In this document: piece by piece, positions 1-64,000 of the stretch | Layout of the letters: each line of letters opens with the position of its first letter | Position numbering within the stretch: the first letter of the stretch is position 1 | From: a virus | Strand: one strand, 5' to 3' | IMG/VR virus record: IMGVR_UViG_3300042905_005483 | Coordinates: 37,536-101,535 of that record | Length of the DNA: 64,000 bases | Notes under the pieces: model-generated | Told to the model about the DNA's origin: nothing | Databases searched by the model: none | Seen by the model: the letters and a program-made list of their open reading frames with translations, nothing else | Translations under genes and position numbers: made by a program

Positions 1-331
1 TTGTGTCTGAACGTTGAATTCCTATACCGACATAGTAACCTTCAAAAACTCGGTGCGTGCCCGAGGGTGATTTCCAAGTTCTTCCAAACGGTGTCTCGAT
101 TGTGACGTCGATGGTCGCCTTCATGCGCGGCAGTAACGTGTTGAGCGCGCCGTGGATTTTTGAGGGCTGCATCGTGCGCATATTTATGCCGCAAGCAATT
201 ACAGCCGTAGCCGTTGGAATGTCGTTTAATCCATAGGTAGCCGAAACCGCGACAACCTCGTCTTCAAAGACGGTGCCTTCAATATCTACTTTAACTTTAA
301 ACTTGGAGTATACGAAGTTGTCGGCTGACAT
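1..331 (-). CDS. Partial tail/baseplate-region protein (C-terminus outside window)
   Basis: An open frame begins with ATG at 331 (MSADNFVYSKFKVKVDIEG...) and stays open to base 1, giving about 110 residues. The start overlaps the stop of the upstream gene as TAATG, which indicates translational coupling. The N-terminal part is rich in short beta-like stretches (VKVDIEG, VEDEVVAVS, ATVIACG). Its place after the tape measure and a tube-like gene suggests a baseplate hub or tail-tip protein, by synteny only. I do not recognise a family. Confidence 0.6.
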   Translation of the reverse strand, partial: MSADNFVYSKFKVKVDIEGTVFEDEVVAVSATYGLNDIPTATAVIACGINMRTMQPSKIHGALNTLLPRMKATIDVTIETPFGRTWKSPSGTHRVFEGYYVGIGIQRSDT

Positions 332-1269
332 TATTTCCTCGACAGTTCATTTAAGCGATAAATCAGCGCTAAAACGATTCCGCTTAGTTTATAGGCCGGC
401 AGTGGATGTGTCTCCCACAGATTCAAAAACGTCGCGTACGGTTCTGCTGGTTTGACGCCAAATAACTCCAAGTAAAGCGGCTCGCCCAAAAACTCTAAGT
501 TGGGGAGTGTGGTTATAAGCGCTGAAGTCGGATTCGTTAAAACATTGACACGCCACGCTGCGGTAACCGTATCTATTAAGTCATCAGCCGAGAGCATGGA
601 CAAGATGTTCATGCCGGCGGGACGCTCTAAAAGAAGTTCGCCGTTGGTGGCTGCCGAGTAATTCTCTACTACAAAAATATCGCCGATCTCGGTAATTAGC
701 CGCTCGTACACGGTCGCCGAGTCTACGCGGGCGTTTAGCTGCGTGTTCGGAAGCGTTAAAACCGGCGTAATACCAGACACGTCCTTCGACGATAGCTCGC
801 TCGTATCCGGCTTTGCGACGAGTATTGTTTTTTCATTCGGCGACCCGACAGCTTTTTTCCCGAATACTGCTGTGTATGTGTACTCGCTCCTGCCAATCGC
901 GTCGCTGGCAAACGCAGTACCGGCAATGCTCAGCCGGGCGGGGGCGCCGACGATTTGCTCGACAAATACTTTTTTAGCCGGACCGTAGAAATCAGTAGCT
1001 GTTTTTCGCCAATACGTAATTCGCGGATCGAGCGCGCGTAAGAACGTATCGAGCTCGGTCTGGTGGATGTAACTTAGCAGCTCATACGCGCGAAAATTCA
1101 AAAAGTAATTGTCAGGTCTGCTGCCGAACAAAATCTTGTGGACAGTGTCTAGCGCGGTTGGAAGTTTTTGCGGCTTAAACCCCGGCGGTATGTATTCGTA
1201 GCCTACGTCATCTACACCCACAGAATCTGGATGCTGATTAAGCAGCAATGTTCTCGCGTGATTAATCAT
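331..1269 (-). CDS. Uncharacterised tail/baseplate-region protein, 312 aa
   Basis: The protein starts MINHARTLLL. I chose ATG 1269 over the ATG eight codons upstream because a GGAG site sits seven bases before it and it follows the previous stop closely (TGAGATG). It is soluble, with no signal peptide or membrane segment. The N-terminal third is helical (KLPTALDTVHKILF, FRAYELLSYI) and the middle is beta-rich. The C-terminal 30 residues (LPAYKLSGIVLALIYRLNEL) look like an amphipathic helix. It overlaps the next gene by one base. The neighbours are a probable tape measure, a tube-like gene and a partial tail gene, so a baseplate role is inferred. The family is unknown to me. Confidence 0.65.
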   Translation of the reverse strand: MINHARTLLLNQHPDSVGVDDVGYEYIPPGFKPQKLPTALDTVHKILFGSRPDNYFLNFRAYELLSYIHQTELDTFLRALDPRITYWRKTATDFYGPAKKVFVEQIVGAPARLSIAGTAFASDAIGRSEYTYTAVFGKKAVGSPNEKTILVAKPDTSELSSKDVSGITPVLTLPNTQLNARVDSATVYERLITEIGDIFVVENYSAATNGELLLERPAGMNILSMLSADDLIDTVTAAWRVNVLTNPTSALITTLPNLEFLGEPLYLELFGVKPAEPYATFLNLWETHPLPAYKLSGIVLALIYRLNELSRK

Positions 1270-1270
1270 C

Positions 1271-1747
1271 TCAGTTCTCCGGGAGTATTTCAAAGCGCAT
1301 CGACCAGTGACCCATAGCGCCGGTTTCGCTCTCGTTCGTGACGTCTAACTTCATGCCTGTCAAAAACCCTAAAAACGTTCCGGTAGACTCGCTGTCGCGC
1401 AACACTATTGTCAAAATGCTTGTTGCCCGGCTAATTCGGTTCGATTTGTACCACTCATAGGCTTTTACCAACCCGCCTTTGCCGCCAGAGCACGGTTTGG
1501 CGAAACCAACGCCGCCTATTTGCAACGTGCCGATTCGGTCGCCGAACGAGTAGGCGTAAATAAAATCATTAAGCGTATGCAGAAACTGATAGTTGCCGCT
1601 CAGCTCTAGCGACATGTTTGTCACAATAGCGCTGTCGACTAAGTCCCCGCTTCCCCCGGATACAGAGATGAAAAAATTGTCTGTCTCGCTGCAGCCCTCG
1701 CGGACCACGCCGACAACACCGGAGCAGGGAGTAAATACTGAGGCCAT
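1271..1747 (-). CDS. Tail-tube-like baseplate protein
   Basis: This 158-residue protein is mostly beta-strand with a central segment (LSGNYQFLHTLNDFIYAYSF, then GDRIGTLQIGGVGF). That segment matches the layout of the tube protein at 10964..11392 (FQFTLTRNVNLLYEIGTN, then RRQGQGTLQRVV). Myoviruses commonly carry baseplate paralogues of the tube that nucleate tube assembly (T4 gp48/gp54 type), and this position after the tape measure fits such a role. The start has an AGGTG site nine bases upstream. The tube-fold assignment is inferred from pattern, not from a search. The alternative is an unrelated beta-rich structural protein. Confidence 0.55.
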   Translation of the reverse strand: MASVFTPCSGVVGVVREGCSETDNFFISVSGGSGDLVDSAIVTNMSLELSGNYQFLHTLNDFIYAYSFGDRIGTLQIGGVGFAKPCSGGKGGLVKAYEWYKSNRISRATSILTIVLRDSESTGTFLGFLTGMKLDVTNESETGAMGHWSMRFEILPEN

Positions 1748-1754
1748 AATTCAC

Positions 1755-4700
1755 CTATGCGTTTTTGGAGCCGCCCGGAGCAGACATCATCGGCGCGGGG
1801 TCTTTCACAATAGGCGCGCCGCCGTCTATATGCACGCTGCGGCTGCTTGTTGCGGCCAGCATTGCTTCTTGCAGCCCGTTTAACGACAGCGTACCGGTTA
1901 GCCGCACTTCTTGATTGCCGCCAGCAGCGCCGCCGGTTGCAGCCGGTTGTACGGTCAGCTGGCGGACTATTTGTTCAATGCCGCCTAAGCCCGCCGGGCT
2001 GCCCTGCAAACCACCACCAATCCGGGCGACATCTTCTGTGGCGCGTCCGCTGGTTGGTGTTGATTCTCGCCCGGAGCCTATTCTTGACGAGGACCGTATT
2101 TCTTCCGCAAGTGCCACACTGGGACCATCGAGCATTGGACGTGTATATTCAGTTGTCGAAGCGACATTGGCGCGGCCCGCCGCTCGGGCGGCCGGGTCGA
2201 CCCCGTCGCTCACCGCCGGACGTGTATATGCAATTGTCGGATCGGCCCCGTCGCGGCCGGCACTTATGCTTGCGGCGCGTGAGTGTGAAACGCCCTCCGC
2301 AAATCGAGTTGCGTCTTCTTTACTGGGTTGTTCGTACGCGACGCCGGTCGCAGCCTTCACGCCTTCTTTTTCATAAACAGCTTTTACTGCTGCAGCGGCC
2401 GTTCTCGTCGCGTCCACCCCTGCCGGTTTTGGCTTTTCTGCTATTTGGTCTGGTTTCGGTTTGTCCGCAGAAGACGTGTCTGTCGGCTTGCTGGCTTTGC
2501 TAGATTTGCTGTCTGGCGTGTCAATTTTTCGCGCGCTTATTTCGCCCGTTATGAAAGCACGCGCTTCTTCTTCAGAGATTTTCGACGCCGCCGACATTTT
2601 CTTTACGGCGTCATTTACTTCGGCAGACGACATCGATTTTTTGTCGCCTACAGCTGCGCCAACAATCTCTTTTGCCTGCTGACTGTGTTTTTGCTGCTTG
2701 TCTTTGGAGTACTCCAAGTTATCGCCAACAAAGTAACCTAGTCCGAGACCGCTAGAGTTTTTTGCGCGTTCTTCTTGAATACCCTGCATCATTTCGGTAG
2801 CGCTTTCGCGGCTGATGCCGAGTTCGTCGGATAAACGCATAGCGGCATCTTTCACCTCAGCGTCAGAAAACGCGGAGCTGTTACCGGTAGAGTCCACGCG
2901 CGAATAATGCTCGTTGACCATGGCGTTGGCGCGGTCACGAATAGCCATTGACGCCACTGCCGCCTCTTCGCGAGAACCGCCTAAAGAAATTTCTTTGCCG
3001 TTGTCGTCGACGAAGCGCACGCCGTGGAGCACAACAGTTTGAGCGTCGATGCTCGTCTGGTCTACAACGCCTTCGTCTGTTTGCTTCATCATCCCCGACT
3101 GCTTGTCTGTCAGGCCGAGAGACGCAGGATCGATGTTACGCGCTTCTTGCTGTGCATTTAAAACTGAACGCAAGTCTTCCGTGTCTTCTTTGTTTAATTG
3201 CCAGCCAGAAATATCTTCGTCGATTTTTTCGTTTAACTTACGTTTACCTTCTTCAGAGCTGTCGAGCACGAGGTCTTGATACTCACGAATTTCTTCGTCG
3301 GTCATTTTTACGTCGAACTCGCGCAGCGCAGAACTGACGCCTTCTTTTGTTTTCTCCGCGTCTTTGCCGTAAAAATAAGACGCTTCGATACGCTGCAGCC
3401 GTTCGGCTCGCGCTTCTTGTCCTTCTCGCGCCTGACCCTTTGCCCCGCGGGCCTCTTTAATGAGCTGCGCCTCCGAGATGGCGTTCTGGTCGTGGCGAAC
3501 TTCTCGGTCAACGGATTCCATAAATTCGTCGTTTAGACGAAGTTCTTGCAGTTTCTCTTCTGTACTCATACCCTCGCCGGCGCCACCTACGAGCTGCTTA
3601 TAATCGCGAGCTACGGCGTCCTCGTCGATCGCGCCTTCTTTGTCGTATCGCTTCGTAATCGTTTTGTTTCGCGCGGTGTCGAGCTCTTTTCCAGAAATTA
3701 CTCTAGTCTTCGCTTTTTTAAGGTTGCCGGTCGGATCGGCAAGCTTCATCAGCTCATCGTAATTCTTGTTTTCGGCGAGCGTGTCGATATACGAGTCCGT
3801 GACGAACACGTCTTTCATACGGTCGCCAAGGGCCTCAAATCCCGGTTCCATTTTCGACATATACTTCTGCGCCACTTCGCTGTTTTTGATCTGTGGCGCT
3901 GCGGCATCCATAAAACCGCTGAGAGTAAATTTTTCGCCGCTTTCGCCGATCTCGCGGAAGTAGTCTGACAGTCGTTGCAGCGGGCCGGACTCATGCCCCA
4001 TGGCGGCATTTTTTTTCTGCTCAGCTCTCGCGCCGGCGCGGGCACTTTCTTGCGCAAACTCGTGTGCCGCGCCTCGGCCATACTTCTGCGTGTATGTCAC
4101 GAGATTCAGATCAGCGCCCGGGATTGCCGCGAGCGCCATGCCAGCCGTGGAGGCGTATTGGTCGATGAGCGCGGGGTCGTTTTTAAATCGCCCCGCAAAC
4201 TCTTTAGCTTGCGCTTCAGCTTCTGCGTCTGCCACGCCAGAATCTTTAAGCTTTTGCGCAACCTCGACTTCCAGTTGTGTATCAAAGTATTTTTTACGCT
4301 CTGCCGGCGACTTGTCTCCGGTGTCAAGCACCATCTGATTAACGACCGCTGACGCAAGATCAAATCGTCTGCTGCGCTCTTGCGGATCAGCGCCCGAAAA
4401 TAGTTTGTCGTCGCTTTCTAGCTCGGCAGCGGTAACCGACCGCGTCGCATTGTAGGCGTACTGCCGGCCCTCAACGGCTTGCGTTTGATAACCAAAGAGT
4501 TTGTTATCCAGCGTTTTTTCTTCGGTAAGCGGATCGTAAAAAGCACTATCAAATCCGCCGCCCTTACCGTTGTTTGAGTTTACAAAAATTTCTCGCGCCG
4601 CCCCGGGACCATAGCGACCAATCATCTCGACTAAGTTCTTTTGCTCGCCCGTATTTGGGTCGGTATACACGCCTTCGCTATTTGGGTCGCGATACGCTTC

Positions 4701-6569
4701 GACAGCAGCTTCTAATTCTGTGCCCGCGTATTTTTGCGGGTCGGCGTCATAAAGTCGCGCAAGCGTTGCCGCGGCCTTGGCGTTATTCGACGCGGCGCCC
4801 GCCTGCACCGAACGACCGACAGACTCCATGGCCTGTTCTTTATTCATTGCGCCAAATCGGCCGGTGGAGAACGCGCCGCTCTCCTGCATGACTTTAATTG
4901 CCGCCAGCGTGGCGTTTGTACCCTGCACTGCGCTAGCGTCATTAAGGCCAAACATGCGCCCCTGCATCGTTACGTTTGTAGACAGCTGCGCCAACTGATT
5001 CATACCTACGCCAGTTTCTTTGGCGAGCGACTGCATTTTGCGTAATTCCGCCTCTACGCGGCCGGGCTCGAACTGCCCAGCCGTGCCGTTGGTTAACGCG
5101 TCTAGCATTTTGAGCAACGCTGGTACAGGCGCATTTGGATTACCGTTGTCGCCGAACAGGTCTCGGATGGCGCCAAGCGCTCCTGAATACTTCTCCAGCG
5201 TTCCCGCAGCGCGGCTAGCGTCAGCGTCAACCGTAAGTAAATCCATACCGCCTTGTTTTTCAAGGTCTTCGATCGACATCGCGTCTGCGTCACCGCGCGC
5301 GTATTTAGTCGCTTCTTTTTCCGTCTTCCGCAGTTCTTTAACGGCTTCTGGTGTTTTTGTATCTATCAGGCGATCTTGCTGCTCTGAGGACAAGCTCTTG
5401 AACGCCGGGTCTGTTTTTTCAAAGTCGGCGCGGACCATTTTTCGCGCTAGTCGCTCAACGGTCTCGTCATCGCGTTGCGTTTCTCCAACTGTGCGCATCC
5501 GGTCGTCAGCCGACATGTGCCCAACCGCTTCAGGCATTAGGCCGCGTTCGAACAGCTCCTGCTGCATCTGCCCGACCTGCCCAGCCATAAAACCGTGCAT
5601 GCGATTGACCGGCGCTTGTTCAGCCGCTTTGCGCAGCTGCCCGATTGTTGCTTCACCCCTGTCAAGTACGCCGGCTTCGTCAACAGCCCGGTCAAATTTG
5701 GACAGTTCTTTAGCGCGCTCTTCGGTTGTGACTGCCGTGCCGTTTTTGACGTATTTTTTATACATGCGCGAGACTTCGGCGTCCGCGTTGTCCATGTCGA
5801 CCATGCGGGTGACGACTTCTTCGTCATTAATAATGTCTGCCTCTGGTTTGCCGGCAGCGTCTTTAAGCTTTTGCCGCGCCTCGTCGATTCGGTTGTTGCG
5901 CATTGGGTTAATGCCACGCTTTTTTCGCGCATCGGCCTCAATGCTGTCGAGGTTCCCTTCTTGCTCGTATAAGTGCGAGTACACGCCCTCTGTAAAAGAT
6001 GTCAATGAGTCGGCTGTCATCCGCTGACCACCCATGGGGTCAGACCGGAAAAACCCAGTCTTGGCGATTGCCGAATTCAGTGACGTGATGTCGCCTTTGC
6101 TCCCGTACATCGCCGCTTCAAGCGTCTCTGGGCCCATGACAGAGCTGGCAATGGCTTTGACAATCGGGTGCGTTAAAACGCCCGCGGCCGTGTCGGCTTG
6201 CTCGCGGTTTAACTGCGTAATCGGGTCGTCGGTGAAAGCGCTCCGCATACCCAGCAGACCTTGCGCAACCGGGCCACGAGCACCGCCGGCCACCGACAAA
6301 GAAGACGTTAACATTTCGCGCTGATAGTTTCTCATGGCGTGACTGTCCATGAGATTCTGCGTTGGCATTAATTGCGGGATAAAGTTTTCCGGGCCAGCGG
6401 CGGCCTCCAAAAGCGGGCCGGCGAACATAGCCACCAGTGAGCCCATATCTGAATTTCCAAGCCCGAATTGCGCCGGGGCATACGGCGTCGGGTACAGAAA
6501 TGGGTACTGCCCCTGACCCGTGCCAGCCATTTGGAGCGCATTGTTAAATTGGTCAGCTGGGTTGTTCAT
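1755..6569 (-). CDS. Probable tail tape measure protein, about 1,600 aa
   Basis: This is the longest gene in the tail block. It is dominated by charged, Ala/Gln/Glu-rich helical and coiled-coil sequence. It sits directly after the overlapping tail-chaperone-like genes and before the baseplate genes, which is the usual place of the tape measure that sets tail length and is threaded through the tube. The N-terminus is hydrophobic and Gly/Pro-rich (QFGLGNSDMGSLVAMFAGPL). The last 300 residues are low complexity, with two AYTRP/EYTRP repeats. I prefer the start MNNPADQFNN at 6569, a 17-base overlap with the preceding frame, to an ATG 12 codons upstream. No lysozyme or peptidase motif is evident. 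The identity rests on size and synteny. Confidence 0.65.
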   Translation of the reverse strand: MNNPADQFNNALQMAGTGQGQYPFLYPTPYAPAQFGLGNSDMGSLVAMFAGPLLEAAAGPENFIPQLMPTQNLMDSHAMRNYQREMLTSSLSVAGGARGPVAQGLLGMRSAFTDDPITQLNREQADTAAGVLTHPIVKAIASSVMGPETLEAAMYGSKGDITSLNSAIAKTGFFRSDPMGGQRMTADSLTSFTEGVYSHLYEQEGNLDSIEADARKKRGINPMRNNRIDEARQKLKDAAGKPEADIINDEEVVTRMVDMDNADAEVSRMYKKYVKNGTAVTTEERAKELSKFDRAVDEAGVLDRGEATIGQLRKAAEQAPVNRMHGFMAGQVGQMQQELFERGLMPEAVGHMSADDRMRTVGETQRDDETVERLARKMVRADFEKTDPAFKSLSSEQQDRLIDTKTPEAVKELRKTEKEATKYARGDADAMSIEDLEKQGGMDLLTVDADASRAAGTLEKYSGALGAIRDLFGDNGNPNAPVPALLKMLDALTNGTAGQFEPGRVEAELRKMQSLAKETGVGMNQLAQLSTNVTMQGRMFGLNDASAVQGTNATLAAIKVMQESGAFSTGRFGAMNKEQAMESVGRSVQAGAASNNAKAAATLARLYDADPQKYAGTELEAAVEAYRDPNSEGVYTDPNTGEQKNLVEMIGRYGPGAAREIFVNSNNGKGGGFDSAFYDPLTEEKTLDNKLFGYQTQAVEGRQYAYNATRSVTAAELESDDKLFSGADPQERSRRFDLASAVVNQMVLDTGDKSPAERKKYFDTQLEVEVAQKLKDSGVADAEAEAQAKEFAGRFKNDPALIDQYASTAGMALAAIPGADLNLVTYTQKYGRGAAHEFAQESARAGARAEQKKNAAMGHESGPLQRLSDYFREIGESGEKFTLSGFMDAAAPQIKNSEVAQKYMSKMEPGFEALGDRMKDVFVTDSYIDTLAENKNYDELMKLADPTGNLKKAKTRVISGKELDTARNKTITKRYDKEGAIDEDAVARDYKQLVGGAGEGMSTEEKLQELRLNDEFMESVDREVRHDQNAISEAQLIKEARGAKGQAREGQEARAERLQRIEASYFYGKDAEKTKEGVSSALREFDVKMTDEEIREYQDLVLDSSEEGKRKLNEKIDEDISGWQLNKEDTEDLRSVLNAQQEARNIDPASLGLTDKQSGMMKQTDEGVVDQTSIDAQTVVLHGVRFVDDNGKEISLGGSREEAAVASMAIRDRANAMVNEHYSRVDSTGNSSAFSDAEVKDAAMRLSDELGISRESATEMMQGIQEERAKNSSGLGLGYFVGDNLEYSKDKQQKHSQQAKEIVGAAVGDKKSMSSAEVNDAVKKMSAASKISEEEARAFITGEISARKIDTPDSKSSKASKPTDTSSADKPKPDQIAEKPKPAGVDATRTAAAAVKAVYEKEGVKAATGVAYEQPSKEDATRFAEGVSHSRAASISAGRDGADPTIAYTRPAVSDGVDPAARAAGRANVASTTEYTRPMLDGPSVALAEEIRSSSRIGSGRESTPTSGRATEDVARIGGGLQGSPAGLGGIEQIVRQLTVQPAATGGAAGGNQEVRLTGTLSLNGLQEAMLAATSSRSVHIDGGAPIVKDPAPMMSAPGGSKNA

Positions 6570-6942
6570 TTTTTGGCGCCACGTGTTGGCGATAATATTT
6601 AACAAGATTGTCTGTAGCGCTATCCATTGTACTATTTTTTGTTTCCGTTTCCGGGTCTGGCAGCCACGGGAAAATAATCTGCTCTAAACCACGAAGCGAC
6701 GTAATAGCCGCCTTTTTCGCGATTTCGAAACCGCCCTCTTTCAGCGACCCGTGGCTGAGATACGCGCACCAGTGTTGGTGGGTGTATTCAACCAGTTTTT
6801 GGTCGTCTGCCCGCTCTAGCTCGTGTAAAACGAGCCGGTGCTTGATGCGCCAGAATTTTTCAGAGGGATTGGCCCGGGAGTAATCAATTGCTCCCGTCGT
6901 AGCGGCCCGCACCATATAAGCCGCTACGCGATCCCGTTCCAA
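6553..6942 (-). CDS. Tail assembly chaperone C-terminal extension (possible -1 frameshift product)
   Basis: A 129-codon frame lies in the -1 phase relative to the preceding gene and overlaps its last 19 bases. Its first possible start is TTG within a T5 run, and the first ATG is nine codons later. Neither has a ribosome binding site, unlike nearly every other gene here. In many myo- and siphoviruses the two genes before the tape measure are chaperones joined by a programmed -1 frameshift (lambda gpG/gpGT, P2 E/E'). The fused product would read through AGT-TTT into TTG-GAA. The protein is helical and acidic near the end. The frameshift itself is an inference. Confidence 0.55.
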   Translation of the reverse strand: MERDRVAAYMVRAATTGAIDYSRANPSEKFWRIKHRLVLHELERADDQKLVEYTHQHWCAYLSHGSLKEGGFEIAKKAAITSLRGLEQIIFPWLPDPETETKNSTMDSATDNLVKYYRQHVAPKNEQPS

Positions 6943-7931
6943 AAACTTGGGTCTAGTGCCTGCGCTTCTAGCGTCTCCAGCAACCGTTGAAATCGCCTTA
7001 AATGCGCCCCAACGAGCCGTCTAGTAACTTCTTGGGCCAGCACATCCTTGTTGATTTTGCTCAGCTGCTGCACCAACGGATTGTTCTCGTCGCTTTCCGG
7101 CAGCGGGCTGACTAACGCTACTTCTGGGACACTGGCCACAAGTTTACCGTCAAGCGTAGTCATCTCGTCGAGCGAGCACGCCAGCCGATAATCCATCATC
7201 TGCACAAACCACTCAGCCTCGGTCGCGATCTTTTTAGCCTGCTGATCAATGACGAGCTGCCGATAAATCGCTTTGTTCTCTTCGGCGAGCATGCTGCGAA
7301 ATGTTACACGGACCTTTCCGCCAAATAACTCGTAGGTGCGCCTAAATCGCTGGCCGCCAAGAAGCGCAATCAAAAACTCTTCTTTGTCGGCATCGGTTGG
7401 CGTGATTTCAAACTTTTGCTTCATGTCCCAGCCACACCGGGGGCAGAAAGGCGGCCCGTTTACTGGCGTAGGGCTAGGGGCGGGCGGGGCTGGCGCCACA
7501 GCAACCTTTTCTTCTACTGGCGCTGCAGCCGTAGCCGTTGTTTCGGTTTTCTCTGTTGCGGCTTCAGTCGTGTCGCGGTCGTCGATAATTTGCGGATTAT
7601 CCGCAAGCACTTTTTTAAACGATTCGGCTAAAGACGGCGGCATTTTATCGAACAGTTTTGCCTGTTGTTGGTCTTTCTGTTCTTTTTGGTCTAACTCTTT
7701 TTTCGCGACCTTGGCTTCGGCGAGCATGTCCTTAATTTGTTTAGTCTGCTCTTCGTTCAACATGGTAGCGTCTACGAGCACGTTGAAATTTTTCGACGGC
7801 GGCAACGTCTCGCGAAAAGACATAAGTAGCGAGCCCAGATCAGCCGGAATCGGTTCTTTGTCTTTCCAGCCAAACTGTTCTAGCGTCTTTTTTGTAAAAT
7901 CAGATAACGCGCTGTTGTCTGCTAATTCCAT
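6924..7931 (-). CDS. Tail assembly chaperone-like protein
   Basis: The start is ATG 7931 (MELADNSALS), with AAGGA eight bases upstream and two bases after the previous stop. A longer frame from 7967 would overlap the spike gene. The N-terminal third is helical and charged, followed by an Ala/Pro/Thr/Glu linker, a single CPRC knuckle, and a conserved-looking core (LIALLGGQRF, YELFGGKVRVTFRS). That core resembles the GG-K-V-x-V-T-F-R motif I associate with phage tail chaperones that bind the tape measure. Position between spike and tape measure supports this. The one CxxC pair alone cannot form a zinc site, so metal binding is doubtful. The stop lies within the overlap with the next frame. Confidence 0.5.
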   Translation of the reverse strand: MELADNSALSDFTKKTLEQFGWKDKEPIPADLGSLLMSFRETLPPSKNFNVLVDATMLNEEQTKQIKDMLAEAKVAKKELDQKEQKDQQQAKLFDKMPPSLAESFKKVLADNPQIIDDRDTTEAATEKTETTATAAAPVEEKVAVAPAPPAPSPTPVNGPPFCPRCGWDMKQKFEITPTDADKEEFLIALLGGQRFRRTYELFGGKVRVTFRSMLAEENKAIYRQLVIDQQAKKIATEAEWFVQMMDYRLACSLDEMTTLDGKLVASVPEVALVSPLPESDENNPLVQQLSKINKDVLAQEVTRRLVGAHLRRFQRLLETLEAQALDPSFWNGIA

Positions 7932-7932
7932 T

Positions 7933-10842
7933 TTACGTCCTTGGTGTAATGGGATAATTGCCGTCAAGTGTTTTTTTGTTGTTGTTTTTGAATTTGGGTT
8001 GCTGGTACTCGCCCGCGAGGCCGGGTGATTCGCCGCGTTCTTTGTCGATGTACCCGCCCTCTATTTGCACAATAGAGAAGTCTTGTTCGACATACGCCGG
8101 CTCGTCCTTCAGCCACTTCTTACCGGGGAACGGCCACGTTTCGTCACACGCCTTGTTTTTAACAGGCCGCTCTGTCCACTTAGCGGGTTCTTGGCCTCCG
8201 AGCCGCGCCATCTGCTGCCAACGATCTTCATACAGCACGAAGTCGGGTATCTTGTAGTCTTCGTCGCGCCGGAACGAGAACTCAATCTTGTTAATCGTGT
8301 CGTCGTTGCCGGCGCGCTTTTCGCCATACCACAGAGCCTCTAGCACCTGCTCGTCAATCTGCATGCCGATGTCCGGCACGTCTTCGGTACTAAGCGTCGC
8401 GAACGTTTCGATCGCCTCGTTGACGATTCTTTCGCAACCACTTTCGGCGTCGCAGGGGGCTACGAATATCGCGCCAGATGTGGCCGCTTTCTTTGTGATA
8501 ATGTGGCCGGCAGCAGCTAAGAAACCCGCGCTACCATTACACATCACGTCGCCGTTTGCGAAGATGCTCCCCGTAGTACCGACCGGGCCGCACAGGAGCG
8601 TAATGTCTTCCCTAAAAAGATTAGCGCGGCCAACGAACCCGTTTTGAGACCCAAAAAACTGATATACAGCGCCTGTCTCATTTACATAGCTGTACATGTT
8701 TTTCGACTTGGTCACAATGTCGCTGTCGCCCTTTGCGGCATCTAATACGATTTGCCCCGGCTTGATCTCGCCGCCACCTGTGCGCATGTAAATCTGATGC
8801 GCCAGACTGACAACATTAGATTCTGGCGCGCGCATCACAATACCGGCAAAGCGAATTTCGTCGCCGCATTGTTCAAAGTCGTATTCGACAGTCTTGCCGC
8901 GGCTCTCAAGTAGAATCCCGCCTTCGTGCTGAGACTGTTCATTACCAGCAAAAACCAGCACGTGCTCTTCGGCTTTAATGCGGACATTCTTTTCGGTCGA
9001 CGAGATGTCCACGCTTTTATTGGCGCGCGTAATAACGTCGTTGCCGCCCCACAGTTGCACGTCTCTTCCGCTCTTGCACCACACGTCACCGGGAGCAGAG
9101 ATAAACACGCAACCACCGGACATGCGAATTTCGGCGCCATACCCGTCGCCGATAACGACCGTGCCTTCTTCCAGCAGCGAAATAAACGACTCTGTTTCCC
9201 AAAATTTTTGTGTGTTGTACCTGTGGTCAATCTTCCAGTTCTTCGGCGACTCTTCTTTTAGGTACATCTTCGCGCCGGCAAGCTGGCCGAAGTCCGGTAT
9301 TTTTTGGTTGTAGTTCGCGTACCCCTCGCTGCGCAGGTCTTGCTCTTCCCACGTCTTGTAATCTTTCGCGTGCCAATAAAATGGGTGCAGACCGGCATAG
9401 TTAAACAAATACCCGTGCAGGTCGAGCACCGCGGCGGCCCGCTGCATGTTCGGGTACTGCTGGTCCGTTGTTTCAAAGTCACCCGTAATTTTGTGGTCTG
9501 GGCCGCTGCCGAACTTACTGGCAGCTTTGTAATTCTTGCTGGCCTCATCACCCTGCTCGACGTCTTCGGGCCGTTTGATGCGCTGCGGGATCGGCAACAG
9601 AATGCGTTTTGAGATAACTACGCCCTTTGCAGACGTAATAAACAGTCGCCCATCAAGGCCGCTGTTGTGTTCTTGCAGGCCGTATACCGGTTTTTCTTGA
9701 TGGTCTTTTTGCTTATCAGGCCCGGACGAGCAATTAATTGGCGGGACGTTCTTAGCCTCTATTTGCGAATCGTAGGGCGTGTCCCCCGGAGAACCCGGCT
9801 CGCCTTTGTATGTCCAGCGCTGTAAACCGGGCGGCGGGGCATGAGTAACGTATCGGCCACCCTGACCCAAATAACCGTAAAATGTTTGCGTGCGGTGATA
9901 CGGCTGCGCAAACTCGTGAATGTTTTCCCACCGCGAGTAATACGGCTTACCGCTAAAGCAGTTATAGGTTTTCGGTTCGTATTCTTGAATTACCGGGATG
10001 CCGGGTTCAAGATTGCCTACACCCTCCCACGGATACGGCGTGTAACCTTGCGTGTCGTTGCACTCCGCCTGATCCATGTAGGCGTCGCGCTCTGAGCCGG
10101 CAGTCCACAGTTGCAAGTTGTAGCCAGACAGGCGCAATAGCTGATCGTGATAAAATGCGTATAGACCGCAGAACTCGTTAATTCCCACGCGCACCATGAA
10201 ATCATCTAATGTGATTCCAGCGCCCGTGGTTGTTATCGCGCCCCACTCGCTGGCCAACGTGGCATCCACAGGGCGCCAATTGCTGTAGTCAGACATGTAG
10301 CCGGCGTGTTCCATTTTAAGGTAACGCTTGTGGCAGTCGTCTACGCGCGTTCTCGATGCCGCTGAGATGTAGTCGTGATAGGCCACACGGCCGACGTCAA
10401 TGTACGGCGGCACGGCACCGAGAATAACGCCTTTCTGGTCTCGGTTGTGCACCATGACCACTACGTGCGTACCCGGAGAATACGTACTGATAGACGTAGC
10501 GCCAAAAGGCGACTGGCTGTTGTGACTAGCTGCCGAAGCAATAATCGGACAGTCAGCTTCACCGCCCAAATTAACGCGATAGCAGTTTGCGATCGCGGTG
10601 CCGTCGGCGATCGTGCCTACGTGTAATCGTGGCGTGTCGATCGAGCTGTTATGAAAAGCCGGAGCTGTACTGTTGGGGTCAGCAGCGGGAGATAACTGCG
10701 CGCCGTAAGCGCTCGTCGAGTTTCGGCTACCGTACTGCGTGTCATTTTGCAGGCGGCGTGTTCCGATAGTGGGGTCTTGATAATATTGAGACCCCGAGCT
10801 GTACGGGGACGCTGACGGCCCCGGCCGGTTACCTTCGCTCAT
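7933..10842 (-). CDS. Baseplate spike/hub protein with OB-fold (gp5/gpV-like)
   Basis: This 969-residue protein has a disordered Ser/Gly/Gln-rich N-terminus (1-75). An OB-fold-like segment follows (about 75-150: PGTHVVVMVHNRDQKGVILG), which is the signature I associate with central spike proteins of contractile tails. In the second half, short repeating strands (GGCVFISAPG, DVWCKSGRDVQLW, KSVDISSTEKNVRI, HVLVFAGNEQ) suggest a beta-helical needle like T4 gp5 or VgrG. No lysozyme catalytic motif was found. An AAGGTGG site precedes ATG 10842. It follows the tube gene and precedes the chaperones. Spike function is inferred from the OB-fold and helix pattern. Confidence 0.65.
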   Translation of the reverse strand: MSEGNRPGPSASPYSSGSQYYQDPTIGTRRLQNDTQYGSRNSTSAYGAQLSPAADPNSTAPAFHNSSIDTPRLHVGTIADGTAIANCYRVNLGGEADCPIIASAASHNSQSPFGATSISTYSPGTHVVVMVHNRDQKGVILGAVPPYIDVGRVAYHDYISAASRTRVDDCHKRYLKMEHAGYMSDYSNWRPVDATLASEWGAITTTGAGITLDDFMVRVGINEFCGLYAFYHDQLLRLSGYNLQLWTAGSERDAYMDQAECNDTQGYTPYPWEGVGNLEPGIPVIQEYEPKTYNCFSGKPYYSRWENIHEFAQPYHRTQTFYGYLGQGGRYVTHAPPPGLQRWTYKGEPGSPGDTPYDSQIEAKNVPPINCSSGPDKQKDHQEKPVYGLQEHNSGLDGRLFITSAKGVVISKRILLPIPQRIKRPEDVEQGDEASKNYKAASKFGSGPDHKITGDFETTDQQYPNMQRAAAVLDLHGYLFNYAGLHPFYWHAKDYKTWEEQDLRSEGYANYNQKIPDFGQLAGAKMYLKEESPKNWKIDHRYNTQKFWETESFISLLEEGTVVIGDGYGAEIRMSGGCVFISAPGDVWCKSGRDVQLWGGNDVITRANKSVDISSTEKNVRIKAEEHVLVFAGNEQSQHEGGILLESRGKTVEYDFEQCGDEIRFAGIVMRAPESNVVSLAHQIYMRTGGGEIKPGQIVLDAAKGDSDIVTKSKNMYSYVNETGAVYQFFGSQNGFVGRANLFREDITLLCGPVGTTGSIFANGDVMCNGSAGFLAAAGHIITKKAATSGAIFVAPCDAESGCERIVNEAIETFATLSTEDVPDIGMQIDEQVLEALWYGEKRAGNDDTINKIEFSFRRDEDYKIPDFVLYEDRWQQMARLGGQEPAKWTERPVKNKACDETWPFPGKKWLKDEPAYVEQDFSIVQIEGGYIDKERGESPGLAGEYQQPKFKNNNKKTLDGNYPITPRT

Positions 10843-10900
10843 TTTACCACCTTGCGGTGAGGTTACGGGCCGAAGCCCCGGGCAGTTACGCCCAATACCA

Positions 10901-10935
10901 TAAACCCCGGCTGCGTTTTGCGCAACCGGGGTTTA
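10901..10935 (-). terminator. Hairpin between tail tube and spike genes
   Basis: A perfect 10-base inverted repeat (TAAACCCCGG at 10901-10910 and CCGGGGTTTA at 10926-10935) encloses a second TGCG/CGCA pair. It lies in the 121-base gap downstream of the tube gene. No U-run follows on the minus strand. It may therefore be a partial terminator or an RNA-processing/stability hairpin protecting the abundant tube message. Confidence 0.5.
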
Positions 10936-10963
10936 CTCGTTTAAGTTTAATCAACCGTTTGAA

Positions 10964-11392
10964 TCAACCGTAGTCGATGTCGATAAAGATCAGATTGATC
11001 GACTCCGTGATGACAACGTCCTGAGCTGTTACGGTAGCGCCGAGGGCCGTCGCAAGCGCCTTCTTAAGGGTGTAAGTGACCGCACCGCCGGTGCAACCAA
11101 AGCCCTGTAGTTGGCAATCTTGCGGCAAGCATAGGTCGCCAAGCGCTTTTACGATACCAGTAAAACCTGCGGCACCGGCAACGACGCGTTGCAGCGTACC
11201 CTGCCCTTGGCGCCGATTACCGACGTAATAGGTCTTGTTTGTACCGATTTCATACAACAGATTCACGTTACGAGTTAACGTAAATTGAAACTGTTGCGCC
11301 ACGGCAGCGTCCTGCCCCGCAATCTTTAACGTAATATTCTCGACTTTTACGCCGCCATTGTGCGTCTGTTCGACGCCGAAAGGGATAGCCAT
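10964..11392 (-). CDS. Tail tube protein
   Basis: A 142-residue beta-rich protein (MAIPFGVEQTHNGG...) directly downstream of the sheath gene. This is the canonical sheath-tube order of myoviruses. The pattern of two long strands (ENITLKIAGQD, QFQFTLTRNVNLLYEI), a Gly-rich turn and a terminal strand (ESINLIFIDIDYG) fits the tube fold shared by T4 gp19 and phage lambda gpV. Length is close to the family norm. GAGGT lies before the ATG. A strong hairpin follows the gene, suggesting its message level is set separately from the spike gene. The function is well supported by synteny and fold pattern, less by residues. Confidence 0.75.
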   Translation of the reverse strand: MAIPFGVEQTHNGGVKVENITLKIAGQDAAVAQQFQFTLTRNVNLLYEIGTNKTYYVGNRRQGQGTLQRVVAGAAGFTGIVKALGDLCLPQDCQLQGFGCTGGAVTYTLKKALATALGATVTAQDVVITESINLIFIDIDYG

Positions 11393-11413
11393 TTTTTACC
11401 TCGTTGCAGTAAG

Positions 11414-14400
11414 TTAGACCACTAAGTGCAGTTCGATGTTGTTGAGCGGAGCCGGAACAACCAGATCAAGAACAATCTCGATCCGATCCTTCAGCAGCGG
11501 ATGAATCTGCAGCTTGCGGATCGAGCCGTTGATTAACTGCGAGCCGAGTTCTGCAGTGTTGCCGTTAGACTTCAAGAAATCGATGACGCGCGTTACTTCG
11601 AACTCTAGCACCTTAACCATTCCGGGCTGCGCGTTCGTGCGGCCGATGTACGGACGCAGACGACGGTAGAACAGGTACGACATCGAGTCGACGTTGCGGC
11701 GGATCATCTCTTCCCGACGATTCAGGTCGAGGTTGTCCGTCGTCAGCGCGTGCCGCGTGTGCGGCGTGCCGTCACGGTCTTCCGTCACAATCCAGACGCC
11801 AGCTTCAGCCATACGGTTAAGTTGCGTTTCATTGAAGTACTTGTAGGACCGCGTGAAGTCGTCGAAACCGGCTACCTCTACGTTGGTAAGCGGCTGGTGC
11901 GGGACCACGCCCGACGTCAGACCGGCCAGCGCAGCGGCTAAGTAATAGCCGGGCTGTGTTGTGCCGGCCTCGCCGACCTGATCCGGCCACACGGCGCAAA
12001 CCCGACGGTTCGACAGCGAACCAGCCTGTTCGGCAATGTGGTCGGCAACTTCGTTGCGGTTCCGGTTGTGCCAGATTTCAAACTGCTGCGGCGTTGTTAC
12101 AGCGACGTCACCGCCGGTGTACAGGAGCAGCGAGTTTTCCGACAGAACCTTGTCTACAACGTACTCTTCGTACTGCACGTCGCCGAAACCGTCGGTGGTG
12201 TAGTTGTACCGAACGATGTCGCCGGGGCGTACGTCATTTGTAATAAAGTAACCGCTGGCGTTGTTGTTGCCGGTCGGAACTTGCAGCAGCGTGTACTGCG
12301 TGTTCGTCGCGTTCGGGTCATCGGCAAGCGTGGCCAGAACGGCTTCGGGCATAACCTCGGCAAGAACGCCCCGAATTCGGGCGCCTTCGCCGACAACCAG
12401 CTGATGAGTCTCGGCGCGGAGCGCAAAGTAACCAGCTTTCCAGTTGTTAGCGTACTCGTTCGACTCGGCGCCGATGTGGGCGGCCCACAGGTTCTGCACC
12501 ATACGGTCAAACGTCATCGGGACAAGGTTATAGAAGTCGTCGCGACCCTTGAGACGCTCAAGGACCTGCACCCAGCTGTCCAGCTCTTTCGGATCGTGCA
12601 CGGCTGTGTACTTCACAGCGGTACCGTTCGAATTAGCAAGCGCCTTGTAAACGCCCCACTTCAGCGGGTTGTCCGGGTGAAGCTGGCCGGGAATGTTATC
12701 AAGATCGGCCACGTCGCTCATGGCGTTAACTTCGTCGCTCAGGTCGAACACCCACTCGCGGTATTCGGCGTACAGCGTGCCGCCCTCAACGGGCAGCGGC
12801 TGCTCTGCGCCGGCATCTGTCCACTCTGGGTGATACGCCACAATGCCTTCTTGTACGCAAATCTGCGTATCTTCAAACCAGTAGTTGGTCATCGGGGCGT
12901 AACCGATACGATTCTTCGAAACCTGAATGTTGTCCTTGATGAACAGCTTCAGGTCGAGCGACGGGAACTTCAGCACATCAGCGTCGTCGTCGTTTACAAA
13001 CGTCAACGTCGTGGTACCTAAATTCAACGTCCCGGTGTTAGTTAACAGGTAACCCTTGGTAGCCTGTGTCGAGCCGTGCGTAACGCGGACAAACGAGCCG
13101 GCGATGAGTACGTCATTGCCAGTGGTCCGTGTCCAATTGCCCACGGTAGCCGGGTCGCCCGACGCGGCCGGAACGACATACAGACCGTTCTGCGCAGCGT
13201 TGGTTTGATTCTTTAAGAGAACCTTGTCGCCCGACTGGAGCGCGACGCCGTCAATAGTTGGCGTGCCGCTCAGGCTGACGACGTTGGCTGTCGAAGCGAG
13301 CTTGGCCGTGTGGAGCTTTTTGGCGAGCATCGACTTTTCTCGCATAGCAACCGGGAGGTCGTCACGGAGAATGAGCTTGCGCACTTCGCCGGCCTTGGCC
13401 GAAACAACAGTGACGTAGAACTTGTCACCCTTACGGAGACCCTGTGTCGACGTCAACACAATTTTTACGCCGCTGGTGCCGATACCGACCTCTACACCAG
13501 AGGCAGTTACTTCGGTTGGGCCGGAGAAATCAAGACCTTTTACCGTGCGAACAGTGATCGCCGGGAGAGCAGCCCAGTAACCGCCCTTGGTGACTTCGAC
13601 GACGTAAATGTCGTTCTTGTCGCCGGTATAGGCGCCGAGGATGTCATCGCCGTCCATAGTGAAGTTACCGTCGGCGGCCGACGCGATAGTCGTGGCGGTG
13701 ACGCTTTGAGTTACGCTTACAGTCCACTGCTGGCCGACGAGGAAAGTGTCGCCGCTGCCGGCAGTCACGGCAAACGTGACTTTGAGGCCGCGCGTACCGA
13801 TAGTTGTCGGCGAGCCGAAAGCCGCCGCTGTTACTTCGGCGACGTCGTCGCGGCGAGAAGCCGATCGAACGCGAAGTCGCGCAGCGTTGCATCCGCTAAT
13901 CGAGCTCTTTACGACTGTAATGGTATAAGTCTCTTCTACGTCGCCGCTGGGCAGGCCGTTGTAGAGCGAACCATCGACGGCGTTGATTACAACCGAGTTG
14001 TCGAGCGCCCCGCCGTCAGCGTGAACTTGCGCTGAGCTAGTTGTAGCGCTATGGCCCGCGCAGTTGTTGTCGTCGACCACAGCCGGCTTAATGCGCGACG
14101 GGACGTTGTCCGAAGCAAAGCCCGCGACAGATGTCCACAGTGTGGTCTCTTCGCAGTTGTTATCGGCGCTTACCGTGCGCAGATAAACAACGTCACCAAG
14201 TTGAACGTCGCGGTCATTAAACTCTGTCGATCGCGGGTACGCCGCGGTGTTCGACTTAAAGGAGAGGTCGTCCGACGTGATCCAGTTCGGAAGCACTCGC
14301 TGGTTTGTTTCTACAGCGGTGATTGTGGTTTCGACGTCGCTCAGGTTGTGCTCGTAATACTTGAGCAGCGCGTTGTCGATGTACAGCTTGACGTAATCAA

Positions 14401-14623
14401 GGTCGACAAGCGAGCCGGGCTTACGCTGCGGCCACGGGTAGCAAACGTCGTCAGTTTGGTTATATGCGCCGAGGCGGATGGTTTGTTTTTCATCAGAGTC
14501 GCTATACCGGTGCAGCACGCCGTTCGGGCCGGTGATGTGCGCGCGCAGCGGCTCAGTGATTTCGGTGGGGACGATTGAGAATTCTTGGAATACAAGAACT
14601 TGCGGTTTTACGTAGCTCGACAT
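11414..14623 (-). CDS. Tail sheath protein, unusually large (1,069 aa)
   Basis: The C-terminal 400 residues carry the sheath core (VCAVWPDQVGEAG; MSYLFYRRLRPYIGRTN; KVLEFEVTRVIDFLKSNG; final LQIHPLLKDRIEIVLDLVV). Assembly of the contractile outer tube is the known role. T4 gp18 is about 660 residues, so about 400 are extra. Residues 225-310 and 330-410 look like two copies of one beta domain (YTITVVKS / YVVEVTKG; GTRGLKVTF / GTSGVKIVL). Residues 441-545 resemble a module frequent in tail fibres (GDKVLLKNQTNAAQNGLYVV). These domains probably decorate the sheath surface. GGAGG precedes ATG 14623 in a CATGGAGG context shared with the capsid gene. Confidence 0.85.
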   Translation of the reverse strand: MSSYVKPQVLVFQEFSIVPTEITEPLRAHITGPNGVLHRYSDSDEKQTIRLGAYNQTDDVCYPWPQRKPGSLVDLDYVKLYIDNALLKYYEHNLSDVETTITAVETNQRVLPNWITSDDLSFKSNTAAYPRSTEFNDRDVQLGDVVYLRTVSADNNCEETTLWTSVAGFASDNVPSRIKPAVVDDNNCAGHSATTSSAQVHADGGALDNSVVINAVDGSLYNGLPSGDVEETYTITVVKSSISGCNAARLRVRSASRRDDVAEVTAAAFGSPTTIGTRGLKVTFAVTAGSGDTFLVGQQWTVSVTQSVTATTIASAADGNFTMDGDDILGAYTGDKNDIYVVEVTKGGYWAALPAITVRTVKGLDFSGPTEVTASGVEVGIGTSGVKIVLTSTQGLRKGDKFYVTVVSAKAGEVRKLILRDDLPVAMREKSMLAKKLHTAKLASTANVVSLSGTPTIDGVALQSGDKVLLKNQTNAAQNGLYVVPAASGDPATVGNWTRTTGNDVLIAGSFVRVTHGSTQATKGYLLTNTGTLNLGTTTLTFVNDDDADVLKFPSLDLKLFIKDNIQVSKNRIGYAPMTNYWFEDTQICVQEGIVAYHPEWTDAGAEQPLPVEGGTLYAEYREWVFDLSDEVNAMSDVADLDNIPGQLHPDNPLKWGVYKALANSNGTAVKYTAVHDPKELDSWVQVLERLKGRDDFYNLVPMTFDRMVQNLWAAHIGAESNEYANNWKAGYFALRAETHQLVVGEGARIRGVLAEVMPEAVLATLADDPNATNTQYTLLQVPTGNNNASGYFITNDVRPGDIVRYNYTTDGFGDVQYEEYVVDKVLSENSLLLYTGGDVAVTTPQQFEIWHNRNRNEVADHIAEQAGSLSNRRVCAVWPDQVGEAGTTQPGYYLAAALAGLTSGVVPHQPLTNVEVAGFDDFTRSYKYFNETQLNRMAEAGVWIVTEDRDGTPHTRHALTTDNLDLNRREEMIRRNVDSMSYLFYRRLRPYIGRTNAQPGMVKVLEFEVTRVIDFLKSNGNTAELGSQLINGSIRKLQIHPLLKDRIEIVLDLVVPAPLNNIELHLVV

Positions 14624-14676
14624 ACGAAGGCCTCCATGCCCTAAATTGTGTGCGGTGCGGTAATCGCGTACTCAGT

Positions 14677-14682
14677 AGTATA
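14677..14682 (-). promoter_or_regulatory. Candidate -10 element upstream of tail sheath
   Basis: The 95-base gap before the sheath gene contains TATACT on the minus strand in the context TTGTGTATACTA. The same hexamer occurs in two other minus-strand gaps (16944-16949 and 21644-21649). No convincing TTGACA -35 lies 17 bases upstream, so this may be a phage-polymerase promoter rather than a host one, or chance. Confidence 0.25.
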
Positions 14683-14718
14683 CACAACCACTATTCTAAA
14701 CAAAACAACTACCGCGTT

Positions 14719-15438
14719 TTAATACGACAACAAATCTGAAGCCTTGAAGACAATCCGCTTGAGGCGCGGGACGTATGGTTGAATCGACCAATTCTCCTCT
14801 GCTACATACGTCACAGTGACAGGGACGGCGTATCCCTGAACCACTTCTTGCACTTCCCCAACACCGCCAACTTCGCTGACAAAGAATTTATGCAATTCCA
14901 GTTGCGACCGTATTAACGGCGAGAAAAGTATCAAAAATTTGCAAACTTCGGCGGCCAAGAACTCAGTCTCGGCGCCTGTTCCGGACATACAGTAAATTGT
15001 ATGACTTCCTTGCCAAAAACCAAAATAAGATTCTTTGCCGGTGTAAAGATTAGTTTCCAACCGGTCACCAATGGTCTGTTTCAACCATGTCCACGAGTTT
15101 CGTTTAATTAGTACCGCCGGTCGCTTGTCGGCCGAATTGGGTGTCCAGCGAGTAATGCTCTCAATAAGAATGCCCTTTTGCGGCGGCACTCCAATGTCTG
15201 GTTCTGGCTGCCATTGGTTAAGCAGCTCTATTTGTCGCCTAACTCTTGGCTCTTCAATATGTTGCGGATCGGTAAAGTGCCCGATGAGTAATTGACGTAA
15301 AAGGCCGGTCATGACGTGGGGGCGCATGCCGTAAGAGCACAGCGCACTAACTTTGTCTACGCGGTTTTCCGGCTGGCTACCTTCCGGAAACTGCGCCTCG
15401 ACCTCTGGCGGGTTCGGCGGCGTTGGGCAGTCGCTCAT
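14719..15438 (-). CDS. Putative neck/tail terminator protein, 239 aa
   Basis: ATG 15438 (MSDCPTPPNPP) was chosen for its AAAGGA site. The frame is open further upstream but would overlap the preceding gene. The N-terminus is Pro-rich. The core alternates helices and strands (YGMRPHVMTGLLRQLLIGHF; PAVLIKRNSWTWLKQTIGD; ESYFGFWQGSHTIYCMSG). Genes immediately upstream of the sheath usually encode tail-terminator or head-completion proteins (T4 gp15/gp3-like), and size and position fit. I do not recognise a specific family, so the role is by synteny. Ninety-four non-coding bases separate it from the gene upstream. Confidence 0.5.
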   Translation of the reverse strand: MSDCPTPPNPPEVEAQFPEGSQPENRVDKVSALCSYGMRPHVMTGLLRQLLIGHFTDPQHIEEPRVRRQIELLNQWQPEPDIGVPPQKGILIESITRWTPNSADKRPAVLIKRNSWTWLKQTIGDRLETNLYTGKESYFGFWQGSHTIYCMSGTGAETEFLAAEVCKFLILFSPLIRSQLELHKFFVSEVGGVGEVQEVVQGYAVPVTVTYVAEENWSIQPYVPRLKRIVFKASDLLSY

Positions 15439-15532
15439 GGCGTATCCTTTGGGCGCGATTTGTTTATTGAGATTTTCGGCAGGGCTATTTTTATTCTGCC
15501 GGGCTGCAGCCGCTTTTTCCCCGGACTTAGCT

Positions 15533-16762
15533 TTATATGGTCCAGAAGTCGTTTTCTTTTTTCGTCGGCCATGTCGGGGCGCTCTTTGCGGGTGTCGCTG
15601 TTTTAACAGATGCGGTAGGCGGTGGCGCAACCACAGTTACAAAATCTACGTCTGGGCCGAACTCGCCAGTCTTTTCATAAAGAATAGCGTAGTTGCCGGG
15701 ATTTACATTAACGCCCTGCACCCAGCGGCCGTTTGCGGTTGTGCTCGTTTTTGCGAGCGCCATAGTCCGGGCAATTTGCGGGCCGTTTACGTCATATACG
15801 TTTCTGTTAAACACGTATACCGTAGCGCCGCTGATTGGGCACCCCGTCGGAGACAGGTAGGCGTACCGATCGTTGCCGTTGTAGTTATGGTTTAAGATGA
15901 CATCGCCGCACCCAACAGTAGGGCCTTCTGTCGACGGGTCGCGCGTGGGCGACTCTCCGCCGACTTCAAATGTGTAAATACCGTCTGTAAACGGCGCGAG
16001 GTTTAACTGCACCTGATACACCAGCGGCACATTCCTCATAGCCGCGACAACTTGAATTGTGTCAATTATCCAGCGTTCGTCGCTGGCGGCGTTTACCCAC
16101 ACGTCATATTTATTTAAAGCCGGAAAACCAATTACGCGTGCTTGGACAACGGCGTTGTCGCGTGTGGGCCCGCGGGCCTGCGCATCGCCTTCTTCTTGAA
16201 TTGTCTGTAAAGATAAATCCCAGCATTGCAACGGCTGCGGCGGAAAATAGCCGACCTCAAAACCAGTGCCGCTACAGACCGGGCAATACGAGTCGAGTAC
16301 TTCCTGCGTCAGCTTTTCTCGGCAGCGCGGGCACGGCTTTCCGAAACGCATAGCCTTAATAAGATACCCGGGCGTCGACACAAATTGATGCCGTAGCTGT
16401 TCTTTACGGATAATTTCTTGCGACAACACCCAGTCGCGCTCGTTTAACTCGCCAAAGCAACCTGCAGATTGCGAGACATAGACAGTTGTTGGCGTTGTTA
16501 ATTTAACGCGATAATGCGTAAGCAGGGAATATCCGGATAGTCGCCACGCCGAGTCATACGCCACATAAGCGTTTGTTAACGGCGGCCCGACATCGGCCCA
16601 GTCTGAAGAGTTTGTTAAACCAGATTTGCTGACTTGCAGCTGGTAGACATGCGGCCCGGGATCGCGGAATAGCGGCTCAAGTTGCCACCAAACCCGGGTT
16701 GTTCCGCGGACCATGTGATCCACGGAAACACGGCGGAACGGAAAAGTTTTTTGGTACGTCAT
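15533..16762 (-). CDS. Virion protein with zinc-knuckle and C-terminal beta-sandwich
   Basis: This 409-residue protein has a beta-rich N-terminus (TTRVWWQLEPLF...HVYQLQVSKSG) resembling a fibronectin-like fold. A four-cysteine zinc site follows: C144-x2-C147 ... C160-x2-C163 (CPRC / CPVCSGTG). The last 120 residues (GCPISGATVYVFNRN, GRWVQGVNVNPGNYAILYE) have the look of a carboxypeptidase-regulatory-like beta-sandwich, common in phage surface proteins. It sits between the VWA cassette and the sheath. A neck or whisker role is possible. A terminator lies just upstream, so the gene probably has its own promoter within about 40 bases of its ATG. No clear ribosome site is visible. Confidence 0.5.
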   Translation of the reverse strand: MTYQKTFPFRRVSVDHMVRGTTRVWWQLEPLFRDPGPHVYQLQVSKSGLTNSSDWADVGPPLTNAYVAYDSAWRLSGYSLLTHYRVKLTTPTTVYVSQSAGCFGELNERDWVLSQEIIRKEQLRHQFVSTPGYLIKAMRFGKPCPRCREKLTQEVLDSYCPVCSGTGFEVGYFPPQPLQCWDLSLQTIQEEGDAQARGPTRDNAVVQARVIGFPALNKYDVWVNAASDERWIIDTIQVVAAMRNVPLVYQVQLNLAPFTDGIYTFEVGGESPTRDPSTEGPTVGCGDVILNHNYNGNDRYAYLSPTGCPISGATVYVFNRNVYDVNGPQIARTMALAKTSTTANGRWVQGVNVNPGNYAILYEKTGEFGPDVDFVTVVAPPPTASVKTATPAKSAPTWPTKKENDFWTI

Positions 16763-16788
16763 ACCATTATTCTACTGGAGCGCTGATA

Positions 16789-16814
16789 GCTAAAGAAACG
16801 GCCCCAAAGGGGCC
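16789..16814 (-). terminator. Rho-independent terminator
   Basis: Stem GGCCCC (16800-16805) and GGGGCC (16809-16814) with a three-base loop, followed on the minus strand by GTTTCTTT. The tail of the terminator merges with the element TTAGCTATC, which recurs after the terminator at 19755-19787. It separates the VWA region from the tail genes. Confidence 0.65.
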
Positions 16815-17082
16815 ATTTCGATTCCCCCCTCCGCCAATTGCTCAGCGGAAGTGGCTCAGTGCTCGCCGAACGTGGCGGCAACCGCTTAAAGCAGGCGCAC
16901 CGAGAAAGCCTACGCTACCCGGACTAGACGAATAGCGCGTGTTAGTATAGTTCTGTGATATTCCGCGGGCACGACGGCCCGCGTGACCTTCGCACAGACG
17001 AAAAGTCCCAGATTGAGCGACCCCCCATCGAGCGCGCTTTCGACAGGGGATATGCGCGGCCGCTTCTAGGCAGCAAACCGCG
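16815..17082 (-). other. Non-coding structured stretch between HNH-like remnant and terminator
   Basis: No credible gene is seen in these 268 bases. They contain a perfect 7-base-pair hairpin (CGCGGGC 16964-16970, GCCCGCG 16977-16983), a minus-strand TATACT at 16944-16949, and several GC-rich complementary segments. A GGAGG-like run precedes ATG with an eight-codon frame (MAPLGPFL, stop) whose codons form the terminator stem, reminiscent of a leader peptide. It could be a degenerate intron, a structured RNA or a promoter region. I could not match a known RNA family by eye. Confidence 0.35.
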
Positions 17083-17352
17083 TTACAAAATCCGGGGCCG
17101 GTCTGGTTTGACCGAAACGATGTCGCGGCGTTTCGCTATTAGGCGACGTTCCGCAATAAAGTCTCGTGTCTCCCCTGTGGGACTAACCTGCCATTGTCCC
17201 CTCAAAGCGTCGGACACAGCTCCGCTATGTTTACGACTTTTGTCCTCACGAGCCTTCAAGAACCCGTGTTTGTTTGTCGTCCCTTTATTTCGGCTACATG
17301 GAAAACAATTAATCCCTGCAGACGAAGGCTCCGGGCTGATTACCCCGGGCAT
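17083..17352 (-). CDS. Small ORF resembling a truncated HNH endonuclease
   Basis: The first ATG gives 89 residues, but the frame is open back to the stop of the VWA gene and is in the same phase. The open region reads GNLCTGLDKAMPG ... NCFPCSRNKGTTNKHGFL. This matches the layout of phage HNH endonucleases (x-G-[IL]-D-[RK]-x...-G-Y-x-x-x-N-C-x-x-C-x-x-C-N-x-x-K-G...-F-L). The canonical Asn and the N-terminal CxxC are missing, so it is probably a decayed or truncated homing endonuclease. A strong AGGAGG site points at an ATG in another frame that stops after five codons. The family call is tentative. Confidence 0.35.
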   Translation of the reverse strand: MPGVISPEPSSAGINCFPCSRNKGTTNKHGFLKAREDKSRKHSGAVSDALRGQWQVSPTGETRDFIAERRLIAKRRDIVSVKPDRPRIL

Positions 17353-17424
17353 CGCTTTATCTAGGCCAGTGCATAAATTACCTCCTGCGGCGTAAAACGG
17401 AGTGCCGCTGTTAATGGTGCGCGC

Positions 17425-18834
17425 TTAAGAAAGAGCCAGTTCTAGCCCGCCGAGAATAGACGCCTGATCAACGCAACCGTAGATCATTGTGACCTTGTTG
17501 CGTGTTTCAGCTGTCCAATTCTCGCCGTACAAGTTATTGGCGTCAGACGGCACAACCGTGGGTCGACGACGACTCACTGGAATATTGTGCAACCACACTA
17601 ATCGCACCACTTTTTTTAGCGCCGCGATTTCTCGATACAACTCCGCGGCGTCGTGGTCGCCAATGGCGACTACTATCCGGATGTTATACCGCGACCGACC
17701 GCTTGTTATCTCGGAAAACAGCGCTTCTGTTTTCGTCAAGTTTGCCAAGTTGGGTCGACCGTTAAACCACGGCACGTAATCTTCCTCCACCTCTCCGTTA
17801 GAGTGTGGGAAAACCAGTACGTCAGAGCCAGAGACTCCAGCGTACCCTGCCGCATTAGCGACGTCACACGCCGCTTGAGCCTGTCGGGCGCAAGACGGCG
17901 AGACGTCGGGCAAGAACAGCGTGACGGGACGACCGGCGTTGCTGTCCTCCTTAAACGCGTTACCAAGTGGACGCCGGACAAGCATCCTCTTGACAACTTT
18001 TCGCGCACTCAAAATTGGGATAGGCGTGAGGCGGTCACCAGCTGCGCCGCTTTCATGCACTAACTTATTAATGAGTTCCGCTGTTTTGTTCCGCAGTTGA
18101 GGCGGAACGACCCGCAGGCGGCCATGTGTGCCGGCTGCGCGTCGTCGAGCCTCCAACGACGGAGCACTCTCAATACCAGCAACGCCGCTGATTTTAGATG
18201 CCTGTTTCCGGGCGTCCTTCAGCTGCTTTCTGGCTTTCTTTATCACAACATCTATCGCCGAAGCTTGCAGACTGCCGCGTGCTTTCGCGGCGGCTTTCTG
18301 CTTCTCCAATTCCTTTAACCGCGCACGTAAATCTTTTTCCTCGTCGGAAAGCCTTTCACGCTCAGTTTTTGGTTTTGGAGTTTCTTGGGCGGCGGGAGTT
18401 GGTTCCCAGTTCTCGGGCTGCGGTGGTTCCGCGGCCGTATCTTTGGCGGGCGGAGGATCAAACCCGCCAGAAGGTGCCTGCTGGGGCTCCTCCTGCGGTG
18501 CTCCGTTTGATTTACCGCTACCGCCTTGAGCCCGCCCAGACTTATTTCTGGGCTCCAGCAACTGGCTGAGTGTGGCACGATGGCCGTGCCGCTTTGTCAA
18601 CCGGTCAATAAGCGCCGTGATGTTGTTCACGGTTTTGGGGCCGCAATTACCGCACGGGCAGTTCTCGCGAACGTGCCCTTGTCGAAGAAGCGGGCTCGTA
18701 AATTCTTCGGCGTATACGCCCTTGATAAACTCCGCGAACTCTGCCCGCTCTCGCGGGTCCGTAAACCTAACATCGCGGGTAGTTTTCACGGACTTCGACA
18801 GCATTCGCTGCAACTTCCGCAGTGTCAGGCTCAT
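17425..18834 (-). CDS. VWA-domain protein (partner of MoxR ATPase)
   Basis: The N-terminus is basic with a CPCGNC cluster (about 59-64). A Pro/Gln/Glu-rich linker (100-170) and a long charged helix (170-225) follow. The C-terminal 180 residues look like a von Willebrand A domain with the MIDAS signature D-x-S-x-S (DVSPSC, about residue 310) after a hydrophobic strand (VTLFL), then GSDVLVFPHSNG and VVAIGDHDAAEL. VWA proteins encoded next to MoxR AAA+ ATPases (CoxD/CoxE, RavA/ViaA) act as substrate or metal-dependent adaptors in remodelling complexes. The gene starts two bases after the ATPase stop with an AGGAAG site, so the two are co-translated. Its phage role is unknown. Confidence 0.7.
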   Translation of the reverse strand: MSLTLRKLQRMLSKSVKTTRDVRFTDPRERAEFAEFIKGVYAEEFTSPLLRQGHVRENCPCGNCGPKTVNNITALIDRLTKRHGHRATLSQLLEPRNKSGRAQGGSGKSNGAPQEEPQQAPSGGFDPPPAKDTAAEPPQPENWEPTPAAQETPKPKTERERLSDEEKDLRARLKELEKQKAAAKARGSLQASAIDVVIKKARKQLKDARKQASKISGVAGIESAPSLEARRRAAGTHGRLRVVPPQLRNKTAELINKLVHESGAAGDRLTPIPILSARKVVKRMLVRRPLGNAFKEDSNAGRPVTLFLPDVSPSCARQAQAACDVANAAGYAGVSGSDVLVFPHSNGEVEEDYVPWFNGRPNLANLTKTEALFSEITSGRSRYNIRIVVAIGDHDAAELYREIAALKKVVRLVWLHNIPVSRRRPTVVPSDANNLYGENWTAETRNKVTMIYGCVDQASILGGLELALS

Positions 18835-18836
18835 GG

Positions 18837-19676
18837 TTACTTCCTTTTGAACTCCCCGAACAGTACAGCTTCGGGTTTGCTGAATGCCTGTTTAAGGGCC
18901 TCCGTGTCCTTGGTTTCTTTTACAAGAAACGCTTCGATCAAAGTGGCTACGTCGTCCGTGCTTACGCACAGGTCTCGCGCCATAAGCAAGTGACGAAGCT
19001 CCTGCAGGGACGGCTTGGAGTCGCCGTTCTGCCGGATTGCGTTCGCCATGCGCACAATGATGCGACAGGCCCCTCCCGGTGCGCCTGTCTGCTTGCGCAG
19101 CACATCGGTTTCGACATGCTCGGGCAGAAAGCCCATGTTTACCCGAAAGCAGCGCCGTTTAATGGCCTCGGGCAGGTCAACCTCTTCGTTCGCGGTCAGG
19201 ACGATAAACATCCGGGCCGTGTTGCCGCTGTGCAGCTTGTGGCGGGCATCAGGCACCCGACCATTCTGCAAGAAGTCGAGGATAAGCGGGTAAAACCGCG
19301 ACCCAGCCTTTTCGACCTCGTCCAACGTGATAACCACGTCGCAGTCGTGCGACATGCGCACAGCGCGCAGCAGCTGGCCGTCGATGTACGCCTCGTCGGC
19401 GTGCTCGACCCCGACCGCCACGCGGCCGATGTCCACACCCTGATGTAGCTCCTCATTCGTGAGCCACGGGTGGCACGGAATAAACACCTGCTCGGCCTTG
19501 CGGCCGCGGGCGAACGCGTCGGCAAAGAACGTCTTGCCGGTGCCGGGCGGGCCGACCAGTAAACCACCGCGCGGTTCCTTCCCGCGGGCCTCGTGCATCC
19601 ATCTGGCCAGCAGGGCCTCGCCTCGTCGAGCGAAATAGCCGGGCAGAAGATCGCACACTCCGTCTGCAATACTCAT
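18837..19676 (-). CDS. MoxR-family AAA+ ATPase
   Basis: Start ATG 19676 (MSIADGVCDL) has GAAGGAG six bases upstream; the longer frame from 19724 lacks this. Walker A is GPPGTGKT, Walker B VVITLDEVEKA, sensor 1 is VLTANEE, and PEAIKRRCFR looks like the arginine-finger/sensor-2 approach. The order and the strand after Walker B fit MoxR/RavA AAA+ ATPases, which form hexamers and remodel protein complexes together with VWA partners. The partner gene is adjacent. A terminator precedes the gene, so it likely has its own promoter between 19677 and 19747. It is a rare component of phage structural operons in my experience. Confidence 0.85.
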   Translation of the reverse strand: MSIADGVCDLLPGYFARRGEALLARWMHEARGKEPRGGLLVGPPGTGKTFFADAFARGRKAEQVFIPCHPWLTNEELHQGVDIGRVAVGVEHADEAYIDGQLLRAVRMSHDCDVVITLDEVEKAGSRFYPLILDFLQNGRVPDARHKLHSGNTARMFIVLTANEEVDLPEAIKRRCFRVNMGFLPEHVETDVLRKQTGAPGGACRIIVRMANAIRQNGDSKPSLQELRHLLMARDLCVSTDDVATLIEAFLVKETKDTEALKQAFSKPEAVLFGEFKRK

Positions 19677-19754
19677 CGCAAGCTCCTTCATAGCGGAAAC
19701 GGGGACACAAATAATATGACGCAAAATCGCGCCTAATTTAGGTCACCGATAGCT

Positions 19755-19787
19755 AAGAAAAAGCGAGCACCGGTTTTGGTGCCCGCT
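19755..19787 (-). terminator. Rho-independent terminator
   Basis: A ten-base stem (AGCGAGCACC 19762-19771, GGTGCCCGCT 19778-19787, one G-U pair) is followed on the minus strand by TTTTTC. It lies 20 bases after the stop of the upstream unknown gene and separates it from the MoxR-VWA pair. It is followed by TTAGCTATC, as at 16785-16793. Confidence 0.8.
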
Positions 19788-19806
19788 CCTTCTCGCCGCG
19801 TTGAAC

Positions 19807-20439
19807 TTAGTTCGCAGACGGCTTCTTGGCGTTATCGAACAGCATCTTCATGATGTCGGCCGGCGTCACTGGTGGACGCGCCGGCTCGGGAGATTTGACC
19901 TCCTCGGGCTGCGGGCCAGAGCCATCGAGCTCTCCGAGCTTCTTTTGAATTAATTCGAAGAGGTCGTCGAGCTTCTTCTTCTCTTTTGCAACAAACTCAT
20001 TCGAAATATGGGGCGCAGTCCCTTCCTTCTCCCGACGTACGCCGTCTTCATAAATCCACTCCGCGATGTGCTCGTGGTCAACCGCAGCGTCCCACGACTT
20101 GAAAACAGCCTGAATCAGCGGCATCGAGTCGAGCAGGTCTTTGGCCATTTTCTCGCCTTTGCGGTCACCGCTGTCCTGCGCGAACTTGCCGCAGTCAGCG
20201 ATTTCCCGCATAGATACGCTGGTCAGCTGTCCGCACAGCATCCGCGACCAATTCGCGAGCGTCGACAACGCACGCTCTTTATACTCTTCAGTGGTGTGGT
20301 CCATGCCGACGGCTTTCGCGACGGCGAGCGACATAAAGTACGGATGCAGCGCGGGATCAGTGAACACGCCGTCGCTATTGTCGCGACAATGCTCCAAGTA
20401 CTGCAGCAACATCTGGGTTGGTGGATTTACAGCCAGCAC
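19807..20439 (-). CDS. Unknown protein upstream of MoxR-VWA pair, 210 aa
   Basis: The start is GTG 20439 with GGGAG five bases upstream. The protein is helical and soluble (LLQYLEHCRDN, LAVAKAVGMDHTTEEYKERALSTL, SMPLIQAVFKSW). It has a charged coiled-coil (EFVAKEKKKLDDLFELIQKK), a Pro/Glu linker and a short terminal helix (PADIMKMLFDNAKK) that could be a peptide tag or docking helix. It stands between a palindrome-rich upstream region and a strong terminator, so it is a single-gene transcription unit. Position suggests it belongs with the MoxR-VWA cassette, perhaps as substrate or adaptor. That is inference; no family is recognised. Confidence 0.6.
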   Translation of the reverse strand: MLAVNPPTQMLLQYLEHCRDNSDGVFTDPALHPYFMSLAVAKAVGMDHTTEEYKERALSTLANWSRMLCGQLTSVSMREIADCGKFAQDSGDRKGEKMAKDLLDSMPLIQAVFKSWDAAVDHEHIAEWIYEDGVRREKEGTAPHISNEFVAKEKKKLDDLFELIQKKLGELDGSGPQPEEVKSPEPARPPVTPADIMKMLFDNAKKPSAN

Positions 20440-20483
20440 AGAAACTCCCTTTTTTAGTGGGCATAGGTAATCGGAACCACGTT

Positions 20484-20579
20484 AAATATGCCACAAATTT
20501 GCAACATATTTAGCCAGTGTCCGCGCAGCTGTCCACGGTTCGCGAACTGCGGACAAGCGCCATATTCCAAATTCGCGAA
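20484..20579 (-). promoter_or_regulatory. Palindrome-rich operator-like region
   Basis: The 198-base gap holds an inverted repeat AAATATG (20484-20490) / CATATTT (20505-20511). A 24-base near-palindrome (20531-20554) is centred on TTCGCGAA, and a second TTCGCGAA sits at 20572-20579 inside AATTCGCGAATT. The two TTCGCGAA boxes are exactly 33 bases apart, about three helical turns. This is the densest set of symmetric sites in the window and lies just upstream of the GTG-started gene, so repressor binding is plausible. Confidence 0.45.
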
Positions 20580-20585
20580 TTGCGA

Positions 20586-20637
20586 AAGTGCTAGGGAACA
20601 AAGCACTTACGACGCATTTTCCAGATTCTAGAATGCG
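20586..20637 (-). terminator. Two hairpins after the neck gene
   Basis: Immediately after the stop of the upstream gene come CGCATT / AATGCG (20613-20618 and 20632-20637) and then AAGTGCT / AGCACTT (20586-20592 and 20602-20608). No long U-run follows. They are probably attenuating or processing hairpins at the end of the head operon. Confidence 0.4.
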
Positions 20638-21624
20638 CTAATAGCGAATTCGGATCGCGTCGGTGTAGGCGCTGTACTTATAGTTTGACGTAACTTCGCC
20701 GTAGCAGCTTTCAAGGTTAATGCTGGCTTTTGTCGCCCGCACCCACTCCCGATAAGCCTGCCACCGTGTTTGGCCGGCACGCTCGTAAGCGCCTTCTTTG
20801 TTTTGATCGTCTACGGAAAGACCGCCGGCAGAGTAATTAAACTGGTTACGGCGAAACTGCTCAGCCACCATCAAAAACAGATTAGCGCAGATGCCTTCTA
20901 ACCAGTGATAGCGGAACGGGAAATTTTGTGTGTTGTAAATGCGGTCCAACGGCGGCGGAATCTCGTTCCAATACTGCACCGGACGCGTAATAGCGAGGGC
21001 GATTTCGGCGTCGTCAAACATCAGTCGGTCGAGCAGAAAACTTTCGCCGGGATTGGAGTCGCGCAGGTGTAAACGAACTTCAGCGATACTTGGGGGCCCG
21101 CCCATTTCCGCGCCGCCGTTAAAATTGCTGCGGTTAATGATTAAATGAAAGGTGTTCGAAAACACAACGCACGGCTGGTTTTGCGCTTGCGCCGGCACAT
21201 TAATTAACGCAAATTCGGCGTAGTAAATACCCGGCGTAGCTACCATTCCAGCCGTAAGCTGCGCGGTTACTTTTCCGGTTGCGGCAGCGGCAATAGTGCC
21301 GGCAACCTCAAGCGGCGAATTGACGTTTCCCCACGACAGTTGCTCTTTTAACCGTAACACGATGGCGAACGGCGTCGCGGAACATGCAGATAAGTTAACC
21401 GGCACGCCAGACTGATCGCGCATCTGCCACTCAATCGTAGCGCACTGGCCTTGTGTAATTGAGATTGACTGCATGCGTCCTGTGACCGGCTGGCCGTTCA
21501 CAGTTGAAACAACGGCGCTGAGCACGTTTTGTCCCGCGCAAGTGACTGGCGTCAAAACAGGCTGCGCAGCGTTATCGCAGCACTGGACAATGGGGTGGGC
21601 GACCGGCGTAGCGATAACAGCCAT
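20638..21624 (-). CDS. Neck/head-tail connector-like protein, 328 aa
   Basis: Two parts are visible. Residues 1-170 form a beta-sandwich-like region (QGQCATIEWQMRDQSGVPVN; FAIVLRLKEQL; GIYYAEFALINVP) similar to N-terminal domains of baseplate upper proteins. Residues 185-328 contain helices with a pattern I associate with phage connector or adaptor proteins (EVRLHLRD, LLDRLMFDDAEIALAI, YWNEIPPP, FRYHWLEGICANLFLMVAEQ, QFNYSAGGLSV). It lies downstream of the capsid genes, with GGAGC before ATG. Head completion or neck function fits position. The domain reading is by eye. Confidence 0.55.
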   Translation of the reverse strand: MAVIATPVAHPIVQCCDNAAQPVLTPVTCAGQNVLSAVVSTVNGQPVTGRMQSISITQGQCATIEWQMRDQSGVPVNLSACSATPFAIVLRLKEQLSWGNVNSPLEVAGTIAAAATGKVTAQLTAGMVATPGIYYAEFALINVPAQAQNQPCVVFSNTFHLIINRSNFNGGAEMGGPPSIAEVRLHLRDSNPGESFLLDRLMFDDAEIALAITRPVQYWNEIPPPLDRIYNTQNFPFRYHWLEGICANLFLMVAEQFRRNQFNYSAGGLSVDDQNKEGAYERAGQTRWQAYREWVRATKASINLESCYGEVTSNYKYSAYTDAIRIRY

Positions 21625-21643
21625 AAGTGTGCTCCGTGCTATA

Positions 21644-21649
21644 AGTATA
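21644..21649 (-). promoter_or_regulatory. Candidate -10 element upstream of neck gene
   Basis: TATACT in TTTGTATACTTATAG, placed between the terminator at 21658-21686 and the ATG at 21624. The same hexamer is seen before the sheath gene. A promoter just after a terminator makes positional sense, but no -35 is evident. Confidence 0.3.
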
Positions 21650-21657
21650 CAAACAAC

Positions 21658-21686
21658 AAGGGCTGACCGTTAAACGGCCAGCCCTT
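21658..21686 (-). terminator. Rho-independent terminator after the collagen-tailed gene
   Basis: Stem AAGGGCTG (21658-21665) with CAGCCCTT (21679-21686), extended inward by ACCGT/ACGG pairing. On the minus strand it is followed by the T-rich GTTGTTTG. It lies 25 bases after the gene stop. Confidence 0.75.
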
Positions 21687-21711
21687 GCGTAAACCAGATA
21701 AGAGACGACTA

Positions 21712-22125
21712 TCAGGCAGCGGGGCCTGTAGCGCCGCGAGGGCCTGTAGCACCGGTAGCGCCGGTCGGGCCGGTTGCGCCAGCCGTAGCAGCGAAGGCGC
21801 TGCCACCGTCCCACGACGGGGTTGTGGTGCCGAGCGAGCCACCCGAATTCAGGGCCAGTTCCTTGGTCACGCCGCCAGTTTCGCTGAGCAGGTAAACCGA
21901 AGGAGACTTCACGATTTCGAGTTTGTTGGTGTTCAGCGCTTCTTCAAACGCTTGAAACTTTCGTTGGCTGCGCTGGCCACCCAGCTGCGCCACAAGGTCG
22001 CCGGGTACGGTGTACGTGGCGTTGTTTGCAAGACGCGTGCCACGAACGCCTAGGAAGCCAAAGAAGCGCTCCCCGCCGGACGTATTTTTAACAATGGTGT
22101 AGAGATCAGTTGTCGTATTTGGCAT
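21712..22125 (-). CDS. Capsid-region protein with collagen-like C-terminal tail
   Basis: The first 100 residues are a small beta-rich domain (ERFFGFLGVRGTRLANNATYTVPGDLVAQLG). The final 25 residues are Gly-X-Y triplets rich in Ala, Thr and Pro (GATGPTGATGATGPRGATGP), which is a short collagen-like triple-helix segment. Such tails occur on phage fibres and decoration proteins and force trimerisation. It is located two genes after the major capsid gene, and GGAG lies before ATG. A procollagen-type glycosyltransferase is encoded at 57309..57977, which may be relevant. The function is inferred as a capsid or neck decoration. Confidence 0.6.
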   Translation of the reverse strand: MPNTTTDLYTIVKNTSGGERFFGFLGVRGTRLANNATYTVPGDLVAQLGGQRSQRKFQAFEEALNTNKLEIVKSPSVYLLSETGGVTKELALNSGGSLGTTTPSWDGGSAFAATAGATGPTGATGATGPRGATGPAA

Positions 22126-22136
22126 TTTTTACTCCG

Positions 22137-22532
22137 TTACTCGGCGCTCTGTAGCGCAGCAGCGGCTGCCGCTTGAAGCGTTAACACAGCATCGGCGATT
22201 TCAGGCTGTTCAGCAGCGACGACCGCTGCTTCCTTGAAAATATCAACGTTGCTATTGGTCTTAGAACCAGAACCGAAACCAGCCGCGGCGAGGGCGACGT
22301 CTAACTGCTGATTGACAGCTTGTAGTTCGCCGGCCTGCGCCGCGGCTGTTTTTTCCTGCTCAGCCGTGTAGAGCACGTGAAGCTTATGCGCCGCCGCCCA
22401 CATTTCGGCGGCCTCTCCCTCGGTCCGCGGCGCGATGCCGTGAGCCGAAAGCTTCTCAAAGAAATAGGGGGCTGCTAACTGACTAACGACGGTGGCGTAC
22501 GCCTGTTCGGCAGCCTCTTTAACCTGACTCAT
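22137..22532 (-). CDS. Small Ala/Gln-rich helical protein, 131 aa
   Basis: This is a helical, alanine-rich protein (EAAEQAYATVVSQLAAPYFF; AEQEKTAAAQAGELQAVNQQ). It has a Gly/Ser/Asn hinge near residue 90 and a terminal helix of mostly Ala, Leu and Gln. No signal peptide or membrane span is apparent. It sits between the major capsid gene and the collagen-tailed gene, so a head-associated role is likely. The upstream GGAGC matches neighbouring starts. I recognise no family. Confidence 0.6.
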   Translation of the reverse strand: MSQVKEAAEQAYATVVSQLAAPYFFEKLSAHGIAPRTEGEAAEMWAAAHKLHVLYTAEQEKTAAAQAGELQAVNQQLDVALAAAGFGSGSKTNSNVDIFKEAAVVAAEQPEIADAVLTLQAAAAAALQSAE

Positions 22533-22560
22533 GATTGTGCTCCTTGGTTATTTACACGAC

Positions 22561-23487
22561 TCAGACAAATTCAACCTTCGCCAGACCGTTCGTGTGACCG
22601 AACGAGCCACCCTGCGTGTTGTACGAGAAGTACTCAAGCATGTAAGCTTCACGACGGATATACATCGTGGTGGGCTCAAGCTCGTAGTTCTTTCCGATGA
22701 ACTTGGGGCTGGCGAACATGTACATTTCGTTGTCCTGAACGAGGTTCCGCTTGATCGTGACGATCCAGCGGCAGTTGAGGAAGTTCGTCTCCGCCCAACC
22801 GTTCTTGATGATGTCTTGCGAGAAATCACCACCCATCTCGTCGCGGCCAAACTTGAGGAGTTCCTTGATCGTGATGTTATTCACGAGGCAGGTTTCAACC
22901 TCAAAGTGACTCGGGGTCTTCGGCATTACCTTGAGCGCGTCAACCAGCGTTTCGCGGGTGATCCCGCCGCTGATCGATTCGTACTGCACGGTATCGGACA
23001 GCGTGTTAACGGCGTCCTTTGTGCCTACGGCGAGGTTAAACGCCGTGATGAACTTCGAGTCTTCTTCAGCGAGCATGTCCTTGATCATGTTGTCGCTGAG
23101 GACCTGACGGATGTCGATGACGTACGTACGCAGCTCGTCAACGTCCTTTACAGCGCGGGGCGACACGATCCGGTCAAACATGACGCGGTAGCGCGGGCCA
23201 CGGATGTAAAAGTTGCTCGGGAGCGTGGCGAACGGAATCGACACGGCTGCCGGGGAATCGGGCTCCTTGTCGACTACCTTCACCGGCTTGTCCGTATCAA
23301 CCTGACGATCGAGTTCGTCGTTGGTGATGGTTAGCGGCGGGATAATACGACGGTAGAAGCCGTCTTCACGCATCTTGGTGCGCGTGAAGTCGTTAACCGC
23401 ATCAATGGCCTGCTTCTGCATGCCGGGTGTATCAAGCTGCTCAAAAAGAGTCTCGTTGAGCAGTTGGATTTCTTGCTGAGTGGGCAT
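22561..23487 (-). CDS. Major capsid protein
   Basis: Start ATG 23487 (MPTQQEIQLL) is preceded by GGAGG at eight bases. The ATG five codons earlier is part of the CATGGAGG ribosome-site context. The 308-residue protein has the HK97-fold order: N-arm, helical spine region (DELRTYVIDIRQVLSDNMIKDML), mixed domain, and a C-terminal strand block (NCRWIVTIKRNLVQDNEMYM; GKNYELEPTTMYIRREAYM; GFGHTNG-like end). It follows a prohead protease, a scaffold-like gene and a decoration-like gene in the standard head order. The call is by fold pattern and synteny. The N-arm may be trimmed by the protease. Confidence 0.8.
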   Translation of the reverse strand: MPTQQEIQLLNETLFEQLDTPGMQKQAIDAVNDFTRTKMREDGFYRRIIPPLTITNDELDRQVDTDKPVKVVDKEPDSPAAVSIPFATLPSNFYIRGPRYRVMFDRIVSPRAVKDVDELRTYVIDIRQVLSDNMIKDMLAEEDSKFITAFNLAVGTKDAVNTLSDTVQYESISGGITRETLVDALKVMPKTPSHFEVETCLVNNITIKELLKFGRDEMGGDFSQDIIKNGWAETNFLNCRWIVTIKRNLVQDNEMYMFASPKFIGKNYELEPTTMYIRREAYMLEYFSYNTQGGSFGHTNGLAKVEFV

Positions 23488-23518
23488 CTTAAGAACCTCC
23501 ATGTTCTATTAGTTAGAG

Positions 23519-24112
23519 TTAGGCGCTAGCCGCCTGTACGCCGTTCCAGTTGGCCGCGCCCGGGAGATAGACGCACCAGAACGAAAGGGCTTGAATCCCG
23601 TTGTGATTCTTGCCAGCACCGCTGGATACAACGCCGACTACCGGCTGCGCATACTGCGTAACGCTGTAGTTCGTCAGAAGACCGTCGGTAGCAGCTACGG
23701 TGCTGCCAGCGCCAGTTTTCGTAGTTACCGAAAGCAGATCGCCGGGCGTGTAGGTGTTAGCAGTCACGAACTCCGTCGAGGAGATTTCGTAACCGCCAGT
23801 CGCTACGAGGCCGGACATCTTGCCGGTCGGCGCAACTGCGATGTGCATGAAATTCGCCGATGTCATCGGCGAGTTGTAACCGGGGTTACTTACGTCGGCG
23901 TCGTCCGAACCGTTAAGCAGGAAGACCGCGGGGCACGTCTTGTGCGCACCCGGCACGAACTCACCGTTAGTGTTAACGTGGACAACGCGACCGCGCTTTA
24001 CGTCAAACGTGACGGTAGTCGCAAGCTTCGCCGAATAATCGAGCGAGGCCATGTCGAACCAGCCCTTTTTGACGTCTAAACCGTGCGCAAACATTTGCTC
24101 AGGAACAGCCAT
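23519..24112 (-). CDS. Probable capsid decoration protein, 197 aa
   Basis: A beta-rich protein (TTVTFDVKRGRVVHVNTNGEF, FMHIAVAPTGKMSGLVATGG, YTPGDLLSVTTKTG) lies immediately upstream of the capsid gene. It has the same CATGGAGG-type ribosome site, pointing to high expression. The strand spacing and GD-L motif resemble head decoration or major-capsid accessory proteins of other large phages. No enzymatic motif is present. The role is inferred from location, composition and start-site similarity. Confidence 0.6.
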   Translation of the reverse strand: MAVPEQMFAHGLDVKKGWFDMASLDYSAKLATTVTFDVKRGRVVHVNTNGEFVPGAHKTCPAVFLLNGSDDADVSNPGYNSPMTSANFMHIAVAPTGKMSGLVATGGYEISSTEFVTANTYTPGDLLSVTTKTGAGSTVAATDGLLTNYSVTQYAQPVVGVVSSGAGKNHNGIQALSFWCVYLPGAANWNGVQAASA

Positions 24113-24146
24113 TGTTAGACCTCCATGTCTAAGTAGTTTTTAAGGA

Positions 24147-24578
24147 TCAGGTGGTGGGCGGATTCAGACCGAGACCCGTGAACAACTTCACGTCGGACGC
24201 CTTTACGCGGCCGTCACGGGCACCCACGTACCCGTTCGTCAGACTTGTGTTCGGATCGTACGACGCAGACTTTTGCTGACCAACCGGCTGGCCGAGGCGG
24301 CCGAGTTCGGCGGAGTTGCGATGCGAAGCAAGTTTTACAACAAGCTCCATGGTCGCTACTGGGTCGCGAAGGGCTTGTTCAAGCGCTTCTTTTTGATGCG
24401 GTTCGATCCGTTCATTTTCAACGCACGCCTTCACGGCGGTCGGAATCAGCGAGGCAATCTTTGTCGCCTGTGTTTCTTGGACCTGCAGCGATGCGGCAGC
24501 CTTTGTCATCGCGGCATCGGAATAACCAATGTAATCGATGATTTTTTGCACAAGTGTATTTGTGTTGTTAGCGGACAT
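24147..24578 (-). CDS. Small head-region protein, 143 aa
   Basis: The first 100 residues are helical (NTLVQKIIDYIGYSDAAMTKA; ATKIASLIPTAVKACVENER; DPVATMELVVKLASHRN), followed by a polar tail (DPNTSLTNGYVGARDGRVK). GGAGG precedes ATG 24578. It sits between scaffold-like and decoration-like genes and may be an internal head or assembly protein. I recognise no family. Confidence 0.6.
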   Translation of the reverse strand: MSANNTNTLVQKIIDYIGYSDAAMTKAAASLQVQETQATKIASLIPTAVKACVENERIEPHQKEALEQALRDPVATMELVVKLASHRNSAELGRLGQPVGQQKSASYDPNTSLTNGYVGARDGRVKASDVKLFTGLGLNPPTT

Positions 24579-24592
24579 TAAAACCTCCGTAA

Positions 24593-25978
24593 TTATCGGT
24601 TTACCAGTTCGATTACATGCTGCTTCATTATATCACGCAACTGGCGGGAACGCTTTGTACGAGCTTCTTTGATTTGAAACTTGCCAGAGCGCTTGAAGTT
24701 GATTACAGCAGAGCCAACTTCAGTTAGGGCTTGCGCGCGGTCGGCAGCCATCTTCGGCGCAGCGTCCATACCGGGCGCAGCAGCTTCAGCAGGAATTTCG
24801 CCGCCGGCTGGGGGCATTCCACCAGCACCGCCGGCGTCTCCGCCGAGAGCGCCAGATTGAACAGCTTCAAGAAGTGCTTCCGGCGGAATGCCGAGTTCTT
24901 CTAAAGCCATCGCCAGTTCTTGAACAGCTTCGTCTTCAGACGGTTCTCCGCCCATGCCGCCGTCCATCATGCCGCCCATGTCGCCACCGGCGGCAGGGTC
25001 ACCTTCGGCTCCGGCAAGCGCAGCGGATTCGTCAGCGCCGCCCATCATAGGGGCATCGCCAGCGCCGGAGTCTTCGTCACCAGCGGTGTCGTGATCTTCG
25101 CCTTCAGACGCATCACCAAGCGCGTCGTCATTCGCACGCTTGGTTGTTAAAAATCCAATGAGCAGGTCGGCCATCTCGTCGGCTTCGCGCAGCGTGTTTG
25201 CACACACCTCGCGAACGGCGGCTTCAGCAGCCTCTTTTTCTACGCCAAGATGTGCTGCCAGCTCATAACCGGCGCTATAAGCGGCTTCTTTGTCTCCGCG
25301 CAGCGAAGCGAGGTCCGAACCCTCAATCTTGCCGTCGTTGTCGACGTCGAGCTTGTGCTGGTCGCCCTTCAGTTTGCCGTGCTCGGCTTTTTCTTTAGCG
25401 GGCGACTCTTTTTTTTCGTCCATTTTCGCCTGAATGAAGGCCGGCATTTCAGCGGCCTTCTCGGCGTTAAGACGGGCAGTGCCGAAATTGATCAGGTTAG
25501 CGAGGATATCGTTTCCAAGATTGCCGCAAGCTTCGCGCGCAGTCTTGAAAGTTACCGAGCTGTACTTCTCGCCGTCGTTTGTCTTGGCGGGGTGAGCTGT
25601 GCCCGGGTCGTCCTTGTCGCCCTTGTAATCCTTTTCAACCGACGGGTCTTCACCGACAGCCGTGGCCTTTGTATTGATGTTAAGTTGAACCTCGTCCTGC
25701 CGACCTTCTTGAGACATCTCAGGAGCGTTGTCGACTGAAAGGGGGCCCTGCTGCTTCTTGATGTCAGCCTCATACTCAGAAGCTCGCGCACCGGTCGCAG
25801 CGTCTCGTACGTTGTTATCAATGCTCGTTGTGGGGTGGCTCGAAGCGCCCTGATACCCACCCGGATCGGAAGGAACGGGGCCAGCCGACTTTTCCGACGC
25901 GGCCTTGACGGCGCCCTGCGAAATTTCTTCCGCTAACGCGTTTAACTGAGCAAAAAGAGAACGTTGCATCCGTGCCAT
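24593..25978 (-). CDS. Scaffold-like acidic protein with EF-hand loop
   Basis: This 461-residue, strongly acidic, low-complexity protein (EDHDTAGDEDSGAGDAPMM; GGDMGGMMDGGMGGEPSEDE) ends in a basic helix (EARTKRSRQLRDIMKQHVIE). That charge layout is typical of capsid scaffolds, and it lies between protease and capsid genes. A near-canonical calcium loop, DVDNDGKIEGSD, sits near residue 210, with acidic residues at positions 1, 3, 5 and 12 as in EF-hand and dockerin loops. AAGGAG precedes ATG. The scaffold role is inferred; the EF-hand loop is directly visible. Confidence 0.6.
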   Translation of the reverse strand: MARMQRSLFAQLNALAEEISQGAVKAASEKSAGPVPSDPGGYQGASSHPTTSIDNNVRDAATGARASEYEADIKKQQGPLSVDNAPEMSQEGRQDEVQLNINTKATAVGEDPSVEKDYKGDKDDPGTAHPAKTNDGEKYSSVTFKTAREACGNLGNDILANLINFGTARLNAEKAAEMPAFIQAKMDEKKESPAKEKAEHGKLKGDQHKLDVDNDGKIEGSDLASLRGDKEAAYSAGYELAAHLGVEKEAAEAAVREVCANTLREADEMADLLIGFLTTKRANDDALGDASEGEDHDTAGDEDSGAGDAPMMGGADESAALAGAEGDPAAGGDMGGMMDGGMGGEPSEDEAVQELAMALEELGIPPEALLEAVQSGALGGDAGGAGGMPPAGGEIPAEAAAPGMDAAPKMAADRAQALTEVGSAVINFKRSGKFQIKEARTKRSRQLRDIMKQHVIELVNR

Positions 25979-25998
25979 GTTTTTCTCCTTAAAGACTG

Positions 25999-26015
25999 GG
26001 TCACGTCATGTGACC
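25999..26015 (-). terminator. Short hairpin between protease and scaffold-like genes
   Basis: GGTCAC (25999-26004) and GTGACC (26010-26015) form a six-base stem with a five-base loop, about 20 bases before the scaffold ribosome site. There is no U-run. It could modulate relative expression of protease and scaffold. Confidence 0.3.
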
Positions 26016-26024
26016 AGCTTCGGT

Positions 26025-27503
26025 TCAAGTAATGTAATTTTGCAGTATGCAGTGGCCTACTGTCAACAAGTTATTTCCATATTTCTCAGTGACTGCCGTT
26101 AATGCAGCAATCTTATAGAGAGCGTAGTGCTTTGCAAGAGCATTTATCGCTGGCGTTGCCGATGCAGTCTTCTCTACAAGATGACGCGGCGTTGCACCGC
26201 GCAATGCCGCTGTATAAGCCTGTTTTTGCATACGATCTTCTAGTACGCTGTAAGTGCACGCCACTTTTTCGGCCCATAAACGCACGGCCGGCGGAGCTGC
26301 GTCTGCCGGAAAGTATACGTTATTTTCAAGTGTAGATGCAATATTTGGCTCGTTCAACAGCCGGTCAAAAATGCTAATTGTCGCAGATGATACCGCGTTC
26401 ACGAGCCCAAAATCAGCTTGTTTAATTGTTAACATCAAGAAGTCGCGCACGGGTAAGACAACCGCCGCGTCAGCCAAGCCGCGCAGCAACTCTGCAAGCT
26501 TAACGGAGCCGACAATCGGGGCGCTTTCAAAATCAATCGGCTGCTGAATGGCTGCGGAGAGACCGGTTGGGGTGTACGCGGCCGCTTTCGTAAGATCACG
26601 CAGGTTCAGGGTGCGCTCCGTGTCAGCGAGTAACTGTAAAGCCTGTAACTGCGCCTGCGCCCGCTTACTAGTAAATTCGTTGGTTAAGAGCGATACGGGG
26701 AGCGTTACACCCATTTGCTCAGCTAACTCTGCGCCAGACATACAGCCGGCACTTGAGGCAGCTTTTTGCAGTTGTCCGGAAACGTACGCGATGCGGTCAG
26801 CCGGACGAAACACATGCGAAATATCAAAGAACGAAGGGTCAGGGTTGTCGGCGTGCAGGATGTGACCGTCAGACATTACCCGACCGATGTTGTGTTTCAA
26901 ACCGCCAGCTTTGCAGTGACCGCCATTCTCAATCGAGTCGCAGTACTCGGCGCGGGTGCGGGCCATGTTGCCGCACGACGAACACTTGTCGAATGGAATT
27001 TTGCACGCCATCGAAACTGGAATCTCTTGGTCGTTCGACAGCTTCTCTAGTTCTTTGTCGGCCACTAAACCGCCGTTACGCTCTGCTGCTTCTTTGGTGC
27101 TATTTAAAGCGCATACCAGTTCGATTCGGCGCATTGGTTCGTTGTAAAACGACGCCTTTACAAGCCCGTAGCTTTTTGCCGGATTCTTGTTGGCGTGATC
27201 CCGATAGAACCGCGCAAACTTTTCAAACGTGTGGTGATACTTCTTGCAGCAGTCACGCGTGAAACCGTCTCCGTTGCGGTTCGGGCCGTAATCCTCGGTG
27301 GCGCCGATGGCGATAAGATGCACAGGCACCTCATCCGCGGCAAACTTGATGTTGGCCAAATGATCTACGAACTCAGCGCCGGCACGTTTAATCAGCGCTG
27401 ACCGATCAGACCCGATTATTCCGCGGCTAGATACTTTGATGAGCGCGGCTACGGGCTCGCTAAAGTTTTGTGCGTGCGGCTGAATTACTTTAATCATGCT
27501 CAT
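26025..27503 (-). CDS. Prohead maturation protease
   Basis: The N-terminal 180 residues match the herpesvirus-assemblin-like prohead proteases by eye. VHLIAIGATEDYG is followed by a His-containing turn (RDHANK, H103) and a Gly strand (SYGLVKAS), then IPVSMACK with S164 as likely nucleophile. The enzyme cleaves scaffold and capsid N-arms during head maturation. A four-cysteine cluster (C174, C177, C188, C197) directly after the Ser strand suggests a zinc-stabilised insert. The C-terminal 290 residues are helical and of unknown role; they may be a fused core protein. Starts at 27503 or 27497 are equally possible. It precedes the scaffold and capsid genes. Confidence 0.65.
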   Translation of the reverse strand: MSMIKVIQPHAQNFSEPVAALIKVSSRGIIGSDRSALIKRAGAEFVDHLANIKFAADEVPVHLIAIGATEDYGPNRNGDGFTRDCCKKYHHTFEKFARFYRDHANKNPAKSYGLVKASFYNEPMRRIELVCALNSTKEAAERNGGLVADKELEKLSNDQEIPVSMACKIPFDKCSSCGNMARTRAEYCDSIENGGHCKAGGLKHNIGRVMSDGHILHADNPDPSFFDISHVFRPADRIAYVSGQLQKAASSAGCMSGAELAEQMGVTLPVSLLTNEFTSKRAQAQLQALQLLADTERTLNLRDLTKAAAYTPTGLSAAIQQPIDFESAPIVGSVKLAELLRGLADAAVVLPVRDFLMLTIKQADFGLVNAVSSATISIFDRLLNEPNIASTLENNVYFPADAAPPAVRLWAEKVACTYSVLEDRMQKQAYTAALRGATPRHLVEKTASATPAINALAKHYALYKIAALTAVTEKYGNNLLTVGHCILQNYIT

Positions 27504-27515
27504 AGCGGCACTTCA

Positions 27516-29075
27516 TTACGCAACGAGGTTGCGCTCCTTTTCCATGGTTTCGGTTCGCAGCTTGTCGCGCTCGGCCTTGAGCTTGTCCATTTCCAGCAGT
27601 TGCTTGACGTCGAAGTCAGCCAGCTGGCCAGACTCTAATCGCTTCCGCAGGAGGGCCTGCAGCACAGCGGGCGAGTCAACGACGCCGGGAGCGGCGTTAG
27701 CAATTTCATTAAACGCCACGGCGACCTCTTTCGGATCATGCCCGGAAACGACGTCGTCATTTAACAACAAGTCGTGAAGCGTGGCCTGAGCCTTGATATT
27801 TTTCAGCGCCGTTTCGTGGTCGGGTGAAGTCAGCTTCTCGTACTCTTGCCGCTTCATTTTTTCTTTTTTTGCCGGATCAAAAAGCTCTTTGCCGATAGCG
27901 CCCATCGCGGCTTGCTGCGGGCCGGCGAGCATGCCGCCGATAGAGCTCAGCACTGAGTCGTCGCCGCGAGAATAAACGTTGTTAAGGCGGAAGTCGCCGT
28001 AGTCTCTTTCTCGCCTGACTGTGTTATTCCAGTCCGGCACGTACCGCGGCATATCGTTAGGAGGCGGAGGTGGCGGCTCGTCACCGCCAATTCCTAAAGC
28101 GCCCATTACAGCGGCGGCTTCATCTGGGTCTTGCGGTCCAGCGTTGTTCCACGCCCCGGCACCACGCGGGTTGTACGCGGTTTTAAGCTGCAACGGCTTT
28201 TGCTGCAGCGCGTTGAGCACCGACCCGGTCACAATTTGGGCGGGCTCAAGATTTTTTTTTTGCGCTACCTTTGTGTTCAGTTCCGGCACAGCGCTTTTTA
28301 AATCGTTGTACCGCTCAATGCCGTTTACGACCTTTGTAACAAGGCCGTAAACATCGTCGTTACCGAAGTAGTTGGCTTTTGCGCTGGCTTGTTTCGCGAA
28401 GTGCGGGTACACCTCGGCGACCTTGTTCAACACAGCCACGCCGCTGTCACCGAAGCGCAGCCCGACCTCGCGCAGGGCGTCTTGAAACGGCATGTTGCCC
28501 GGCCGACGGAAATACTCGGCAAGCTTCGCCATGTCAGCCGCGGCTTCGTTATACGCAATAAAAGCTAAGCGGCGTTTTTCGTCGGCAGCACGCTGCGCGG
28601 CTACCTTTTCGCTCTGCGAACGCATGGCAGCCGCGTGCTCGTCGCGGGGAGGCGGTACGTATGTCTTTTCAGGAAGCGCTACCTTGGCAGCCGCGGCTTT
28701 GCGCATCTCGGCCTGCCGGCGCTGGAGCATGCCGACGGGGGACACAGCATACTCTGCCGACACTATCGAGTTTTGCGATATTTCCGCGGAAGTCTTTACC
28801 GTTTCAGGGTAAAGCGCTTTTAATACAACGTCGGCGTCTGCTAATTGAAAGTCGGCCGCCTTCTGCAGCGTGTCTTCGCCAGCTTCTCGTTGTTTTGTCG
28901 TACGACCCGTGTTGTACGCGTGCACCATCAAGTTAATATGCCCGGCAGGCACGTTGGCCTCGCCGGCACTTTTGATGATCGCGTCGTTAGGACTCATGCC
29001 CTCGTTGGCGAATGTAGCCGCGCGTTCAATCGCGCTGATGAGCTTCGCCTCCGCTTGTTTGTTAAGTGCCTGCAT
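27516..29075 (-). CDS. Head-region virion protein, 519 aa, unknown
   Basis: The protein is helical and Ala/Lys-rich throughout (EAKLISAIERAATFANEG; EKRRLAFIAYNEAAADMAKL). A proline run (GDEPPPPPPNDMPRY) sits near residue 345, and a charged C-terminal coiled-coil (MDKLKAERDKLRTETMEKER) ends it. No membrane span is seen. GGAGAAGGAC lies just before ATG. The gene overlaps the preceding one by 14 bases. Its place between an HTH-like protein and the prohead protease suggests a head core or internal protein. I recognise no family. Confidence 0.6.
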   Translation of the reverse strand: MQALNKQAEAKLISAIERAATFANEGMSPNDAIIKSAGEANVPAGHINLMVHAYNTGRTTKQREAGEDTLQKAADFQLADADVVLKALYPETVKTSAEISQNSIVSAEYAVSPVGMLQRRQAEMRKAAAAKVALPEKTYVPPPRDEHAAAMRSQSEKVAAQRAADEKRRLAFIAYNEAAADMAKLAEYFRRPGNMPFQDALREVGLRFGDSGVAVLNKVAEVYPHFAKQASAKANYFGNDDVYGLVTKVVNGIERYNDLKSAVPELNTKVAQKKNLEPAQIVTGSVLNALQQKPLQLKTAYNPRGAGAWNNAGPQDPDEAAAVMGALGIGGDEPPPPPPNDMPRYVPDWNNTVRRERDYGDFRLNNVYSRGDDSVLSSIGGMLAGPQQAAMGAIGKELFDPAKKEKMKRQEYEKLTSPDHETALKNIKAQATLHDLLLNDDVVSGHDPKEVAVAFNEIANAAPGVVDSPAVLQALLRKRLESGQLADFDVKQLLEMDKLKAERDKLRTETMEKERNLVA

Positions 29076-30006
29076 TGTCCTTCTCCGGGAAGTTTAATTT
29101 TTGAATGTCGGCGCCATTTAAAACCACACCGCCGACTGCCGCAGATAGCAGCTCGTCACTTCTTAATTCCGCAGCCTGATCGTCATACGGCAACACTTTG
29201 ATCGGATTTGCTTCTAGTTTGGTGCCGACTGTGAACGTAAGCGATTTTAGCATTTCCCCAATGTTTTCGACGATAGACGATTGTGCCTTTACTGCATTTT
29301 CGGTTGTACGCTCGATCTCTACATATTTTACAAAAGAGTCGATTAAAGGCAATTGTGTGTGCGTGTTGACCGGAACCGTCATGGCAGACAGCGCGGCCTT
29401 GTATTTCATGGTATTAACGGCAAATTCTTGGAAAAACGTGGAAACTTGTTCGGGGCTATCCGGTTTAACCATTTTTGTGAACCGGCTGATCGTAGCGTCC
29501 AGCACGTGAGCGCCGCCGCAATATCCCAGCATTTTCCACAATAGGTCGTAGTGCCGTTCTTGTAATCCGCGTGTGACAGCGTCGGCTAATACGACCGTCA
29601 GCACGTAATCCATGTTCTGCAACTTGCTCCGAACGTCAAAGAACGTATTAGCGTAAACATCGATAACGTCGGCTTTTGTCCCCAGCTTCTCGGCGATTGC
29701 TTCGTCAGACTCGCCGGCAAGGATGCGGGCTTCGATCGCCCAACGAACGGGGCTTTTCTCGTCAGCCCAGATAGAGTGCGCCCAGAATAGTGGCCTGTCC
29801 GCCAACACCACGGCGTAAATAGCGGGGGTTTGATTGCCCGCCGCGTCAAAACGTCGCTTAAACCGCAACGAGCGTCGAATCCACCGAAAGCCGTCAGACC
29901 CGTCGAGCGCCTTCGTGGCCTTGAAGCCACCGCCGTCAATTTCCATGGCGCGCAACCACCGCCAGCTTGGCGCGCGCTTTAGATTGTCGCACAGCGCCTG
30001 AGTCAT
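29062..30006 (-). CDS. HTH-containing protein, possibly packaging-related, 314 aa
   Basis: Residues 85-135 contain a helix-turn-helix-like segment (AIEARILAGESDEAIAEKLG ... DVIDVYANTFFDVRSKL) of the type used by terminase small subunits and related DNA-binding phage proteins. The flanks are a basic N-terminal region (RWIRRSLRFKRRF) and a long helical C-terminus. DNA packaging or genome binding is a reasonable inference given neighbouring head genes, but no large terminase is in the window. The start overlaps the previous stop as TAATG. Confidence 0.45.
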   Translation of the reverse strand: MTQALCDNLKRAPSWRWLRAMEIDGGGFKATKALDGSDGFRWIRRSLRFKRRFDAAGNQTPAIYAVVLADRPLFWAHSIWADEKSPVRWAIEARILAGESDEAIAEKLGTKADVIDVYANTFFDVRSKLQNMDYVLTVVLADAVTRGLQERHYDLLWKMLGYCGGAHVLDATISRFTKMVKPDSPEQVSTFFQEFAVNTMKYKAALSAMTVPVNTHTQLPLIDSFVKYVEIERTTENAVKAQSSIVENIGEMLKSLTFTVGTKLEANPIKVLPYDDQAAELRSDELLSAAVGGVVLNGADIQKLNFPEKDNAGT

Positions 30007-30404
30007 TAGTTTAGCCGCGGTGTTTCAATTGTGACCGTGAGCGTAAAATCTTTGCTGCCAGAACCAGCCGGCGTAATTTTTAGATACAGGAACCGCTTTC
30101 CGTTGCTGGGATCGCCGTCGCGGTTTTGATAGGCGATGTTCAAACTTTCTTGCGATGTTGAAGCGCTGCTGGCCGCGACGGTCATTGTCGTGACAATAAA
30201 CGAATCCTCGGGATATGTGCTATTCGGCGCTTTTTCCCGGTTGCTCGACAATAGTTTGGCTGTCGCCCCGGCATTTGTGCCGCTGGTTTGAATTAAGCTG
30301 TAACCGCGCAAGACGCCGCGATACGGCACGCGAATCGGCACGACGGTGGCGGCGCCGGAGTTAACGGAGAAGCTTTGCGCGTTGGACCATACGGTAGCGG
30401 GCAT
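30006..30404 (-). CDS. Small beta-rich virion protein, 132 aa
   Basis: Alternating strands dominate (ATVVPIRVPYRGVLRGYSLI; SFIVTTMTVAASS; FLYLKITPAGSGSKDFTLTV), ending in a strand pair typical of jelly-roll or Ig-like decoration proteins. GAGGT is the ribosome site. There are no cysteines and no signal peptide. It is located between a large virion protein and the HTH protein. A head decoration or fibre-tip role is possible. The family is unknown to me. Confidence 0.55.
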   Translation of the reverse strand: MPATVWSNAQSFSVNSGAATVVPIRVPYRGVLRGYSLIQTSGTNAGATAKLLSSNREKAPNSTYPEDSFIVTTMTVAASSASTSQESLNIAYQNRDGDPSNGKRFLYLKITPAGSGSKDFTLTVTIETPRLN

Positions 30405-30413
30405 AGTTTACCT

Positions 30414-32783
30414 CTATACGTTAGCAGGCGCGTTCAAGTCGACGTCCTGCGATGACTCTTCGGGGTACGGCTCGATTGTTTTTTGCTTCAAGAACAGAAT
30501 AACGTCGCCGAGCATTTCAAAAGCATTGCGCAACGAGTCTTCTAGTTCGGGCATGTCCGACTTACCGTAACGATCGGCAAAGCGGTCACCGTGCCAGTAA
30601 AACATAAACAAAATACGGCCGATCTTATCCAGACCCTTTGTCAGGTCGCCCATGTACCGGTCGACAAGGCCGTCGTCTCGGACGGCGCGCAACATGGTGC
30701 CGATCATGGCCGTATCAAACACTTCACGCTGACCAGACTGGGCGGCGTCGAGTACCTGCTGCACGGCCTTTTGGTCGAACTGGGTGTTGGGGTTGTAAAC
30801 GCTGCGGTCTGTTTGGGTCGCGCTCATGCCCGGCACCGGAACGCCAACGTCAATGCCAAGCTGCGTTGGAATGTTCGTCCCCATAATGCTTTCGCCGCCC
30901 ATAACCGGTCCCGGATCAGCCGGAGCAGTCGGGGCGCCGTGAATCATCATCGGGCCGCCGTACGGGTCGGCATATTTGACGTGGCACGCGAATTTACGCT
31001 GTGCGGCTGCTTTGCTAAGAATCTCGCGGGCGGCTGCCTCGCGCAGGCCGTGCTGTTTTACCAGTGAGATCAGCGCGCTCTTTGTTGTAAATTGCTCGTT
31101 GTTAATCCAGACGTCAGAGCCGTTATGCCGGACTTCAAGGCTGCCGAGCTTGTTCATAAGCACAGACTGCACATCAAGCAGGTTGCCGGGCTGCAGGGCT
31201 GGCGGGTCGCTTTCGCCGCAGCCGCAGGTATCTTGCCCGTCTAATTCGTCGTCATCTTCGCCCTTGCTGACTTTTAACAGCTTGAAACTCTCTGGAACGA
31301 AAATGTCGCCCATGCTGGAACGCAAGCCAGCGCCCTTCTTACCGTTCAGATGGACGCGGACCCCGTCGCGGTACTTGTCGTAATTCAACGGGTCTGAGTA
31401 GCAGCACGGGCCAATGCTTCCACGCGGAGGAAATTTTGAATGATCTTCCATGTGGACCTCATAGGTCGTCGTCCCGTACGAATTTTCGCCGTGCTCTTTG
31501 AGCACGCGGAACGGTACGGACGTATCTCCGTTTTTGTTAAGCACCATGTACCGCGCATCCTTACCAACGCTGTTGGCGTCAGGGAGCGCGTTGTACCAAG
31601 AATCGAACTCGTCGCCTTCGACGTGCGCTAAACAAAAAATATGATCAGGTCGCGTATTCAGCCAGTCCGGTTTACCGTCAATGCGCACTACAGTGGCAAA
31701 GTCAGCGCGCTTGCTGGGACCCATTGGGTGGACGGCGATGTAGCACCGCTCAATCTCACCGGGCTTGACTAACACTTCGTAGAGACCGCTTTCGGTCGGG
31801 TTGAAGAACTTCTGCGAGACTTGAATGTTGTACGGAATGGACACAGCGTCGCGGTCCCGCTGGTCTTTAATCAGCACGCCGTCCCGAAGCAGTTTTTCTT
31901 GATCTTCTTCGGTGTATTCTGGCGGTAAAGCCTTTTGCACCGTGAGGTCGTACGTGATGACCTGCAACGTGCCCTGCGCTTCCGGCTTCTCGGCCTTTTT
32001 CGTCAGCACGCTGCTAATTTTGCTCAGCCGGTCACGTTCCTTGATTTCGGCAATCGCTTCTTTAACGATATTTAGCCCGTGAAACTCGTCGAGAGCCTCC
32101 GCGACTTGCGGAGCATGCTGACAGAGCTTCACAAGCATTTCGACCGTTTCGAGTCGCGCTTGCTTTAAAAACGTGCCCAGATGGAGAGACTTCCCAAGCT
32201 GTTCAAATGCCTCTTTGGTGTTCATCGTCGCCGTGCGGGCAAACGTCGGCATAACGGACGCCATCATTTCCTTGAGCGTCGGTTGCGCGGAACCAAACTT
32301 TGCGGGCGAACGGGAAAGCTGTGTAAAGTCAGGCTGCCGTTGGCCGAGAGACGTTAAATTTCGTTGAATACCGCTGCCCAGAATGCTCGGCTTGCGGTTG
32401 AGTAAATAATTAATCCAGTTTTCTTTGAGCGGCACGAACATGTCCTGATTTTTCAGATACAGCAGCTCGTGACCCTTAAGATCGCCATTTAAAAAGAAAA
32501 CCGGGGCGTACATCCAATTTGAGCCGACTTTAAACGCAAAAACGCCGACTGCTTTGGTATTTTCGCGGTTTCGGTCAAGAAGCTGGAAACCAACCTCGTG
32601 GTCAAGGAGTTTCGGCGCAGAATCGCGCAAATAAGCATGCGCCAGATTCGAAAAAGCCTGCTCGAACGATGTGTCGTCGCCGTGACCGCCGATCGCCGCT
32701 GTTTTCGTGTTTGTGCGGTCAAAACTACGCACAATTTTCAGCAGTTGGGGCACTGACGCCTTTTTTTCTCGTTTGTTGTACAC
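30414..32783 (-). CDS. Large virion protein of unknown function, about 790 aa
   Basis: I prefer GTG 32783 (MYNKREKK) because the CATGGAGG motif then serves as its ribosome site. ATG 32795 would place the site inside the gene. The N-terminal 130 residues form a compact domain (VGVFAFKVGSNWMYAPVFFL; KNQDMFVPLKENWINYLLN). A helical middle and a beta-rich segment with CGCGE follow, and the C-terminal 200 residues are helical with an acidic end. Size and position just upstream of the protease block would suit a portal, but I see no portal-like features, so I leave it unnamed. It follows the beta-prime C gene directly. Confidence 0.6.
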   Translation of the reverse strand: MYNKREKKASVPQLLKIVRSFDRTNTKTAAIGGHGDDTSFEQAFSNLAHAYLRDSAPKLLDHEVGFQLLDRNRENTKAVGVFAFKVGSNWMYAPVFFLNGDLKGHELLYLKNQDMFVPLKENWINYLLNRKPSILGSGIQRNLTSLGQRQPDFTQLSRSPAKFGSAQPTLKEMMASVMPTFARTATMNTKEAFEQLGKSLHLGTFLKQARLETVEMLVKLCQHAPQVAEALDEFHGLNIVKEAIAEIKERDRLSKISSVLTKKAEKPEAQGTLQVITYDLTVQKALPPEYTEEDQEKLLRDGVLIKDQRDRDAVSIPYNIQVSQKFFNPTESGLYEVLVKPGEIERCYIAVHPMGPSKRADFATVVRIDGKPDWLNTRPDHIFCLAHVEGDEFDSWYNALPDANSVGKDARYMVLNKNGDTSVPFRVLKEHGENSYGTTTYEVHMEDHSKFPPRGSIGPCCYSDPLNYDKYRDGVRVHLNGKKGAGLRSSMGDIFVPESFKLLKVSKGEDDDELDGQDTCGCGESDPPALQPGNLLDVQSVLMNKLGSLEVRHNGSDVWINNEQFTTKSALISLVKQHGLREAAAREILSKAAAQRKFACHVKYADPYGGPMMIHGAPTAPADPGPVMGGESIMGTNIPTQLGIDVGVPVPGMSATQTDRSVYNPNTQFDQKAVQQVLDAAQSGQREVFDTAMIGTMLRAVRDDGLVDRYMGDLTKGLDKIGRILFMFYWHGDRFADRYGKSDMPELEDSLRNAFEMLGDVILFLKQKTIEPYPEESSQDVDLNAPANV

Positions 32784-32821
32784 AGCCACCTCCATGCGGC
32801 AATTGGTCGAAACTCGGTACT

Positions 32822-34732
32822 CTAATTTACAGTGTTTTGGCTGTCTATCCTAGTTGTTGCCGGATTCCAGCCGCTTGTGGGGCCAGAAAGCCCGAATTGT
32901 TCGCCGCGGGCAAGGGCCGGCACATAACTACTGCCGCTTGTGTCGCTTTTTAGTCCCCGGTGCACGCTGTTTAAGAATCCGCGTTCTTGGTAGGAGCCAA
33001 GCATGCGCGTCATCCAGTCCGGGTCGTTGGAAATGTTCGCCATGCCGCGGACCATTTCTGGCTGGAACGGCGGCGGGTTTCTGTGGGCCTGCACGTTGTT
33101 AATTCCGTAGCGGCTCATATTGTCAATTACGCCCTTACCAATCTTTGTGCCGACCGAGTAGTGCAGCACCGGTTTTTCCAAGTAATGCCCCTTTAACGAA
33201 GAGGGCGCGCCAGAGACAGCGCCTTCTCTCGGCTGCCAGTCGCGCTCTAACGTCGAATACGGCACGACGTCATCTGGGGCGTAACTGCCGTATTCGTCAG
33301 TTAACCGCACATGATTGATCAGCCCGCGGGCCACCAGTTCGATGTTTCGTCGGTGCGGTGTAATGCCGCTATTTTTTAACACGTCACGCATGGCGCCCAC
33401 GAAGTACCGACGCCCCTCGCCGACGCCTTTATGCCGTACGACCTCAGACGGGTTGGGCATGCCGTCCGAAAGCACGTCGCCGGCTTCGATCGGGTCGCCC
33501 TTTTTGACAGACACGTTTTGATCGGCGCGGATGTAATGATCTTCTCCGTCAACGCGCACGTAAAAGCCGCCCTGAGCCGCGGGGCGTACTTCTTGAACCG
33601 CTCCGTCGCGCTGCGCGTGTGTCGCGCCGTCAGGATAAGTTTTGGGAACCTGCACCAGCGCGTTAATAGCTTTGAAGCCGCCAATGGCCCGCGCGCCACC
33701 AACACCGCCGGAGTGCTTTGACGACAATTGCGACTGCGACACCGGCTCGCTTAACGCTTGGGCGGCGGCAATACCGACATAGTCGCCAATTGGAGGAATG
33801 CGGCCCTTTTCGCGGTAGCCGACGTCCTTACCGAACACGCCGCCATCGCCGGGGCCGCCGACCAATGGACTACGAACAAGGATGTCCTTTACGCCCATCT
33901 GTTTCAGGTCTTTTAGGATTTTTGGCGTCAGCACTGTATTTCGTTTATAGGGGCCCGCACCGCGGGCAAGAAGCGCGCCCTCATTGTCGGCGTCATCGAC
34001 ATCGGTTGGGAACCCTCTGACTTCTAAAGCGTCCTTGTGCGCGTCGTCGTCTTCGTCGTCAGCCGTCACCAGTAATCGGTGCGCCATTTGCGTCAATTGC
34101 TTGCCGTAGAACCCGGCGTCAGCCGTGGCTGTCTTCGTGTCAATTAGACCCTTGCGGGCGCCGAAGGCGCCCGCGAAATATTCTGCGGGTGTAAGACCCC
34201 TACCATAGTTGTTAAGAACGGGGATCGGAATCGGCTCGTCCTTGTGGTCGACGTAAAGCATGTCGGCGCCAATAAGTGAGCTAAGACTGTACTTATTGCC
34301 GCGAATAGCCGATTTGACTTGGGTCGCGAGCGGGTTGTCTTGATCTTGCGCCTCGTTAAAAACTTCTTCAAGCAGCTTGTTTTGCGTGTTCGCCGCCAGC
34401 TGGAGGATTTTTAAGTTGCGGTCTTTTTCAGACAAGCCCGGCGTGGCCATAATGCCGCGAAGCTGCTTTCGCACTTCCAGCTTAGCCCGCTGACCGGCGA
34501 GCGTTTGTTTGATGTCTCGCAGGGAGAACGTCAAACCGCCTGTTGAGTAGGAGGCGTCTCGCCCAACATCGAACAGCTTCTTGGTAACTTCGCGGTACTG
34601 TTCGGGATAATTCTTGGCGAGCTCGGTCGATAACGAGCTCAGCGTCTTCTTATCCATGACGCGATTGTAGTCCCGCATCTCCTGCGGTAGCGCGTCGTTG
34701 ATCATGATTTGCCCGAGTGTCGTTTTCAGCAT
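32822..34732 (-). CDS. RNA polymerase beta-prime subunit, C-terminal half
   Basis: Conserved beta-prime regions are readable in order. TTLGQIMINDALP (4-16) and GGLTFSLRDIK (65-75) come first. The bridge-helix/trigger region (about 155-215) is GRGLTPAEYFAGAFGARKGL then TKTATADAGFYG. ILVRSPLV (284-291) follows, then VGIAAAQALSEP (319-330). The zinc-binding cysteines that normally follow RSPL are absent. It supplies the second half of the active-centre subunit that elsewhere is one chain. The split point is close to that between rpoC1 and rpoC2 of cyanobacteria and plastids. Two short genes separate it from the beta/beta-prime-N gene. AGGTG precedes ATG. Confidence 0.88.
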   Translation of the reverse strand: MLKTTLGQIMINDALPQEMRDYNRVMDKKTLSSLSTELAKNYPEQYREVTKKLFDVGRDASYSTGGLTFSLRDIKQTLAGQRAKLEVRKQLRGIMATPGLSEKDRNLKILQLAANTQNKLLEEVFNEAQDQDNPLATQVKSAIRGNKYSLSSLIGADMLYVDHKDEPIPIPVLNNYGRGLTPAEYFAGAFGARKGLIDTKTATADAGFYGKQLTQMAHRLLVTADDEDDDAHKDALEVRGFPTDVDDADNEGALLARGAGPYKRNTVLTPKILKDLKQMGVKDILVRSPLVGGPGDGGVFGKDVGYREKGRIPPIGDYVGIAAAQALSEPVSQSQLSSKHSGGVGGARAIGGFKAINALVQVPKTYPDGATHAQRDGAVQEVRPAAQGGFYVRVDGEDHYIRADQNVSVKKGDPIEAGDVLSDGMPNPSEVVRHKGVGEGRRYFVGAMRDVLKNSGITPHRRNIELVARGLINHVRLTDEYGSYAPDDVVPYSTLERDWQPREGAVSGAPSSLKGHYLEKPVLHYSVGTKIGKGVIDNMSRYGINNVQAHRNPPPFQPEMVRGMANISNDPDWMTRMLGSYQERGFLNSVHRGLKSDTSGSSYVPALARGEQFGLSGPTSGWNPATTRIDSQNTVN

Positions 34733-34739
34733 ACGGCAC

Positions 34740-34958
34740 CTATTTTTTAACGGGCGGAAATTCTGTTACTTTTGGCGGTGCTTCGTCCACGATGAGTCTG
34801 AGCACGGATGCAAAATCTTTATTGCCGATCGCCGAATACACGATGCTGTCTGCAAAGTGAATAGCTGCGAATATGGCGTTACCGGCATCGTCGCGTATTA
34901 CAACATTGTGCGCGGCTATCTTGTTAGGGATAAGCGCGTGTTGGGACTCAATGATCAT
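34740..34958 (-). CDS. Small unknown protein between RNAP genes, 72 aa
   Basis: It starts at ATG 34958, overlapping the end of the Pro-rich gene by 11 bases, and ends eight bases before the beta-prime C start. It is a mixed alpha/beta protein (HNVVIRDDAGNAIFAAIHFADSIVYS) with a Pro/Lys tail. A ribosome site is weak (CCGGAA). Position suggests co-expression with the polymerase; whether it binds it is unknown. Coding status is supported by tight packing and lack of overlap conflicts. Confidence 0.5.
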   Translation of the reverse strand: MIIESQHALIPNKIAAHNVVIRDDAGNAIFAAIHFADSIVYSAIGNKDFASVLRLIVDEAPPKVTEFPPVKK

Positions 34959-35679
34959 TATTCAGCAAATTCCGGCAAAGGGCGGCGATCGCACCTGCTT
35001 TTGTTTGCATCGGTGTCGGGCTGTTAACGTCAAGATTGTCGCCTTGTGCGGTGGGGCGGCCAATTCTCTGTGCGGTGTGCTCCGTCTGCCACCATTGCGC
35101 TGTTTTGGGCGCGCCGTCATCGGCTGGTGGCGCATTCGGCGGCATAGGGCCGCCGGGAGGTACAGGGCCGCCGGGGGGCATCGGACCGCCTGCTTGATCT
35201 TGCGCGGGAGGCGGGGGCGCCATGGGACCACCCGGTAACGCAGCTTCAGCAGGGGGAGCACCTGTTGTGCCCGGCGGCAAAACGAGAGATTCAGGCGCGA
35301 CTTCGACACCCATGGCATTCATAATTGCCGTGAGCTGCTGCTGCATGTTATACAGCCGATAATCGAGCATCTGCATCATCTGTTCTGGTTTTAGCTTCTG
35401 CTGCGGCTGCGCTGTCGGGGCTGGCGCTGCCGGAGGTTGCTGCATAGAAGCTGTCGGGTCCATCGGCGGGGCCATGCTGGCCATAGCCGCCGACGGGTCT
35501 CCACCTGCGGGAGGAGCTGCGCCCATCTGCTGTGACGGGTCCATTGGGCCCGCTGGAGGCACTGCGCCCATAGCCGCCGGGTCTTGTGGCGGCATCGCCA
35601 TTTGTCCGGGAACTACCGCGGACTTTTCAAATAGCTTTTGTTGCGCGAGTCGAAAGAGTTCAGGATTTACTGTGTACAT
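34948..35679 (-). CDS. Pro/Met/Gly-rich protein between RNAP genes
   Basis: A 243-residue low-complexity protein. The first 20 residues are helical (NPELFRLAQQKLFEKSA). Long PPAGP/PPGGP-type repeats flank a helical core (KPEQMMQMLDYRLYNMQQQL), and the C-terminus is mixed (HTAQRIGRPTAQ). GGAGGC lies six bases before ATG 35679. Such proteins often act as flexible linkers in phage virions. Encoded between the two polymerase genes, it could tether a packaged polymerase. That is speculation; no family is recognised. Confidence 0.55.
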   Translation of the reverse strand: MYTVNPELFRLAQQKLFEKSAVVPGQMAMPPQDPAAMGAVPPAGPMDPSQQMGAAPPAGGDPSAAMASMAPPMDPTASMQQPPAAPAPTAQPQQKLKPEQMMQMLDYRLYNMQQQLTAIMNAMGVEVAPESLVLPPGTTGAPPAEAALPGGPMAPPPPAQDQAGGPMPPGGPVPPGGPMPPNAPPADDGAPKTAQWWQTEHTAQRIGRPTAQGDNLDVNSPTPMQTKAGAIAALCRNLLNNDH

Positions 35680-35694
35680 TTTTTGCCTCCGAAA

Positions 35695-38600
35695 TCAGTC
35701 TTTATCTTCCACGATGTGTACCGGCGTGTCCACATCAATTTCGCCGGCACGATACGCGCGGACGGCGTCTTTCTTATTTCGGTAAACACGGGGCTTAGCT
35801 TTAGAGTTAATGCGACTCGACGCGAGATAGATGCCTGTGTGGTAATCCATCGTCGGCATGTAGTGCGCCTTGAAAGAAGCCGCCGCAAACAGATTTTTGC
35901 TGGGCAGCATTTTCTCAATTGCCTCTTTGGCCGCCTCTTCGGTACTGGGGACGTGATACTGCATCGCGTCACCGTCGAAGTCGGCGTTAAAGCCCTTGGT
36001 GATGACCGGATTGACCTCCATAACCTTGTTTTTCGTAAGCCGGGGGTAGAAGGCCATCATACCATATCGGTGTAAAACCGGGGCACGATTAATAACAATC
36101 GGCCGCGAATTCATTTGTTTATGCATCTCGTCGAACGCGATCTTGTTTTTGTCTTCAACGGACTGGAGCGCGGTCATCCGGGGCATACCGCGACGCACAA
36201 GGCCGCGGACAATAAACGGTTTGTAAATATCCCACGCCTTTTCTTCCGGCAGGGCAACCTCGTCCATGTCTAGGTCGGAGTTGGGGGTAATCACCGCCCG
36301 GCCGACAAGGTCTACCGTGCTTGACAGCAGTTTGCGCTGCATGGTGCCGAACTTGGGGCTGTCGCCGAATATCTTGCGTAAATAACCCCGGACGTTCTTT
36401 TCGACGTGTTTGGGGTTTACAGGGTCGCCGAGGCCCGTAACGCCTTTCATGGCGTCGTACAGGGCCAAGCGCTCGTTGCCTACGTTACCGAGCACGCCGG
36501 TAGCTTCTTTAAGCACTGAGTTAGATTCAAGCAGTTCTTTGTAGAGATAATTGGCGTCGTCGATCAGCTGCATCTTTTTGGAGCCGATTTGCGACACCGG
36601 CCGGAACATTGGCGGCAGGACCGGCATTTTGGTCAGCATCCAGTCTTTTGGATGAACACCCGTGGTTTCAGAGCCCTTCAAGAACCCGAGCCGGCGGACA
36701 GCGGCGTCACGCAGTGTTTTGCGCCCAGACTGGATATCCTGCCGAGCCTGCTCAATAGCTTTCGGTACGTTGATGTTTTCGAGCGCCGTACGAATAGCCG
36801 CCGGGCCTGTCTTGTCGTAAAGCTTTTCTTCGCCGGCCAGCACGCCGCGGAATTCCTTTTCTGTAAGGCCCAGCACGCGGCGAATGGGCTCTTCCATCAC
36901 AGGATTGGGCATCGGCTCGTGGAGCGTGACTTTTGACCATCGCGTGCCGTTGTGGCCGCCGGTGAGCTTTTCGTCAAACAGGCCGCCCTGCTTCGGCTTT
37001 AAGTTACCTTTCCAGTCCACGGTCTCAGTGTTCTGGATTTCTCGGTCGCCGGCCAGCTCATCGATGTCTTTATCGGTGAGGGCCATGATATTAACCTTGG
37101 AGCCGGACTTTACCGTGTTAACGCCAGCGCCACGCAGTTGACTGACAAACTTCTCGTAGACGTGCGGGACCTTGGGCAGCGGCGGGTCATAGCCAGCCAT
37201 GAACTGCGCCCAATACTCCGGATTAGCTTGGCCGCGCACCATCTTGGCGTCGCGGATAACTTTTCCGGCACCGTGGCTTAACAGCGCGCCAAGATCGAGC
37301 ATGCCGACGCGCTTGGCGCCTTCGGAACCGCCCTTGGCCGGCGTGCCTTCAGCTGTGTAACTGCCCGTAGACCGCCCCTGACCCTTTGATTCAGCCGTAT
37401 GGTGGAGCTTCATGTAGAACCGGGAGCCCGTCAGCACGCCCCGAATCTTTCTACCAGTCTCCGGGTCTGTCAAGTCTTCTGTGTCTGACAGCCCGTGCTT
37501 GGCTAACTCTCCCTGCGCAAAGTCAACGAGGTCTGTGTCCTGATCGAAATCTTTGACCTTATATGCTTTACCCGTCTTGGCTGAAATCTTACCCAGCGCA
37601 GCCTCGATAACCTGAGACGGATTTACGCGGCTGATTAAACCCAGCGGGCTAACCAGCACCTCCATCGCACGCCCGTCGGCGTCTTGGGGCATCTGATGAT
37701 CCGGGACTATCTCAGCCACAACGCCTTTATCGCCAAATCGCCCAGAAAGCTTGTCGCCGACTTCCATCGGCGATTGCGCTTTTACTACTACGTTCACACC
37801 GTTTTTTGTTACGCCAACGTCCGTGACTACGCCGGGAGAATGATGGTCCCACGTAATCGTCTCGTTAGCGAAGCTGCCAGCGCGGCCTCGGTGTACTTTG
37901 CCGTACACCGCTTCGCGCTTCTTGGCCATTAACACCAGCGGGTCGCCGAAATTGACGACTTGGCCTTTTTTCACTGCGCCGTTGTCGTCAAAGCGCTCCA
38001 GCATCTTTTTGTCGTAAACGCCCGGGAACAAACTCACAAACGCCCGCTTGCCGACATGCGTGTTGTCGTCAAACTCGACTTCGTTCTGATACATGTGCTC
38101 GCTGGTCAGGCGCTTGGCGGCTGATTCGCTGATAACCACGCCGTCTTCATAGTTACGGCCGCGGAAAGGGACATACCCGACGCGAAGATTTAAACCCAGC
38201 GCCGTCGTGCCGTTTTTATCGGTAAAGTTCGACGTGGCGAGTAATTGCCCGGGCGTAATCTGATCTCCGGGCTGCACAGTCGGCCTTTGCGTCCACAACG
38301 TCTTGCGATTAAACGGCATGTCGTTGTAAAGCTCGATAGACTGTCGTTTGCCGTCTGCGCCTTTAATGATGATCTCGTCGGGGGTCACTTTCTCGACAAT
38401 TCCGGGCGCGGAGGCTTTTACGGCACCAAGATGCTCGCCCATCTTGTCTTCATAAGAAATATTCGGGTCGTCGCTCGTTGCTGACTGCACAAACGGCGAT
38501 TCAGCGTTTACTAGGGGCAGTGCCTGCGTAAACATGCGGCTACCCATGATGACGCGCTGGCCCTTAGACATCGACTTCATCGGCACCATGTTTGAAAGCA

Positions 38601-40098
38601 TGGAGAGTGAGTTGTCCATGCTCGGCAACATGAACTGCGCGTCTTTCTTAGGCACGTATTTAATTTTGCCGTTCTGCAAAGCGGCTACCATGGGCAGGTC
38701 GCTGCGCTCTTCGCCCGGAAATACCAGCGGCGTGTCGGCTAGTTCTTGCGGCGTCTTGTAGACCGTGTCGCCGGTGTGAACGTTTTTTACCGGCACCACG
38801 AACGTATGAATATTTGTCGGGCTTTTTCGGGCACCGGCGGCAAACCGCATATCGACGCCAACTTTGCCGGACTCTGGCGTACGCAAATAGTCGATAAAAC
38901 CGAAATGACTCGGTTGCACGCTGCGGGACTCGGCGGGAATGGCGTCGATCGAACCGATGCCGCCTTCGCCTAGGCGCGTTACACGAGTCTGGTGATCAAA
39001 GATTTCTGCCGGATTGATTTCTTCCAGCGACGAACCAAGACCCGAGCCAATCAGGGCGGCGTTAATGCCTTTGTTGAACACGCCCGACGGAATGTGATCC
39101 AGCGACTTTTTCGCGGTTGCTTTCCAGAGTAACTGCCGTAATCCAGTTTTGTCTTTTACGAAACGCTCAGCGATTAAATCTTCGGGGCCATAAACCTGCT
39201 GGAACGCCATGCTGTCGCGGTCGTCGGAATCAGCCTCCTTCCGATTCACCGCGATCAGCTTTTTCGTTATGTCCATGATCGTTTCCGGAGTCAGCTGCTT
39301 GTACGGCTTTCCGAGCGTTCTTTTTGTCACTTCCTCGTCGAACTCCGTCTTCGCGAACTCCTGCGCTATCTCCTTGATCTTTCCCAGCTCGTCGATCCCC
39401 GGTTTCGGCTTGTACACTAGGCGCTGGTACAACTTGTCGATCGTCCCCGCGTCCCCCTTCTCCATGTTCGCGGCTGTGATCTCGTTCCCCCACGCTGACC
39501 GGATGTCGTTGTCCCGCATCCCCATCGCTTTTAACAACGGCATGACCGGAATCTGCGCTTGGCCGATCTGTATCTTGAACACCCCCGTCTTTGGGTCCAG
39601 ATAATAGCGGTGCGACCGGCCTTTGCCCGGTAACGCATTCACGTGGGCTTCCAGCTCCCCGTTTTCTTTCTCGCGTGTGAAGATACCGGGACGCAGCCTC
39701 AGTTGGTGCGCCAGCGTGTACTCCACCCCCCGATTGACGAACGTACCGGCGTCCGTTAGGTACGGCACGTTGGCAATCGTAGCGGCCCTCGTCGCAACAG
39801 GCTTCTGTGTCTTGTTGTCCAGCAGAGTCCATGTGCCCCTCATTTTTCTGTGCAGCGAGCCGTGCGTCAAAATAGCGTTCTTCTGGTCGGCTTTAGTAAA
39901 CCGCTCAGGCCCGTCGTAAGTGACGTCGGATAGTCGCAGCGTATAAAGATCGTTTTGCATCGGCTCGATACTTTGAGCGCTCTGCAAAGCGTTGTTAAAA
40001 ATATTGTCTCGAAGTGCCGGTACGTCGCCGAATGCCCGGTACTGCGCAGGTTGTGGTGCCGGCGGCTGTAAACCGGATGACGGCAAAATGCTCGGCAT
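35695..40098 (-). CDS. RNA polymerase beta / beta-prime N-terminal fusion protein
   Basis: Residues 1 to about 1005 are beta: YLTDAGTFVNRGVEYTLAHQ, GRNYEDGVVISESAA, SPMEVGDKLSGRFGDKGVVA, EVLVSPLGLISRVNPSQVIE, then the Arg-Ser-Thr-Gly motif (GRSTGSYT). From about 1017 the frame continues as beta-prime: TVDWKGNLKPKQGGLFDEKL, VLPPMFRPVSQ, VDLVGRAVITP, VINRAPVLHRYG, and the catalytic magnesium loop NADFDGD at 1371-1377. It ends some 90 residues later. The remaining half of beta-prime is at 32822..34732. The first zinc cluster of beta-prime is absent. The gene sits among structural genes, so it may be packaged in the virion. Catalytic residues are intact. Confidence 0.92.
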   Translation of the reverse strand: MPSILPSSGLQPPAPQPAQYRAFGDVPALRDNIFNNALQSAQSIEPMQNDLYTLRLSDVTYDGPERFTKADQKNAILTHGSLHRKMRGTWTLLDNKTQKPVATRAATIANVPYLTDAGTFVNRGVEYTLAHQLRLRPGIFTREKENGELEAHVNALPGKGRSHRYYLDPKTGVFKIQIGQAQIPVMPLLKAMGMRDNDIRSAWGNEITAANMEKGDAGTIDKLYQRLVYKPKPGIDELGKIKEIAQEFAKTEFDEEVTKRTLGKPYKQLTPETIMDITKKLIAVNRKEADSDDRDSMAFQQVYGPEDLIAERFVKDKTGLRQLLWKATAKKSLDHIPSGVFNKGINAALIGSGLGSSLEEINPAEIFDHQTRVTRLGEGGIGSIDAIPAESRSVQPSHFGFIDYLRTPESGKVGVDMRFAAGARKSPTNIHTFVVPVKNVHTGDTVYKTPQELADTPLVFPGEERSDLPMVAALQNGKIKYVPKKDAQFMLPSMDNSLSMLSNMVPMKSMSKGQRVIMGSRMFTQALPLVNAESPFVQSATSDDPNISYEDKMGEHLGAVKASAPGIVEKVTPDEIIIKGADGKRQSIELYNDMPFNRKTLWTQRPTVQPGDQITPGQLLATSNFTDKNGTTALGLNLRVGYVPFRGRNYEDGVVISESAAKRLTSEHMYQNEVEFDDNTHVGKRAFVSLFPGVYDKKMLERFDDNGAVKKGQVVNFGDPLVLMAKKREAVYGKVHRGRAGSFANETITWDHHSPGVVTDVGVTKNGVNVVVKAQSPMEVGDKLSGRFGDKGVVAEIVPDHQMPQDADGRAMEVLVSPLGLISRVNPSQVIEAALGKISAKTGKAYKVKDFDQDTDLVDFAQGELAKHGLSDTEDLTDPETGRKIRGVLTGSRFYMKLHHTAESKGQGRSTGSYTAEGTPAKGGSEGAKRVGMLDLGALLSHGAGKVIRDAKMVRGQANPEYWAQFMAGYDPPLPKVPHVYEKFVSQLRGAGVNTVKSGSKVNIMALTDKDIDELAGDREIQNTETVDWKGNLKPKQGGLFDEKLTGGHNGTRWSKVTLHEPMPNPVMEEPIRRVLGLTEKEFRGVLAGEEKLYDKTGPAAIRTALENINVPKAIEQARQDIQSGRKTLRDAAVRRLGFLKGSETTGVHPKDWMLTKMPVLPPMFRPVSQIGSKKMQLIDDANYLYKELLESNSVLKEATGVLGNVGNERLALYDAMKGVTGLGDPVNPKHVEKNVRGYLRKIFGDSPKFGTMQRKLLSSTVDLVGRAVITPNSDLDMDEVALPEEKAWDIYKPFIVRGLVRRGMPRMTALQSVEDKNKIAFDEMHKQMNSRPIVINRAPVLHRYGMMAFYPRLTKNKVMEVNPVITKGFNADFDGDAMQYHVPSTEEAAKEAIEKMLPSKNLFAAASFKAHYMPTMDYHTGIYLASSRINSKAKPRVYRNKKDAVRAYRAGEIDVDTPVHIVEDKD

Positions 40099-40113
40099 AG
40101 GTGCACCCGTGGC

Positions 40114-40947
40114 TTACTTCGCGGCGGTGGATAGGGCTTCCAGTTCTGCCGGGTCAACCCACGGAGTTTCCTGCAGCGACTTTAACCTCGCGCGAGCTTT
40201 TTGCGCGCGTTGCAGGTTGCGCGACTGCGACGTGTCTTTTGTGCGGTTATACATGTAGTGCGCGCCAAGAGCGCCGGTACCTAAACCAGTCATAAGCAGC
40301 GCGCGCCACAGCGGAATACCGACGTAATTCTTTGTGAAGTCTGACGCGGGGCCGATAACCTGCTGTTGTACGATGCCGGCAGGATCAGCCTTTTTTTCCG
40401 CAAGCTGCTCGTAAACCGCATCAAGAACTTGCGACTCTTTTTCTGTCAGCGCCGTAAAATATTGTCGGCGCGCATCTTCGACCTCTTGCGCCAGCTGCTT
40501 CTTTTTCTTGTGCGACTCCATGGTGTTTACAAGCTTCCGGCCGCCATAAAGGCCGCCGAGCAGCGCAGCGACGTTGGCCGCGGTACGCCAACCAGCGTGC
40601 GCTATTGTCGGGCTTTCGAGGCCCGGGCCGCCAGAACCGGGATTGCCGGCGAACGGATTAAACGTCGTCGGGATGGCGCTGCCGATGCTAGCGTAAATGT
40701 CGTTTACGCCCATTGCCGTTTTAGCAAGCGCTTCGTCTTTAACCTGCTTTTTCTTTTTTTCCGTCGGTGTTAACGCCGTCGGGAGCTTCTCGGCTGACTG
40801 ATCCTGTAAAAGTGTTTTGGGCAGCTCGGCGGGGCGAAGTCTGTTGAGAAGGTAGTAAAGCGCCATAGCCGAGGTCCCGACTCCTGCGCCGGTAAGCCCG
40901 CTCTGTACGATTTCTTTTCCAAACGGCGTAGGATCGTATGTCGGCAT
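40114..40947 (-). CDS. Glycine-rich membrane-associated virion-type protein, 277 aa
   Basis: Hydrophobic or small-residue segments occur near 16-36 (SGLTGAGVGTSAMALYYLL), 118-138 (GWRTAANVAALLGGLYGG) and 208-228 (ALLMTGLGTGALGAHYMY). Charged helices (KKKKQLAQEVEDARRQYF) alternate with them. The pattern recurs in several proteins here (41308, 46646, 60178, 60816, 62787 genes) and suits ejected or internal virion proteins that contact membranes. GAGGT precedes ATG. It is 15 bases upstream of the polymerase fusion gene. No family is recognised. Confidence 0.55.
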   Translation of the reverse strand: MPTYDPTPFGKEIVQSGLTGAGVGTSAMALYYLLNRLRPAELPKTLLQDQSAEKLPTALTPTEKKKKQVKDEALAKTAMGVNDIYASIGSAIPTTFNPFAGNPGSGGPGLESPTIAHAGWRTAANVAALLGGLYGGRKLVNTMESHKKKKQLAQEVEDARRQYFTALTEKESQVLDAVYEQLAEKKADPAGIVQQQVIGPASDFTKNYVGIPLWRALLMTGLGTGALGAHYMYNRTKDTSQSRNLQRAQKARARLKSLQETPWVDPAELEALSTAAK

Positions 40948-40957
40948 AATTAACCTC

Positions 40958-41311
40958 TCACTTGGGGGCGGGCACCATTCCGTAAACTTGGCACCACTCT
41001 AGCCACACGCGGTAATGTTTGTTTTCTTCGTCCCAATGGTCGCTACGTTTTTGTAGGTAATACCAGCCGTTTACTATTCTATCGTTTATGTCGTCAAATT
41101 CCGCTTTTTGCGCCGGTTCCCACAGCTGAAACATCTGTGATTTAAAGTCCAGCCGAATGTCGAGATTTTCAAATTCCTCTTTTTTGAGGTGCGCGGCGGC
41201 GCCGGGCGGACCAATTGCCGGAAAACCGTCTGCCGTGCCCGGCCAAAAAAGGTTTTGATTGTCGTGTCGGGGGCCGCCGCGGTCGAGACCGTGATATTTG
41301 TTGATGCTCAT
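40958..41311 (-). CDS. Small Trp/Tyr-rich protein, 117 aa
   Basis: It is a soluble protein with a Gly/Pro-rich N-terminus and an aromatic-rich helical C-terminus (VNGWYYLQKRSDHW; HYRVWLEWCQVYG). The start overlaps the previous stop as ATGA, indicating coupling. No catalytic motif is seen. It lies in a run of small genes before the RNA polymerase. Unknown family. Confidence 0.55.
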   Translation of the reverse strand: MSINKYHGLDRGGPRHDNQNLFWPGTADGFPAIGPPGAAAHLKKEEFENLDIRLDFKSQMFQLWEPAQKAEFDDINDRIVNGWYYLQKRSDHWDEENKHYRVWLEWCQVYGMVPAPK

Positions 41312-41757
41312 GACGATTGTGGGCGGTATTTCCTTACCTTACGTTTGGCGCGGGCACGTTCTGCGTAAATGCGATAAGTCTCGGCTAACTCTTGCTTTTT
41401 GATATCTTCATCGGTGATAGTCGGCTCTGTAATCTTTGCGGCGCCATAACCAAGGGCGCCACCACCTAAAAGACCGGCACCTGCGGCGGCACTGCCAAGC
41501 GCTAACGCGCCGCGGCCAGCAAGATCGAATCCGCTCGCGGCCGTGTTAACGGCATTTGCAGCGTTTTGGCCACTGCTGAGTATGTGCGACAAAAGACCGA
41601 CACCGGCCGCGGGAAGGGCTGCGCGCCAAAACAACGACGACGCGCTTTTGGTGCTGGCTTTTTCAATACGTACGGAGACTTCTTCGGGCGCTAGGCCCTC
41701 TTCCGCGCACCGAGTTAAAAAGCCTAATTTAAACAAGTCTTTGTCTGCGTCTGGCAT
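41308..41757 (-). CDS. Small protein with glycine-rich hydrophobic core, 149 aa
   Basis: ATG 41757 (MPDADKDLFK) is preferred because GGTGA lies five bases upstream; an in-frame GTG at 41766 is an alternative. Residues 45-105 are hydrophobic and Ala/Gly-rich (WRAALPAAGVGLLSHILSSG; LALGSAAAGAGLLGGGALGY), consistent with two short membrane segments. The C-terminus is basic (YAERARAKRKVRKYRPQ). It resembles the other glycine-zipper-like proteins nearby and may be a virion or ejection protein. Confidence 0.5.
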   Translation of the reverse strand: MPDADKDLFKLGFLTRCAEEGLAPEEVSVRIEKASTKSASSLFWRAALPAAGVGLLSHILSSGQNAANAVNTAASGFDLAGRGALALGSAAAGAGLLGGGALGYGAAKITEPTITDEDIKKQELAETYRIYAERARAKRKVRKYRPQSS

Positions 41758-41758
41758 G

Positions 41759-42250
41759 TCATTCACCGGGGAGTATGAGTTTTCGTTTCGTCGCTGGTGC
41801 CCCTATTGTAAAATCTGGCGACACGTGTTTACCAGTGTCTAATCCGCGCGGCAAATTACCGGGCAAAGAGGTCGTAAAGTCGGCGGCGGACGCCATGGAT
41901 ATTTTACTTCGGCGATGCGGGCGGTGCTTCATAAACCACGCGTCTACGGTGGGGTCCATTCTGTCGCCCTGCTCTTTAGCCTCGCCGGTGCAGGCAATCA
42001 TTTCTTCAACGGCCCGAATTAAATCAGCGCGGTCAGCCGACATCCATGCCGCTTTTGCCGGGTTTTCCGCCGCGATTGTGCGAAGCCGCCGTGCTTCTTC
42101 GCTAAGAGCCTGCGCGCGCTGTAGAAACTCTTTTCGAGTCAGCACGAAGAACTCGCCGCTTTGTTCATCGTGTAAACAAACAAAGCCGTTTTGGGCGTAG
42201 AACTTAAGCCCGCGAAATGTGTAACACTTTCCGGTTTTTGCCGCAGTCAT
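41759..42250 (-). CDS. Unknown soluble protein, 163 aa
   Basis: The N-terminal 45 residues form strands (GKCYTFRGLKFYAQNGFVCL). A helical region follows (EEARRLRTIAAEN; ADRADLIRAVEEMIACT). The C-terminal 60 residues are polar and low complexity (HRPHRRSKISMASAADF). AGGAG precedes ATG. No family is recognised. Confidence 0.55.
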   Translation of the reverse strand: MTAAKTGKCYTFRGLKFYAQNGFVCLHDEQSGEFFVLTRKEFLQRAQALSEEARRLRTIAAENPAKAAWMSADRADLIRAVEEMIACTGEAKEQGDRMDPTVDAWFMKHRPHRRSKISMASAADFTTSLPGNLPRGLDTGKHVSPDFTIGAPATKRKLILPGE

Positions 42251-42301
42251 AGCGCGCTCCTATTAAAGCCGAGTCGACTGCCGGCAATATAACCCCCGAA
42301 G

Positions 42302-42622
42302 TCATTTTTGACTATTCGGATAGGTATTTTTTACCGGCGCGCCAGTCTGAAACTTTCCTGTCGGGAGTGGGGCGGCCGGATTTTCCATAGCCGCGGCCAG
42401 AGGAAAGCAACTGGGGCATTTCGACCACCCTTGCCCGTCGCCCGAACGGACGCGACCGGTGCCGTTGCATGTCTTGCAATCTGGATTTACAGGGCGGGTG
42501 TCGTCTTCTTCGGGTACGTCTGTCTGGAGCATGGCCGAATAGGCCGCCTCAGCCGAAACCTGCCCGACGTAATCAGGTGGGGCGACAGGGGCGCCGAAAA
42601 GCAAAGCGAAAAGCCAGTCCAT
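42302..42622 (-). CDS. Small protein with DnaJ-like zinc knuckle
   Basis: The first 15 residues are hydrophobic (MDWLFALLFGAPVAP), possibly a membrane anchor. Residues 49-73 carry C-x2-C-x-G-x-G ... C-x2-C (CKTCNGTGRV ... KCPSC), the zinc motif of DnaJ central domains and small rubredoxin-like knuckles. The rest is Pro/Ala-rich. GAGG precedes ATG. The motif suggests zinc binding and protein-protein contact. There is no J domain, so it is not a DnaJ. Confidence 0.6.
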   Translation of the reverse strand: MDWLFALLFGAPVAPPDYVGQVSAEAAYSAMLQTDVPEEDDTRPVNPDCKTCNGTGRVRSGDGQGWSKCPSCFPLAAAMENPAAPLPTGKFQTGAPVKNTYPNSQK

Positions 42623-42634
42623 GGTATTTCCTCA

Positions 42635-43669
42635 CTAGATATTGCCGAGCGCGCCAAAATGCTTCAGTTTCTTCGGCGGGAAACCGTTAACGCCAGAAAA
42701 CGCAATGGCTGTCCGGTTGCTAATGTCCGACCACCTCGCCCAGAACGAGCCCACAGGAATACTGAACCGCGTGCCGCGAATCTTCCGCGGGCCGTTATTC
42801 CAATCACCCCAGCTGTTTTGAACTAATACGAGCGGCCCGCCGTAAATTTTCTTGGTGTCGTCACGGTCGTCGACGCCGAGATAGGCGAGCGCGTGCGCCC
42901 AACCACGCGGTGTTCTCTTTGATACGCCGTTTTCATCGCGCTCTTCCGAGAACGACTCGCCGCCGCATGACGAAATGCAGTAACCGTTTGTTAATAGGTC
43001 GCGCACTTCCTCAAAGCTACTGGCTTCGGTCGCGGTGCGGATAAGGTGCTCCCGCCCAATTTTAAGCCACGCTTCAGGCGGTGTTCTTGACCCGTACAAG
43101 CCGGCATTGCGCGAACTGTATGTGGTGAAGTCGACGTCGATCTCGTCGTATTTCTTACGCAGCCACAAGCCGCTTTCTTTTAACACGACATTAGCCGCGG
43201 CCTGACAGCTCCAGCCGTCGCCCCCATGGCGGCGCCAATTGTAAATGGCTTCTGTGCTGAGCACGCCATTTACGCGCGCAGCTTCGCTTACTTCAGGCGC
43301 GCCTTCAAGCTTTCCGGTTACGTCGTCAGGAATGCCGCTGTTGATCTCGCAGCACATGGTGCCGAGGCCCGCATTGCGCGTCGACCAACTTACGCAGTCA
43401 CCACGGCCTTGAGCACCGCCGGGAAGAGAGTCTGGATAGAGTTCAAGAATCTCCAGCACGGGCAAACTTAATTTGCCCGCGCCAGATTCTTGCAAACCGT
43501 ACTGCGTGCAAGCGTCGGCCCCATTTGGGGTACCGCCCGACGACTTAATGTAGTCGCGCAGGGCGGTACCCGCTTCTGGGTCAGCGTAGGCGCCGACAAA
43601 ACCAGTCTCATAGGCTTTTACAACGTCAAAGACGCTGGAAAACATTACTTCGCGGTCATTTGCAGCCAT
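42635..43669 (-). CDS. Papain-like cysteine protease (C1 fold), 344 aa
   Basis: The papain catalytic layout is visible: GRGDCVSWSTRN with Cys92, GWAHALAYLGVDD with His259, and VLVQNSWGDWNNG with Asn285 in the classical NSWG context. An oxyanion Gln is not obvious. The N-terminal 90 residues could be a propeptide or adaptor. There is no signal peptide. Phages rarely encode C1 peptidases. A virion or host-protein-processing role is possible. AGGTG is upstream. Family assignment is from the triad order and NSWG motif. Confidence 0.7.
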   Translation of the reverse strand: MAANDREVMFSSVFDVVKAYETGFVGAYADPEAGTALRDYIKSSGGTPNGADACTQYGLQESGAGKLSLPVLEILELYPDSLPGGAQGRGDCVSWSTRNAGLGTMCCEINSGIPDDVTGKLEGAPEVSEAARVNGVLSTEAIYNWRRHGGDGWSCQAAANVVLKESGLWLRKKYDEIDVDFTTYSSRNAGLYGSRTPPEAWLKIGREHLIRTATEASSFEEVRDLLTNGYCISSCGGESFSEERDENGVSKRTPRGWAHALAYLGVDDRDDTKKIYGGPLVLVQNSWGDWNNGPRKIRGTRFSIPVGSFWARWSDISNRTAIAFSGVNGFPPKKLKHFGALGNI

Positions 43670-43690
43670 AAAACACCTATGAGAAAATTA

Positions 43691-44224
43691 TCAGCTGTTC
43701 TCTTCGCTGTCAGGCGTTACTTCCGGCGTTACTTCCGGCTCAACAACTTCGGGCGCGTCGGGGGTGACGAACGTTTCGCCAACAACCGTGACGCTGAGTC
43801 CGCCCGGAACTGCAGGGGGAACAACGTCTAGCGCTTGAAAGCTAACGGTAGCCGGTTCAGACCGATTACCGCTGTCGTCAACGTCGACGAGCGATACAAC
43901 AACATTCGAATCTTGCGGCGCGCTTACTTGGCCGAGATTCACTTCATACGCCGGAAAAACTACAGGATCACGATACACGCCATCAACAACCACAGTCATT
44001 TCGCGGCTTACGACGTCATTCGCGGCCGGAGCAGCGACGGTGATTTCATAGGTCATGGTATCAGCCATAGCTTCATCATCCCTTTCTATCTGTCGAACAG
44101 ATAAACCCTGTGGTGACGAAATCACCACACTCTTCGCACGCGCCAGCGCCGCAACCGATTTGATTACGACTAACAACCAGAGCGCGCCTAACAAACTAAT
44201 CGCTACTAGTTCTATAAAAGTCAT
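43691..44224 (-). CDS. Membrane-anchored protein with fibronectin-like domain
   Basis: Residues 3-28 form a single transmembrane segment (ELVAISLLGALWLLVVIKSV). After a linker, residues 55-145 read as an Ig/fibronectin-like beta-sandwich (YEITVAAPAAND; VVVSLVDVDDSGNRSEPATV). The tail is Pro/Glu/Val repeats (EVVEPEVTPEVTPDSEE). It overlaps the upstream stop as ATGA. A second start with an AAGGG site occurs at the beginning of the beta domain (MADTMTYEI), so a soluble form could also be made. Function unknown. Confidence 0.5.
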   Translation of the reverse strand: MTFIELVAISLLGALWLLVVIKSVAALARAKSVVISSPQGLSVRQIERDDEAMADTMTYEITVAAPAANDVVSREMTVVVDGVYRDPVVFPAYEVNLGQVSAPQDSNVVVSLVDVDDSGNRSEPATVSFQALDVVPPAVPGGLSVTVVGETFVTPDAPEVVEPEVTPEVTPDSEENS

Positions 44225-44670
44225 TTTGTTTGCGCGGATACTATTACGGTTTCGCAGGCTTTTACAAGATTGGACACGATTTGCGGTGTGGCGGCGACGA
44301 CATCGTCAGTGCCAACAACCTTTTTGAATACGTTGTCGATTGCCACGTCTAGTCCGGGATACTTGCCGACTTCGCTAATAGCCAGCTGCAACGTGTTAGC
44401 ATGCAGTTCGGCCAGCTTTTCGGTGTTCGATACGCGCACGCCTTTGTCTCGCATCAGCACGGTGCGAAGGCCGCTGTATACGCCGACAATCCGCGCACGG
44501 TCTGTCGCCGGTGCTTTGCGCAGCAGCGAAACAATTACGTCGTCCGGAAACGCAGTGATGACGTCTTCAGGCTGCACAACGGCTGGCCGTGTCGGGAGTG
44601 AGACCCCATTCGGAAATGCGAATGAAAACAGGACTAAGCTGACCGCGAGTAACGCTACTAGTTTTTTCAT
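44221..44670 (-). CDS. Secreted or periplasmic small protein, 149 aa
   Basis: ATG 44670 begins a textbook signal peptide (MKKLVALLAVSLVLFSFAFP). A TTG start eight codons earlier is less likely. The mature part is helical (AFPDDVIVSLLRKAPATDRA; KLAELHANTLQLAISEVG). It ends in VIVSAQTK, and the small protein at 49291..49464 ends in VVVSAQTK, with similar DNA over about 28 bases. No catalytic motif is seen. It lies in a cluster of membrane and secreted small proteins that may serve lysis or envelope alteration. Confidence 0.6.
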   Translation of the reverse strand: MKKLVALLAVSLVLFSFAFPNGVSLPTRPAVVQPEDVITAFPDDVIVSLLRKAPATDRARIVGVYSGLRTVLMRDKGVRVSNTEKLAELHANTLQLAISEVGKYPGLDVAIDNVFKKVVGTDDVVAATPQIVSNLVKACETVIVSAQTK

Positions 44671-44690
44671 GGCTGTAATTCCGAAAAGGC

Positions 44691-44966
44691 TCAACCAGCC
44701 GTTTTTGCCGGCTGCGATTGTTCAACAATGACACGCAGAAGATTCGTGCACGCTTCGACGCCTTCTGGACAACCTTCGGCGGCGAGCTTGTCACGCAGCT
44801 CGGTGACCGAGATAAGCTCGCTCACAATCGTCACGGCAATCGACGGCTTCACGCCCATGCCGGCCCGACCGACCAGTTTCTTTACCAGCACAAGTAATTC
44901 ATTTCGGTACGCGGCGGCAACTGCAACGAGCGCGACACCGAGCGAGATTAGTTGAAAATTTGTCAT
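44691..44966 (-). CDS. Small membrane protein, 91 aa
   Basis: There is one N-terminal transmembrane segment (FQLISLGVALVAVAAAY), then a basic stretch and a soluble helical part (AVTIVSELISVTELRDKLA) with two cysteines and a polar tail. GGGAG precedes ATG. It resembles N-in anchor proteins seen in phage lysis or superinfection modules, but no family is recognised. Confidence 0.55.
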   Translation of the reverse strand: MTNFQLISLGVALVAVAAAYRNELLVLVKKLVGRAGMGVKPSIAVTIVSELISVTELRDKLAAEGCPEGVEACTNLLRVIVEQSQPAKTAG

Positions 44967-45007
44967 GTGTAGCTCCCTTAAATAGGCAATAGGTCAATAT
45001 ACCATGT

Positions 45008-45826
45008 TCACGTTTGGGGTATCAACAGATAAGGGCGGCCATTAATTGTAATAGTGCCGTTCACTTCTATAACAGCGTCTTTTATCGCGCTATAGGGCGC
45101 CTTCCGCGAACCATATAATTTAACAATTTCTTCGACGTCTCCGGCTTGCGGCGCGGTGACGTTCGGGTCGTAATACGGCGCCATGAGGTTGCCCCAACTT
45201 AAATGCGGTAAACCAAGCGCGTGACCGAGTTCATGACAAATAACCGCGATTGCCATGTTAAACGACCAATCTTCTGCTTCGTCGAACATTTGGTCGAGCT
45301 GAATGGTCTCGTGCACACCGCACGGCAGTTCACTCCACGCTAATGTGCCGCCAGAACCGTCTAGTTGGTGTTTCTTACCGCTGCCTGAACGCGCATAAAT
45401 GTTAGCTTTGTTGGGGGCGTCTACGCGGGTAGGCTCAAGGTCGCATACGGCAGCCCACTGAGAAAAAGCGATGTCATACGCCTGCGCAATCTGCTCGTTG
45501 GATAAACCCGGAAGCGCGATGTCGTGATGGTACGTGATTTTCTTCATCGGCCATTTGCACACGCTGCTCGGGTCCGTCAGATTAAAGTCTGGAAGGCCGC
45601 AGCGGCGTTTCTTGATGCGGTGCGCCGTAACCTCATTCACGCAACCGCACTCATTAATGCCGTTAAATTTCTGGTACGCGCACACGGCGTCTTTTAAAGC
45701 TTTGCCGCGGATGCTTTTCACTTGCGCCCACGTCTTGCCGCCGAAATAGCCGTAGTCGTACAAAAATTTCAATACTTCATTTGTCGGCAGTACGTCTTTC
45801 GTACGGCCTGTTGTTTTTTTCGCCAT
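45008..45826 (-). CDS. Matrixin metalloprotease with cysteine switch
   Basis: ATG 45826 (MAKKTTGRTK) has AGGTG upstream. Residues 10-70 resemble a peptidoglycan-binding-type helical prodomain (LKFLYDYGYFGG...LKDAVCAYQKFNG). RRCGLPDF (74-81) is nearly identical to the PRCGxPD cysteine switch of matrix metalloproteases, whose Cys blocks the catalytic zinc until removed. The catalytic domain has HELGHALGLPH (His198, Glu199, His202, His208) and a Met-turn (LMAP, Met215). The fold is M10 matrixin with its prodomain. A C-terminal beta tail (EVNGTITINGRPYLLI) may anchor it. The substrate is unknown; virion processing or host surface are options. Confidence 0.85.
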   Translation of the reverse strand: MAKKTTGRTKDVLPTNEVLKFLYDYGYFGGKTWAQVKSIRGKALKDAVCAYQKFNGINECGCVNEVTAHRIKKRRCGLPDFNLTDPSSVCKWPMKKITYHHDIALPGLSNEQIAQAYDIAFSQWAAVCDLEPTRVDAPNKANIYARSGSGKKHQLDGSGGTLAWSELPCGVHETIQLDQMFDEAEDWSFNMAIAVICHELGHALGLPHLSWGNLMAPYYDPNVTAPQAGDVEEIVKLYGSRKAPYSAIKDAVIEVNGTITINGRPYLLIPQT

Positions 45827-45833
45827 GTGGCAC

Positions 45834-46256
45834 CTATACGGTTTTGGCGACCGCAACAAACTCTTGCGCTGTTTCTGCGGTCATTTTGTTAGATATTGTT
45901 CGCAACGCGCCGAGTAAAGGATTAGGCGCCGTTGCAGAGATATTTCGATTGCGGCAGTATTCAACCCACGCCTTATCCACCCGGCGGCGTAATACAATCG
46001 TCCGGCGCAGCGGCAATTTGTCGAGCCCGGTTAACGCCGCCACAATAACGTCGTCCGTCTGCTTGTTGCGCTCTTGGCAGAATCGGACGACTTGAATAAT
46101 TACCGAAATCAACATCAGAATTAAAAACGGATCAATGCCGATGTTGTTTTCACCCATTTCATCGGCAATCGATTTTTCTAATTCGTTTACGACAGCGGAC
46201 AAAGCCGGAGAGCTGTTAATTGCCTGCTCCAGTTTGTCCATGTCAATTGATTTCAT
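45834..46256 (-). CDS. Small membrane protein, 140 aa
   Basis: The N-terminal 40 residues are acidic and helical. One transmembrane segment follows (IDPFLILMLISVIIQVVRF), then a basic helical domain (LPLRRTIVLRRRVDKAWVEY). It is translationally coupled (ATGA) to the gene upstream, which is also a membrane protein. The two probably work together. The family is unknown to me. Confidence 0.55.
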   Translation of the reverse strand: MKSIDMDKLEQAINSSPALSAVVNELEKSIADEMGENNIGIDPFLILMLISVIIQVVRFCQERNKQTDDVIVAALTGLDKLPLRRTIVLRRRVDKAWVEYCRNRNISATAPNPLLGALRTISNKMTAETAQEFVAVAKTV

Positions 46257-46621
46257 TTTTGTGTGCTCGCTAAACGCATGCGCTCTACTGTGACCGCTTC
46301 AATCATCCGGTAACGAGATGCCAGCATTTGAGACCGCAGCTGCTGCCGACCAGAAAGATACTTCCACACAAGCAGTGCGTTCACAACCACAACTTCGGTG
46401 GCGGTAATGATGCCAGTCAAAGACTTGCTGAGTTCTTGCACGTCAGACGCGTTTACAAAACCGAGCAATACGCCGACGGTCAGTACGTTCGTCACTACGG
46501 CAACAGCCATAGTCCAGAATTCGGGTGTTAACCACTTCTCGACAAGGTACTTCTCGTCTACGCCCATCGCGGCGTTCATTTCACGAAATTCAGCGACGAC
46601 TGGCAGTTCTTTTGATTCCAT
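46253..46621 (-). CDS. Two-span membrane protein (holin-like topology)
   Basis: Segments 33-55 (FWTMAVAVVTNVLTVGVLLG) and 68-90 (LTGIITATEVVVVNALLVW) are hydrophobic. An acidic N-terminus and a basic C-terminus (RYRMIEAVTVERMRLAS) flank them. Size and topology fit a class II holin, but another holin-like gene is at 49430. AGGAAA precedes ATG. Lysis function is inferred only. Confidence 0.5.
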   Translation of the reverse strand: MESKELPVVAEFREMNAAMGVDEKYLVEKWLTPEFWTMAVAVVTNVLTVGVLLGFVNASDVQELSKSLTGIITATEVVVVNALLVWKYLSGRQQLRSQMLASRYRMIEAVTVERMRLASTQK

Positions 46622-46645
46622 GATAAATTTCCTGTGTTGTTTATT

Positions 46646-47629
46646 TTAACGCATGCCGAACATAGATGGAACGATGGCGCGCATCATTCCGCCCCACATG
46701 CCCATGTCTTGCAGTTTTTGCTGTCCGGCGGGAGTTAACCCCGCCAGCGCCGATAAAGCTTTGCCTGCTACCGTGGCCGTGGCTAAACCAACACCAGCGG
46801 ATGCAATACCGCGCACAACGTCGACAGGCCGAATAATCGGTGAATTCATGCCGGTGCTTAGCCCCGACATTAACCCGGTTGTCGCGGCCGCGTAGGCCGG
46901 TGGGGTGGAAAATGGCGTGCCCCGCTGAAAACCCATGTTTACGTCGCGCCACGCGGCATTGTTAAATTGTGGCACAGAAATAGAAGGCTGATACATAGCG
47001 TTATCCAACCCGCTATTTGTCATGAACGCTTTTTTGATTACGTCGGGCGGTTCGGGGTAATCCGGCATCGAGTCGTTACGGGTCAGTAGACCGTCAACAA
47101 AACTTTGCCCTGTGTGCTCAGCGTTTGCGTAAGCGTTGTTCAAGCCGAGCAATGCGCCAGCGCCGACGCCAGTTAAACCAAGAGTGCGCCGAATCTTACC
47201 GCGGCGTAAATAGCGTTCTGGAAACAGCTGCTCCATCAGTGTGCCTGCGCCATAGCCAAGTCCGCCGGCTAGTAAACCAGCGACGATAGCGTTTGACAGG
47301 GGCCGAGGGCCACCTAGAGCTTTGTGCGCAAAATCAAACACGGGCCCGACAACCGGAAGCGCTGCGCGTTTAATTAATATCTCCGCGGTCAAGTCAGGCT
47401 GCCGAGACATTGGCACAAACTCAAACGCGTACTTGTCGAACTTCAGCGGCGTGTTTGTTTCTATGCTGTAAATACGAATGCGGTCGCTGCCGGGTTGCCA
47501 TGTCACGATCTCACCCGGAAACTGGAAACGCTCTTTCGCTTGCTCTAGATAAGCGTTCTTCGCCGCAAGCGCGTGCGGGAGCGTTTGCGTCACAATATCC
47601 GGTACGTTTTTCCACGAAATGAGCGTCAT
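46646..47629 (-). CDS. Glycine-rich, membrane-segment virion-type protein, 327 aa
   Basis: The N-terminal 75 residues form a soluble mixed domain (GEIVTWQPGSDRIRIYSIET). Gly/Ala-rich hydrophobic stretches follow (NAIVAGLLAGGLGYGAGTLM; LTGVGAGALLGLNNAYA; GIASAGVGLATATVAGKAL). The C-terminus is Gly/Met-rich. It overlaps the next gene as ATGA. It resembles the glycine-zipper proteins at the right end of the window. Roles in genome ejection are possible. No family is recognised. Confidence 0.55.
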   Translation of the reverse strand: MTLISWKNVPDIVTQTLPHALAAKNAYLEQAKERFQFPGEIVTWQPGSDRIRIYSIETNTPLKFDKYAFEFVPMSRQPDLTAEILIKRAALPVVGPVFDFAHKALGGPRPLSNAIVAGLLAGGLGYGAGTLMEQLFPERYLRRGKIRRTLGLTGVGAGALLGLNNAYANAEHTGQSFVDGLLTRNDSMPDYPEPPDVIKKAFMTNSGLDNAMYQPSISVPQFNNAAWRDVNMGFQRGTPFSTPPAYAAATTGLMSGLSTGMNSPIIRPVDVVRGIASAGVGLATATVAGKALSALAGLTPAGQQKLQDMGMWGGMMRAIVPSMFGMR

Positions 47630-47895
47630 GTAGCGATAGCCTTAAACAAACGCCAAAAAAATCCGCCGAGTACAGCCACCCACGCCACAATCCCACTGAT
47701 AGATAAAAAAACAATCATCGGTACTGTTACGAGCATCGAATACCACTTTGTTTTGTCGATTTTCTGCCGCCAGAGCAGCCACATCAAATGCAACGCGTTC
47801 GGCGGCTTGTTCGGTATTTCAGGAAGCGCCGGAATATCGGTTGGCGTCTTTTTAGTGAGGTCGGTCCATAACTTTTTGAGATTGCTGCCTAACAT
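47626..47895 (-). CDS. Small membrane protein, 89 aa
   Basis: ATG 47895 has GGAGG six bases upstream and overlaps the preceding stop (TGATG). The N-terminal half is Pro/Lys-rich (KTPTDIPALPEIPNKPPN). The second half has a hydrophobic segment (YSMLVTVPMIVFLSISGIVA) and a second short one (WVAVLGGFFWRLF). It may be a holin accessory or an envelope protein. Function unknown. Confidence 0.55.
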   Translation of the reverse strand: MLGSNLKKLWTDLTKKTPTDIPALPEIPNKPPNALHLMWLLWRQKIDKTKWYSMLVTVPMIVFLSISGIVAWVAVLGGFFWRLFKAIAT

Positions 47896-49280
47896 CACGC
47901 ACCTCCAGCGCCAAGAATGTCGTTACCGTGTCGCGAAATCACGCGGTCGAGCATGGGCATCTGCTGGTCGCGGTTGTGGAACGCATCAAGCGCCCGCTGC
48001 TGGCGATACATCGGATCAAGATGCGCCCGGTACATCTCGGCGTTCTGCCTCGTGCGCAGAATAAAGTCTCCGCGGTTCTTGACCTCTAGCAACTGATTCT
48101 GGATGTTTTTAAACAGCGGCAAGTTGTGATCGTACGTAATCGGAATGCGCCGGTTAAACTGATTGAGCATCTCCTGAACGTACACGCTGCGATAAGGCGA
48201 GTTGGTGTTGAAGTAAGCGGCTTTTACTCTCGGATCAATGCTGCGCGGGTCGGCGTGCAGGCGGAAGTTCGTAGGTTTATGTGTCACACCCTTGAACTTG
48301 GGCTTATTGTCGTCGATCACCCAGTCTTGCGGAGACTGTGACATCAATTGCCGCAAAATGCGCGCCTTGTGCTCGTAGCGCTTGTTATCAGAGTGCTCTT
48401 TGGCCTCGCGCAGCATTTTCAACACGGGGCTGGCCGCTTTTTCGATCTTCTTTACTTTTTCGTAGTAGGTGGGGTCTTCGAGCAAATGATCTTTGGCAAT
48501 TTCTTTGGCGATTTGGTCATTTGTGACGTGTTCGTGTTCATGTTTAGCTCCTTCAGCTAAGGCAGACGAAGAAAAATCCCGATCGGGTAAATTGTCGGCT
48601 TTTCCGCCCGGTAAAAGGTCGTTTTGTCCCGAGCGGGCAACTTTTTGTCCCGAACGGGAAAGTTCTGCGGCTTTTAGCTCGCCGCGGCCTTGGGCTGTGT
48701 CAAATTTGCTGACAGTGTTGTTGCCCATCACGTGCTTGCGCCGAGCGGCAATAGTGATGTGGAACGGGTGGTTTCCTTTCGGTAGCGGGGTCAGGCCGTA
48801 GCTTTTGCGCAAAGCCGCGAGGGTCGGGCTGGCTACCTGCACAACCCAGACTTTGCTGACGCCTTCGATGCTGGTAACGGGAATCTCTTTCACTGGGCCG
48901 AGGCCGTAGTAAAACATGTGCCCGCGCTCGTTAATCTTGTCGGCGCCGATTGACTGCACCTCGTCGGCAGTCATTACGGAAATATGGGCGTTCAGGACGC
49001 CCGCGTCGACATTGGGCACGTTCATGGTGCCGGCAAGCGGAAGTTCAGCGCCCGGCGCAACAAGGGCGTCGTACACGCCACGCACAAAGGCGTTCGGGAC
49101 AGAAAGAAGCAGCCACCCGCTTTTGGCTAAATACAGGCGGCCGGCGAGCGGGTGATTGACGCTCGCTTGCTTATCAGAACGGCTCAGCCAGCCTAGCGCA
49201 TTACCCTGCGCATACGCGGCGCATTTCTTTAGGCTGGTCGGCTCCCAGCCCGACGGGTCAAGTACGGAGAGGCCGTCCAT
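47895..49280 (-). CDS. 2H phosphoesterase-like / DUF5661-like fusion protein
   Basis: ATG 49280 (MDGLSVLDPS) follows the previous stop by ten bases. Two H-x-[ST] motifs characteristic of 2H phosphoesterases are visible: AHISVM (His99) and FHITIA (His174), with KVWVVQV strands between. This fold cleaves 2',3'-cyclic or cyclic oligonucleotide bonds; phage Acb1 (T4 57B) uses it against CBASS signals. Residues 228-280 (KADNLPDRDF...IAKEIAKDHLLEDPTYYEKV) match the DUF5661 pattern. A tandem ARSGQ/SRSGQ linker precedes it. The rest is helical. An anti-CBASS or RNA-repair role is inferred; the motifs are directly seen. Confidence 0.65.
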   Translation of the reverse strand: MDGLSVLDPSGWEPTSLKKCAAYAQGNALGWLSRSDKQASVNHPLAGRLYLAKSGWLLLSVPNAFVRGVYDALVAPGAELPLAGTMNVPNVDAGVLNAHISVMTADEVQSIGADKINERGHMFYYGLGPVKEIPVTSIEGVSKVWVVQVASPTLAALRKSYGLTPLPKGNHPFHITIAARRKHVMGNNTVSKFDTAQGRGELKAAELSRSGQKVARSGQNDLLPGGKADNLPDRDFSSSALAEGAKHEHEHVTNDQIAKEIAKDHLLEDPTYYEKVKKIEKAASPVLKMLREAKEHSDNKRYEHKARILRQLMSQSPQDWVIDDNKPKFKGVTHKPTNFRLHADPRSIDPRVKAAYFNTNSPYRSVYVQEMLNQFNRRIPITYDHNLPLFKNIQNQLLEVKNRGDFILRTRQNAEMYRAHLDPMYRQQRALDAFHNRDQQMPMLDRVISRHGNDILGAGGA

Positions 49281-49290
49281 GGCGGCACCA

Positions 49291-49464
49291 CTACTTTGTC
49301 TGAGCGGATACAACTACCGTGTTCGTGGCGCGTGTATCGGCGTGACTGGAATTGGCCGAAGCAGCCGCCGCCAAAAAAAGGAGCCCCGCGCAAATTGCCG
49401 CGAAGACCCAAGACAAAAGACTTAGTTGATTACGGTAATGTTGGGGTATCGCGATCGCTTTCAT
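49291..49464 (-). CDS. Small signal-anchored protein, 57 aa
   Basis: ATG 49464 has GGGAG four bases upstream; an ATG ten codons earlier lacks one. After a short polar N-terminus, a hydrophobic stretch follows (LSLLSWVFAAICAGLLFLAA) that could be a signal peptide with cleavage after ASA. The remaining residues end in VVVSAQTK, shared with the 44221 gene. It overlaps the holin-like gene by 35 bases, a nesting typical of lysis genes such as spanin pairs. No lipobox cysteine is seen. Confidence 0.5.
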   Translation of the reverse strand: MKAIAIPQHYRNQLSLLSWVFAAICAGLLFLAAAASANSSHADTRATNTVVVSAQTK

Positions 49465-49786
49465 GCTGCTCCCTTTCGTGGGTAATGGTAACACGAATGC
49501 CGGCGCCGGACAGTAACGAGATTAAAATGTCTGTTAGTGTTCCGCCACCCATCCCGGCTACAACACAGATGCCAATCAGGCCCGAAATGTTTTCTGCTTT
49601 TCTGTAGTTTTGATACCAAAGCAGCGAAATCGCTAAACCCATAAAACCGGCGTTTAGCATCGCGCTGATGATAGATAGTTTAGACAGTTTCCGGGCAAAG
49701 CGCAAAAGCGTTGCCAGCCCGGCAAAAGCCGAAACACCAAAGGCGCTAAAAAAGACCGCCAACGGCTCTGTTATTTCATTTAACAT
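49430..49786 (-). CDS. Holin-like membrane protein, 118 aa
   Basis: Three hydrophobic segments are evident: AVFFSAFGVSAFAGLATLL, ISAMLNAGFMGLAISLLWY and ISGLIGICVVAGMGGGTLTD. The C-terminus is charged and short (REQHESDRDTPT). Size, topology and overlap with a small signal-anchored gene point to a class I or phage-type holin that permeabilises the inner membrane. No strong ribosome site is visible. An endolysin is not adjacent. A similar topology is seen in many phage holins, but sequence identity cannot be checked. Confidence 0.55.
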   Translation of the reverse strand: MLNEITEPLAVFFSAFGVSAFAGLATLLRFARKLSKLSIISAMLNAGFMGLAISLLWYQNYRKAENISGLIGICVVAGMGGGTLTDILISLLSGAGIRVTITHEREQHESDRDTPTLP

Positions 49787-49985
49787 CGTTTAAACCGTTG
49801 GCGGGTAAAGATTTGTGTGCGTCGAGAATTCTCGCGATCCCCTTCCGCGAGTCCGTATCTCGATTAAAAATCGAGACTTTACGGCGACTTTCGAAGACAA
49901 AAAATTGTCTCGTGCGGCATTCGCCGTGCCTCCAATCGTGTTCTCGGCTAGTACCTGACCACGACACCAGCTGCAAAATAGACAT
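49787..49985 (-). other. Hairpin-rich stretch upstream of holin-like gene; doubtful ORF
   Basis: No confident gene. A 69-codon minus-strand frame (49776..49985) exists but has no ribosome site and an Arg-rich, unstructured product. The DNA holds three perfect hairpins in about 90 bases: GACAA/TTGTC around 49905, CTCGATT/AATCGAG around 49865, and the palindrome CGAGAATTCTCG around 49840. A leader RNA controlling the lysis genes is possible. Confidence 0.35.
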
Positions 49986-50044
49986 CCCTGTCGTTCTACA
50001 GCCCTAACCAGTTGACCGCCACAACTAATTCTCGACGCACACGT

Positions 50045-50050
50045 ATTTTA
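50045..50050 (-). promoter_or_regulatory. Extended -10 promoter candidate for lysis region
   Basis: TGTTAAAATA on the minus strand is a TGn extended -10 (TAAAAT at 50045-50050). The same ten bases occur before phoH near 57252. It lies directly after the terminator at 50056-50074, a sensible terminator-promoter arrangement. The -35 is weak (TTATCG at 17 bases). Confidence 0.4.
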
Positions 50051-50055
50051 ACAGT

Positions 50056-50074
50056 TTTATCGCGCAGCGATAAA
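50056..50074 (-). terminator. Hairpin terminator after GDPD-like gene
   Basis: TTTATCGC (50056-50063) and GCGATAAA (50067-50074) form an eight-base stem with a three-base loop in the 144-base gap. On the minus strand the stem itself ends in AAA and is followed by ACTGTT. It separates the actin-like/GDPD-like unit from the lysis genes. Confidence 0.55.
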
Positions 50075-50129
50075 CCCGAATAAAACCGCTTTTGCCGGCC
50101 AAGTTGTCAACGAACGCAGACCACTACGC

Positions 50130-50597
50130 TTAGATATACTGCGCGGGTTGGTCACTGCATAGGCCGGCTGGCTCACAATTCTCAAGCCAGTCCGGCGGGG
50201 CGGTTTCAGGCAAATAGGCAATTCCGCGGTCTGTCAGCGCGTGTGGCGTCGGCGTCCAGATAAAATGCGCGCTCGTCAGCGTAGGCTGCTCTCCAGAAAA
50301 CATAAAGCAGTGCGCATTAATATTGCACAGCGCGTCTAACGTTTCAGGATTTGTTGCGCACGCCCACACACGCTGCCGAGAAAAAAAGGACGGCGGGACA
50401 GGCGTAAAAGAGTGCCCGTTAATCTCTGCGTGGGGCAATAAAAATGCGCCGTTGTGGAAAACCACTTCGACGCATACGTGCCAGCCCGCTTTTAAAGTTT
50501 GTTCGACAAATTTTGGTGAATTCTGCAGCTCGTCGGGTCCGTTAATGTTTCCGTATCGCGCAATGATAATTCCTTCAAACTTAGCCCGTCGCCGCAT
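50130..50597 (-). CDS. Degenerate GDPD/PLC-like TIM-barrel protein, 155 aa
   Basis: The sequence follows glycerophosphodiester phosphodiesterase-like proteins found with polysaccharide genes: IIIARYGNINGPDELQNSP, GWHVCVEVVFHNGAFLLPH, then TLTSAHFIWTPTPHALTDRG. The expected catalytic HRGN is ARYGN, E-x-D is V-E-V, and HD is PH, so the active site appears lost. It may bind a phosphodiester or sugar ligand without catalysis. AGAAGGTG precedes ATG 50597. It is downstream of the actin-like gene and before a terminator. The family call is by eye. Confidence 0.5.
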   Translation of the reverse strand: MRRRAKFEGIIIARYGNINGPDELQNSPKFVEQTLKAGWHVCVEVVFHNGAFLLPHAEINGHSFTPVPPSFFSRQRVWACATNPETLDALCNINAHCFMFSGEQPTLTSAHFIWTPTPHALTDRGIAYLPETAPPDWLENCEPAGLCSDQPAQYI

Positions 50598-50663
50598 ATG
50601 TTCACCTTCTGCGTTCGTGCAAAGGTGCCATGGTACACCGCGGTCAGAATCGCGTCTAGCGCG

Positions 50664-51698
50664 TCAAAGAACTTTTGCGGCGATTAGACAGCCGCGAGCA
50701 ACAGCGTGCAGCGGGTCTTTGGCGTGACGCACTTCGCTGACTGGGAGCGGAAACTCATTGTCAGCAAGTTTCTTCTGAAACAGCGCAACAAAACCCGCCG
50801 CCTGTGATGTTCCGCCGGCAATGACAACCGGCAGCGGATTCTTGAACTTCGGCAACAGCTTGTGGCCCGTCATAGCAGCGGCAAGATTCTTTGTTGTGTA
50901 ATCGATCAGGCGCTCGTAGTAGCTCGACACAGCCGCCAAAATTGGATTGTCATTCTGTTCGCCAATCACAAACTCGCCGTTCTCTTTTTCAGCCTGCACC
51001 ACGCTATCTGGTTCGCCAACGGCTACAGCGGTCATGCGATCAATCCAGTCGCCGGACTTTGTGGTGCTGAACATCACCGTAGGCTCGCCGTTGAGCATAA
51101 CGCAGCAGTTCACCATGCCGGCGCCACAGGAAAGCGCTACGCCGGTGTAATCGTCGCTCTCTAGCTCCGAGTAGCACAGCGCTTCGGCCTCATTGATGGC
51201 TCGCGCGCTGTAGCCGCATTCAGCCAAAATAGTCCGGACCACGTCTTCGTGGTAGCCGACGTCAAAGTCGTCGTCGTCTTGGTCTACAGGCTGCGCTGGA
51301 ATGCAGAACACGAGCTTCTCATTTGGCTCGTCGGCCTTGCCACAAACTTGTTTCAGAATGTAGGCGAGTACGCGCTTCGCTTCTTTTTCTTTGCTCGACA
51401 CGACGCCGCGGTACATCGGACGCTTGGCGGAGTCGTTGCGCTCGACAGCTTTCTCAATAGCGTCTTGGCCCAGAATGATAAACGTGCCGTCGGCGTCTTT
51501 GACAAAGACTTTGCCCTGCAGGCCCTTTTCGATCATTTTCGTGGCTACAGGGGTCGTAGGCTTAATGACGTAGAACGCGTCCCGGAACTCTTTGTACTGA
51601 ACGTAGTCAAACGTCTCGTCACCCGTGAAACTCGCGGGGGCAGAAGAGTTCGCGGCAAGAACAATAAACGAGGTACCGACGTCGAGTCCTTTGGCCAT
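50664..51698 (-). CDS. Actin-like ATPase (ParM/MreB/Hsp70 fold)
   Basis: Actin-fold nucleotide motifs occur in order: phosphate-1 GLDVGTSFIVLA (residues 4-15), connect-1 region EAEALCYSEL, phosphate-2 VALSCGAGMVNCCVML, and adenosine motif VVIAGGTSQAAGF near 300. Length (344 aa) suits ParM-type or phage actin homologues, which polymerise to position DNA or replication compartments. AAAGGG precedes ATG. A small membrane protein is immediately upstream (two bases apart) and might anchor it. No tubulin-like PhuZ is in the window. The function in DNA positioning is inferred. Confidence 0.75.
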   Translation of the reverse strand: MAKGLDVGTSFIVLAANSSAPASFTGDETFDYVQYKEFRDAFYVIKPTTPVATKMIEKGLQGKVFVKDADGTFIILGQDAIEKAVERNDSAKRPMYRGVVSSKEKEAKRVLAYILKQVCGKADEPNEKLVFCIPAQPVDQDDDDFDVGYHEDVVRTILAECGYSARAINEAEALCYSELESDDYTGVALSCGAGMVNCCVMLNGEPTVMFSTTKSGDWIDRMTAVAVGEPDSVVQAEKENGEFVIGEQNDNPILAAVSSYYERLIDYTTKNLAAAMTGHKLLPKFKNPLPVVIAGGTSQAAGFVALFQKKLADNEFPLPVSEVRHAKDPLHAVARGCLIAAKVL

Positions 51699-51699
51699 G

Positions 51700-52050
51700 T
51701 CATTTACCCTTTAGTTGCGAGAGCCGAGATACCGATTTATTGATCGTGTCTTCGGTCGTCGTGGTTGTGCCCAGCTCAGCCGGCGAGACGCGTTCAAGTC
51801 CTTTGGTGCTTATTTCTGTGACGACCTTGCTGGTATCGATATCAATCTTGGCTGTTTTAATAACTTCAGCCGGCGCAGCGGCCCGATTTTTCGTAAAAAA
51901 TCCCGGCTGCCGCATTTCCGGCTGAAGGTTGTTTGCAGACGAGTTATACAGATGCCGACCAATACCGTCGAGGCGCGCAATCGTGTATCCGATAAGTACG
52001 CCTGCAAACCACGCGGCGACAACTACAGTTAATAAATTGACGCCAATCAT
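51700..52050 (-). CDS. Single-span membrane protein paired with actin-like ATPase
   Basis: ATG 52050 (MIGVNLLTVVVAAWF) is chosen because the longer frame would overlap the gene upstream. Residues 4-26 span the membrane, and the rest is polar and helical with Lys/Thr-rich segments (VVTEISTKGLERVSPAEL). It ends two bases before the actin-like ATG. It may tether filaments. No family is recognised. Confidence 0.55.
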   Translation of the reverse strand: MIGVNLLTVVVAAWFAGVLIGYTIARLDGIGRHLYNSSANNLQPEMRQPGFFTKNRAAAPAEVIKTAKIDIDTSKVVTEISTKGLERVSPAELGTTTTTEDTINKSVSRLSQLKGK

Positions 52051-52063
52051 AGTATACCACAGC

Positions 52064-52321
52064 TTAAATATCGGTAAGGGGCTCGGGGTTGCGCTCTTCG
52101 TTATAGCGAAGTATTTCCTGCGCGTCGAACACATCTGGCGCGCATTTGGCTGCGGCGTGAATATCGTACGGCTGCGGATAGTGCCGAAGTAGCGCTAACG
52201 CCTCTTGCCGAACAACCTTGGGAATTCTCTTGAAGCCGTCTTTATTGTACGGACTGATTAAGCGCACAAGAAAGTCATGCACGTTAACGACCGACCGGGT
52301 GCGCTCATAGGGCAGTGTCAT
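52064..52321 (-). CDS. Small soluble protein, 85 aa
   Basis: ATG 52321 overlaps the HAD gene stop (ATGA); a TTG start three codons earlier is less likely. The product is helical and basic ([54 protein letters not shown]). No motif is recognised. Coupling suggests a function linked to the HAD phosphatase. Confidence 0.55.
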
Positions 52322-52728
52322 GGTGTCCAAACCTTACTAGGGTCTACGTTACCTTTAGTGAACACAGGAAGAGTCTCGCATACCGGAAACATATCTTCAA
52401 GCCGCTCAAAGACGGCCTTGTCTGCCGCGCCAATACCCTCGGGCATGTCGTCGATCCAGATATCTATTTTGTAGCCCAGCGCCAGCGTGCGGTCGCGTTT
52501 GGGAGAATGATTGCAGAAAATCACGTCGTGCAGCAGGCTGTACGTCTTCTCGCCAAAGACAGAGAACAGCTCGCGCCGGGTAAAGGCGCTCTCCGTCCGG
52601 CCGGTCACGCAAAGAACTTTGTGCCCGCGTCGAACAGCGTGCCGGATAAAAAATCGCCAGAATTCGACGTCACTGGTAAACGTGCGGTCGAAGTCTATGG
52701 CAATCGTCGTATGCCGAAACGGCGTCAT
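52318..52728 (-). CDS. HAD-superfamily phosphatase, 136 aa
   Basis: ATG 52728 ([14 protein letters not shown]) was chosen over a distal start that overlaps the upstream gene. Motif I is AIDFDRTF (D-x-D-x-T), motif II is VLCVTGR, and IWIDDMPEG supplies the motif IV acids. Length suits small phage HAD phosphatases acting on nucleotides or polynucleotide 3' ends. The substrate cannot be inferred. Neighbours are small membrane and unknown proteins. Confidence 0.75.
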
Positions 52729-52733
52729 GCCCG

Positions 52734-52985
52734 TTACTTGCTCATGTATTTTACGGCGACGTACGTGCCGATAAACGCTCCGCACGCGAGCGGAATAAGG
52801 TAGATCGGGTTGTGTAGATAGCTCATGACGCCATACGCACCAACGCTGTACATAACGGCGCTGATTCCACTGGCTGCAAGCGGCCGCTGCTTGCTGACGC
52901 AAATTACGTATAAGGCGTACAAGATGTCAAACAGCACGTACACAAAGAATACGGTAATCGCGCGGAGCCAGCTAAAGTCTTCCAT
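52734..52985 (-). CDS. Small polytopic membrane protein, 83 aa
   Basis: Two to three hydrophobic segments cover most of the protein ([52 protein letters not shown]). It ends with a basic MSK. It has no extramembrane domain. Function unknown. It is packed between the HAD gene and a small soluble gene. Confidence 0.6.
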
Positions 52986-52988
52986 GCG

Positions 52989-53231
52989 TCACTCGCGGGT
53001 GTACTTCTGCATCTCGGGCGAGTATTCGTCGAGCTGGAAGACCGCCTTAAAGATGTCAAACAGCTTTTCAGAGCGCAGCGTCACCATAACGCTCAGACCA
53101 AGCAGCGCGTTAGAAAGCTCGTCTGCTGAAAACTCTTCTCTTTCGAGCACCGCGCCTGCTAGCAATACAAGGTCGTCTGACACAGCCGTCAGGTTCGTGA
53201 TTTCGTTTTCTAAGTCAAAACGGTCTGGCAT
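52989..53231 (-). CDS. Small helical protein, 80 aa
   Basis: ATG 53231 (MPDRFDLENEITN) has AAGGA upstream; the longer frame overlaps a membrane-protein gene. Three helices are likely (LENEITNLTAVSDDLVLLAG; FSADELSNALLGLSVMVTL; SEKLFDIFKAVFQLDEY). There is no catalytic motif. It resembles small acidic phage regulators in size only. Confidence 0.6.
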   Translation of the reverse strand: MPDRFDLENEITNLTAVSDDLVLLAGAVLEREEFSADELSNALLGLSVMVTLRSEKLFDIFKAVFQLDEYSPEMQKYTRE

Positions 53232-53247
53232 GGCTTTGTCCTTGTTG

Positions 53248-53598
53248 TTAAAAGTCACGGTAATTACCTTCAAACAGCCGGCCGCGGGTGAGAACAAAAG
53301 CGAACGTGGTCATGCAGCCGAAAATAGCTGCGACAACGCCTACGACCATTCCCGCATATTTAAAAACCTGCAAAAGCTGCTGCCAACTGTCGAACGTCCA
53401 CAAATATGACAGCCCAAACCAAAGTACGCAACTCAAAAACCACCACGTGAGCAACAGCGCAGAAATACGCGCGCGTCGAGAATCAAGTTTTTCTGTCACG
53501 TTTTCTTCTTCAACAGCGATCGCGCGTACTCTCGGGTCAGTAGACCAGCTAAGGGCTGACAGGCGTGTTCCGGCAGTCCAACGATTTTCAGGCGACAT
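53248..53598 (-). CDS. Two-span membrane protein, 116 aa
   Basis: ATG 53598 (MSPENRWTAG) has GGAGA upstream and follows the previous stop by two bases. Residues 45-70 (SALLLTWWFLSCVLWFGLSY) and 82-108 (YAGMVVGVVAAIFGCMTTFA) are transmembrane, with a soluble N-terminus. The family is unknown. It is one of a run of tiny membrane proteins. Confidence 0.6.
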   Translation of the reverse strand: MSPENRWTAGTRLSALSWSTDPRVRAIAVEEENVTEKLDSRRARISALLLTWWFLSCVLWFGLSYLWTFDSWQQLLQVFKYAGMVVGVVAAIFGCMTTFAFVLTRGRLFEGNYRDF

Positions 53599-53600
53599 GT

Positions 53601-53750
53601 TTAACGTCTCCTGCGCCCAACTCGCCACAGGTCGAGACACAATACCGTAATTACGACAACCACAAGCCCACAGCACAATGCAATCGCGGTTGCAATGGCC
53701 ACGGGGACAGTCATGTTTGTAGCCCCAAAGAATTTGTCGTGAAGGTCCAT
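53601..53750 (-). CDS. Tiny membrane protein, 49 aa
   Basis: The frame MDLHDKFFGATNMTVPVAI continues with a 20-residue hydrophobic span (AIALCCGLVVVVITVLCL) and a basic tail (WRVGRRRR), stopping just before the next ATG (TAAACATG). It begins three bases after the tRNA, or at a second ATG (53714) that has GGGG nearby. A single N-out anchor with positive-inside tail is typical of phage micro-membrane proteins. Confidence 0.5.
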   Translation of the reverse strand: MDLHDKFFGATNMTVPVAIATAIALCCGLVVVVITVLCLDLWRVGRRRR

Positions 53751-53752
53751 AG

Positions 53753-53824
53753 CTGCCCGAGTAGGATTCGAACCTACAACCTACAAATTAACAGTTTGCC
53801 GCACTACCGTTGTGCTATCGGGCA
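53753..53824 (-). tRNA. tRNA-Asn (anticodon GTT)
   Basis: A complete cloverleaf is readable on the minus strand: acceptor TGCCCGA/TCGGGCA, D-arm GCAC/GTGC, anticodon stem GCAAA/TTTGT with loop CTGTTAA (anticodon GTT), and T-arm GTAGG-TTCGAAT-CCTAC. The discriminator is G, and CCA is not encoded, so the end must be added by nucleotidyltransferase. It lies between the ferritin-like gene and small membrane proteins. Confidence 0.95.
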
Positions 53825-53829
53825 TTGTT

Positions 53830-54315
53830 TTATTCCTTGGCGGTCGACGTGTTGAGCGCCCGGAAAGCGTGTGCCAGAGTATCGCCTAAAATCTGCCGAA
53901 TACGTTCACAGTCTTCGTAGCTATCTTGCAGCTGATCTTCGTAAAAAATACGAAGGTACGTCGCTTCAACGGGATTGTTGATCATCAGGGCGTCAAGTTG
54001 TGCGAGCCGCGTGGCGTAGTTCTTGATAACTTCTTCTTCTAGCTTTAAAGCTTCGCCTAGTGCCGTTTCAGTATTCCGACACAGCGGAAACTGTTTGCCG
54101 CTGGAATTTGGCAGATTAAAGTGCAGCCCAAACAGCCGATCTAGAAACTGCTGGACATGCTGCATTTCTCCCTTAGCAGATTCCGAGAAAAACTCTCGAT
54201 ATTCGGCGGCGTGGATGCCGATTACAGACGACGCGTGATAAAGATAGAACTGCAGATGCGTCCACTCGTTCTGTAGGTCCGCGTTCATTAATTGCAAAAA
54301 GTCGCTGAGCGTCAT
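53830..54315 (-). CDS. Ferritin-like (four-helix, diiron type) protein, 161 aa
   Basis: The four-helix pattern with iron ligands is visible: helix 1 Glu17 (LQNEWTHLQFYLYHAS), helix 2 E50-x2-H53 (KGEMQHVQQFLDRLFG), helix 3 Glu93-95 (KLEEEVIKNYATRL), helix 4 E126-x-x-x-x-D131 (IFYEDQLQDSYEDCERI). The order ExxH...Ex6Y...E matches ferritin-like or bacterioferritin proteins storing or oxidising iron. Length suits the family. AAGGAC precedes ATG. Phage ferritins are uncommon. The protein might protect DNA or act in virion assembly; iron role is inferred from ligands. Confidence 0.7.
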   Translation of the reverse strand: MTLSDFLQLMNADLQNEWTHLQFYLYHASSVIGIHAAEYREFFSESAKGEMQHVQQFLDRLFGLHFNLPNSSGKQFPLCRNTETALGEALKLEEEVIKNYATRLAQLDALMINNPVEATYLRIFYEDQLQDSYEDCERIRQILGDTLAHAFRALNTSTAKE

Positions 54316-54324
54316 GATATGTCC

Positions 54325-54912
54325 TTAAAGCGTGCTGCCGTAGATAGCCGGGCAAAACCGCTCGATACAGTGCGGCATGCGCCAGTCATTTGTAAACGAA
54401 ACCCGATGCGCGTTATACCACCACTCTTTTGTTCTCGCAACCAAACGATCGCGGTGGACGATCATCTGAGCGCCAGCTGGAAACAGAAAGTTTTCCGGTA
54501 CTGGTTCGTTGGGAAATATTTGCGGCCAGACTTCCGCAGTGCCTAAATCACACAGTCGGTGCGGGAGCGCGTTCCATGTGGCGTCCCATGTCGGGCCGAG
54601 CCAGCCGAGCTTCTCTTTTTTTGCAATAACCGATTGGGCACGCGGAATAGGGTCAGCGCAGTGGTCAAACGGACGGCCCTGTAAATAAATGGTGTAGTCA
54701 GCGTGCGTGGTCGTCAAGTTATGCCACAAAAACGTTTCCAGATCGCGGCCGATGTTGGGGCGCGGAATTGTGATAATAGCGCGCTTTAGCGGGCCATTCT
54801 GTAATGCTGGCGTGCCGCCTTTGTCATATACAAAGATGCGCCACTCGTCTGGGATTGTGGCCAGCCAGTCTAGCGGCTCTGAATACCGCGCCACCACAAC
54901 ATCGACAATCAT
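54325..54912 (-). CDS. DUF3431-like glycan-associated protein, 195 aa
   Basis: The layout VVVARYSEPLDWL, then RIFVYDKGG, NIGRDLETFLWHNLTTTH, YTIYLQGRPFDHC is that of DUF3431-type proteins, which look like nucleotide-sugar transferases lacking a clear metal motif. It overlaps the GT4 gene as ATGA, so the two are co-translated. Surface glycan modification or decoy synthesis is inferred. Confidence in the family is moderate. Confidence 0.6.
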   Translation of the reverse strand: MIVDVVVARYSEPLDWLATIPDEWRIFVYDKGGTPALQNGPLKRAIITIPRPNIGRDLETFLWHNLTTTHADYTIYLQGRPFDHCADPIPRAQSVIAKKEKLGWLGPTWDATWNALPHRLCDLGTAEVWPQIFPNEPVPENFLFPAGAQMIVHRDRLVARTKEWWYNAHRVSFTNDWRMPHCIERFCPAIYGSTL

Positions 54913-55853
54913 GCGAATAACCCGTCAAGGTATTCAAGCCATGTCGGTTTTAATACGGCCCAATCGAAGTTTCTGCTGGTTTCTACGGCCGCAAAGTGCA
55001 TCTTAGCATACAGCGTGTGGTCGGCCTGAAGGGCCTGAATAACTTCTACCGCTTGCTCTAAGAACGCGTTTTCGTCGTACGGCAGCACACCGCCGCCGCC
55101 AAACTCAGCCAGCTCGTCAAACACGCCCGCTGCGGTGCCTAAGACCGGCACGCCGGACGCTAACGCCTCAAACGCCGTGCACGGTTGGCCCTCCTGCAGC
55201 GAACAAAACATCAGCAGGTCGATGTCTCGATACATCTGGCTGGTGGCCAAATAATGAATGTCTTTCTGGAACTGCGGCGCGTATAACGTCATGCCGGTCT
55301 TTTCAGCCGCGGCGATCGCAAGCCGGCCACGTTTGCTGTCAAAGTCGCGGTGATCAAACCGCTCTAGACGGCCAAAATAACCTAAACGTTTTACTTCAGT
55401 CGACATCGGCCTGACATATTCGCGCGTGTGCAAGCCCATTGGCAGAATTGTCGGCAGCCGTGATACGCCATACGCAATCGAGGTCGTCAGCAGCTTCTTG
55501 CCCACGACAGCAAAACCGCGCAGGTCTGCAAAATGCTTTGGCGATCCGACGTAGCCGTTGAGTTGGTCAGCGCGTGCCTTCTCAATCGGGCTGGATATGT
55601 CGAAGTCGTGGTGGGCGAGCCCGACCAGTTTTTCGTTGGGCACGCCGTACGAGCTGTGCAGCGCAAAAGCACCCGCTGGCGTAGACCAGAACAAGTCGTA
55701 CTTGTCGATCAGGTACTTGAACGTCTCAGCTGTGTAGACCTTCGACCAGCACATGAGGTCGCAGTCATATTCGGGGTACAGGCATTTACGCAGCGAGTTG
55801 TGGATATTGCCAAATGCCCATTCCGAATCAACAAAAAACAGAATCCGGCGCAC
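54909..55853 (-). CDS. GT4-type glycosyltransferase (GT-B fold), 314 aa
   Basis: GTG start with AGGAG upstream. The C-terminal domain has the GT4 donor-site pattern LMFCSLQEGQPCTAFEALAS then GVPVLGT, giving the E-x7-E spacing typical of retaining GT-B enzymes, plus RLGYFGRLERFD before it. The N-terminal acceptor domain is shorter than usual. It is coupled to the DUF3431-like gene, and a third GT (57309) is nearby. Likely acts on DNA-sugar, virion glycan or host surface; the target is unknown. Confidence 0.75.
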   Translation of the reverse strand: MRRILFFVDSEWAFGNIHNSLRKCLYPEYDCDLMCWSKVYTAETFKYLIDKYDLFWSTPAGAFALHSSYGVPNEKLVGLAHHDFDISSPIEKARADQLNGYVGSPKHFADLRGFAVVGKKLLTTSIAYGVSRLPTILPMGLHTREYVRPMSTEVKRLGYFGRLERFDHRDFDSKRGRLAIAAAEKTGMTLYAPQFQKDIHYLATSQMYRDIDLLMFCSLQEGQPCTAFEALASGVPVLGTAAGVFDELAEFGGGGVLPYDENAFLEQAVEVIQALQADHTLYAKMHFAAVETSRNFDWAVLKPTWLEYLDGLFA

Positions 55854-55865
55854 GCGAAGCTCCTG

Positions 55866-56441
55866 TTACGTCACGTTTGTCGAAACTAAATAGCGCTCGT
55901 CAATTTTGTCGGGTGCCGGCGGGGTCCACATGTCGCCGTATGGCATATTCCAGCAGTCGGCTTTGAAACGCCAACCACGGTCTGAGCTTGGGTCAATATC
56001 GCCTTTTTTGTGAAATACTGCTTGCTCGCCAAACGCGGCTTTGGGCATAAAGCCAGCGATCCACATCTGGCTGAAATCTTTGAGAATGCTCGTAAAGCAG
56101 TAGAAGTCACACTGCTGCCGCGTGTTGTACGACGCCACAGTGCCGAGGTATTCCGGCTTGGGCGCTACTGTACGAATCTTAGTCTTGTTGTCAATCTTGC
56201 CGAAACGCAACGGATGCACGAGGTCATAGTCGTGCTTCTCGTCGTCAGGCGAGAATTCGAGGTCGTAAAACTCGCGCAGGCAGACTTCGCACACCAAGCT
56301 TGCCAGCGTTCCAGCGCCAGCAGTAATTGAGTTGCGAAGATGTGTTCGGCCAGTTTGCGCTTGAATTTCAGCGCGCATTGTCCGCTCACGTTTTTCTGCG
56401 AGCTTGATCTGCTTTGCCGCGGGAAACAGTGTTAACATCAT
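55866..56441 (-). CDS. PD-(D/E)XK-like nuclease-fold protein, 191 aa
   Basis: ATG 56441 (MMLTLFPAAK) has GGAG eight bases upstream. A helical N-terminus is followed by HDYDLVHPLRFGKIDNKTKI, which supplies D-x(n)-D-x-K of the PD-(D/E)XK core, and QQCDFYCFTSILKDF with WIAGFMPKAAF. The pattern matches small phage restriction-endonuclease-like proteins. The last 30 residues are aromatic-rich. It may degrade host DNA or repair phage DNA. Catalysis is not proven from sequence. Confidence 0.5.
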   Translation of the reverse strand: MMLTLFPAAKQIKLAEKRERTMRAEIQAQTGRTHLRNSITAGAGTLASLVCEVCLREFYDLEFSPDDEKHDYDLVHPLRFGKIDNKTKIRTVAPKPEYLGTVASYNTRQQCDFYCFTSILKDFSQMWIAGFMPKAAFGEQAVFHKKGDIDPSSDRGWRFKADCWNMPYGDMWTPPAPDKIDERYLVSTNVT

Positions 56442-56504
56442 GTGGTTGACTCCATTCAACGCACATAAATGTATCGCGGTCTAAATAAGCCGGCAACAGC
56501 GTTT

Positions 56505-57203
56505 TCAGAGTTTCTTGAGTATTTTTGATATCAATGGATGGCGCACAATGTCGGCGTTATCGAAACGGATTGTGCCGATTTCGCCCACGGACTGCAGCTT
56601 CTTCACGACATCCATTAAAGGCACGTCGCGCGAATACAGGTCACTCTGCTCTGGGTCACCAGTGATAATAAATTGCGTATTCTGCCCAAACCGGCTCAGA
56701 AAGAGCTTTAGTTGCATGTAGCTCGCGTTCTGGGCTTCGTCAAAAACGCAAATAGAGTTATCGAACGTTCTACCGCGCATATAGCACAGCGGCGCCAGCA
56801 CAATAGCTTTGTTGATGACTTCCCGCTGACCGCCGCCTCGTCCAACCATGACTTCGAGGGCGTCATACAGGGGCTGCATGTACGGGTTGACTTTTTCACC
56901 AAATGAGCCGGGGAGAAATCCCAGCTTCTCGCCCGATTCGACAATGGGGCGTGTAAGAACGATTTTCTCGCATTGGCGAGTCAGCACGGCGTTGATCGCG
57001 TATGCCATGGCCAAGAATGTCTTACCGGAGCCCGCTGCCCCGAGCAAAAACGTCACCAGCTTATCTTCCATTGTCTTCCACGCAAGATTCTGTGTTTCTG
57101 TACGTAATTCAATGTTAAGTGGTGTATAAATATTCTGTGCCTGTTTCTCCTGTTTTTGTTCTTTTCGTTGCACCCGTGCCGCCTTGCGAGAGTTGCGCGC
57201 CAT
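56505..57203 (-). CDS. phoH: PhoH-like P-loop ATPase, 232 aa
   Basis: Walker A is LLGAAGSGKT and Walker B is ICVFDEAQN, with IIVLTRP-type TRPIVES and FIITGDPEQSDL after it. This is the characteristic PhoH core used as a phage phylogenetic marker. The N-terminal 25 residues are basic. GAGGACC precedes ATG. It is probably an RNA/nucleotide-responsive ATPase; the phage role is uncertain. An extended -10 (TGTTAAAATA) lies about 50 bases upstream. Confidence 0.88.
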   Translation of the reverse strand: MARNSRKAARVQRKEQKQEKQAQNIYTPLNIELRTETQNLAWKTMEDKLVTFLLGAAGSGKTFLAMAYAINAVLTRQCEKIVLTRPIVESGEKLGFLPGSFGEKVNPYMQPLYDALEVMVGRGGGQREVINKAIVLAPLCYMRGRTFDNSICVFDEAQNASYMQLKLFLSRFGQNTQFIITGDPEQSDLYSRDVPLMDVVKKLQSVGEIGTIRFDNADIVRHPLISKILKKL

Positions 57204-57251
57204 GCGATGGTCCTCATAAGAGTGGTTAGAGACATTGACTAACCCACCGCT

Positions 57252-57257
57252 ATTTTA
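57252..57257 (-). promoter_or_regulatory. Extended -10 promoter candidate for phoH
   Basis: The 105-base divergent gap contains TGTTAAAATA on the minus strand (TAAAAT at 57252-57257), identical over ten bases to the element at 50045. For the plus gene, a GATACTATT motif near 57280 is a weak -10 candidate. The gap is the only place where strands diverge, so two promoters are expected. Confidence 0.4.
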
Positions 57258-57308
57258 ACAAACGCGCTTAACGACTAAACGATACTATTCCACACGAAAG
57301 AAAAATTC

Positions 57309-57977
57309 ATGTTGAAAATCTTGACTTACGTCACAAATGCTGATCATTCAAACTTACGGCAGTTACGGCAGAAACTCCCGATTGAGTTTGTGCCTAATCT
57401 TATTGCGTGGACCGGGAGCTTTTACGCCAAAGCCTTCGGCGTCCACGAGTTTGTCAAATCACTGCCGGACGACGACATCATTGTGTTGTTAGATGGCTAC
57501 GACGTTTTGCCATTCAATGGGTGCACGGCAGAAACACTGCGCGACGCCGTAGAGACGCACTTTGATTTAGACAAAGTCACGTTCAATGCCGAGACAAACT
57601 GTTTTCCGGCCGCAGAGCTTGCCCAAAAGTATCCCAAAGCGCCCGGTAAGTGGCGTTATCTCAATGCTGGGCTTTATGCCGGTAAAGTCAGCGCGGTCAA
57701 ACGCATGTACGACGAGATGCTCGAAGACATCGTACGGGTCGGCGACGACCAGCACGCGCTGTCGTTGCTGTTCTTATCGCAGCCGGGTTTACTCGCGCTA
57801 GACTACGAGTGTCGGGTGTTTCAGTCGTTGTACAACGGTAGCGTCGGCGCTGGCGTTAATATGCCAGACTTCGTGATCGACGGCACGACCATTCGTAACA
57901 AACAGTTCGACACGACGCCGCTGCTGTTTCACGGAAACGGTTTAATCAACATGGCGAGTCTTATGCCGTGTTTTTAA
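57309..57977 (+). CDS. PLOD-type (procollagen) glycosyltransferase, 222 aa
   Basis: This is the only plus-strand gene. It has the small glycosyltransferase domain of PLOD/LH3 and GT25-like collagen enzymes: IIVLLDGYDVLPF (Asp-x-x-Asp metal motif), TFNAETNCFPAAELA, WRYLNAGLYAG, DDQHALSLLF, LLFHGNG. These domains transfer Glc or Gal to hydroxylysine or similar acceptors. A collagen-like protein occurs at 21712..22125, which may be a substrate, though over 35 kb away. GAAAG precedes ATG weakly. The reversed strand and divergent promoter suggest independent acquisition. Confidence 0.75.
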   Translation: MLKILTYVTNADHSNLRQLRQKLPIEFVPNLIAWTGSFYAKAFGVHEFVKSLPDDDIIVLLDGYDVLPFNGCTAETLRDAVETHFDLDKVTFNAETNCFPAAELAQKYPKAPGKWRYLNAGLYAGKVSAVKRMYDEMLEDIVRVGDDQHALSLLFLSQPGLLALDYECRVFQSLYNGSVGAGVNMPDFVIDGTTIRNKQFDTTPLLFHGNGLINMASLMPCF

Positions 57978-57980
57978 TTA

Positions 57981-60167
57981 CTAGCGCTTGGCGACCTGAA
58001 CAGGACCGCCTTGAACCGGCGGGCCGTTCATGGGAACACGCGAGGGATTGCCAACAGGCATGCGCTGCGGAATGCCCTGCGTAGCGCGGTTCCACGACGC
58101 TGTGTCGTAGTCGCGGCTAGCGTTGTTGATCGCCTGCATGCGCTGTCCAATATTAGCCACTTCGCCGCCGGCACGGGCACGGTCAGCGTTTAGTTGCTGC
58201 ACTTGCGCGATGTTCTGCTCGTTAGCTCCCGGCTTATATCCCGGAGCATTGCGCATCTTGTTCGCGCGATCGAGCAGCGCATTCGCTTGATCACTGACCT
58301 GCTTGTAGTCAGATGTTACACCGCCATTAGCGCGCACACGCGCGTTAAGCTCAGCCAGCATCCTCTTGGCTTGCGACGAATAATCTTCGGCGGTCATTGC
58401 CGGTTTGGCTGCGGGAGTAGCGGCCTGTGTCGGGGCCATCTTTGGCGCAGCAGAGGGTCGAACAACCGGCGTGTTTGCCGGAGCAACGGGCGTTACCTGC
58501 CCGGGACGCGTGCCGCTAGTAGTAAGCGTGTGTTGCGGCCGCATACCGTCAGGTCGCGCTAACGAAAGCGTAGGAACAGGCATGCTGCCTACGGCGTTCG
58601 CCTGCATGGGATTGTCTTTCATATCCCAGCGACGACCGGTAGGGCTCGTGCCAGTCATGGGCGCCTGATTAGCCGAGAAACCGCCCGTAAGGCTTTTAGC
58701 GGCCGCGGGTGCCGGAGCTGCTGGGCGATTGACCATTGGCTTCGCGACCGGCTTGGCCTGCATAGAAACGTTATGTACGGCGGGATTAGCTAACGACATT
58801 GTCGGCGAACTGCCGCCGGACATAGAGCCGCCAGCGCCAGACGTTAACACATTGTTTGCGTCAAACGGAAACGCGGCGCTCTTCACAAGAGCCCGCCCAA
58901 AGTCGTACGGAGTAAGCATGTTGTCACTTTCATGGTTAGAGGTGTAAGCCGAAGTTTTTTCCTGTTTTTTCTTTTTCTTGCCGCTGCCAGCAGGCCGGCA
59001 CGAATTGTTGCTATATGGCGCTTTACCCGGAACAGGCTCGTAACCCTTCCAGCATCGGGCGGCCTTTTCCAGCTCCGACGAGATTGCCCGCAAAGCACCG
59101 GCCTTGGCCATTGGCGTCTTAGCTCCAGTAATCATCGGAGCCATCTTGGAAATCACGCCCTTGTTTTGCGTCAAAAAGTGATACATCTGCTCAGCGTCTT
59201 CGCGTGACAGCCCGGGATTCTTACCCATTAACATAGTAACGCCAAACTCGGGGCTTAGATTGCTGAGCTGTTCAATCTGGGACATCATGTCGCCATTCTG
59301 GTTGCCACCAAATAACCCCATAAGGCTGTTGGCGCCTTGGCCGACCATTCGCCGAGCGCCGTCACCAAAGTAGCCAGAGCCCGCGGCGCCAAGACCAAGC
59401 GCGCCCAAACCAAGAGCGCCCGTCGCGAGACCTTTGCCGCCGCCCATGTAAGCGCCAAGGAGCGCGAGCGGTACGCCAGCGGCTGCGGCGTATTGCATCT
59501 CTTTCGGAATACCGCCTAAAAATCCGCCGCCCGAATAGTTTTGAATAGGCCGCGGCATTTGAGCGCCGGGAGCCACAGGCGTATAAACGTCGTCTTGCGG
59601 ATCGTTGCTGCCGCCCGTAAGGCCAGTTGCGCGAGCACCGCCGTATAGTACGCCGCTGCCGACACCGACATTTCGTAACGACGAAGGATTTTTAGCCGTC
59701 GGCGAAATTATTGCGTCGCCGAGTCCCCAACCTGCGCCAGCGGGCCGGTTTTGTCCGCGCATCCGAGCCACAGCATCATCGCCCATGTTTAACGCGTTAC
59801 GGCTTACGTCTGTCGTAAACTGACCAACGCGGCCGACGCGAGATGTTACAGGAGATAGCGTTTCAGTTACTTTTTTACCTACTGATTGCGCTGTTGGATT
59901 GTTGTATACCGCAGTGCCGGCGTCGCCCATGACTTTGCCGGCCGCAACAGCCTGATCTTTTGTTGCTTCGCCAAGAGCGCGGGCAGTGGATTTGCCAGTC
60001 GCTTTTGCAGCCTGATACGCGCTCGTTCCGGGGCTGACCATCTTTTTTCCAAAGTCCAGCGCAGTCGAGCCGCCGCGAACAGCGAGGTCTTTCGCGCCAC
60101 CAAGCAGCGCTTTGAGGAATTTACCTTTAACGGCTTCTTTTTCGAAATCATAGTGATAATGCGACAT
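57981..60167 (-). CDS. Large glycine-rich virion-type protein, 728 aa
   Basis: ATG 60167 (MSHYHYDFEKEAVKG) has AAGGAG six bases upstream; the longer frame overlaps the previous gene. Gly/Ala-rich segments (AAAGVPLALLGAYMGGGKGL; ATGALGLGALGLGAAG) recur near residues 240-280. The middle has helical parts (EQLSNLSPEFGVTMLMG; EDAEQMYHFLTQ), and the C-terminal 300 residues are Pro/Ala/Met low complexity. It converges on the plus-strand GT gene by three bases. A large internal or ejected virion protein is likely. No family is recognised. Confidence 0.6.
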   Translation of the reverse strand: MSHYHYDFEKEAVKGKFLKALLGGAKDLAVRGGSTALDFGKKMVSPGTSAYQAAKATGKSTARALGEATKDQAVAAGKVMGDAGTAVYNNPTAQSVGKKVTETLSPVTSRVGRVGQFTTDVSRNALNMGDDAVARMRGQNRPAGAGWGLGDAIISPTAKNPSSLRNVGVGSGVLYGGARATGLTGGSNDPQDDVYTPVAPGAQMPRPIQNYSGGGFLGGIPKEMQYAAAAGVPLALLGAYMGGGKGLATGALGLGALGLGAAGSGYFGDGARRMVGQGANSLMGLFGGNQNGDMMSQIEQLSNLSPEFGVTMLMGKNPGLSREDAEQMYHFLTQNKGVISKMAPMITGAKTPMAKAGALRAISSELEKAARCWKGYEPVPGKAPYSNNSCRPAGSGKKKKKQEKTSAYTSNHESDNMLTPYDFGRALVKSAAFPFDANNVLTSGAGGSMSGGSSPTMSLANPAVHNVSMQAKPVAKPMVNRPAAPAPAAAKSLTGGFSANQAPMTGTSPTGRRWDMKDNPMQANAVGSMPVPTLSLARPDGMRPQHTLTTSGTRPGQVTPVAPANTPVVRPSAAPKMAPTQAATPAAKPAMTAEDYSSQAKRMLAELNARVRANGGVTSDYKQVSDQANALLDRANKMRNAPGYKPGANEQNIAQVQQLNADRARAGGEVANIGQRMQAINNASRDYDTASWNRATQGIPQRMPVGNPSRVPMNGPPVQGGPVQVAKR

Positions 60168-60177
60168 GTGGTTCTCC

Positions 60178-60804
60178 TTAACGAATGCGTTTGCCGGAAG
60201 CAGTGTATTTGGGACGAGGACGCCGCGGAGCCGGCTCGTCGAACATGTTGCGTACGGCAACAGGCAGCGTCACGGGCGACCGAACGTCAATGTGGTCATT
60301 GCTGGGCGCAATCCGCACAGGGTTTTGCAACACACCAGCTTGGAATCCAGCGCCGCCCAAACCTAACGTGCCAAGCGTCGGCACGCCGTAACCAAAATTA
60401 CCAACGCGTTTTAAACCTTTGTCGAGCAGGTTAAAACCGCCGCCGACAATATTTGCGCCGCCACCAGATGCCGTTATGCCCTTACCGGTTGTTTTCGTGG
60501 CATAGCCGAGCATGCGAATAAGGTCGCGGGCGGTTTCATTTTTGATATTCGTGTTGGCCATTGCTTCGCCGCCACGGGTAATGGCTTGTCCAACCGGTTT
60601 GGCCATTTGCCCGGCAGAACCAAACAGTTTGCCGATGCCGCCCGACAAAGAACCAACACTGCGCATCAGACCGCCGGCAGCGTTATCAATGCCGCCAAGA
60701 CCTTTGACAATCTTTTTGCCGCCGTGAAGCAAGCCGCCCAGAATTGGATTTAACGATTGCTTTTCAAACTGGCTGCATTGGCAGCCAAATTCAAATGGTG
60801 TCAT
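60178..60804 (-). CDS. Glycine-rich virion-type protein, 208 aa
   Basis: The protein is dominated by Gly-x-x-x-Gly patterns (LGGLLHGGKKIVKGLGGIDN; GSLSGGIGKLFGSAGQM; GASGGGANIVGG-like), with a basic C-terminus (PAPRRPRPKYTASGKRIR). Glycine zippers mediate helix packing in membranes, so an ejected pore-forming or internal protein fits. A CQC near the N-terminus is the only cysteine motif. Ribosome site is weak (AAGAG). Confidence 0.55.
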   Translation of the reverse strand: MTPFEFGCQCSQFEKQSLNPILGGLLHGGKKIVKGLGGIDNAAGGLMRSVGSLSGGIGKLFGSAGQMAKPVGQAITRGGEAMANTNIKNETARDLIRMLGYATKTTGKGITASGGGANIVGGGFNLLDKGLKRVGNFGYGVPTLGTLGLGGAGFQAGVLQNPVRIAPSNDHIDVRSPVTLPVAVRNMFDEPAPRRPRPKYTASGKRIR

Positions 60805-60815
60805 AGTGTGTACTC

Positions 60816-61673
60816 TTACTTGAATTGTTCGTTAAGCCATTGTCTGTGCGCGTCGTCGTACGCTTGCGTATTCGTTGGGTCGAATGCGCCGCCAGCGCCG
60901 TAATCATGGAAGAACGTAGCCGAGCTCAGCGGATTCTGCGCGACAGTGTCAATGCCGGAGCGCACTGACTTGCTTATTGACGGCAAATAGCGGCCGCCAG
61001 CTACAGGCGACCGCATACCCCAACCACCTGCGCCATTAGACAGCGGATTCTGGAGTCCGTGTTGCCACGATTTGTACTGGAAACCGCCGGGAAGTATTTG
61101 TTCAGCGCCTTGAACAAATGAGCGCTGCGCGTTACCAACAGCTTGGGCGCCAGAACGCGCGTAGTTGTTAGCTGCCAGCGCTGCATTGTCGAGCGAGCTG
61201 GAACCCATTCGGCGACCGGCGGAGGCCAGTGTATTCGTGACGGCGCGTGCTCCGCTACTGGTAGCTTGCCGGGCGGCAGATCGCGCAGCTTGACCAGCGA
61301 CGCCCTTTGCCGCAGCACCGGCTACACCCTTTGCCGCACCAAGCGCACCACGGCCAGCGACACCAAGAGCGCTACCAGCTCCGGGGAGAAAACTTACGGT
61401 GCCCATCGCGGCCGAGCCGAGCGCACTACCAAATCGCCCGTTCCAGAGATGGCGGCCAGTATCGAGGACGGCTGTGGGAACGCCAGTAAATGGGTTTGAA
61501 TACAGCGCCGCGTCCGCCACCATGCCGCGATTGTCGGCATCGAGAATGTGCGAAAGGCCCTTTCCAAATGCTAGTTGTCGGCCAAACTGCCCCCACGTGC
61601 GCTCTGGAACATTGGGGGCGCCTTCCATGACGGCAATTTTGTAAAGCGATAACGCCGTAAATGCTGGCGGCAT
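60816..61673 (-). CDS. Ala/Gly-rich virion-type protein, about 285 aa
   Basis: ATG 61673 (MPPAFTALSLYKIAVMEG) follows the previous stop by 14 bases. A GTG nine codons earlier inside the upstream gene is an alternative. A soluble N-terminal domain (WGQFGRQLAFGKGLSHILDA) is followed by long Ala/Gly-rich helices (AGRGALGAAKGVAGAAAKGV; ARSAARQATSSGARAV). The C-terminus is Gly/Ser-rich. The composition is that of the other proteins in this block. Confidence 0.55.
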   Translation of the reverse strand: MPPAFTALSLYKIAVMEGAPNVPERTWGQFGRQLAFGKGLSHILDADNRGMVADAALYSNPFTGVPTAVLDTGRHLWNGRFGSALGSAAMGTVSFLPGAGSALGVAGRGALGAAKGVAGAAAKGVAGQAARSAARQATSSGARAVTNTLASAGRRMGSSSLDNAALAANNYARSGAQAVGNAQRSFVQGAEQILPGGFQYKSWQHGLQNPLSNGAGGWGMRSPVAGGRYLPSISKSVRSGIDTVAQNPLSSATFFHDYGAGGAFDPTNTQAYDDAHRQWLNEQFK

Positions 61674-61687
61674 GAGCAGACTCGTTG

Positions 61688-61939
61688 TTAAAAATGACAC
61701 TGCCCGCCGTCACAACAGGTCTCATTAATTGTGCGGCATTGGCTACAAATTTGTTTCCCGCGAATCTCTACTAGTGTACCCGCACAGACGTAACATATAC
61801 AAGCCAATGTTGTTTCTGTAGCGCCGCGTTTGTGCCGAGGAATATACGGGCAATTGACGCATTTGCGCCCGCAGCACCGGCCCCAAGACAGCAGAGTTTG
61901 CCGAGAAAGCGGCTCTGAACCGTTATTTCGCGCACTCAT
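61688..61939 (-). CDS. DUF5522-like Cys-rich zinc protein, 83 aa
   Basis: ATG 61939 overlaps the upstream stop as TAATG. A first zinc-type motif reads GRCCGRKCVNCPYIPRHKRG, close to the DUF5522 signature (C-C-G-x-x-C-x-N/H-C-P-Y). A second ribbon follows: CYVCAGTLVEI ... QICSQC, with a third CCDGGQCHF at the end. Metal binding is likely; function is unknown. The gene pairs with the metalloprotease directly upstream. Confidence 0.6.
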   Translation of the reverse strand: MSARNNGSEPLSRQTLLSWGRCCGRKCVNCPYIPRHKRGATETTLACICYVCAGTLVEIRGKQICSQCRTINETCCDGGQCHF

Positions 61940-62286
61940 TACAGCGGCGCAACCGTCAACGCACGCTCGTAAACGACGTACACTTCGGCATACGCCACAC
62001 CCCACGTTGCGTCGTGAGCGAGGCTATTAAAAAGCTCGTCGGTATCGGCAGCGTCTAGCCGGTGATTCCAAGCCCGGGCGTGCGCCCATTCGTGTAAAAG
62101 CACGCCAATCGCCCGATGTTCGTCAAGCTTGCTGTCGACCTGAATATGAAAGTGCTTGCCGTGTTTCCAGCAACGCCCTTCAAAATTCGTTAATTTAACG
62201 CGACGAACGCTAACTGGGTACGCCGCGGGGCACTTTTTTTTGAGCGCCGACAGGAGAATCTTGTAATTGTAAAATTTGGCTGCCAT
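61939..62286 (-). CDS. Small HExxH zinc metalloprotease-like protein, 115 aa
   Basis: The single domain has a zinc motif GVLLHEWAHARAWNH (HExxH) and a second conserved segment SLAHDATWGVAYAEVYVV, which matches the H-D-x-x-W-G-x-A-Y-A-E pattern of small SprT/ImmA-like phage proteins. A third ligand is likely within the second segment. GGGAG precedes ATG. It may cleave a regulator, a host immune protein or a virion precursor. The catalytic motif is directly seen; substrate unknown. Confidence 0.65.
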   Translation of the reverse strand: MAAKFYNYKILLSALKKKCPAAYPVSVRRVKLTNFEGRCWKHGKHFHIQVDSKLDEHRAIGVLLHEWAHARAWNHRLDAADTDELFNSLAHDATWGVAYAEVYVVYERALTVAPL

Positions 62287-62324
62287 GCCTGCTCTCCCTG
62301 TGGCGTCCTTGCCAGCAGGGCTTG

Positions 62325-62353
62325 ATTATACAGGTATGACTATAGGTTGTCGC
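62325..62353 (-). promoter_or_regulatory. Sigma70-like promoter upstream of the HExxH protease gene
   Basis: On the minus strand, a perfect TATAAT (complement of 62325-62330) lies 17 bases downstream of GCGACA (complement of 62348-62353; four of six bases match TTGACA). It sits in the 94-base gap, about 40 bases before the protease ATG. This is the best host-type promoter in the window. Confidence 0.55.
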
Positions 62354-62380
62354 AGAGGGTTTTTTTGCGTTAATTTACGC

Positions 62381-62779
62381 CTAAAACATCGACCCTTCGA
62401 AGTTTTGACGCTGGGCTTCCCACTGCGGATTGGGTGGTTTTGGCGCCGAGTTAAAGGTGTTGGGATACGATTGATTAAGCGGCCGGGTGCCCCAATTGTA
62501 AACACCCTTGGCGACTTGACCGGGTAAAGCTACTGCGGCGTCTGCTTTCGCGCCCATGCGAGAAAAGAAACCGCCTTGCGGCTGGGCTGGTGCTGCGGGT
62601 GTCGAGGGCATTTCTGGCGTTGTCGGGGCTTGGGGCGGTGTCGGCCCGTCGTCGTGGGCCTCTAAAAAGTCCTCGTACGACATTGTCCCCGCGTGACCGC
62701 TGGACTGGTATTTGTTGTACATGTCGTCAGCTTGTTTAATAAACTGCGCGACCGACTGGCCGAATTGAAATGCGTTCAT
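62381..62779 (-). CDS. Small Pro-rich virion-type protein, 132 aa
   Basis: ATG 62779 (MNAFQFGQSVAQF) is preferred to a TTG two codons earlier. A helical N-terminus (FIKQADDMYNKYQSS) and SYEDFLEAHDD are followed by a Pro/Thr/Ala linker and a Phe/Asn-rich C-terminus. It lies between the glycine-zipper protein and a promoter gap. Function unknown. Confidence 0.55.
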   Translation of the reverse strand: MNAFQFGQSVAQFIKQADDMYNKYQSSGHAGTMSYEDFLEAHDDGPTPPQAPTTPEMPSTPAAPAQPQGGFFSRMGAKADAAVALPGQVAKGVYNWGTRPLNQSYPNTFNSAPKPPNPQWEAQRQNFEGSMF

Positions 62780-62786
62780 AGTCAAC

Positions 62787-63887
62787 TCACTTGTTGTGAT
62801 TGCGTTTCAGCTGAGCAAGTACGACAGCAGCAGCTTCTTTCACTTCCTTGTCGTCTTCTTTGTCGTCTTTCTTGTCTTTCTTCTTTTCGCTAATCGGGGC
62901 GCTCTTGTCGAGCAGGGCTTTGGTAGCCTTGTTGCCCTTGATGCCCCCATAAATCGCGCCGGCGGGAATACCAGCAAGAGCGCCGAGGCCACCGCCGGCG
63001 ACCGCACCATTGGCGACACGTTGACCTAAAGGCAACAAGGTATGACGACCGGGTCCAACTGGCTTCTTTCCAAATGCGCCTGCAAGTGCGCCTAGTAGCC
63101 CGCCACCAATTGCGCCAATACCAGCTCCGCCAATTCCGCCAATACCAGCACCAGCACTAGCACCTAAAGCTGTGCCGGCACCACGCAACGCACCGCGGCC
63201 AATCGAGAGGTCCTCTTCTTCTTTGTTCGGGGCCGTTGCCATACCGGCTAATGCGCCGAGACCCATAAACGCTTGCTTGTTGTTACTCATCTGAACTCCT
63301 TCCGGATCGCAGTCCGGTTTAGTTAGGCTTGCTTCGGGCATTTGTACTTTCTTAGTCTGGCCGCGTGACGACGGCTGCGGCATAGTCATGGATTGCTTGG
63401 TGCCGGCAGTGTTCTTTAATGCCGCGTCGCCAATAACGCCAAGCGTGGCCCCGGAAACGGCGCCACCTGTATACAGGCGTGTCCTGCGGATAGCTTCCAA
63501 TTCTTTAAACAACGCGTCATACGAGTCCAAACTTTGCGTGTTTAAATCTTTGTACGCTTCAAAGCCAATATTTCGGGCCCGTCGCGCATCTGCCACAGCT
63601 TGCGTTGGATTACCAACCGCGCGCGGGTTGTAACGCAAGCTGTTTACCGCTACGTTTTTTGGGTTGGGAATATTATGCGCCAAATCACGCTCTACGTCCT
63701 TTATTACATTAATGCGGTTACGAATCGGTCGCACGGTTGAATCGCCCATAAGCCGTTTGCCGTAAGTCTTCAAGCCGCCCATTGTTTTTGCGGCACCTGT
63801 TTGCAGTTGCTTCATCGCCGGGCTGAGAATTTGTCGAAGCAGGGCCATGTTGGCTTGCTTATTCATGATTTGTTTGCTGAGGTTCAT
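62787..63887 (-). CDS. Glycine-zipper protein, 366 aa (frame open to window edge)
   Basis: The N-terminal half is helical and basic (MKQLQTGAAKTMGGLKTYGK; NIPNPKNVAVNSLRYNPRAV; DALFKELEAIRRTRL). Residues 230-290 are a dense glycine zipper (GASAGAGIGGIGGAGIGAIG, then GGLLGALAGAFG). The C-terminal 40 residues are Lys/Asp/Glu-rich. GGAG precedes ATG 63887, but the same frame stays open upstream to base 64000, so the gene may be 5'-incomplete. An internal ATG at 63290 has a strong GAAGGAG and would yield the zipper domain alone. Confidence 0.6.
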   Translation of the reverse strand: MNLSKQIMNKQANMALLRQILSPAMKQLQTGAAKTMGGLKTYGKRLMGDSTVRPIRNRINVIKDVERDLAHNIPNPKNVAVNSLRYNPRAVGNPTQAVADARRARNIGFEAYKDLNTQSLDSYDALFKELEAIRRTRLYTGGAVSGATLGVIGDAALKNTAGTKQSMTMPQPSSRGQTKKVQMPEASLTKPDCDPEGVQMSNNKQAFMGLGALAGMATAPNKEEEDLSIGRGALRGAGTALGASAGAGIGGIGGAGIGAIGGGLLGALAGAFGKKPVGPGRHTLLPLGQRVANGAVAGGGLGALAGIPAGAIYGGIKGNKATKALLDKSAPISEKKKDKKDDKEDDKEVKEAAAVVLAQLKRNHNK

Positions 63888-64000
63888 GCCAAAAGTCTCC
63901 GGAGATGTGACAAGTCGTGCGTCAGTGGCGTCGACGTGGAATTGGGCTTTACGTTTTGCGGCGGTGGTTATGAGTTTTTGTAAAAGCTCTTGGCGCGTCT

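Follow-up and report, generated by a model that had tools for sequence, protein, structure and literature searches.

We analysed a 64,000-nt stretch of phage DNA (hereafter the window) and found on its minus strand two genes of a multisubunit RNA polymerase (RNAP). One encodes a complete beta subunit joined to the N-terminal half of beta' (beta-beta'N) and the other encodes the rest of beta' (beta'C). The features of the locus, several of which have homologues in Salmonella phage Arash, are listed below with their window coordinates and the evidence for each.

35695..40098 (minus): beta-beta'N fusion subunit, 1467 aa; ORF, Pfam, PDB matches, alignment, relatives, AlphaFold
37726..37752 (minus): beta double-psi barrel lysines K783 and K791 (E. 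coli K1065 and K1073); alignment
35968..35988 (minus): NADFDGD catalytic motif of the beta' double-psi barrel, residues 1371-1377; alignment to E. coli D460/D462/D464
34948..35679 (minus): Pro-rich ORF of 243 aa between the RNAP genes; phmmer matches in nine relatives at the same position, the weakest 4e-9
34740..34958 (minus): ORF of 72 aa between the RNAP genes; phmmer matches in four relatives
32822..34732 (minus): beta'C subunit, 636 aa (E. coli beta' ~569 to the C-terminus); Pfam Rpb1_5, PDB beta', AlphaFold/Foldseek
34082..34189 (minus): bridge helix, beta'C residues 182-217, a 36-residue helix in the model; AlphaFold secondary structure and alignment (GARKGL..TATADAGF)
33704..33778 (minus): trigger-loop region GIAAAQALSEPVSQSQLSSKHSGG; alignment, with the His equivalent to E. 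coli H936 retained
30414..32795 (minus): 793-aa homologue of Arash virion protein Gp218, directly downstream of beta'C; phmmer 9e-13
26025..27503 (minus): 492-aa homologue of Arash virion protein Gp222; phmmer 7.4e-35
22561..23502 (minus): major capsid protein (MCP), homologue of Arash Gp226; phmmer with the Arash MCP, 2e-33

The 1467-aa ORF is a complete beta joined to beta'N, as the original prediction had read it: residues ~1-1000 correspond to beta, and residues ~1001-1467 continue in frame into the N-terminal half of beta', past NADFDGD. The profile search proposed at that time assigned the first ~1000 residues to beta, with Rpb2_2, Rpb2_3 and Rpb2_6 (7e-51) followed in order by Rpb1_1 (1.9e-8, under the Pfam curated cut-off) and Rpb1_2 (1.9e-26). 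PDB chains of beta matched residues 94-995 (5e-72) and those of beta' residues 1071-1462 (3e-49). Aligned to E. coli, the protein covered beta 1-1342 and then, with practically no linker, beta' from ~21 to 568. AlphaFold modelled residues 525-1467 as a single chain with a pLDDT of 87, and the best 50 PDB matches of this model in Foldseek were bacterial-type beta.

The bridge helix and the trigger region had been expected in a separate downstream gene, and they were found there, beyond the two ORFs of 243 and 72 aa, which are themselves conserved in close relatives. The 636-aa product contained the Rpb1_5 domain (4.9e-25), matched Mycobacterium smegmatis beta' from residue 664 onward (2.6e-40) and gave an AlphaFold model (pLDDT 85) that Foldseek matched to bacterial beta' (1.8e-28). 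Together, the two proteins present the core features of a bacterial-type RNAP, namely the DxDxD triad (D1373/D1375/D1377 in the fusion), the paired beta lysines, the bridge helix and the trigger-loop His; the catalytic DDD was retained in 48/48 phages of the tree set. Two trigger-loop positions are substituted relative to E. coli, M932 to L and R933 to S, and we count the loss of R933 as a point against the active virion enzyme proposed below. A bacterial-type, two-barrel RNAP would thus have its catalytic core encoded by these two genes. Since the fusion holds both double-psi barrels, the active centre should form within one chain, to which beta'C would contribute the bridge helix, the trigger loop and the remainder of the clamp and jaw.

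An assembly artefact, a frameshift or a decayed gene, for which the unfamiliar layout is the sole argument, was rejected, and we give it practically no credence. Both RNAP ORFs are intact at the coordinates given above, they are identical in two other contigs and run uninterrupted at 75% identity through a third, and they recur in dozens of relatives and in cultured complete genomes with the catalytic residues kept. Among 76 non-redundant relatives, 46 had the same fusion ORF without beta'C and 24 carried beta-beta' on a single ORF, with a length of about 2,050-2,170 aa where no intein is present. Two relatives, L181 and L178, seemed to be split differently and were used for tree positions only; in L181 the frame changes where a stretch of sequence is missing, and the split of L178 is possibly secondary. 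The same arrangement, a beta-beta'N fusion and a separate beta'C, was present in the cultured phages Arash and Vibrio D69, D148 and D181, although the beta part is interrupted in D148 and D181 (by a group I intron, as shown for D181). The fusion and beta'C were ~32% and ~24% identical to their Arash homologues, and in the alignment beta'C starts at E. coli ~569 in this phage and at 552 in Arash. Judged from these comparisons, the layout is the norm, a conserved family trait rather than a one-off. What had been taken for an unusual combination is therefore a regular one with cultured members, while the suggestion that this phage multisubunit RNAP forms a lineage of its own stands.

Both zinc clusters of beta' had been noted as missing, which is correct for this phage, but the two losses differ in extent. 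Zn1 (C70/72/85/88) falls within a deletion in every phage examined, whereas the Zn2 positions (C814/888/895/898) are E, G, F and D in this phage, but Arash, D69 and most relatives retain CCCC, which makes the loss of Zn2 specific to a subclade. On the alignments, the family-wide zinc trait is the Zn1 deletion, and the Zn2 loss a late event in this subclade.

The break in beta' does lie near the rpoC1/rpoC2 break of cyanobacteria, as first suggested, but it is not at the same site: in the alignment it is ~20-40 residues N-terminal, before the TTxGR block that precedes the break in cyanobacteria. An exact cyanobacterial split was rejected on these grounds. In the trees the split forms were monophyletic, with this RNAP grouped with those of Arash and D69 apart from whole-fusion and bacterial RNAPs (92.3/96 and 97.1/98). 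AU tests rejected topologies that placed the Arash-type splits (p=0.045) or the window-type splits (p=2e-5) outside, but did not reject a tree with the whole-fusion forms as a single clade (p=0.43); deep nodes among the latter were weak. The phage stem attached beside cyanobacteria/WOR-1 (100/100), but this attachment point is unreliable, because the stem is very long (0.74-1.32) and the trees were built without an archaeal outgroup. The best 80 genome matches listed were ordinary bacterial rpoC genes at 28-32%, spread over many phyla and none evidently in a prophage, and on these matches a close cellular donor was rejected.

The split could also have been inherited, from a cyanobacterial source or one common to phiKZ-type phages, with beta fused later. 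The proximity of the two breaks and the position of the stem agree with this, and a review has raised a cyanobacterial origin for phiKZ-type splits (PMC7598289). We nevertheless consider it improbable, given the placement of the TTxGR block, the doubtful attachment of the stem, the scatter of the best cellular matches listed over many phyla and the existence of whole-fusion relatives without a break; this history would also take three events. With only two events, the most parsimonious history would be a single fusion of beta and beta' in an ancestor, followed by a single cut of beta' just past the catalytic barrel. In Helicobacter RpoBC, compared here by description, the C-terminus of beta is also joined to the N-terminus of beta', in a cellular enzyme with alpha and an unsplit beta'. 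The likeness to it that had been pointed out is one of analogy, and the nearer parallel is the relatives with a complete beta-beta' ORF.

The RNAP genes adjoin the head genes of the phage. The MCP was assigned through a phmmer search with the Arash MCP, which hit the same gene in a near-identical 205-kb contig, and TerL, MCP and portal are common to this phage and Arash; it belongs with Arash among large tailed phages whose genomes measure about 160-225 kb. A sigma gene lies 1.3 kb to the left of the 64-kb window in the same genome, among baseplate genes. It was located with TIGR02937 and missed by PF04542 and by phmmer with Gp196, the second Arash sigma, to which it had no match. Its product contains Sigma70_r3 (40.3 bits) and Sigma70_r4 (24.2), both over the cut-off, with no recognisable region 2, and it is orthologous to Arash Gp10 (phmmer 7e-18; HHalign 98.7%), the neighbouring gp12-gp13-gp14 order being preserved. 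Promoters would be recognised by this sigma-70-type factor; a simple k-mer enrichment gave no common promoter motif upstream of genes, and only tRNA-like words were enriched. A single Rpb2_6 match was found in each of G000 and the complete Arash genome, which indicates a single core enzyme.

No alpha gene (PF01193) was detected in 12 phage genomes, while 13 of 14 control genomes were positive. Alpha could come from the host, and the phage beta-beta' might then work as a hybrid with host alpha and perhaps host sigma, a reading with which the partly retained conserved region near the beta C-terminus (GAKRVGMLDLGALLSHGA) would also agree. We find such a hybrid unlikely: there is a dedicated phage sigma, whose Arash orthologue is reported from virions (PMC10585845), the phiKZ/AR9 non-virion RNAPs function without alpha (PMC7598289), and joining beta to beta' would make the assembly step directed by alpha in bacteria unnecessary.

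The virion mass spectrometry that had been suggested for this enzyme exists, in effect, for its homologues in Arash. The annotation of the Arash RNAP subunits Gp206 and Gp216 (OQ632216) and their detection in virions date from 2023 (PMC10585845); the fusion is not discussed in the part of that paper available, and we found no description of it in the literature searched, which was mostly without subscription journals and preprints. In the virion LC-MS data, the fusion homologue Gp206 ranked top of all proteins (3516 spectra, 128 peptides), with the beta'C homologue Gp216 at 1210 spectra (40 peptides), Gp218 at 1149 spectra and the sigma Gp10 at 467 spectra (24 peptides); Gp196 was missing from the virion table (PMC10585845). 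Per residue, these counts correspond to 2.3 spectra for Gp206, 2.0 for Gp216 and 2.0 for Gp10, compared with 1.5 for the portal and 4.3 for the capsid, so that the two RNAP proteins and the sigma appear near equimolar. Since all three are abundant in the Arash virion, this virus probably carries its own transcription machine as well. We consider it likely that the enzyme is an alpha-less, sigma-dependent RNAP that travels in the virion to serve early transcription: core and sigma would enter with the DNA and transcribe early phage genes, and the same core would presumably still be used later in infection. Beside the loss of R933, points against this are the modest identity to the Arash RNAP, the unrecognisable region 2 of the sigma, the lack of a common promoter motif in the k-mer enrichment and the chance that the host supplies alpha.

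The Arash authors also offered the alternative that this is a non-virion RNAP, produced in the infected cell for middle and late genes, with the virion signal as abundant carry-over (PMC10585845). The list of 116 virion proteins includes clear non-structural enzymes and some odd rows (100% coverage, 2 peptides), which makes such carry-over possible, and the RNAP genes are beside head genes in the structural region. This alternative seems to us rather unlikely, because in the same data the fusion homologue has more spectra than capsid and portal, Gp216 and Gp10 have near-equal length-normalised counts while Gp196 is missing, and the Gp10-type sigma gene is within a baseplate-type cluster in 3/3 genomes of this phage's clade checked.

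Arash and D69 resemble this phage in the Gp10-type sigma, in having no alpha found and in homologous TerL and MCP (the portal being shared with Arash), and differ from it in the retained Zn2 cysteines and in a second, Gp196-type sigma. The phiKZ/AR9 RNAPs likewise have neither alpha nor omega and break beta' directly behind the catalytic barrel, and one version is packaged in virions (PMC7598289). Unlike this phage, those phages split beta, leave it unjoined to beta', carry their RNAP genes as two sets and lack a recognisable sigma (PMC7598289), and similarity to the AR9 RNAP was marginal (65 aa). The earlier statement that these phages split both subunits differently thus applies to beta but not to beta', and what sets this RNAP apart is not the beta' split but a beta that is intact and fused to beta'. 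It is a variant of phage multisubunit RNAP distinct from phiKZ/AR9.

The RNAP of the mReC clade is also readily alignable to cellular beta and beta' and branches deeply outside bacteria, but its beta and beta' are described as subunits, with no fusion or split reported (Weinheimer & Aylward 2020, PMC7481178). The mReC-type capsid domain PF07068 had no match in G000, G001, Arash, D69 or other relatives, nor did Pfam find it in the MCP of this phage, whose TerL matched PF05876 only and not the mReC-type PF03237 (weakly matched by Arash TerL); as far as these two genes go, membership in mReC is not supported. Beside the Arash-like family in the tree (70/87) were Cobetia phage Carin-5, with separate beta and beta', and Rhizobium phage RHph_Y65 and Vibrio phages Va2 and 1.031.O, with beta' alone; in all four, unlike this phage, beta' is whole and unfused. 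PF07068 (gp23-type capsid) matched over the cut-off in Y65 and Carin-5 and weakly in Va2 and 1.031.O. The RNAPs of crAss-like phi14:2 and of P23-45 (gp96/gp64) combine both barrels in one chain with a virion role, as proposed here, but belong to a far more divergent single-subunit class (PMC10770324), while this RNAP is close to the cellular multisubunit enzymes.

A broader picture, to which we give somewhat less than an even chance, would be a self-contained, alpha-free holoenzyme whose single core runs the infection. This core would travel in the capsid together with one sigma, and in Arash another sigma, made in the cell, might re-program it; the subunit plan would have arisen by beta-beta' fusion and a new cut in beta', and both plans would coexist in living phages.

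The subunit layout of cellular RNAP is almost invariant. This phage family has cell-like sequences and yet includes both whole fusions and partial ones broken at a new site, with Zn1 absent and no alpha gene detected, and such layouts bear on the purpose of alpha and of subunit boundaries. Because Arash and Vibrio D69 are in culture, a virion RNAP that depends on sigma is directly testable here, unlike in the sigma-less phiKZ type. For dating the origins of phage RNAP, an alignable clade that includes whole fusions is also better suited than phiKZ-type enzymes, and, if the picture above is true, the coexisting whole-fusion and split plans would be natural experiments in RNAP assembly.

The RNA polymerase (RNAP) genes of the window phage were examined in its 101,535-base IMG/VR virus record (G000; the window is G000:C1:37536-101535), and three features are listed here:

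35695-40098, (-) strand: beta-beta'N fusion, 1467 aa, intact ORF (Pfam, PDB matches, E. coli alignment)
32822-34732, (-) strand: beta'C, 636 aa, intact ORF (Pfam, PDB matches, E. coli alignment)
G000:C1:35399-36208, (-) strand: sigma factor, 270 aa, 1.3 kb left of the window (TIGR02937 search)

Pfam, PDB matches and the alignment to E. coli place a complete beta in the first part of the 1467-aa protein; beta' sequence follows with no real linker and runs to about residue 568 of E. coli beta', and the remainder of beta' is encoded by the 636-aa second gene. The catalytic aspartates, both beta lysines, the bridge helix and the trigger-loop histidine were all kept, and two further contigs (one 205 kb long) encode exactly this fusion protein sequence. 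AlphaFold gave confident models both for fusion residues 525-1467 as one chain (pLDDT 87) and for beta'C (pLDDT 85), with bacterial beta and bacterial beta', respectively, as the best solved-structure matches. The gene arrangement and homology put forward in the original prediction were established.

Scans of IMG/VR recovered more than 100 relatives, and layouts were counted in 76 non-redundant sequences, each with the active-site motif. Beta-beta'N was found in one ORF without beta'C in 46 of the 76 (3 cut at a contig edge on the beta side), and in 24 one ORF encoded both beta and beta' (1 cut at a contig end); the others were cut, recoded or broken. The split-fusion plan is conserved among relatives. 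It was also found in the cultured Salmonella phage Arash and Vibrio phages D69, D148 and D181 (D69 and D181 from their loci, D148 from the match table only). Cobetia phage Carin-5 had separate beta and beta', and only beta' was seen in phages Y65, Va2 and 1.031.O.

In two maximum-likelihood trees (65 and 47 taxa, 17 bacteria), all phage RNAPs formed one group outside the bacteria, with the split forms as one clade near the whole-fusion forms (support 92.3/96 and 97.1/98). Paraphyly of the split forms was rejected in two ways by the AU test (p=0.045 and 2e-5); for the whole-fusion forms, grade and clade were both compatible (p=0.43). Under either, fusion first and fission second is the shorter history, with two events versus three. 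The beta' break lies near that of cyanobacterial rpoC1/rpoC2, but on the opposite side of the TTxGR block. The first beta' zinc cluster was deleted in every phage sequence examined, and the second is missing from the window's subclade and, through separate losses, from a few whole-fusion forms; gaps in two bacteria in this alignment are trimming artefacts of sequence extraction.

The relatives' RNAP genes also carried intein-like in-frame insertions (loci L007/L009, contigs 3300025532_000328 and 3300025606_000003; L073, L104, L305, L314, L325 and others), starting with Cys or Ser and ending in HN or GN before Ser/Thr. They were scattered over numerous distinct positions in both subunits, some adjoining the bridge helix, trigger loop or active site, with several each in L325 and L305. 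Beta'C ORFs of 900-1200 aa in L084, L100, L297 and L301 had an extra stretch of ~300-600 aa. The whole fusion of L351 (3300022227_000020, 4794-10868) contained 11 in-frame TGA codons and ended in TAA; TGA is read there as an amino acid by phage or host. D181 (L012) had group I introns at 7440-7720 and 3643-3850 (Rfam RF00028, 101 and 103 bits); one of the two carries a homing endonuclease gene and interrupts the stretch of the fusion gene that codes for beta.

In Pfam, the 270-aa ORF scored above the cut-offs of both sigma region 3 and sigma region 4, and sequence comparison identifies it as the orthologue of Arash Gp10. The genes after it follow the same order in both phages, and this sigma type was present in two related genomes (G002, G004). 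TerL, capsid and portal were also common to Arash and the window phage (tested on the near-identical 205-kb contig). No alpha subunit was found in the 12 phage genomes searched. Arash (gp196, L010 6462-7499) and D69 (L011 1807-2583) had a second sigma, possibly a later-stage one, of a type not found in the window phage's lineage.

Elsewhere in the window we observed a 344-aa actin homologue (50664-51698, (-); Pfam Volactin, a family named from archaea, 5.5e-61), a Matrixin-type metalloprotease (Peptidase_M10; 45008-45859, (-); 1.7e-19) with a weak peptidoglycan-binding match, a PLOD-type (collagen lysyl hydroxylase) glycosyltransferase domain (57309-57977, (+); 4e-23), a glycosyl transferase group 1 gene (54909-55853) and a protein combining 2H phosphoesterase (2H-SAK) and DUF5661 (47895-49313, (-)). 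Another 344-aa protein (42635-43669, (-)), without Pfam match, showed by eye a papain-like motif order (GDCVSWS ... GWAHALAYLG ... QNSWGDWN).

Multisubunit phage RNAPs are already known (phiKZ/AR9; multimeric RNAP-encoding Caudovirales, mReC), and the Arash subunits were already annotated as beta and beta'. In the literature searched, we came across no account of the beta-beta'N fusion, of Arash-like phages that carry whole beta-beta' fusions, or of a virion sigma that is conserved. We do not claim mReC membership, as the capsid and terminase of the window phage were not those of that group (PF07068 capsid, PF03237 TerL).

The virion protein table published for Arash places the homologues in virions (PMC10585845). 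Gp206, the fusion homologue, had the most spectra of all virion proteins listed (3516; 128 peptides); the counts were 1333 for capsid, 1210 for Gp216 (beta'C), 877 for portal and 467 for sigma Gp10. The other sigma, Gp196, is absent from that table, which contains odd rows and whose authors allow for carry-over. Spectra per length gave Gp206:Gp216:Gp10 of ~2.3:2.0:2.0, spectral counts being compressed, a ratio compatible with a packaged holoenzyme. Core plus sigma would make an active alpha-less enzyme, the beta-beta' fusion plausibly taking the place of alpha-guided assembly; such an RNAP would enter the cell with the phage DNA and may transcribe the early phage genes.

Follow-up and report, generated by a model that had tools for sequence, protein, structure and literature searches.

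A clade of ~200-kb phages encodes a matrixin that very probably has the architecture of a pro-MMP-like zymogen, i.e., a prodomain that ends in a cysteine switch and precedes the catalytic domain, and this architecture is strongly conserved. We also consider it probable, with somewhat less confidence, that the enzyme is kept latent through this switch. So far, the MMP cysteine switch has been described mainly in animals and plants. Its complete and invariant presence across a widespread phage clade suggests, as far as sequence comparison can tell, that prokaryotic viruses use this form of latency, too. With 272 residues, the protein would also offer a minimal zymogen for testing cysteine-switch latency.

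The gene was investigated within a window of 64,000 nucleotides (the whole stretch of DNA that was analysed), which is part of a 101,535-base IMG/VR virus record without family or genus. The features under discussion are collected in Table 1.

Table 1. Features of the pro-matrixin gene and its neighbours (window coordinates)
Feature	Coordinates	Strand	Remarks
Small protein, two predicted membrane segments	46253..46621	-	position -2; 4-base overlap with next gene; holin-like by anatomy only
140-aa protein, one predicted membrane segment	45834..46256	-	directly upstream of matrixin
Pro-matrixin gene	45008..45826	-	272 aa; ATG at 45826, stop ends at 45008; without signal peptide
Prodomain, helical, PG_binding_1-like	45584..45793	-	residues 12-81; switch at its end; model superposes on proMMP prodomains
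Cys76, switch cysteine of RRCGLPDF (residues 74-81)	45599..45601	-	invariant in 67/67 close relatives
Catalytic matrixin domain	45110..45556	-	residues 91-239; PF00413
Zinc motif HELGHALGLPH	45203..45235	-	residues 198-208
Met-turn Met215 (HELGHALGLPH...LMAPYY)	45182-45184	-	after zinc motif
C-terminal tail with conserved INGxPYxLxP	45011..45109	-	residues 240-272; low model confidence
91-aa protein, N-terminal membrane segment	44691..44966	-	directly downstream of matrixin
149-aa protein, signal-peptide-like N-terminus	44221..44670	-	
Candidate papain-like cysteine protease	42635..43669	-	motifs by eye: RGDCVSW, WAHALAYLG, QNSWG

Domain architecture and predicted fold

Peptidase_M10 (PF00413) scores 70.8 bits on residues 91-239 compared to a curated cut-off of 24, and the match covers the full profile (positions 1-159 of 159). 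Together with the HExxHxxGxxH site and the Met-turn, this places the protein, as judged from its sequence, in the Pfam matrixin family PF00413. The first-pass annotation, which gave the position of the gene without its strand, had named a latency-type motif RRCGLPDF, HELGHALGLPH and a Met-turn; all three are present, on the minus strand. Its description of the motif as nearly PRCGxPD is accurate, i.e., the residue preceding RCGLPDF is variable among the close relatives introduced below, being arginine in the window and proline in 7/67, which thereby show the exact PRCGLPD. N-terminal to the catalytic domain, PG_binding_1 matches residues 20-67 with 18.8 bits, which is below its cut-off of 23. 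Within PDB sequences, phmmer aligned human proMMP-9 (5ue3) with residues 20-239 (E 2.4e-16), and the residue alignment sets the phage 'rcglpd' opposite 'RCGVPD' of proMMP-9.

The protein has the same elements in the same order as the vertebrate proMMP-1, -2, -3 and -9, i.e., prodomain, PRCGxPD switch, HExGHxxGxxH site and Met-turn, and it resembles them in fold, too. It differs from them in that it has neither a signal peptide (no hydrophobic stretch was read by eye in its N-terminus MAKKTTGRTKDVLPTNEV) nor a hemopexin domain, while it features extra invariant cysteines (90, 128, 169, 197) and a C-terminal tail of its own. A 21-row alignment of the clade shows these cysteines as well as the tail residues I261, N262, G263, P265, Y266, L268 and P270 to be invariant. 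The structural zinc site of vertebrate MMPs consists of three His and one Asp. When aligned to proMMP-9, the window protein reads LAW for LAH and QMFD for AHFD, and we take the replaced histidines to be those aligned with this structural zinc site. Column 164 of a wider, 74-row alignment holds W in 57/74 rows and His in none. Given the missing structural-zinc histidines, signal peptide and hemopexin domain, we file the phage protein as a matrixin (PF00413) zymogen working like a proMMP and not as a vertebrate-type MMP.

The structure was predicted by AlphaFold2 without templates, based on the 74 diverse rows (mean pLDDT 90.3, pTM 0.86). An alignment of 21 close relatives alone resulted in a pLDDT of 52, and that model was discarded. 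When comparing the model with the PDB, each of the 14 best rows covers the prodomain together with the catalytic domain of an MMP (MMP-1, -2, -3, -9 or -10), and mature enzymes rank below these. The rmsd among the top 14 rows is 2.2-3.0 A, except for one row (1l6j) with 5.3 A. Individual values are Z 25.5 for proMMP-2 (1eak_B; 2.5 A over 221 residues, covering model residues 12-243 in one superposition), Z 25.3 for proMMP-9 (5ue4_B; 2.2 A over 209 residues), Z 24.9 for proMMP-1 (1su3_A; 2.2 A over 206 residues) and Z 24.8 for proMMP-3 (1slm; 2.2 A over 210 residues). Foldseek also ranks proenzymes first, and its first 20 rows range from 2.6 to 4.1 A in rmsd.

In the model, which is not wholly independent evidence because the training of AlphaFold2 included proMMP structures, the prodomain packs on the catalytic domain as it does in proenzyme structures. 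Since the whole chain superposes on proMMPs, the Cys76 loop is predicted to sit where theirs does, i.e., at the place where proMMPs hold the zinc-blocking cysteine (AlphaFold2 itself places no metal). A bond between the Cys76 sulphur and the catalytic zinc is implied by this superposition. The first-pass annotation had asked where structure prediction would put the cysteine: the modelled RRCGLPD loop is not far from the active site, and both domains superpose together on proMMP crystal structures.

When searching predicted structures of viral proteins, A0A6J5RTD2 from an uncultured Caudovirales phage is the phage protein closest to the model. Its fold is similar (284 alignment columns, TM-score 0.66 by query), while its identity is 20% and its annotation is 'uncharacterised' and not that of a protease. 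Most other strong matches are insect-virus MMPs from granuloviruses, a nudivirus, ascoviruses, iridoviruses and entomopoxviruses. These are virus-encoded matrixins as well, found by fold, but they stem from eukaryotic viruses, and the best of them (Wiseana iridescent virus, G0T5G2) is 23% identical. The fold search also yields matrixin-like proteins of Lactobacillus phage 3-521 and Synechococcus phage P60.

Among bacterial metalloproteases, karilysin of Tannerella forsythia, the structurally studied MMP, shares the matrixin catalytic fold with the model (4r3v, Z 21.1), while its short propeptide comes without a helical prodomain. According to the excerpted text of PMC8259862, karilysin's latency is achieved via an aspartate and not a cysteine. 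The same excerpts describe mirolysin, a bacterial metalloprotease of the pappalysin family (M43B), as having a cysteine-switch latency proven by mutation (PMC8259862); it belongs to a different metzincin family and has a short pro-segment, as stated in excerpts of PMC6949598.

Conservation and distribution of the switch

Relatives were collected by two IMG/VR scans with peptide patterns of which the switch is not a part. These resulted in 67 loci with the active-site motif, one of them (L054) truncated at its C-terminus, and one fragment (L031); identities of the relatives range from 56 to 100%. RCGLPDF is invariant in 67/67 relatives spanning the site. The set includes near-duplicates and comprises 46 distinct 80-residue contexts. 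As RCGLPDF is found in all 67 loci and is encoded by 41 distinct 21-mers (Cys codon TGC in 59, TGT in 8), a chance origin of the motif is excluded.

Based on 19 sequences, the mean pN is 0.051 for the switch (residues 74-81). All other regions compared are higher, with 0.159 in the catalytic domain, 0.247 in the C-terminal tail, 0.261 in residues 12-73 and 0.282 in the linker (82-90). The respective pS values are 0.64-0.74 over all regions, and 0.72-0.74 for switch, residues 12-73 and catalytic domain. That is, no other stretch of the protein is as constrained as the switch. The median dN/dS is 0.097 over the 103/171 pairs with unsaturated dS.

In the 74-row alignment, the Cys76 column holds Cys in 71/74 rows, or in 59/62 when excluding rows found only by Cys pattern; DNA-pattern scans that require the cysteine were not counted as evidence of conservation. 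H198, E199, H202 and H208 are found in 74/74 rows, most of which were chosen by that same motif, and Met215 in 69/74, with Leu in the remaining 5. The alignment was built without near-duplicates, same-contig loci, L254 (found by Cys pattern) and the 15 weakest matches (E 2e-6 or weaker, same-contig loci merged; L239-L243, L317-L321, L323, L325, L326, L328, L329). Among its distant rows that were not chosen by Cys pattern, the cysteine is found in 23/26 (missing in L228, L229, L236), and no switch was found in the 14 left-out weak matches inspected (all but L242).

The fused RNA polymerase gene was used as an independent probe and identified 67 loci. The matrixin is present in 58 of those, while three (L370, L372, L384) end too near the polymerase gene to tell. 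When restricted to a polymerase identity of at least 70%, it is found in 58/58 testable loci. Within 10 kb on either side, no matrixin was found at L395, L397 and L408 (polymerase 51-58% identical) or at L409, L410 and L417 (34%). The 11 longest records (194-205 kb) each show a single matrixin copy and no second. Since these records were picked through the matrixin, only 'one copy' counts here and 11/11 is not a prevalence result. The matrixin marks a clade of ~200-kb phages and has itself no match in the phage collection searched, i.e., tblastn found no match in 50,697 phage records (E 0.01), neither with the window matrixin nor with the distant L139 protein. Likewise, no paper on a bacteriophage cysteine-switch matrixin is among the matches listed for the open-access PMC literature.

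Scanning 84,980 species genomes by pattern gave only three confirmed loci, all from Planctomycetota assemblies and 33-41% identical, which show RVCGVAD or HFCGVVE at the switch. At the first locus (G001), the 14 kb after the matrixin contain terminase, portal, capsid and tail-tube genes, which identifies the region, as judged by this gene content, as a prophage or phage-derived. A second Planctomycetota locus (L073) has the same local gene order. Within 392 sampled Planctomycetota genomes, 38 match at E 1e-5, where only G001 itself is strong (4.9e-47) and the next match is at 8.6e-13.

Matrixins encoded on Paenibacillus plasmids also have a prodomain before the matrixin domain, with PRCGLPDV in NZ_CP068596.1 and DRCGQPDT in NZ_CP145893.1. 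In contrast to the phage protein, to which they are ~28% identical, they have a long repeat C-terminus and retain the LAH histidine. With such a bacterial source of the architecture at hand, a transfer from animals need not be invoked.

The pro-MMP architecture is therefore not unique to this phage: it is clade-wide and recurs in distant phages and prophages as well as in the Paenibacillus plasmid matrixins. The first-pass annotation had claimed a full pro-MMP architecture in a phage and had named a loop far from the active site, or homologues generally without the cysteine, as results that would speak against it. Neither was found, so the claim stands with regard to order and fold of prodomain, switch and catalytic domain; it does not extend to the structural-zinc histidines, the signal peptide or uniqueness to this phage.

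Some further observations concern the distant loci. The zinc motif HEIGHALGLPH is located inside tape-measure-like proteins of ~1,000-1,700 aa in L239, L240, L241, L317, L324, L326, L327 and L329 (L240 and L324 are the same contig, as are L241 and L327), and no switch cysteine was found in those proteins. In a distant phage (L306, 5977-7026), the matrixin seems to be C-terminally fused to a domain that looks, by eye, like the small ORF upstream of the L072/L073 prophage matrixins. Genes with a single CxxCH (429-754 aa, mostly plus a smaller one) are found 1-4 genes downstream of the matrixins of Planctomycetota prophages and several viral contigs (L072, L073, L124, L164, L212, L225, L227, L228, L238). 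One small CxxCH protein passes Pfam Cytochrome_CBB3. These loci place phage-borne c-type cytochromes beside a switch protease.

Gene neighbourhood and endolysin search

The gene context was compared in 30 clade loci, i.e., the window and 29/67 relatives, and the gene order is stable. The family at position -2 is found in 29/30 loci with two segments in 28/29, and the 140-aa protein family also in 29/30, at position -1 in all 29 and with one segment in 29/29. On the other side of the matrixin, the 91-aa protein occupies position +1 in 25/30 loci (N-terminal segment in 23/25) and the 149-aa protein position +2 in 23/30 (21/23), where all segments were called by hydropathy. Neither of the two upstream membrane proteins has a Pfam or PHROG match. 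In its layout, the block is similar to a phage lysis cassette in which the matrixin takes the endolysin position, as suggested by putative membrane proteins that are of fitting size and order but have no family match.

The candidate papain-like family is present in 30/30 loci, two to five genes after the matrixin. RGDCVSW is found in 30/30 and NSWG in 26/30, and C92, H259, Q284, N285, S286 and W287 are invariant in 9 aligned sequences. The papain-like label is based on these motifs, since searches of Pfam, PHROG and PDB sequences gave no match. The loci L395, L397 and L408 retain the papain-like gene (30-39% identical) without a matrixin, so it is not there only to activate the matrixin. This weakens the idea of the papain-like protease as a dedicated activator.

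None of the 11 long relatives shows a match to Phage_lysozyme, Amidase_2, Peptidase_M15_4 or SLT at E 0.01. Peptidase_M23 shows matches below its cut-off in 11/11, in open frames of ~1,470 and ~640 residues, which fit the two RNA polymerase genes. No known muralytic domain was found in the matrixin protein (Pfam, E 0.01), where the matches besides the matrixin domain are sub-threshold ones of PG_binding_1 and Metallopep.

The Pfam matches listed for the window proteins and 126 further ORFs of a relative (G395) contain no muralytic family either. The covered parts of G395 hold 149 ORFs of at least 90 aa, of which 126 were scanned and 23 short ones (<130 aa, some antisense) were dropped; the lists cover the best 25 of 35 Pfam families for one ORF set, and the best 25 of 60, 25 of 102 and 25 of 32 PHROG matches. 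The window was used for the matching part of G395, while bases 20,001 to ~23,200 and the last 110 were outside the scan. CHAP, NlpC, GH19 and GH108 are covered by this incomplete Pfam scan only.

Proposed role, alternatives and host hints

With regard to function, the reading that we favour, if tentatively, is that of a latent late lysis or envelope protease. The Cys76 thiolate would fill the fourth zinc position, so that the enzyme, having no signal peptide, would be synthesised in an inactive form in the reducing cytoplasm of the host, to act late as an envelope or lysis protease. The small membrane proteins encoded directly upstream would let it reach the envelope. Activation there might proceed by prodomain cleavage, for which the neighbouring papain-like protease would be the obvious candidate, or alternatively through the Cys-zinc bond being lost or oxidised. 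The active matrixin could then cut envelope, surface-layer or peptidoglycan-linked proteins and thereby help virions out. Since the matrixin is not muralytic, lysis would need another enzyme. The matrixin may work alongside a still unrecognised muralytic enzyme.

The conserved membrane-protein block with the papain-like gene, the absence of four endolysin families from the 11 long relatives and Listeria Mtz, the nearest precedent with experimental data, all lean towards such a late role. Against it count the membrane neighbours, which are without family match and whose segments are from hydropathy only. While the first-pass annotation had suggested either ejection or lysis as the point of activation, the gene context leans towards lysis. 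If the matrixin indeed times lysis, this would be a protease-based lysis control that would be missed by current endolysin searches.

Mtz, too, is a phage-derived metzincin. According to the excerpted text of PMC8235301, Mtz enhances phage lysis together with the lipoprotein Tim, its activity on Tim increases phage-mediated lysis, and prophage copies of Mtz-Tim are located downstream of holin and lysin genes. In contrast to the phage matrixin, Mtz is described as secreted and paired with a TIMP-like lipoprotein, where the comparison is by description and not by sequence (PMC8235301). The excerpted text makes no mention of a cysteine switch in Mtz.

Alternatively, the protease could be carried by the virion for entry. 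It would be latent in the particle, either in the tail or ejected with a virion RNA polymerase, be activated at the cell surface and cut surface-layer or envelope proteins. The fused RNA polymerase gene lies ~5 kb downstream of the matrixin gene, and the homologue of this polymerase in phage Arash, Gp206, is the most detected virion protein as reported in excerpts of PMC10585845. The distant contigs with the matrixin motif in tape-measure-sized proteins (L239-L241, L317, L324, L326, L327, L329) would fit as well. Nevertheless, we rate an entry role as rather unlikely, given that 0 of 20 gene families tested (matrixin and neighbours) have an Arash match and that a lysis block is the better fit to the small membrane neighbours. 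It is improbable that the matrixin processes proteins of the phage itself, e.g., collagen-like fibres or head proteins. While a 205-kb relative with 100% identical matrixin and RNA polymerase has genes for four long Gly-X-Y proteins and a procollagen-type glycosyltransferase gene is located in the window, the latter is found in only 1/11 long relatives, all 11 of which have the matrixin. Furthermore, relatives with a 51-58% identical RNA polymerase do without a matrixin in that region, so it is no long-standing component of morphogenesis. A 'matrix toolkit' of matrixin, collagen-like proteins and glycosyltransferase was dropped due to the same 1/11 and survives only as part of this alternative.

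The three distant rows without the cysteine (L228, L229, L236) and the weaker inspected matches without a switch count against a latent zymogen. The former would be expected if the cysteine were no switch, i.e., if the prodomain were a folding or wall-binding module of an enzyme that is active as made, and the below-cut-off resemblance of the prodomain to PG_binding_1 points the same way. We consider this quite improbable, since no stretch of the protein is more constrained than the switch, which is invariant in 67/67 close relatives and takes the proMMP arrangement in the model. Least probable of all is a secreted or released public-good protease that would degrade extracellular or biofilm protein, and not the host envelope, to free progeny phage: homology to extracellular-matrix proteases would suit it, as might activation on release through a cysteine switch, but there is no signal peptide and the context is not specific.

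The late lysis or envelope reading can be extended to a more specific scenario, which we regard as distinctly unlikely although a little less so than own-protein processing. Here, the ~200-kb phages would lyse their host by a two-protease zymogen system that replaces a recognised endolysin. The switch matrixin would be held in the reducing cytoplasm and released by the papain-like protease and/or an oxidising envelope, with a protein-rich envelope such as that of Planctomycetota as target. The switch matrixins of Planctomycetota prophages and phages, several of them beside c-type cytochrome genes, would then represent variations on this system.

When comparing 20 kb of the window with the 392 Planctomycetota genomes, 207/392 match at E 0.01 or better. 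Among the matches listed, most are on tRNA-Asn, the actin-like gene and the RNA polymerase, with a few short ones (34-44 bases, 84-91%) elsewhere, and none was identified as a CRISPR spacer. The actin-like gene (50664-51698, minus strand) encodes a volactin-family actin homologue (E 5.5e-61), and similar proteins are found in two uncultured huge phages. Assigning a host by this volactin-like protein, which is found in 51/149 Planctomycetota genomes, fails as Planctomycetota is the sole phylum searched.

The multi-subunit RNA polymerase genes are located at 35695-40098 and 32822-34732 (minus strand), with Salmonella phage Arash and Vibrio phages D69, D148 and D181 as the closest phage records (31-32% identity). 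In L336, L337, L338, L402, L408 and L415, the polymerase match is ~1 kb longer, which suggests an inserted element, e.g., an intron or intein. The procollagen-type (PLOD/LH3) glycosyltransferase (57309-57977, plus strand) matches PF25342 with E 4.1e-23, and its best PDB matches are R699 (9dyt, E 3.6e-18) and human LH3; the collagen/glycosyltransferase observation also touches L356, L359 and L360 (relative G395). PEP-CTERM is a signal known from bacteria with exosortases. A phage protein of L408 (6045-6509) ends in a PEP-CTERM-like tail (VPEPSTFLLFAIGLVFVLVARRIHR), which is a hint to the host of the distant relatives. Finally, the window proteins include a ferritin-like domain (Pfam, E 2.5e-9), which probably belongs to 53830-54315 (minus strand) as assigned from the ORF sequence.
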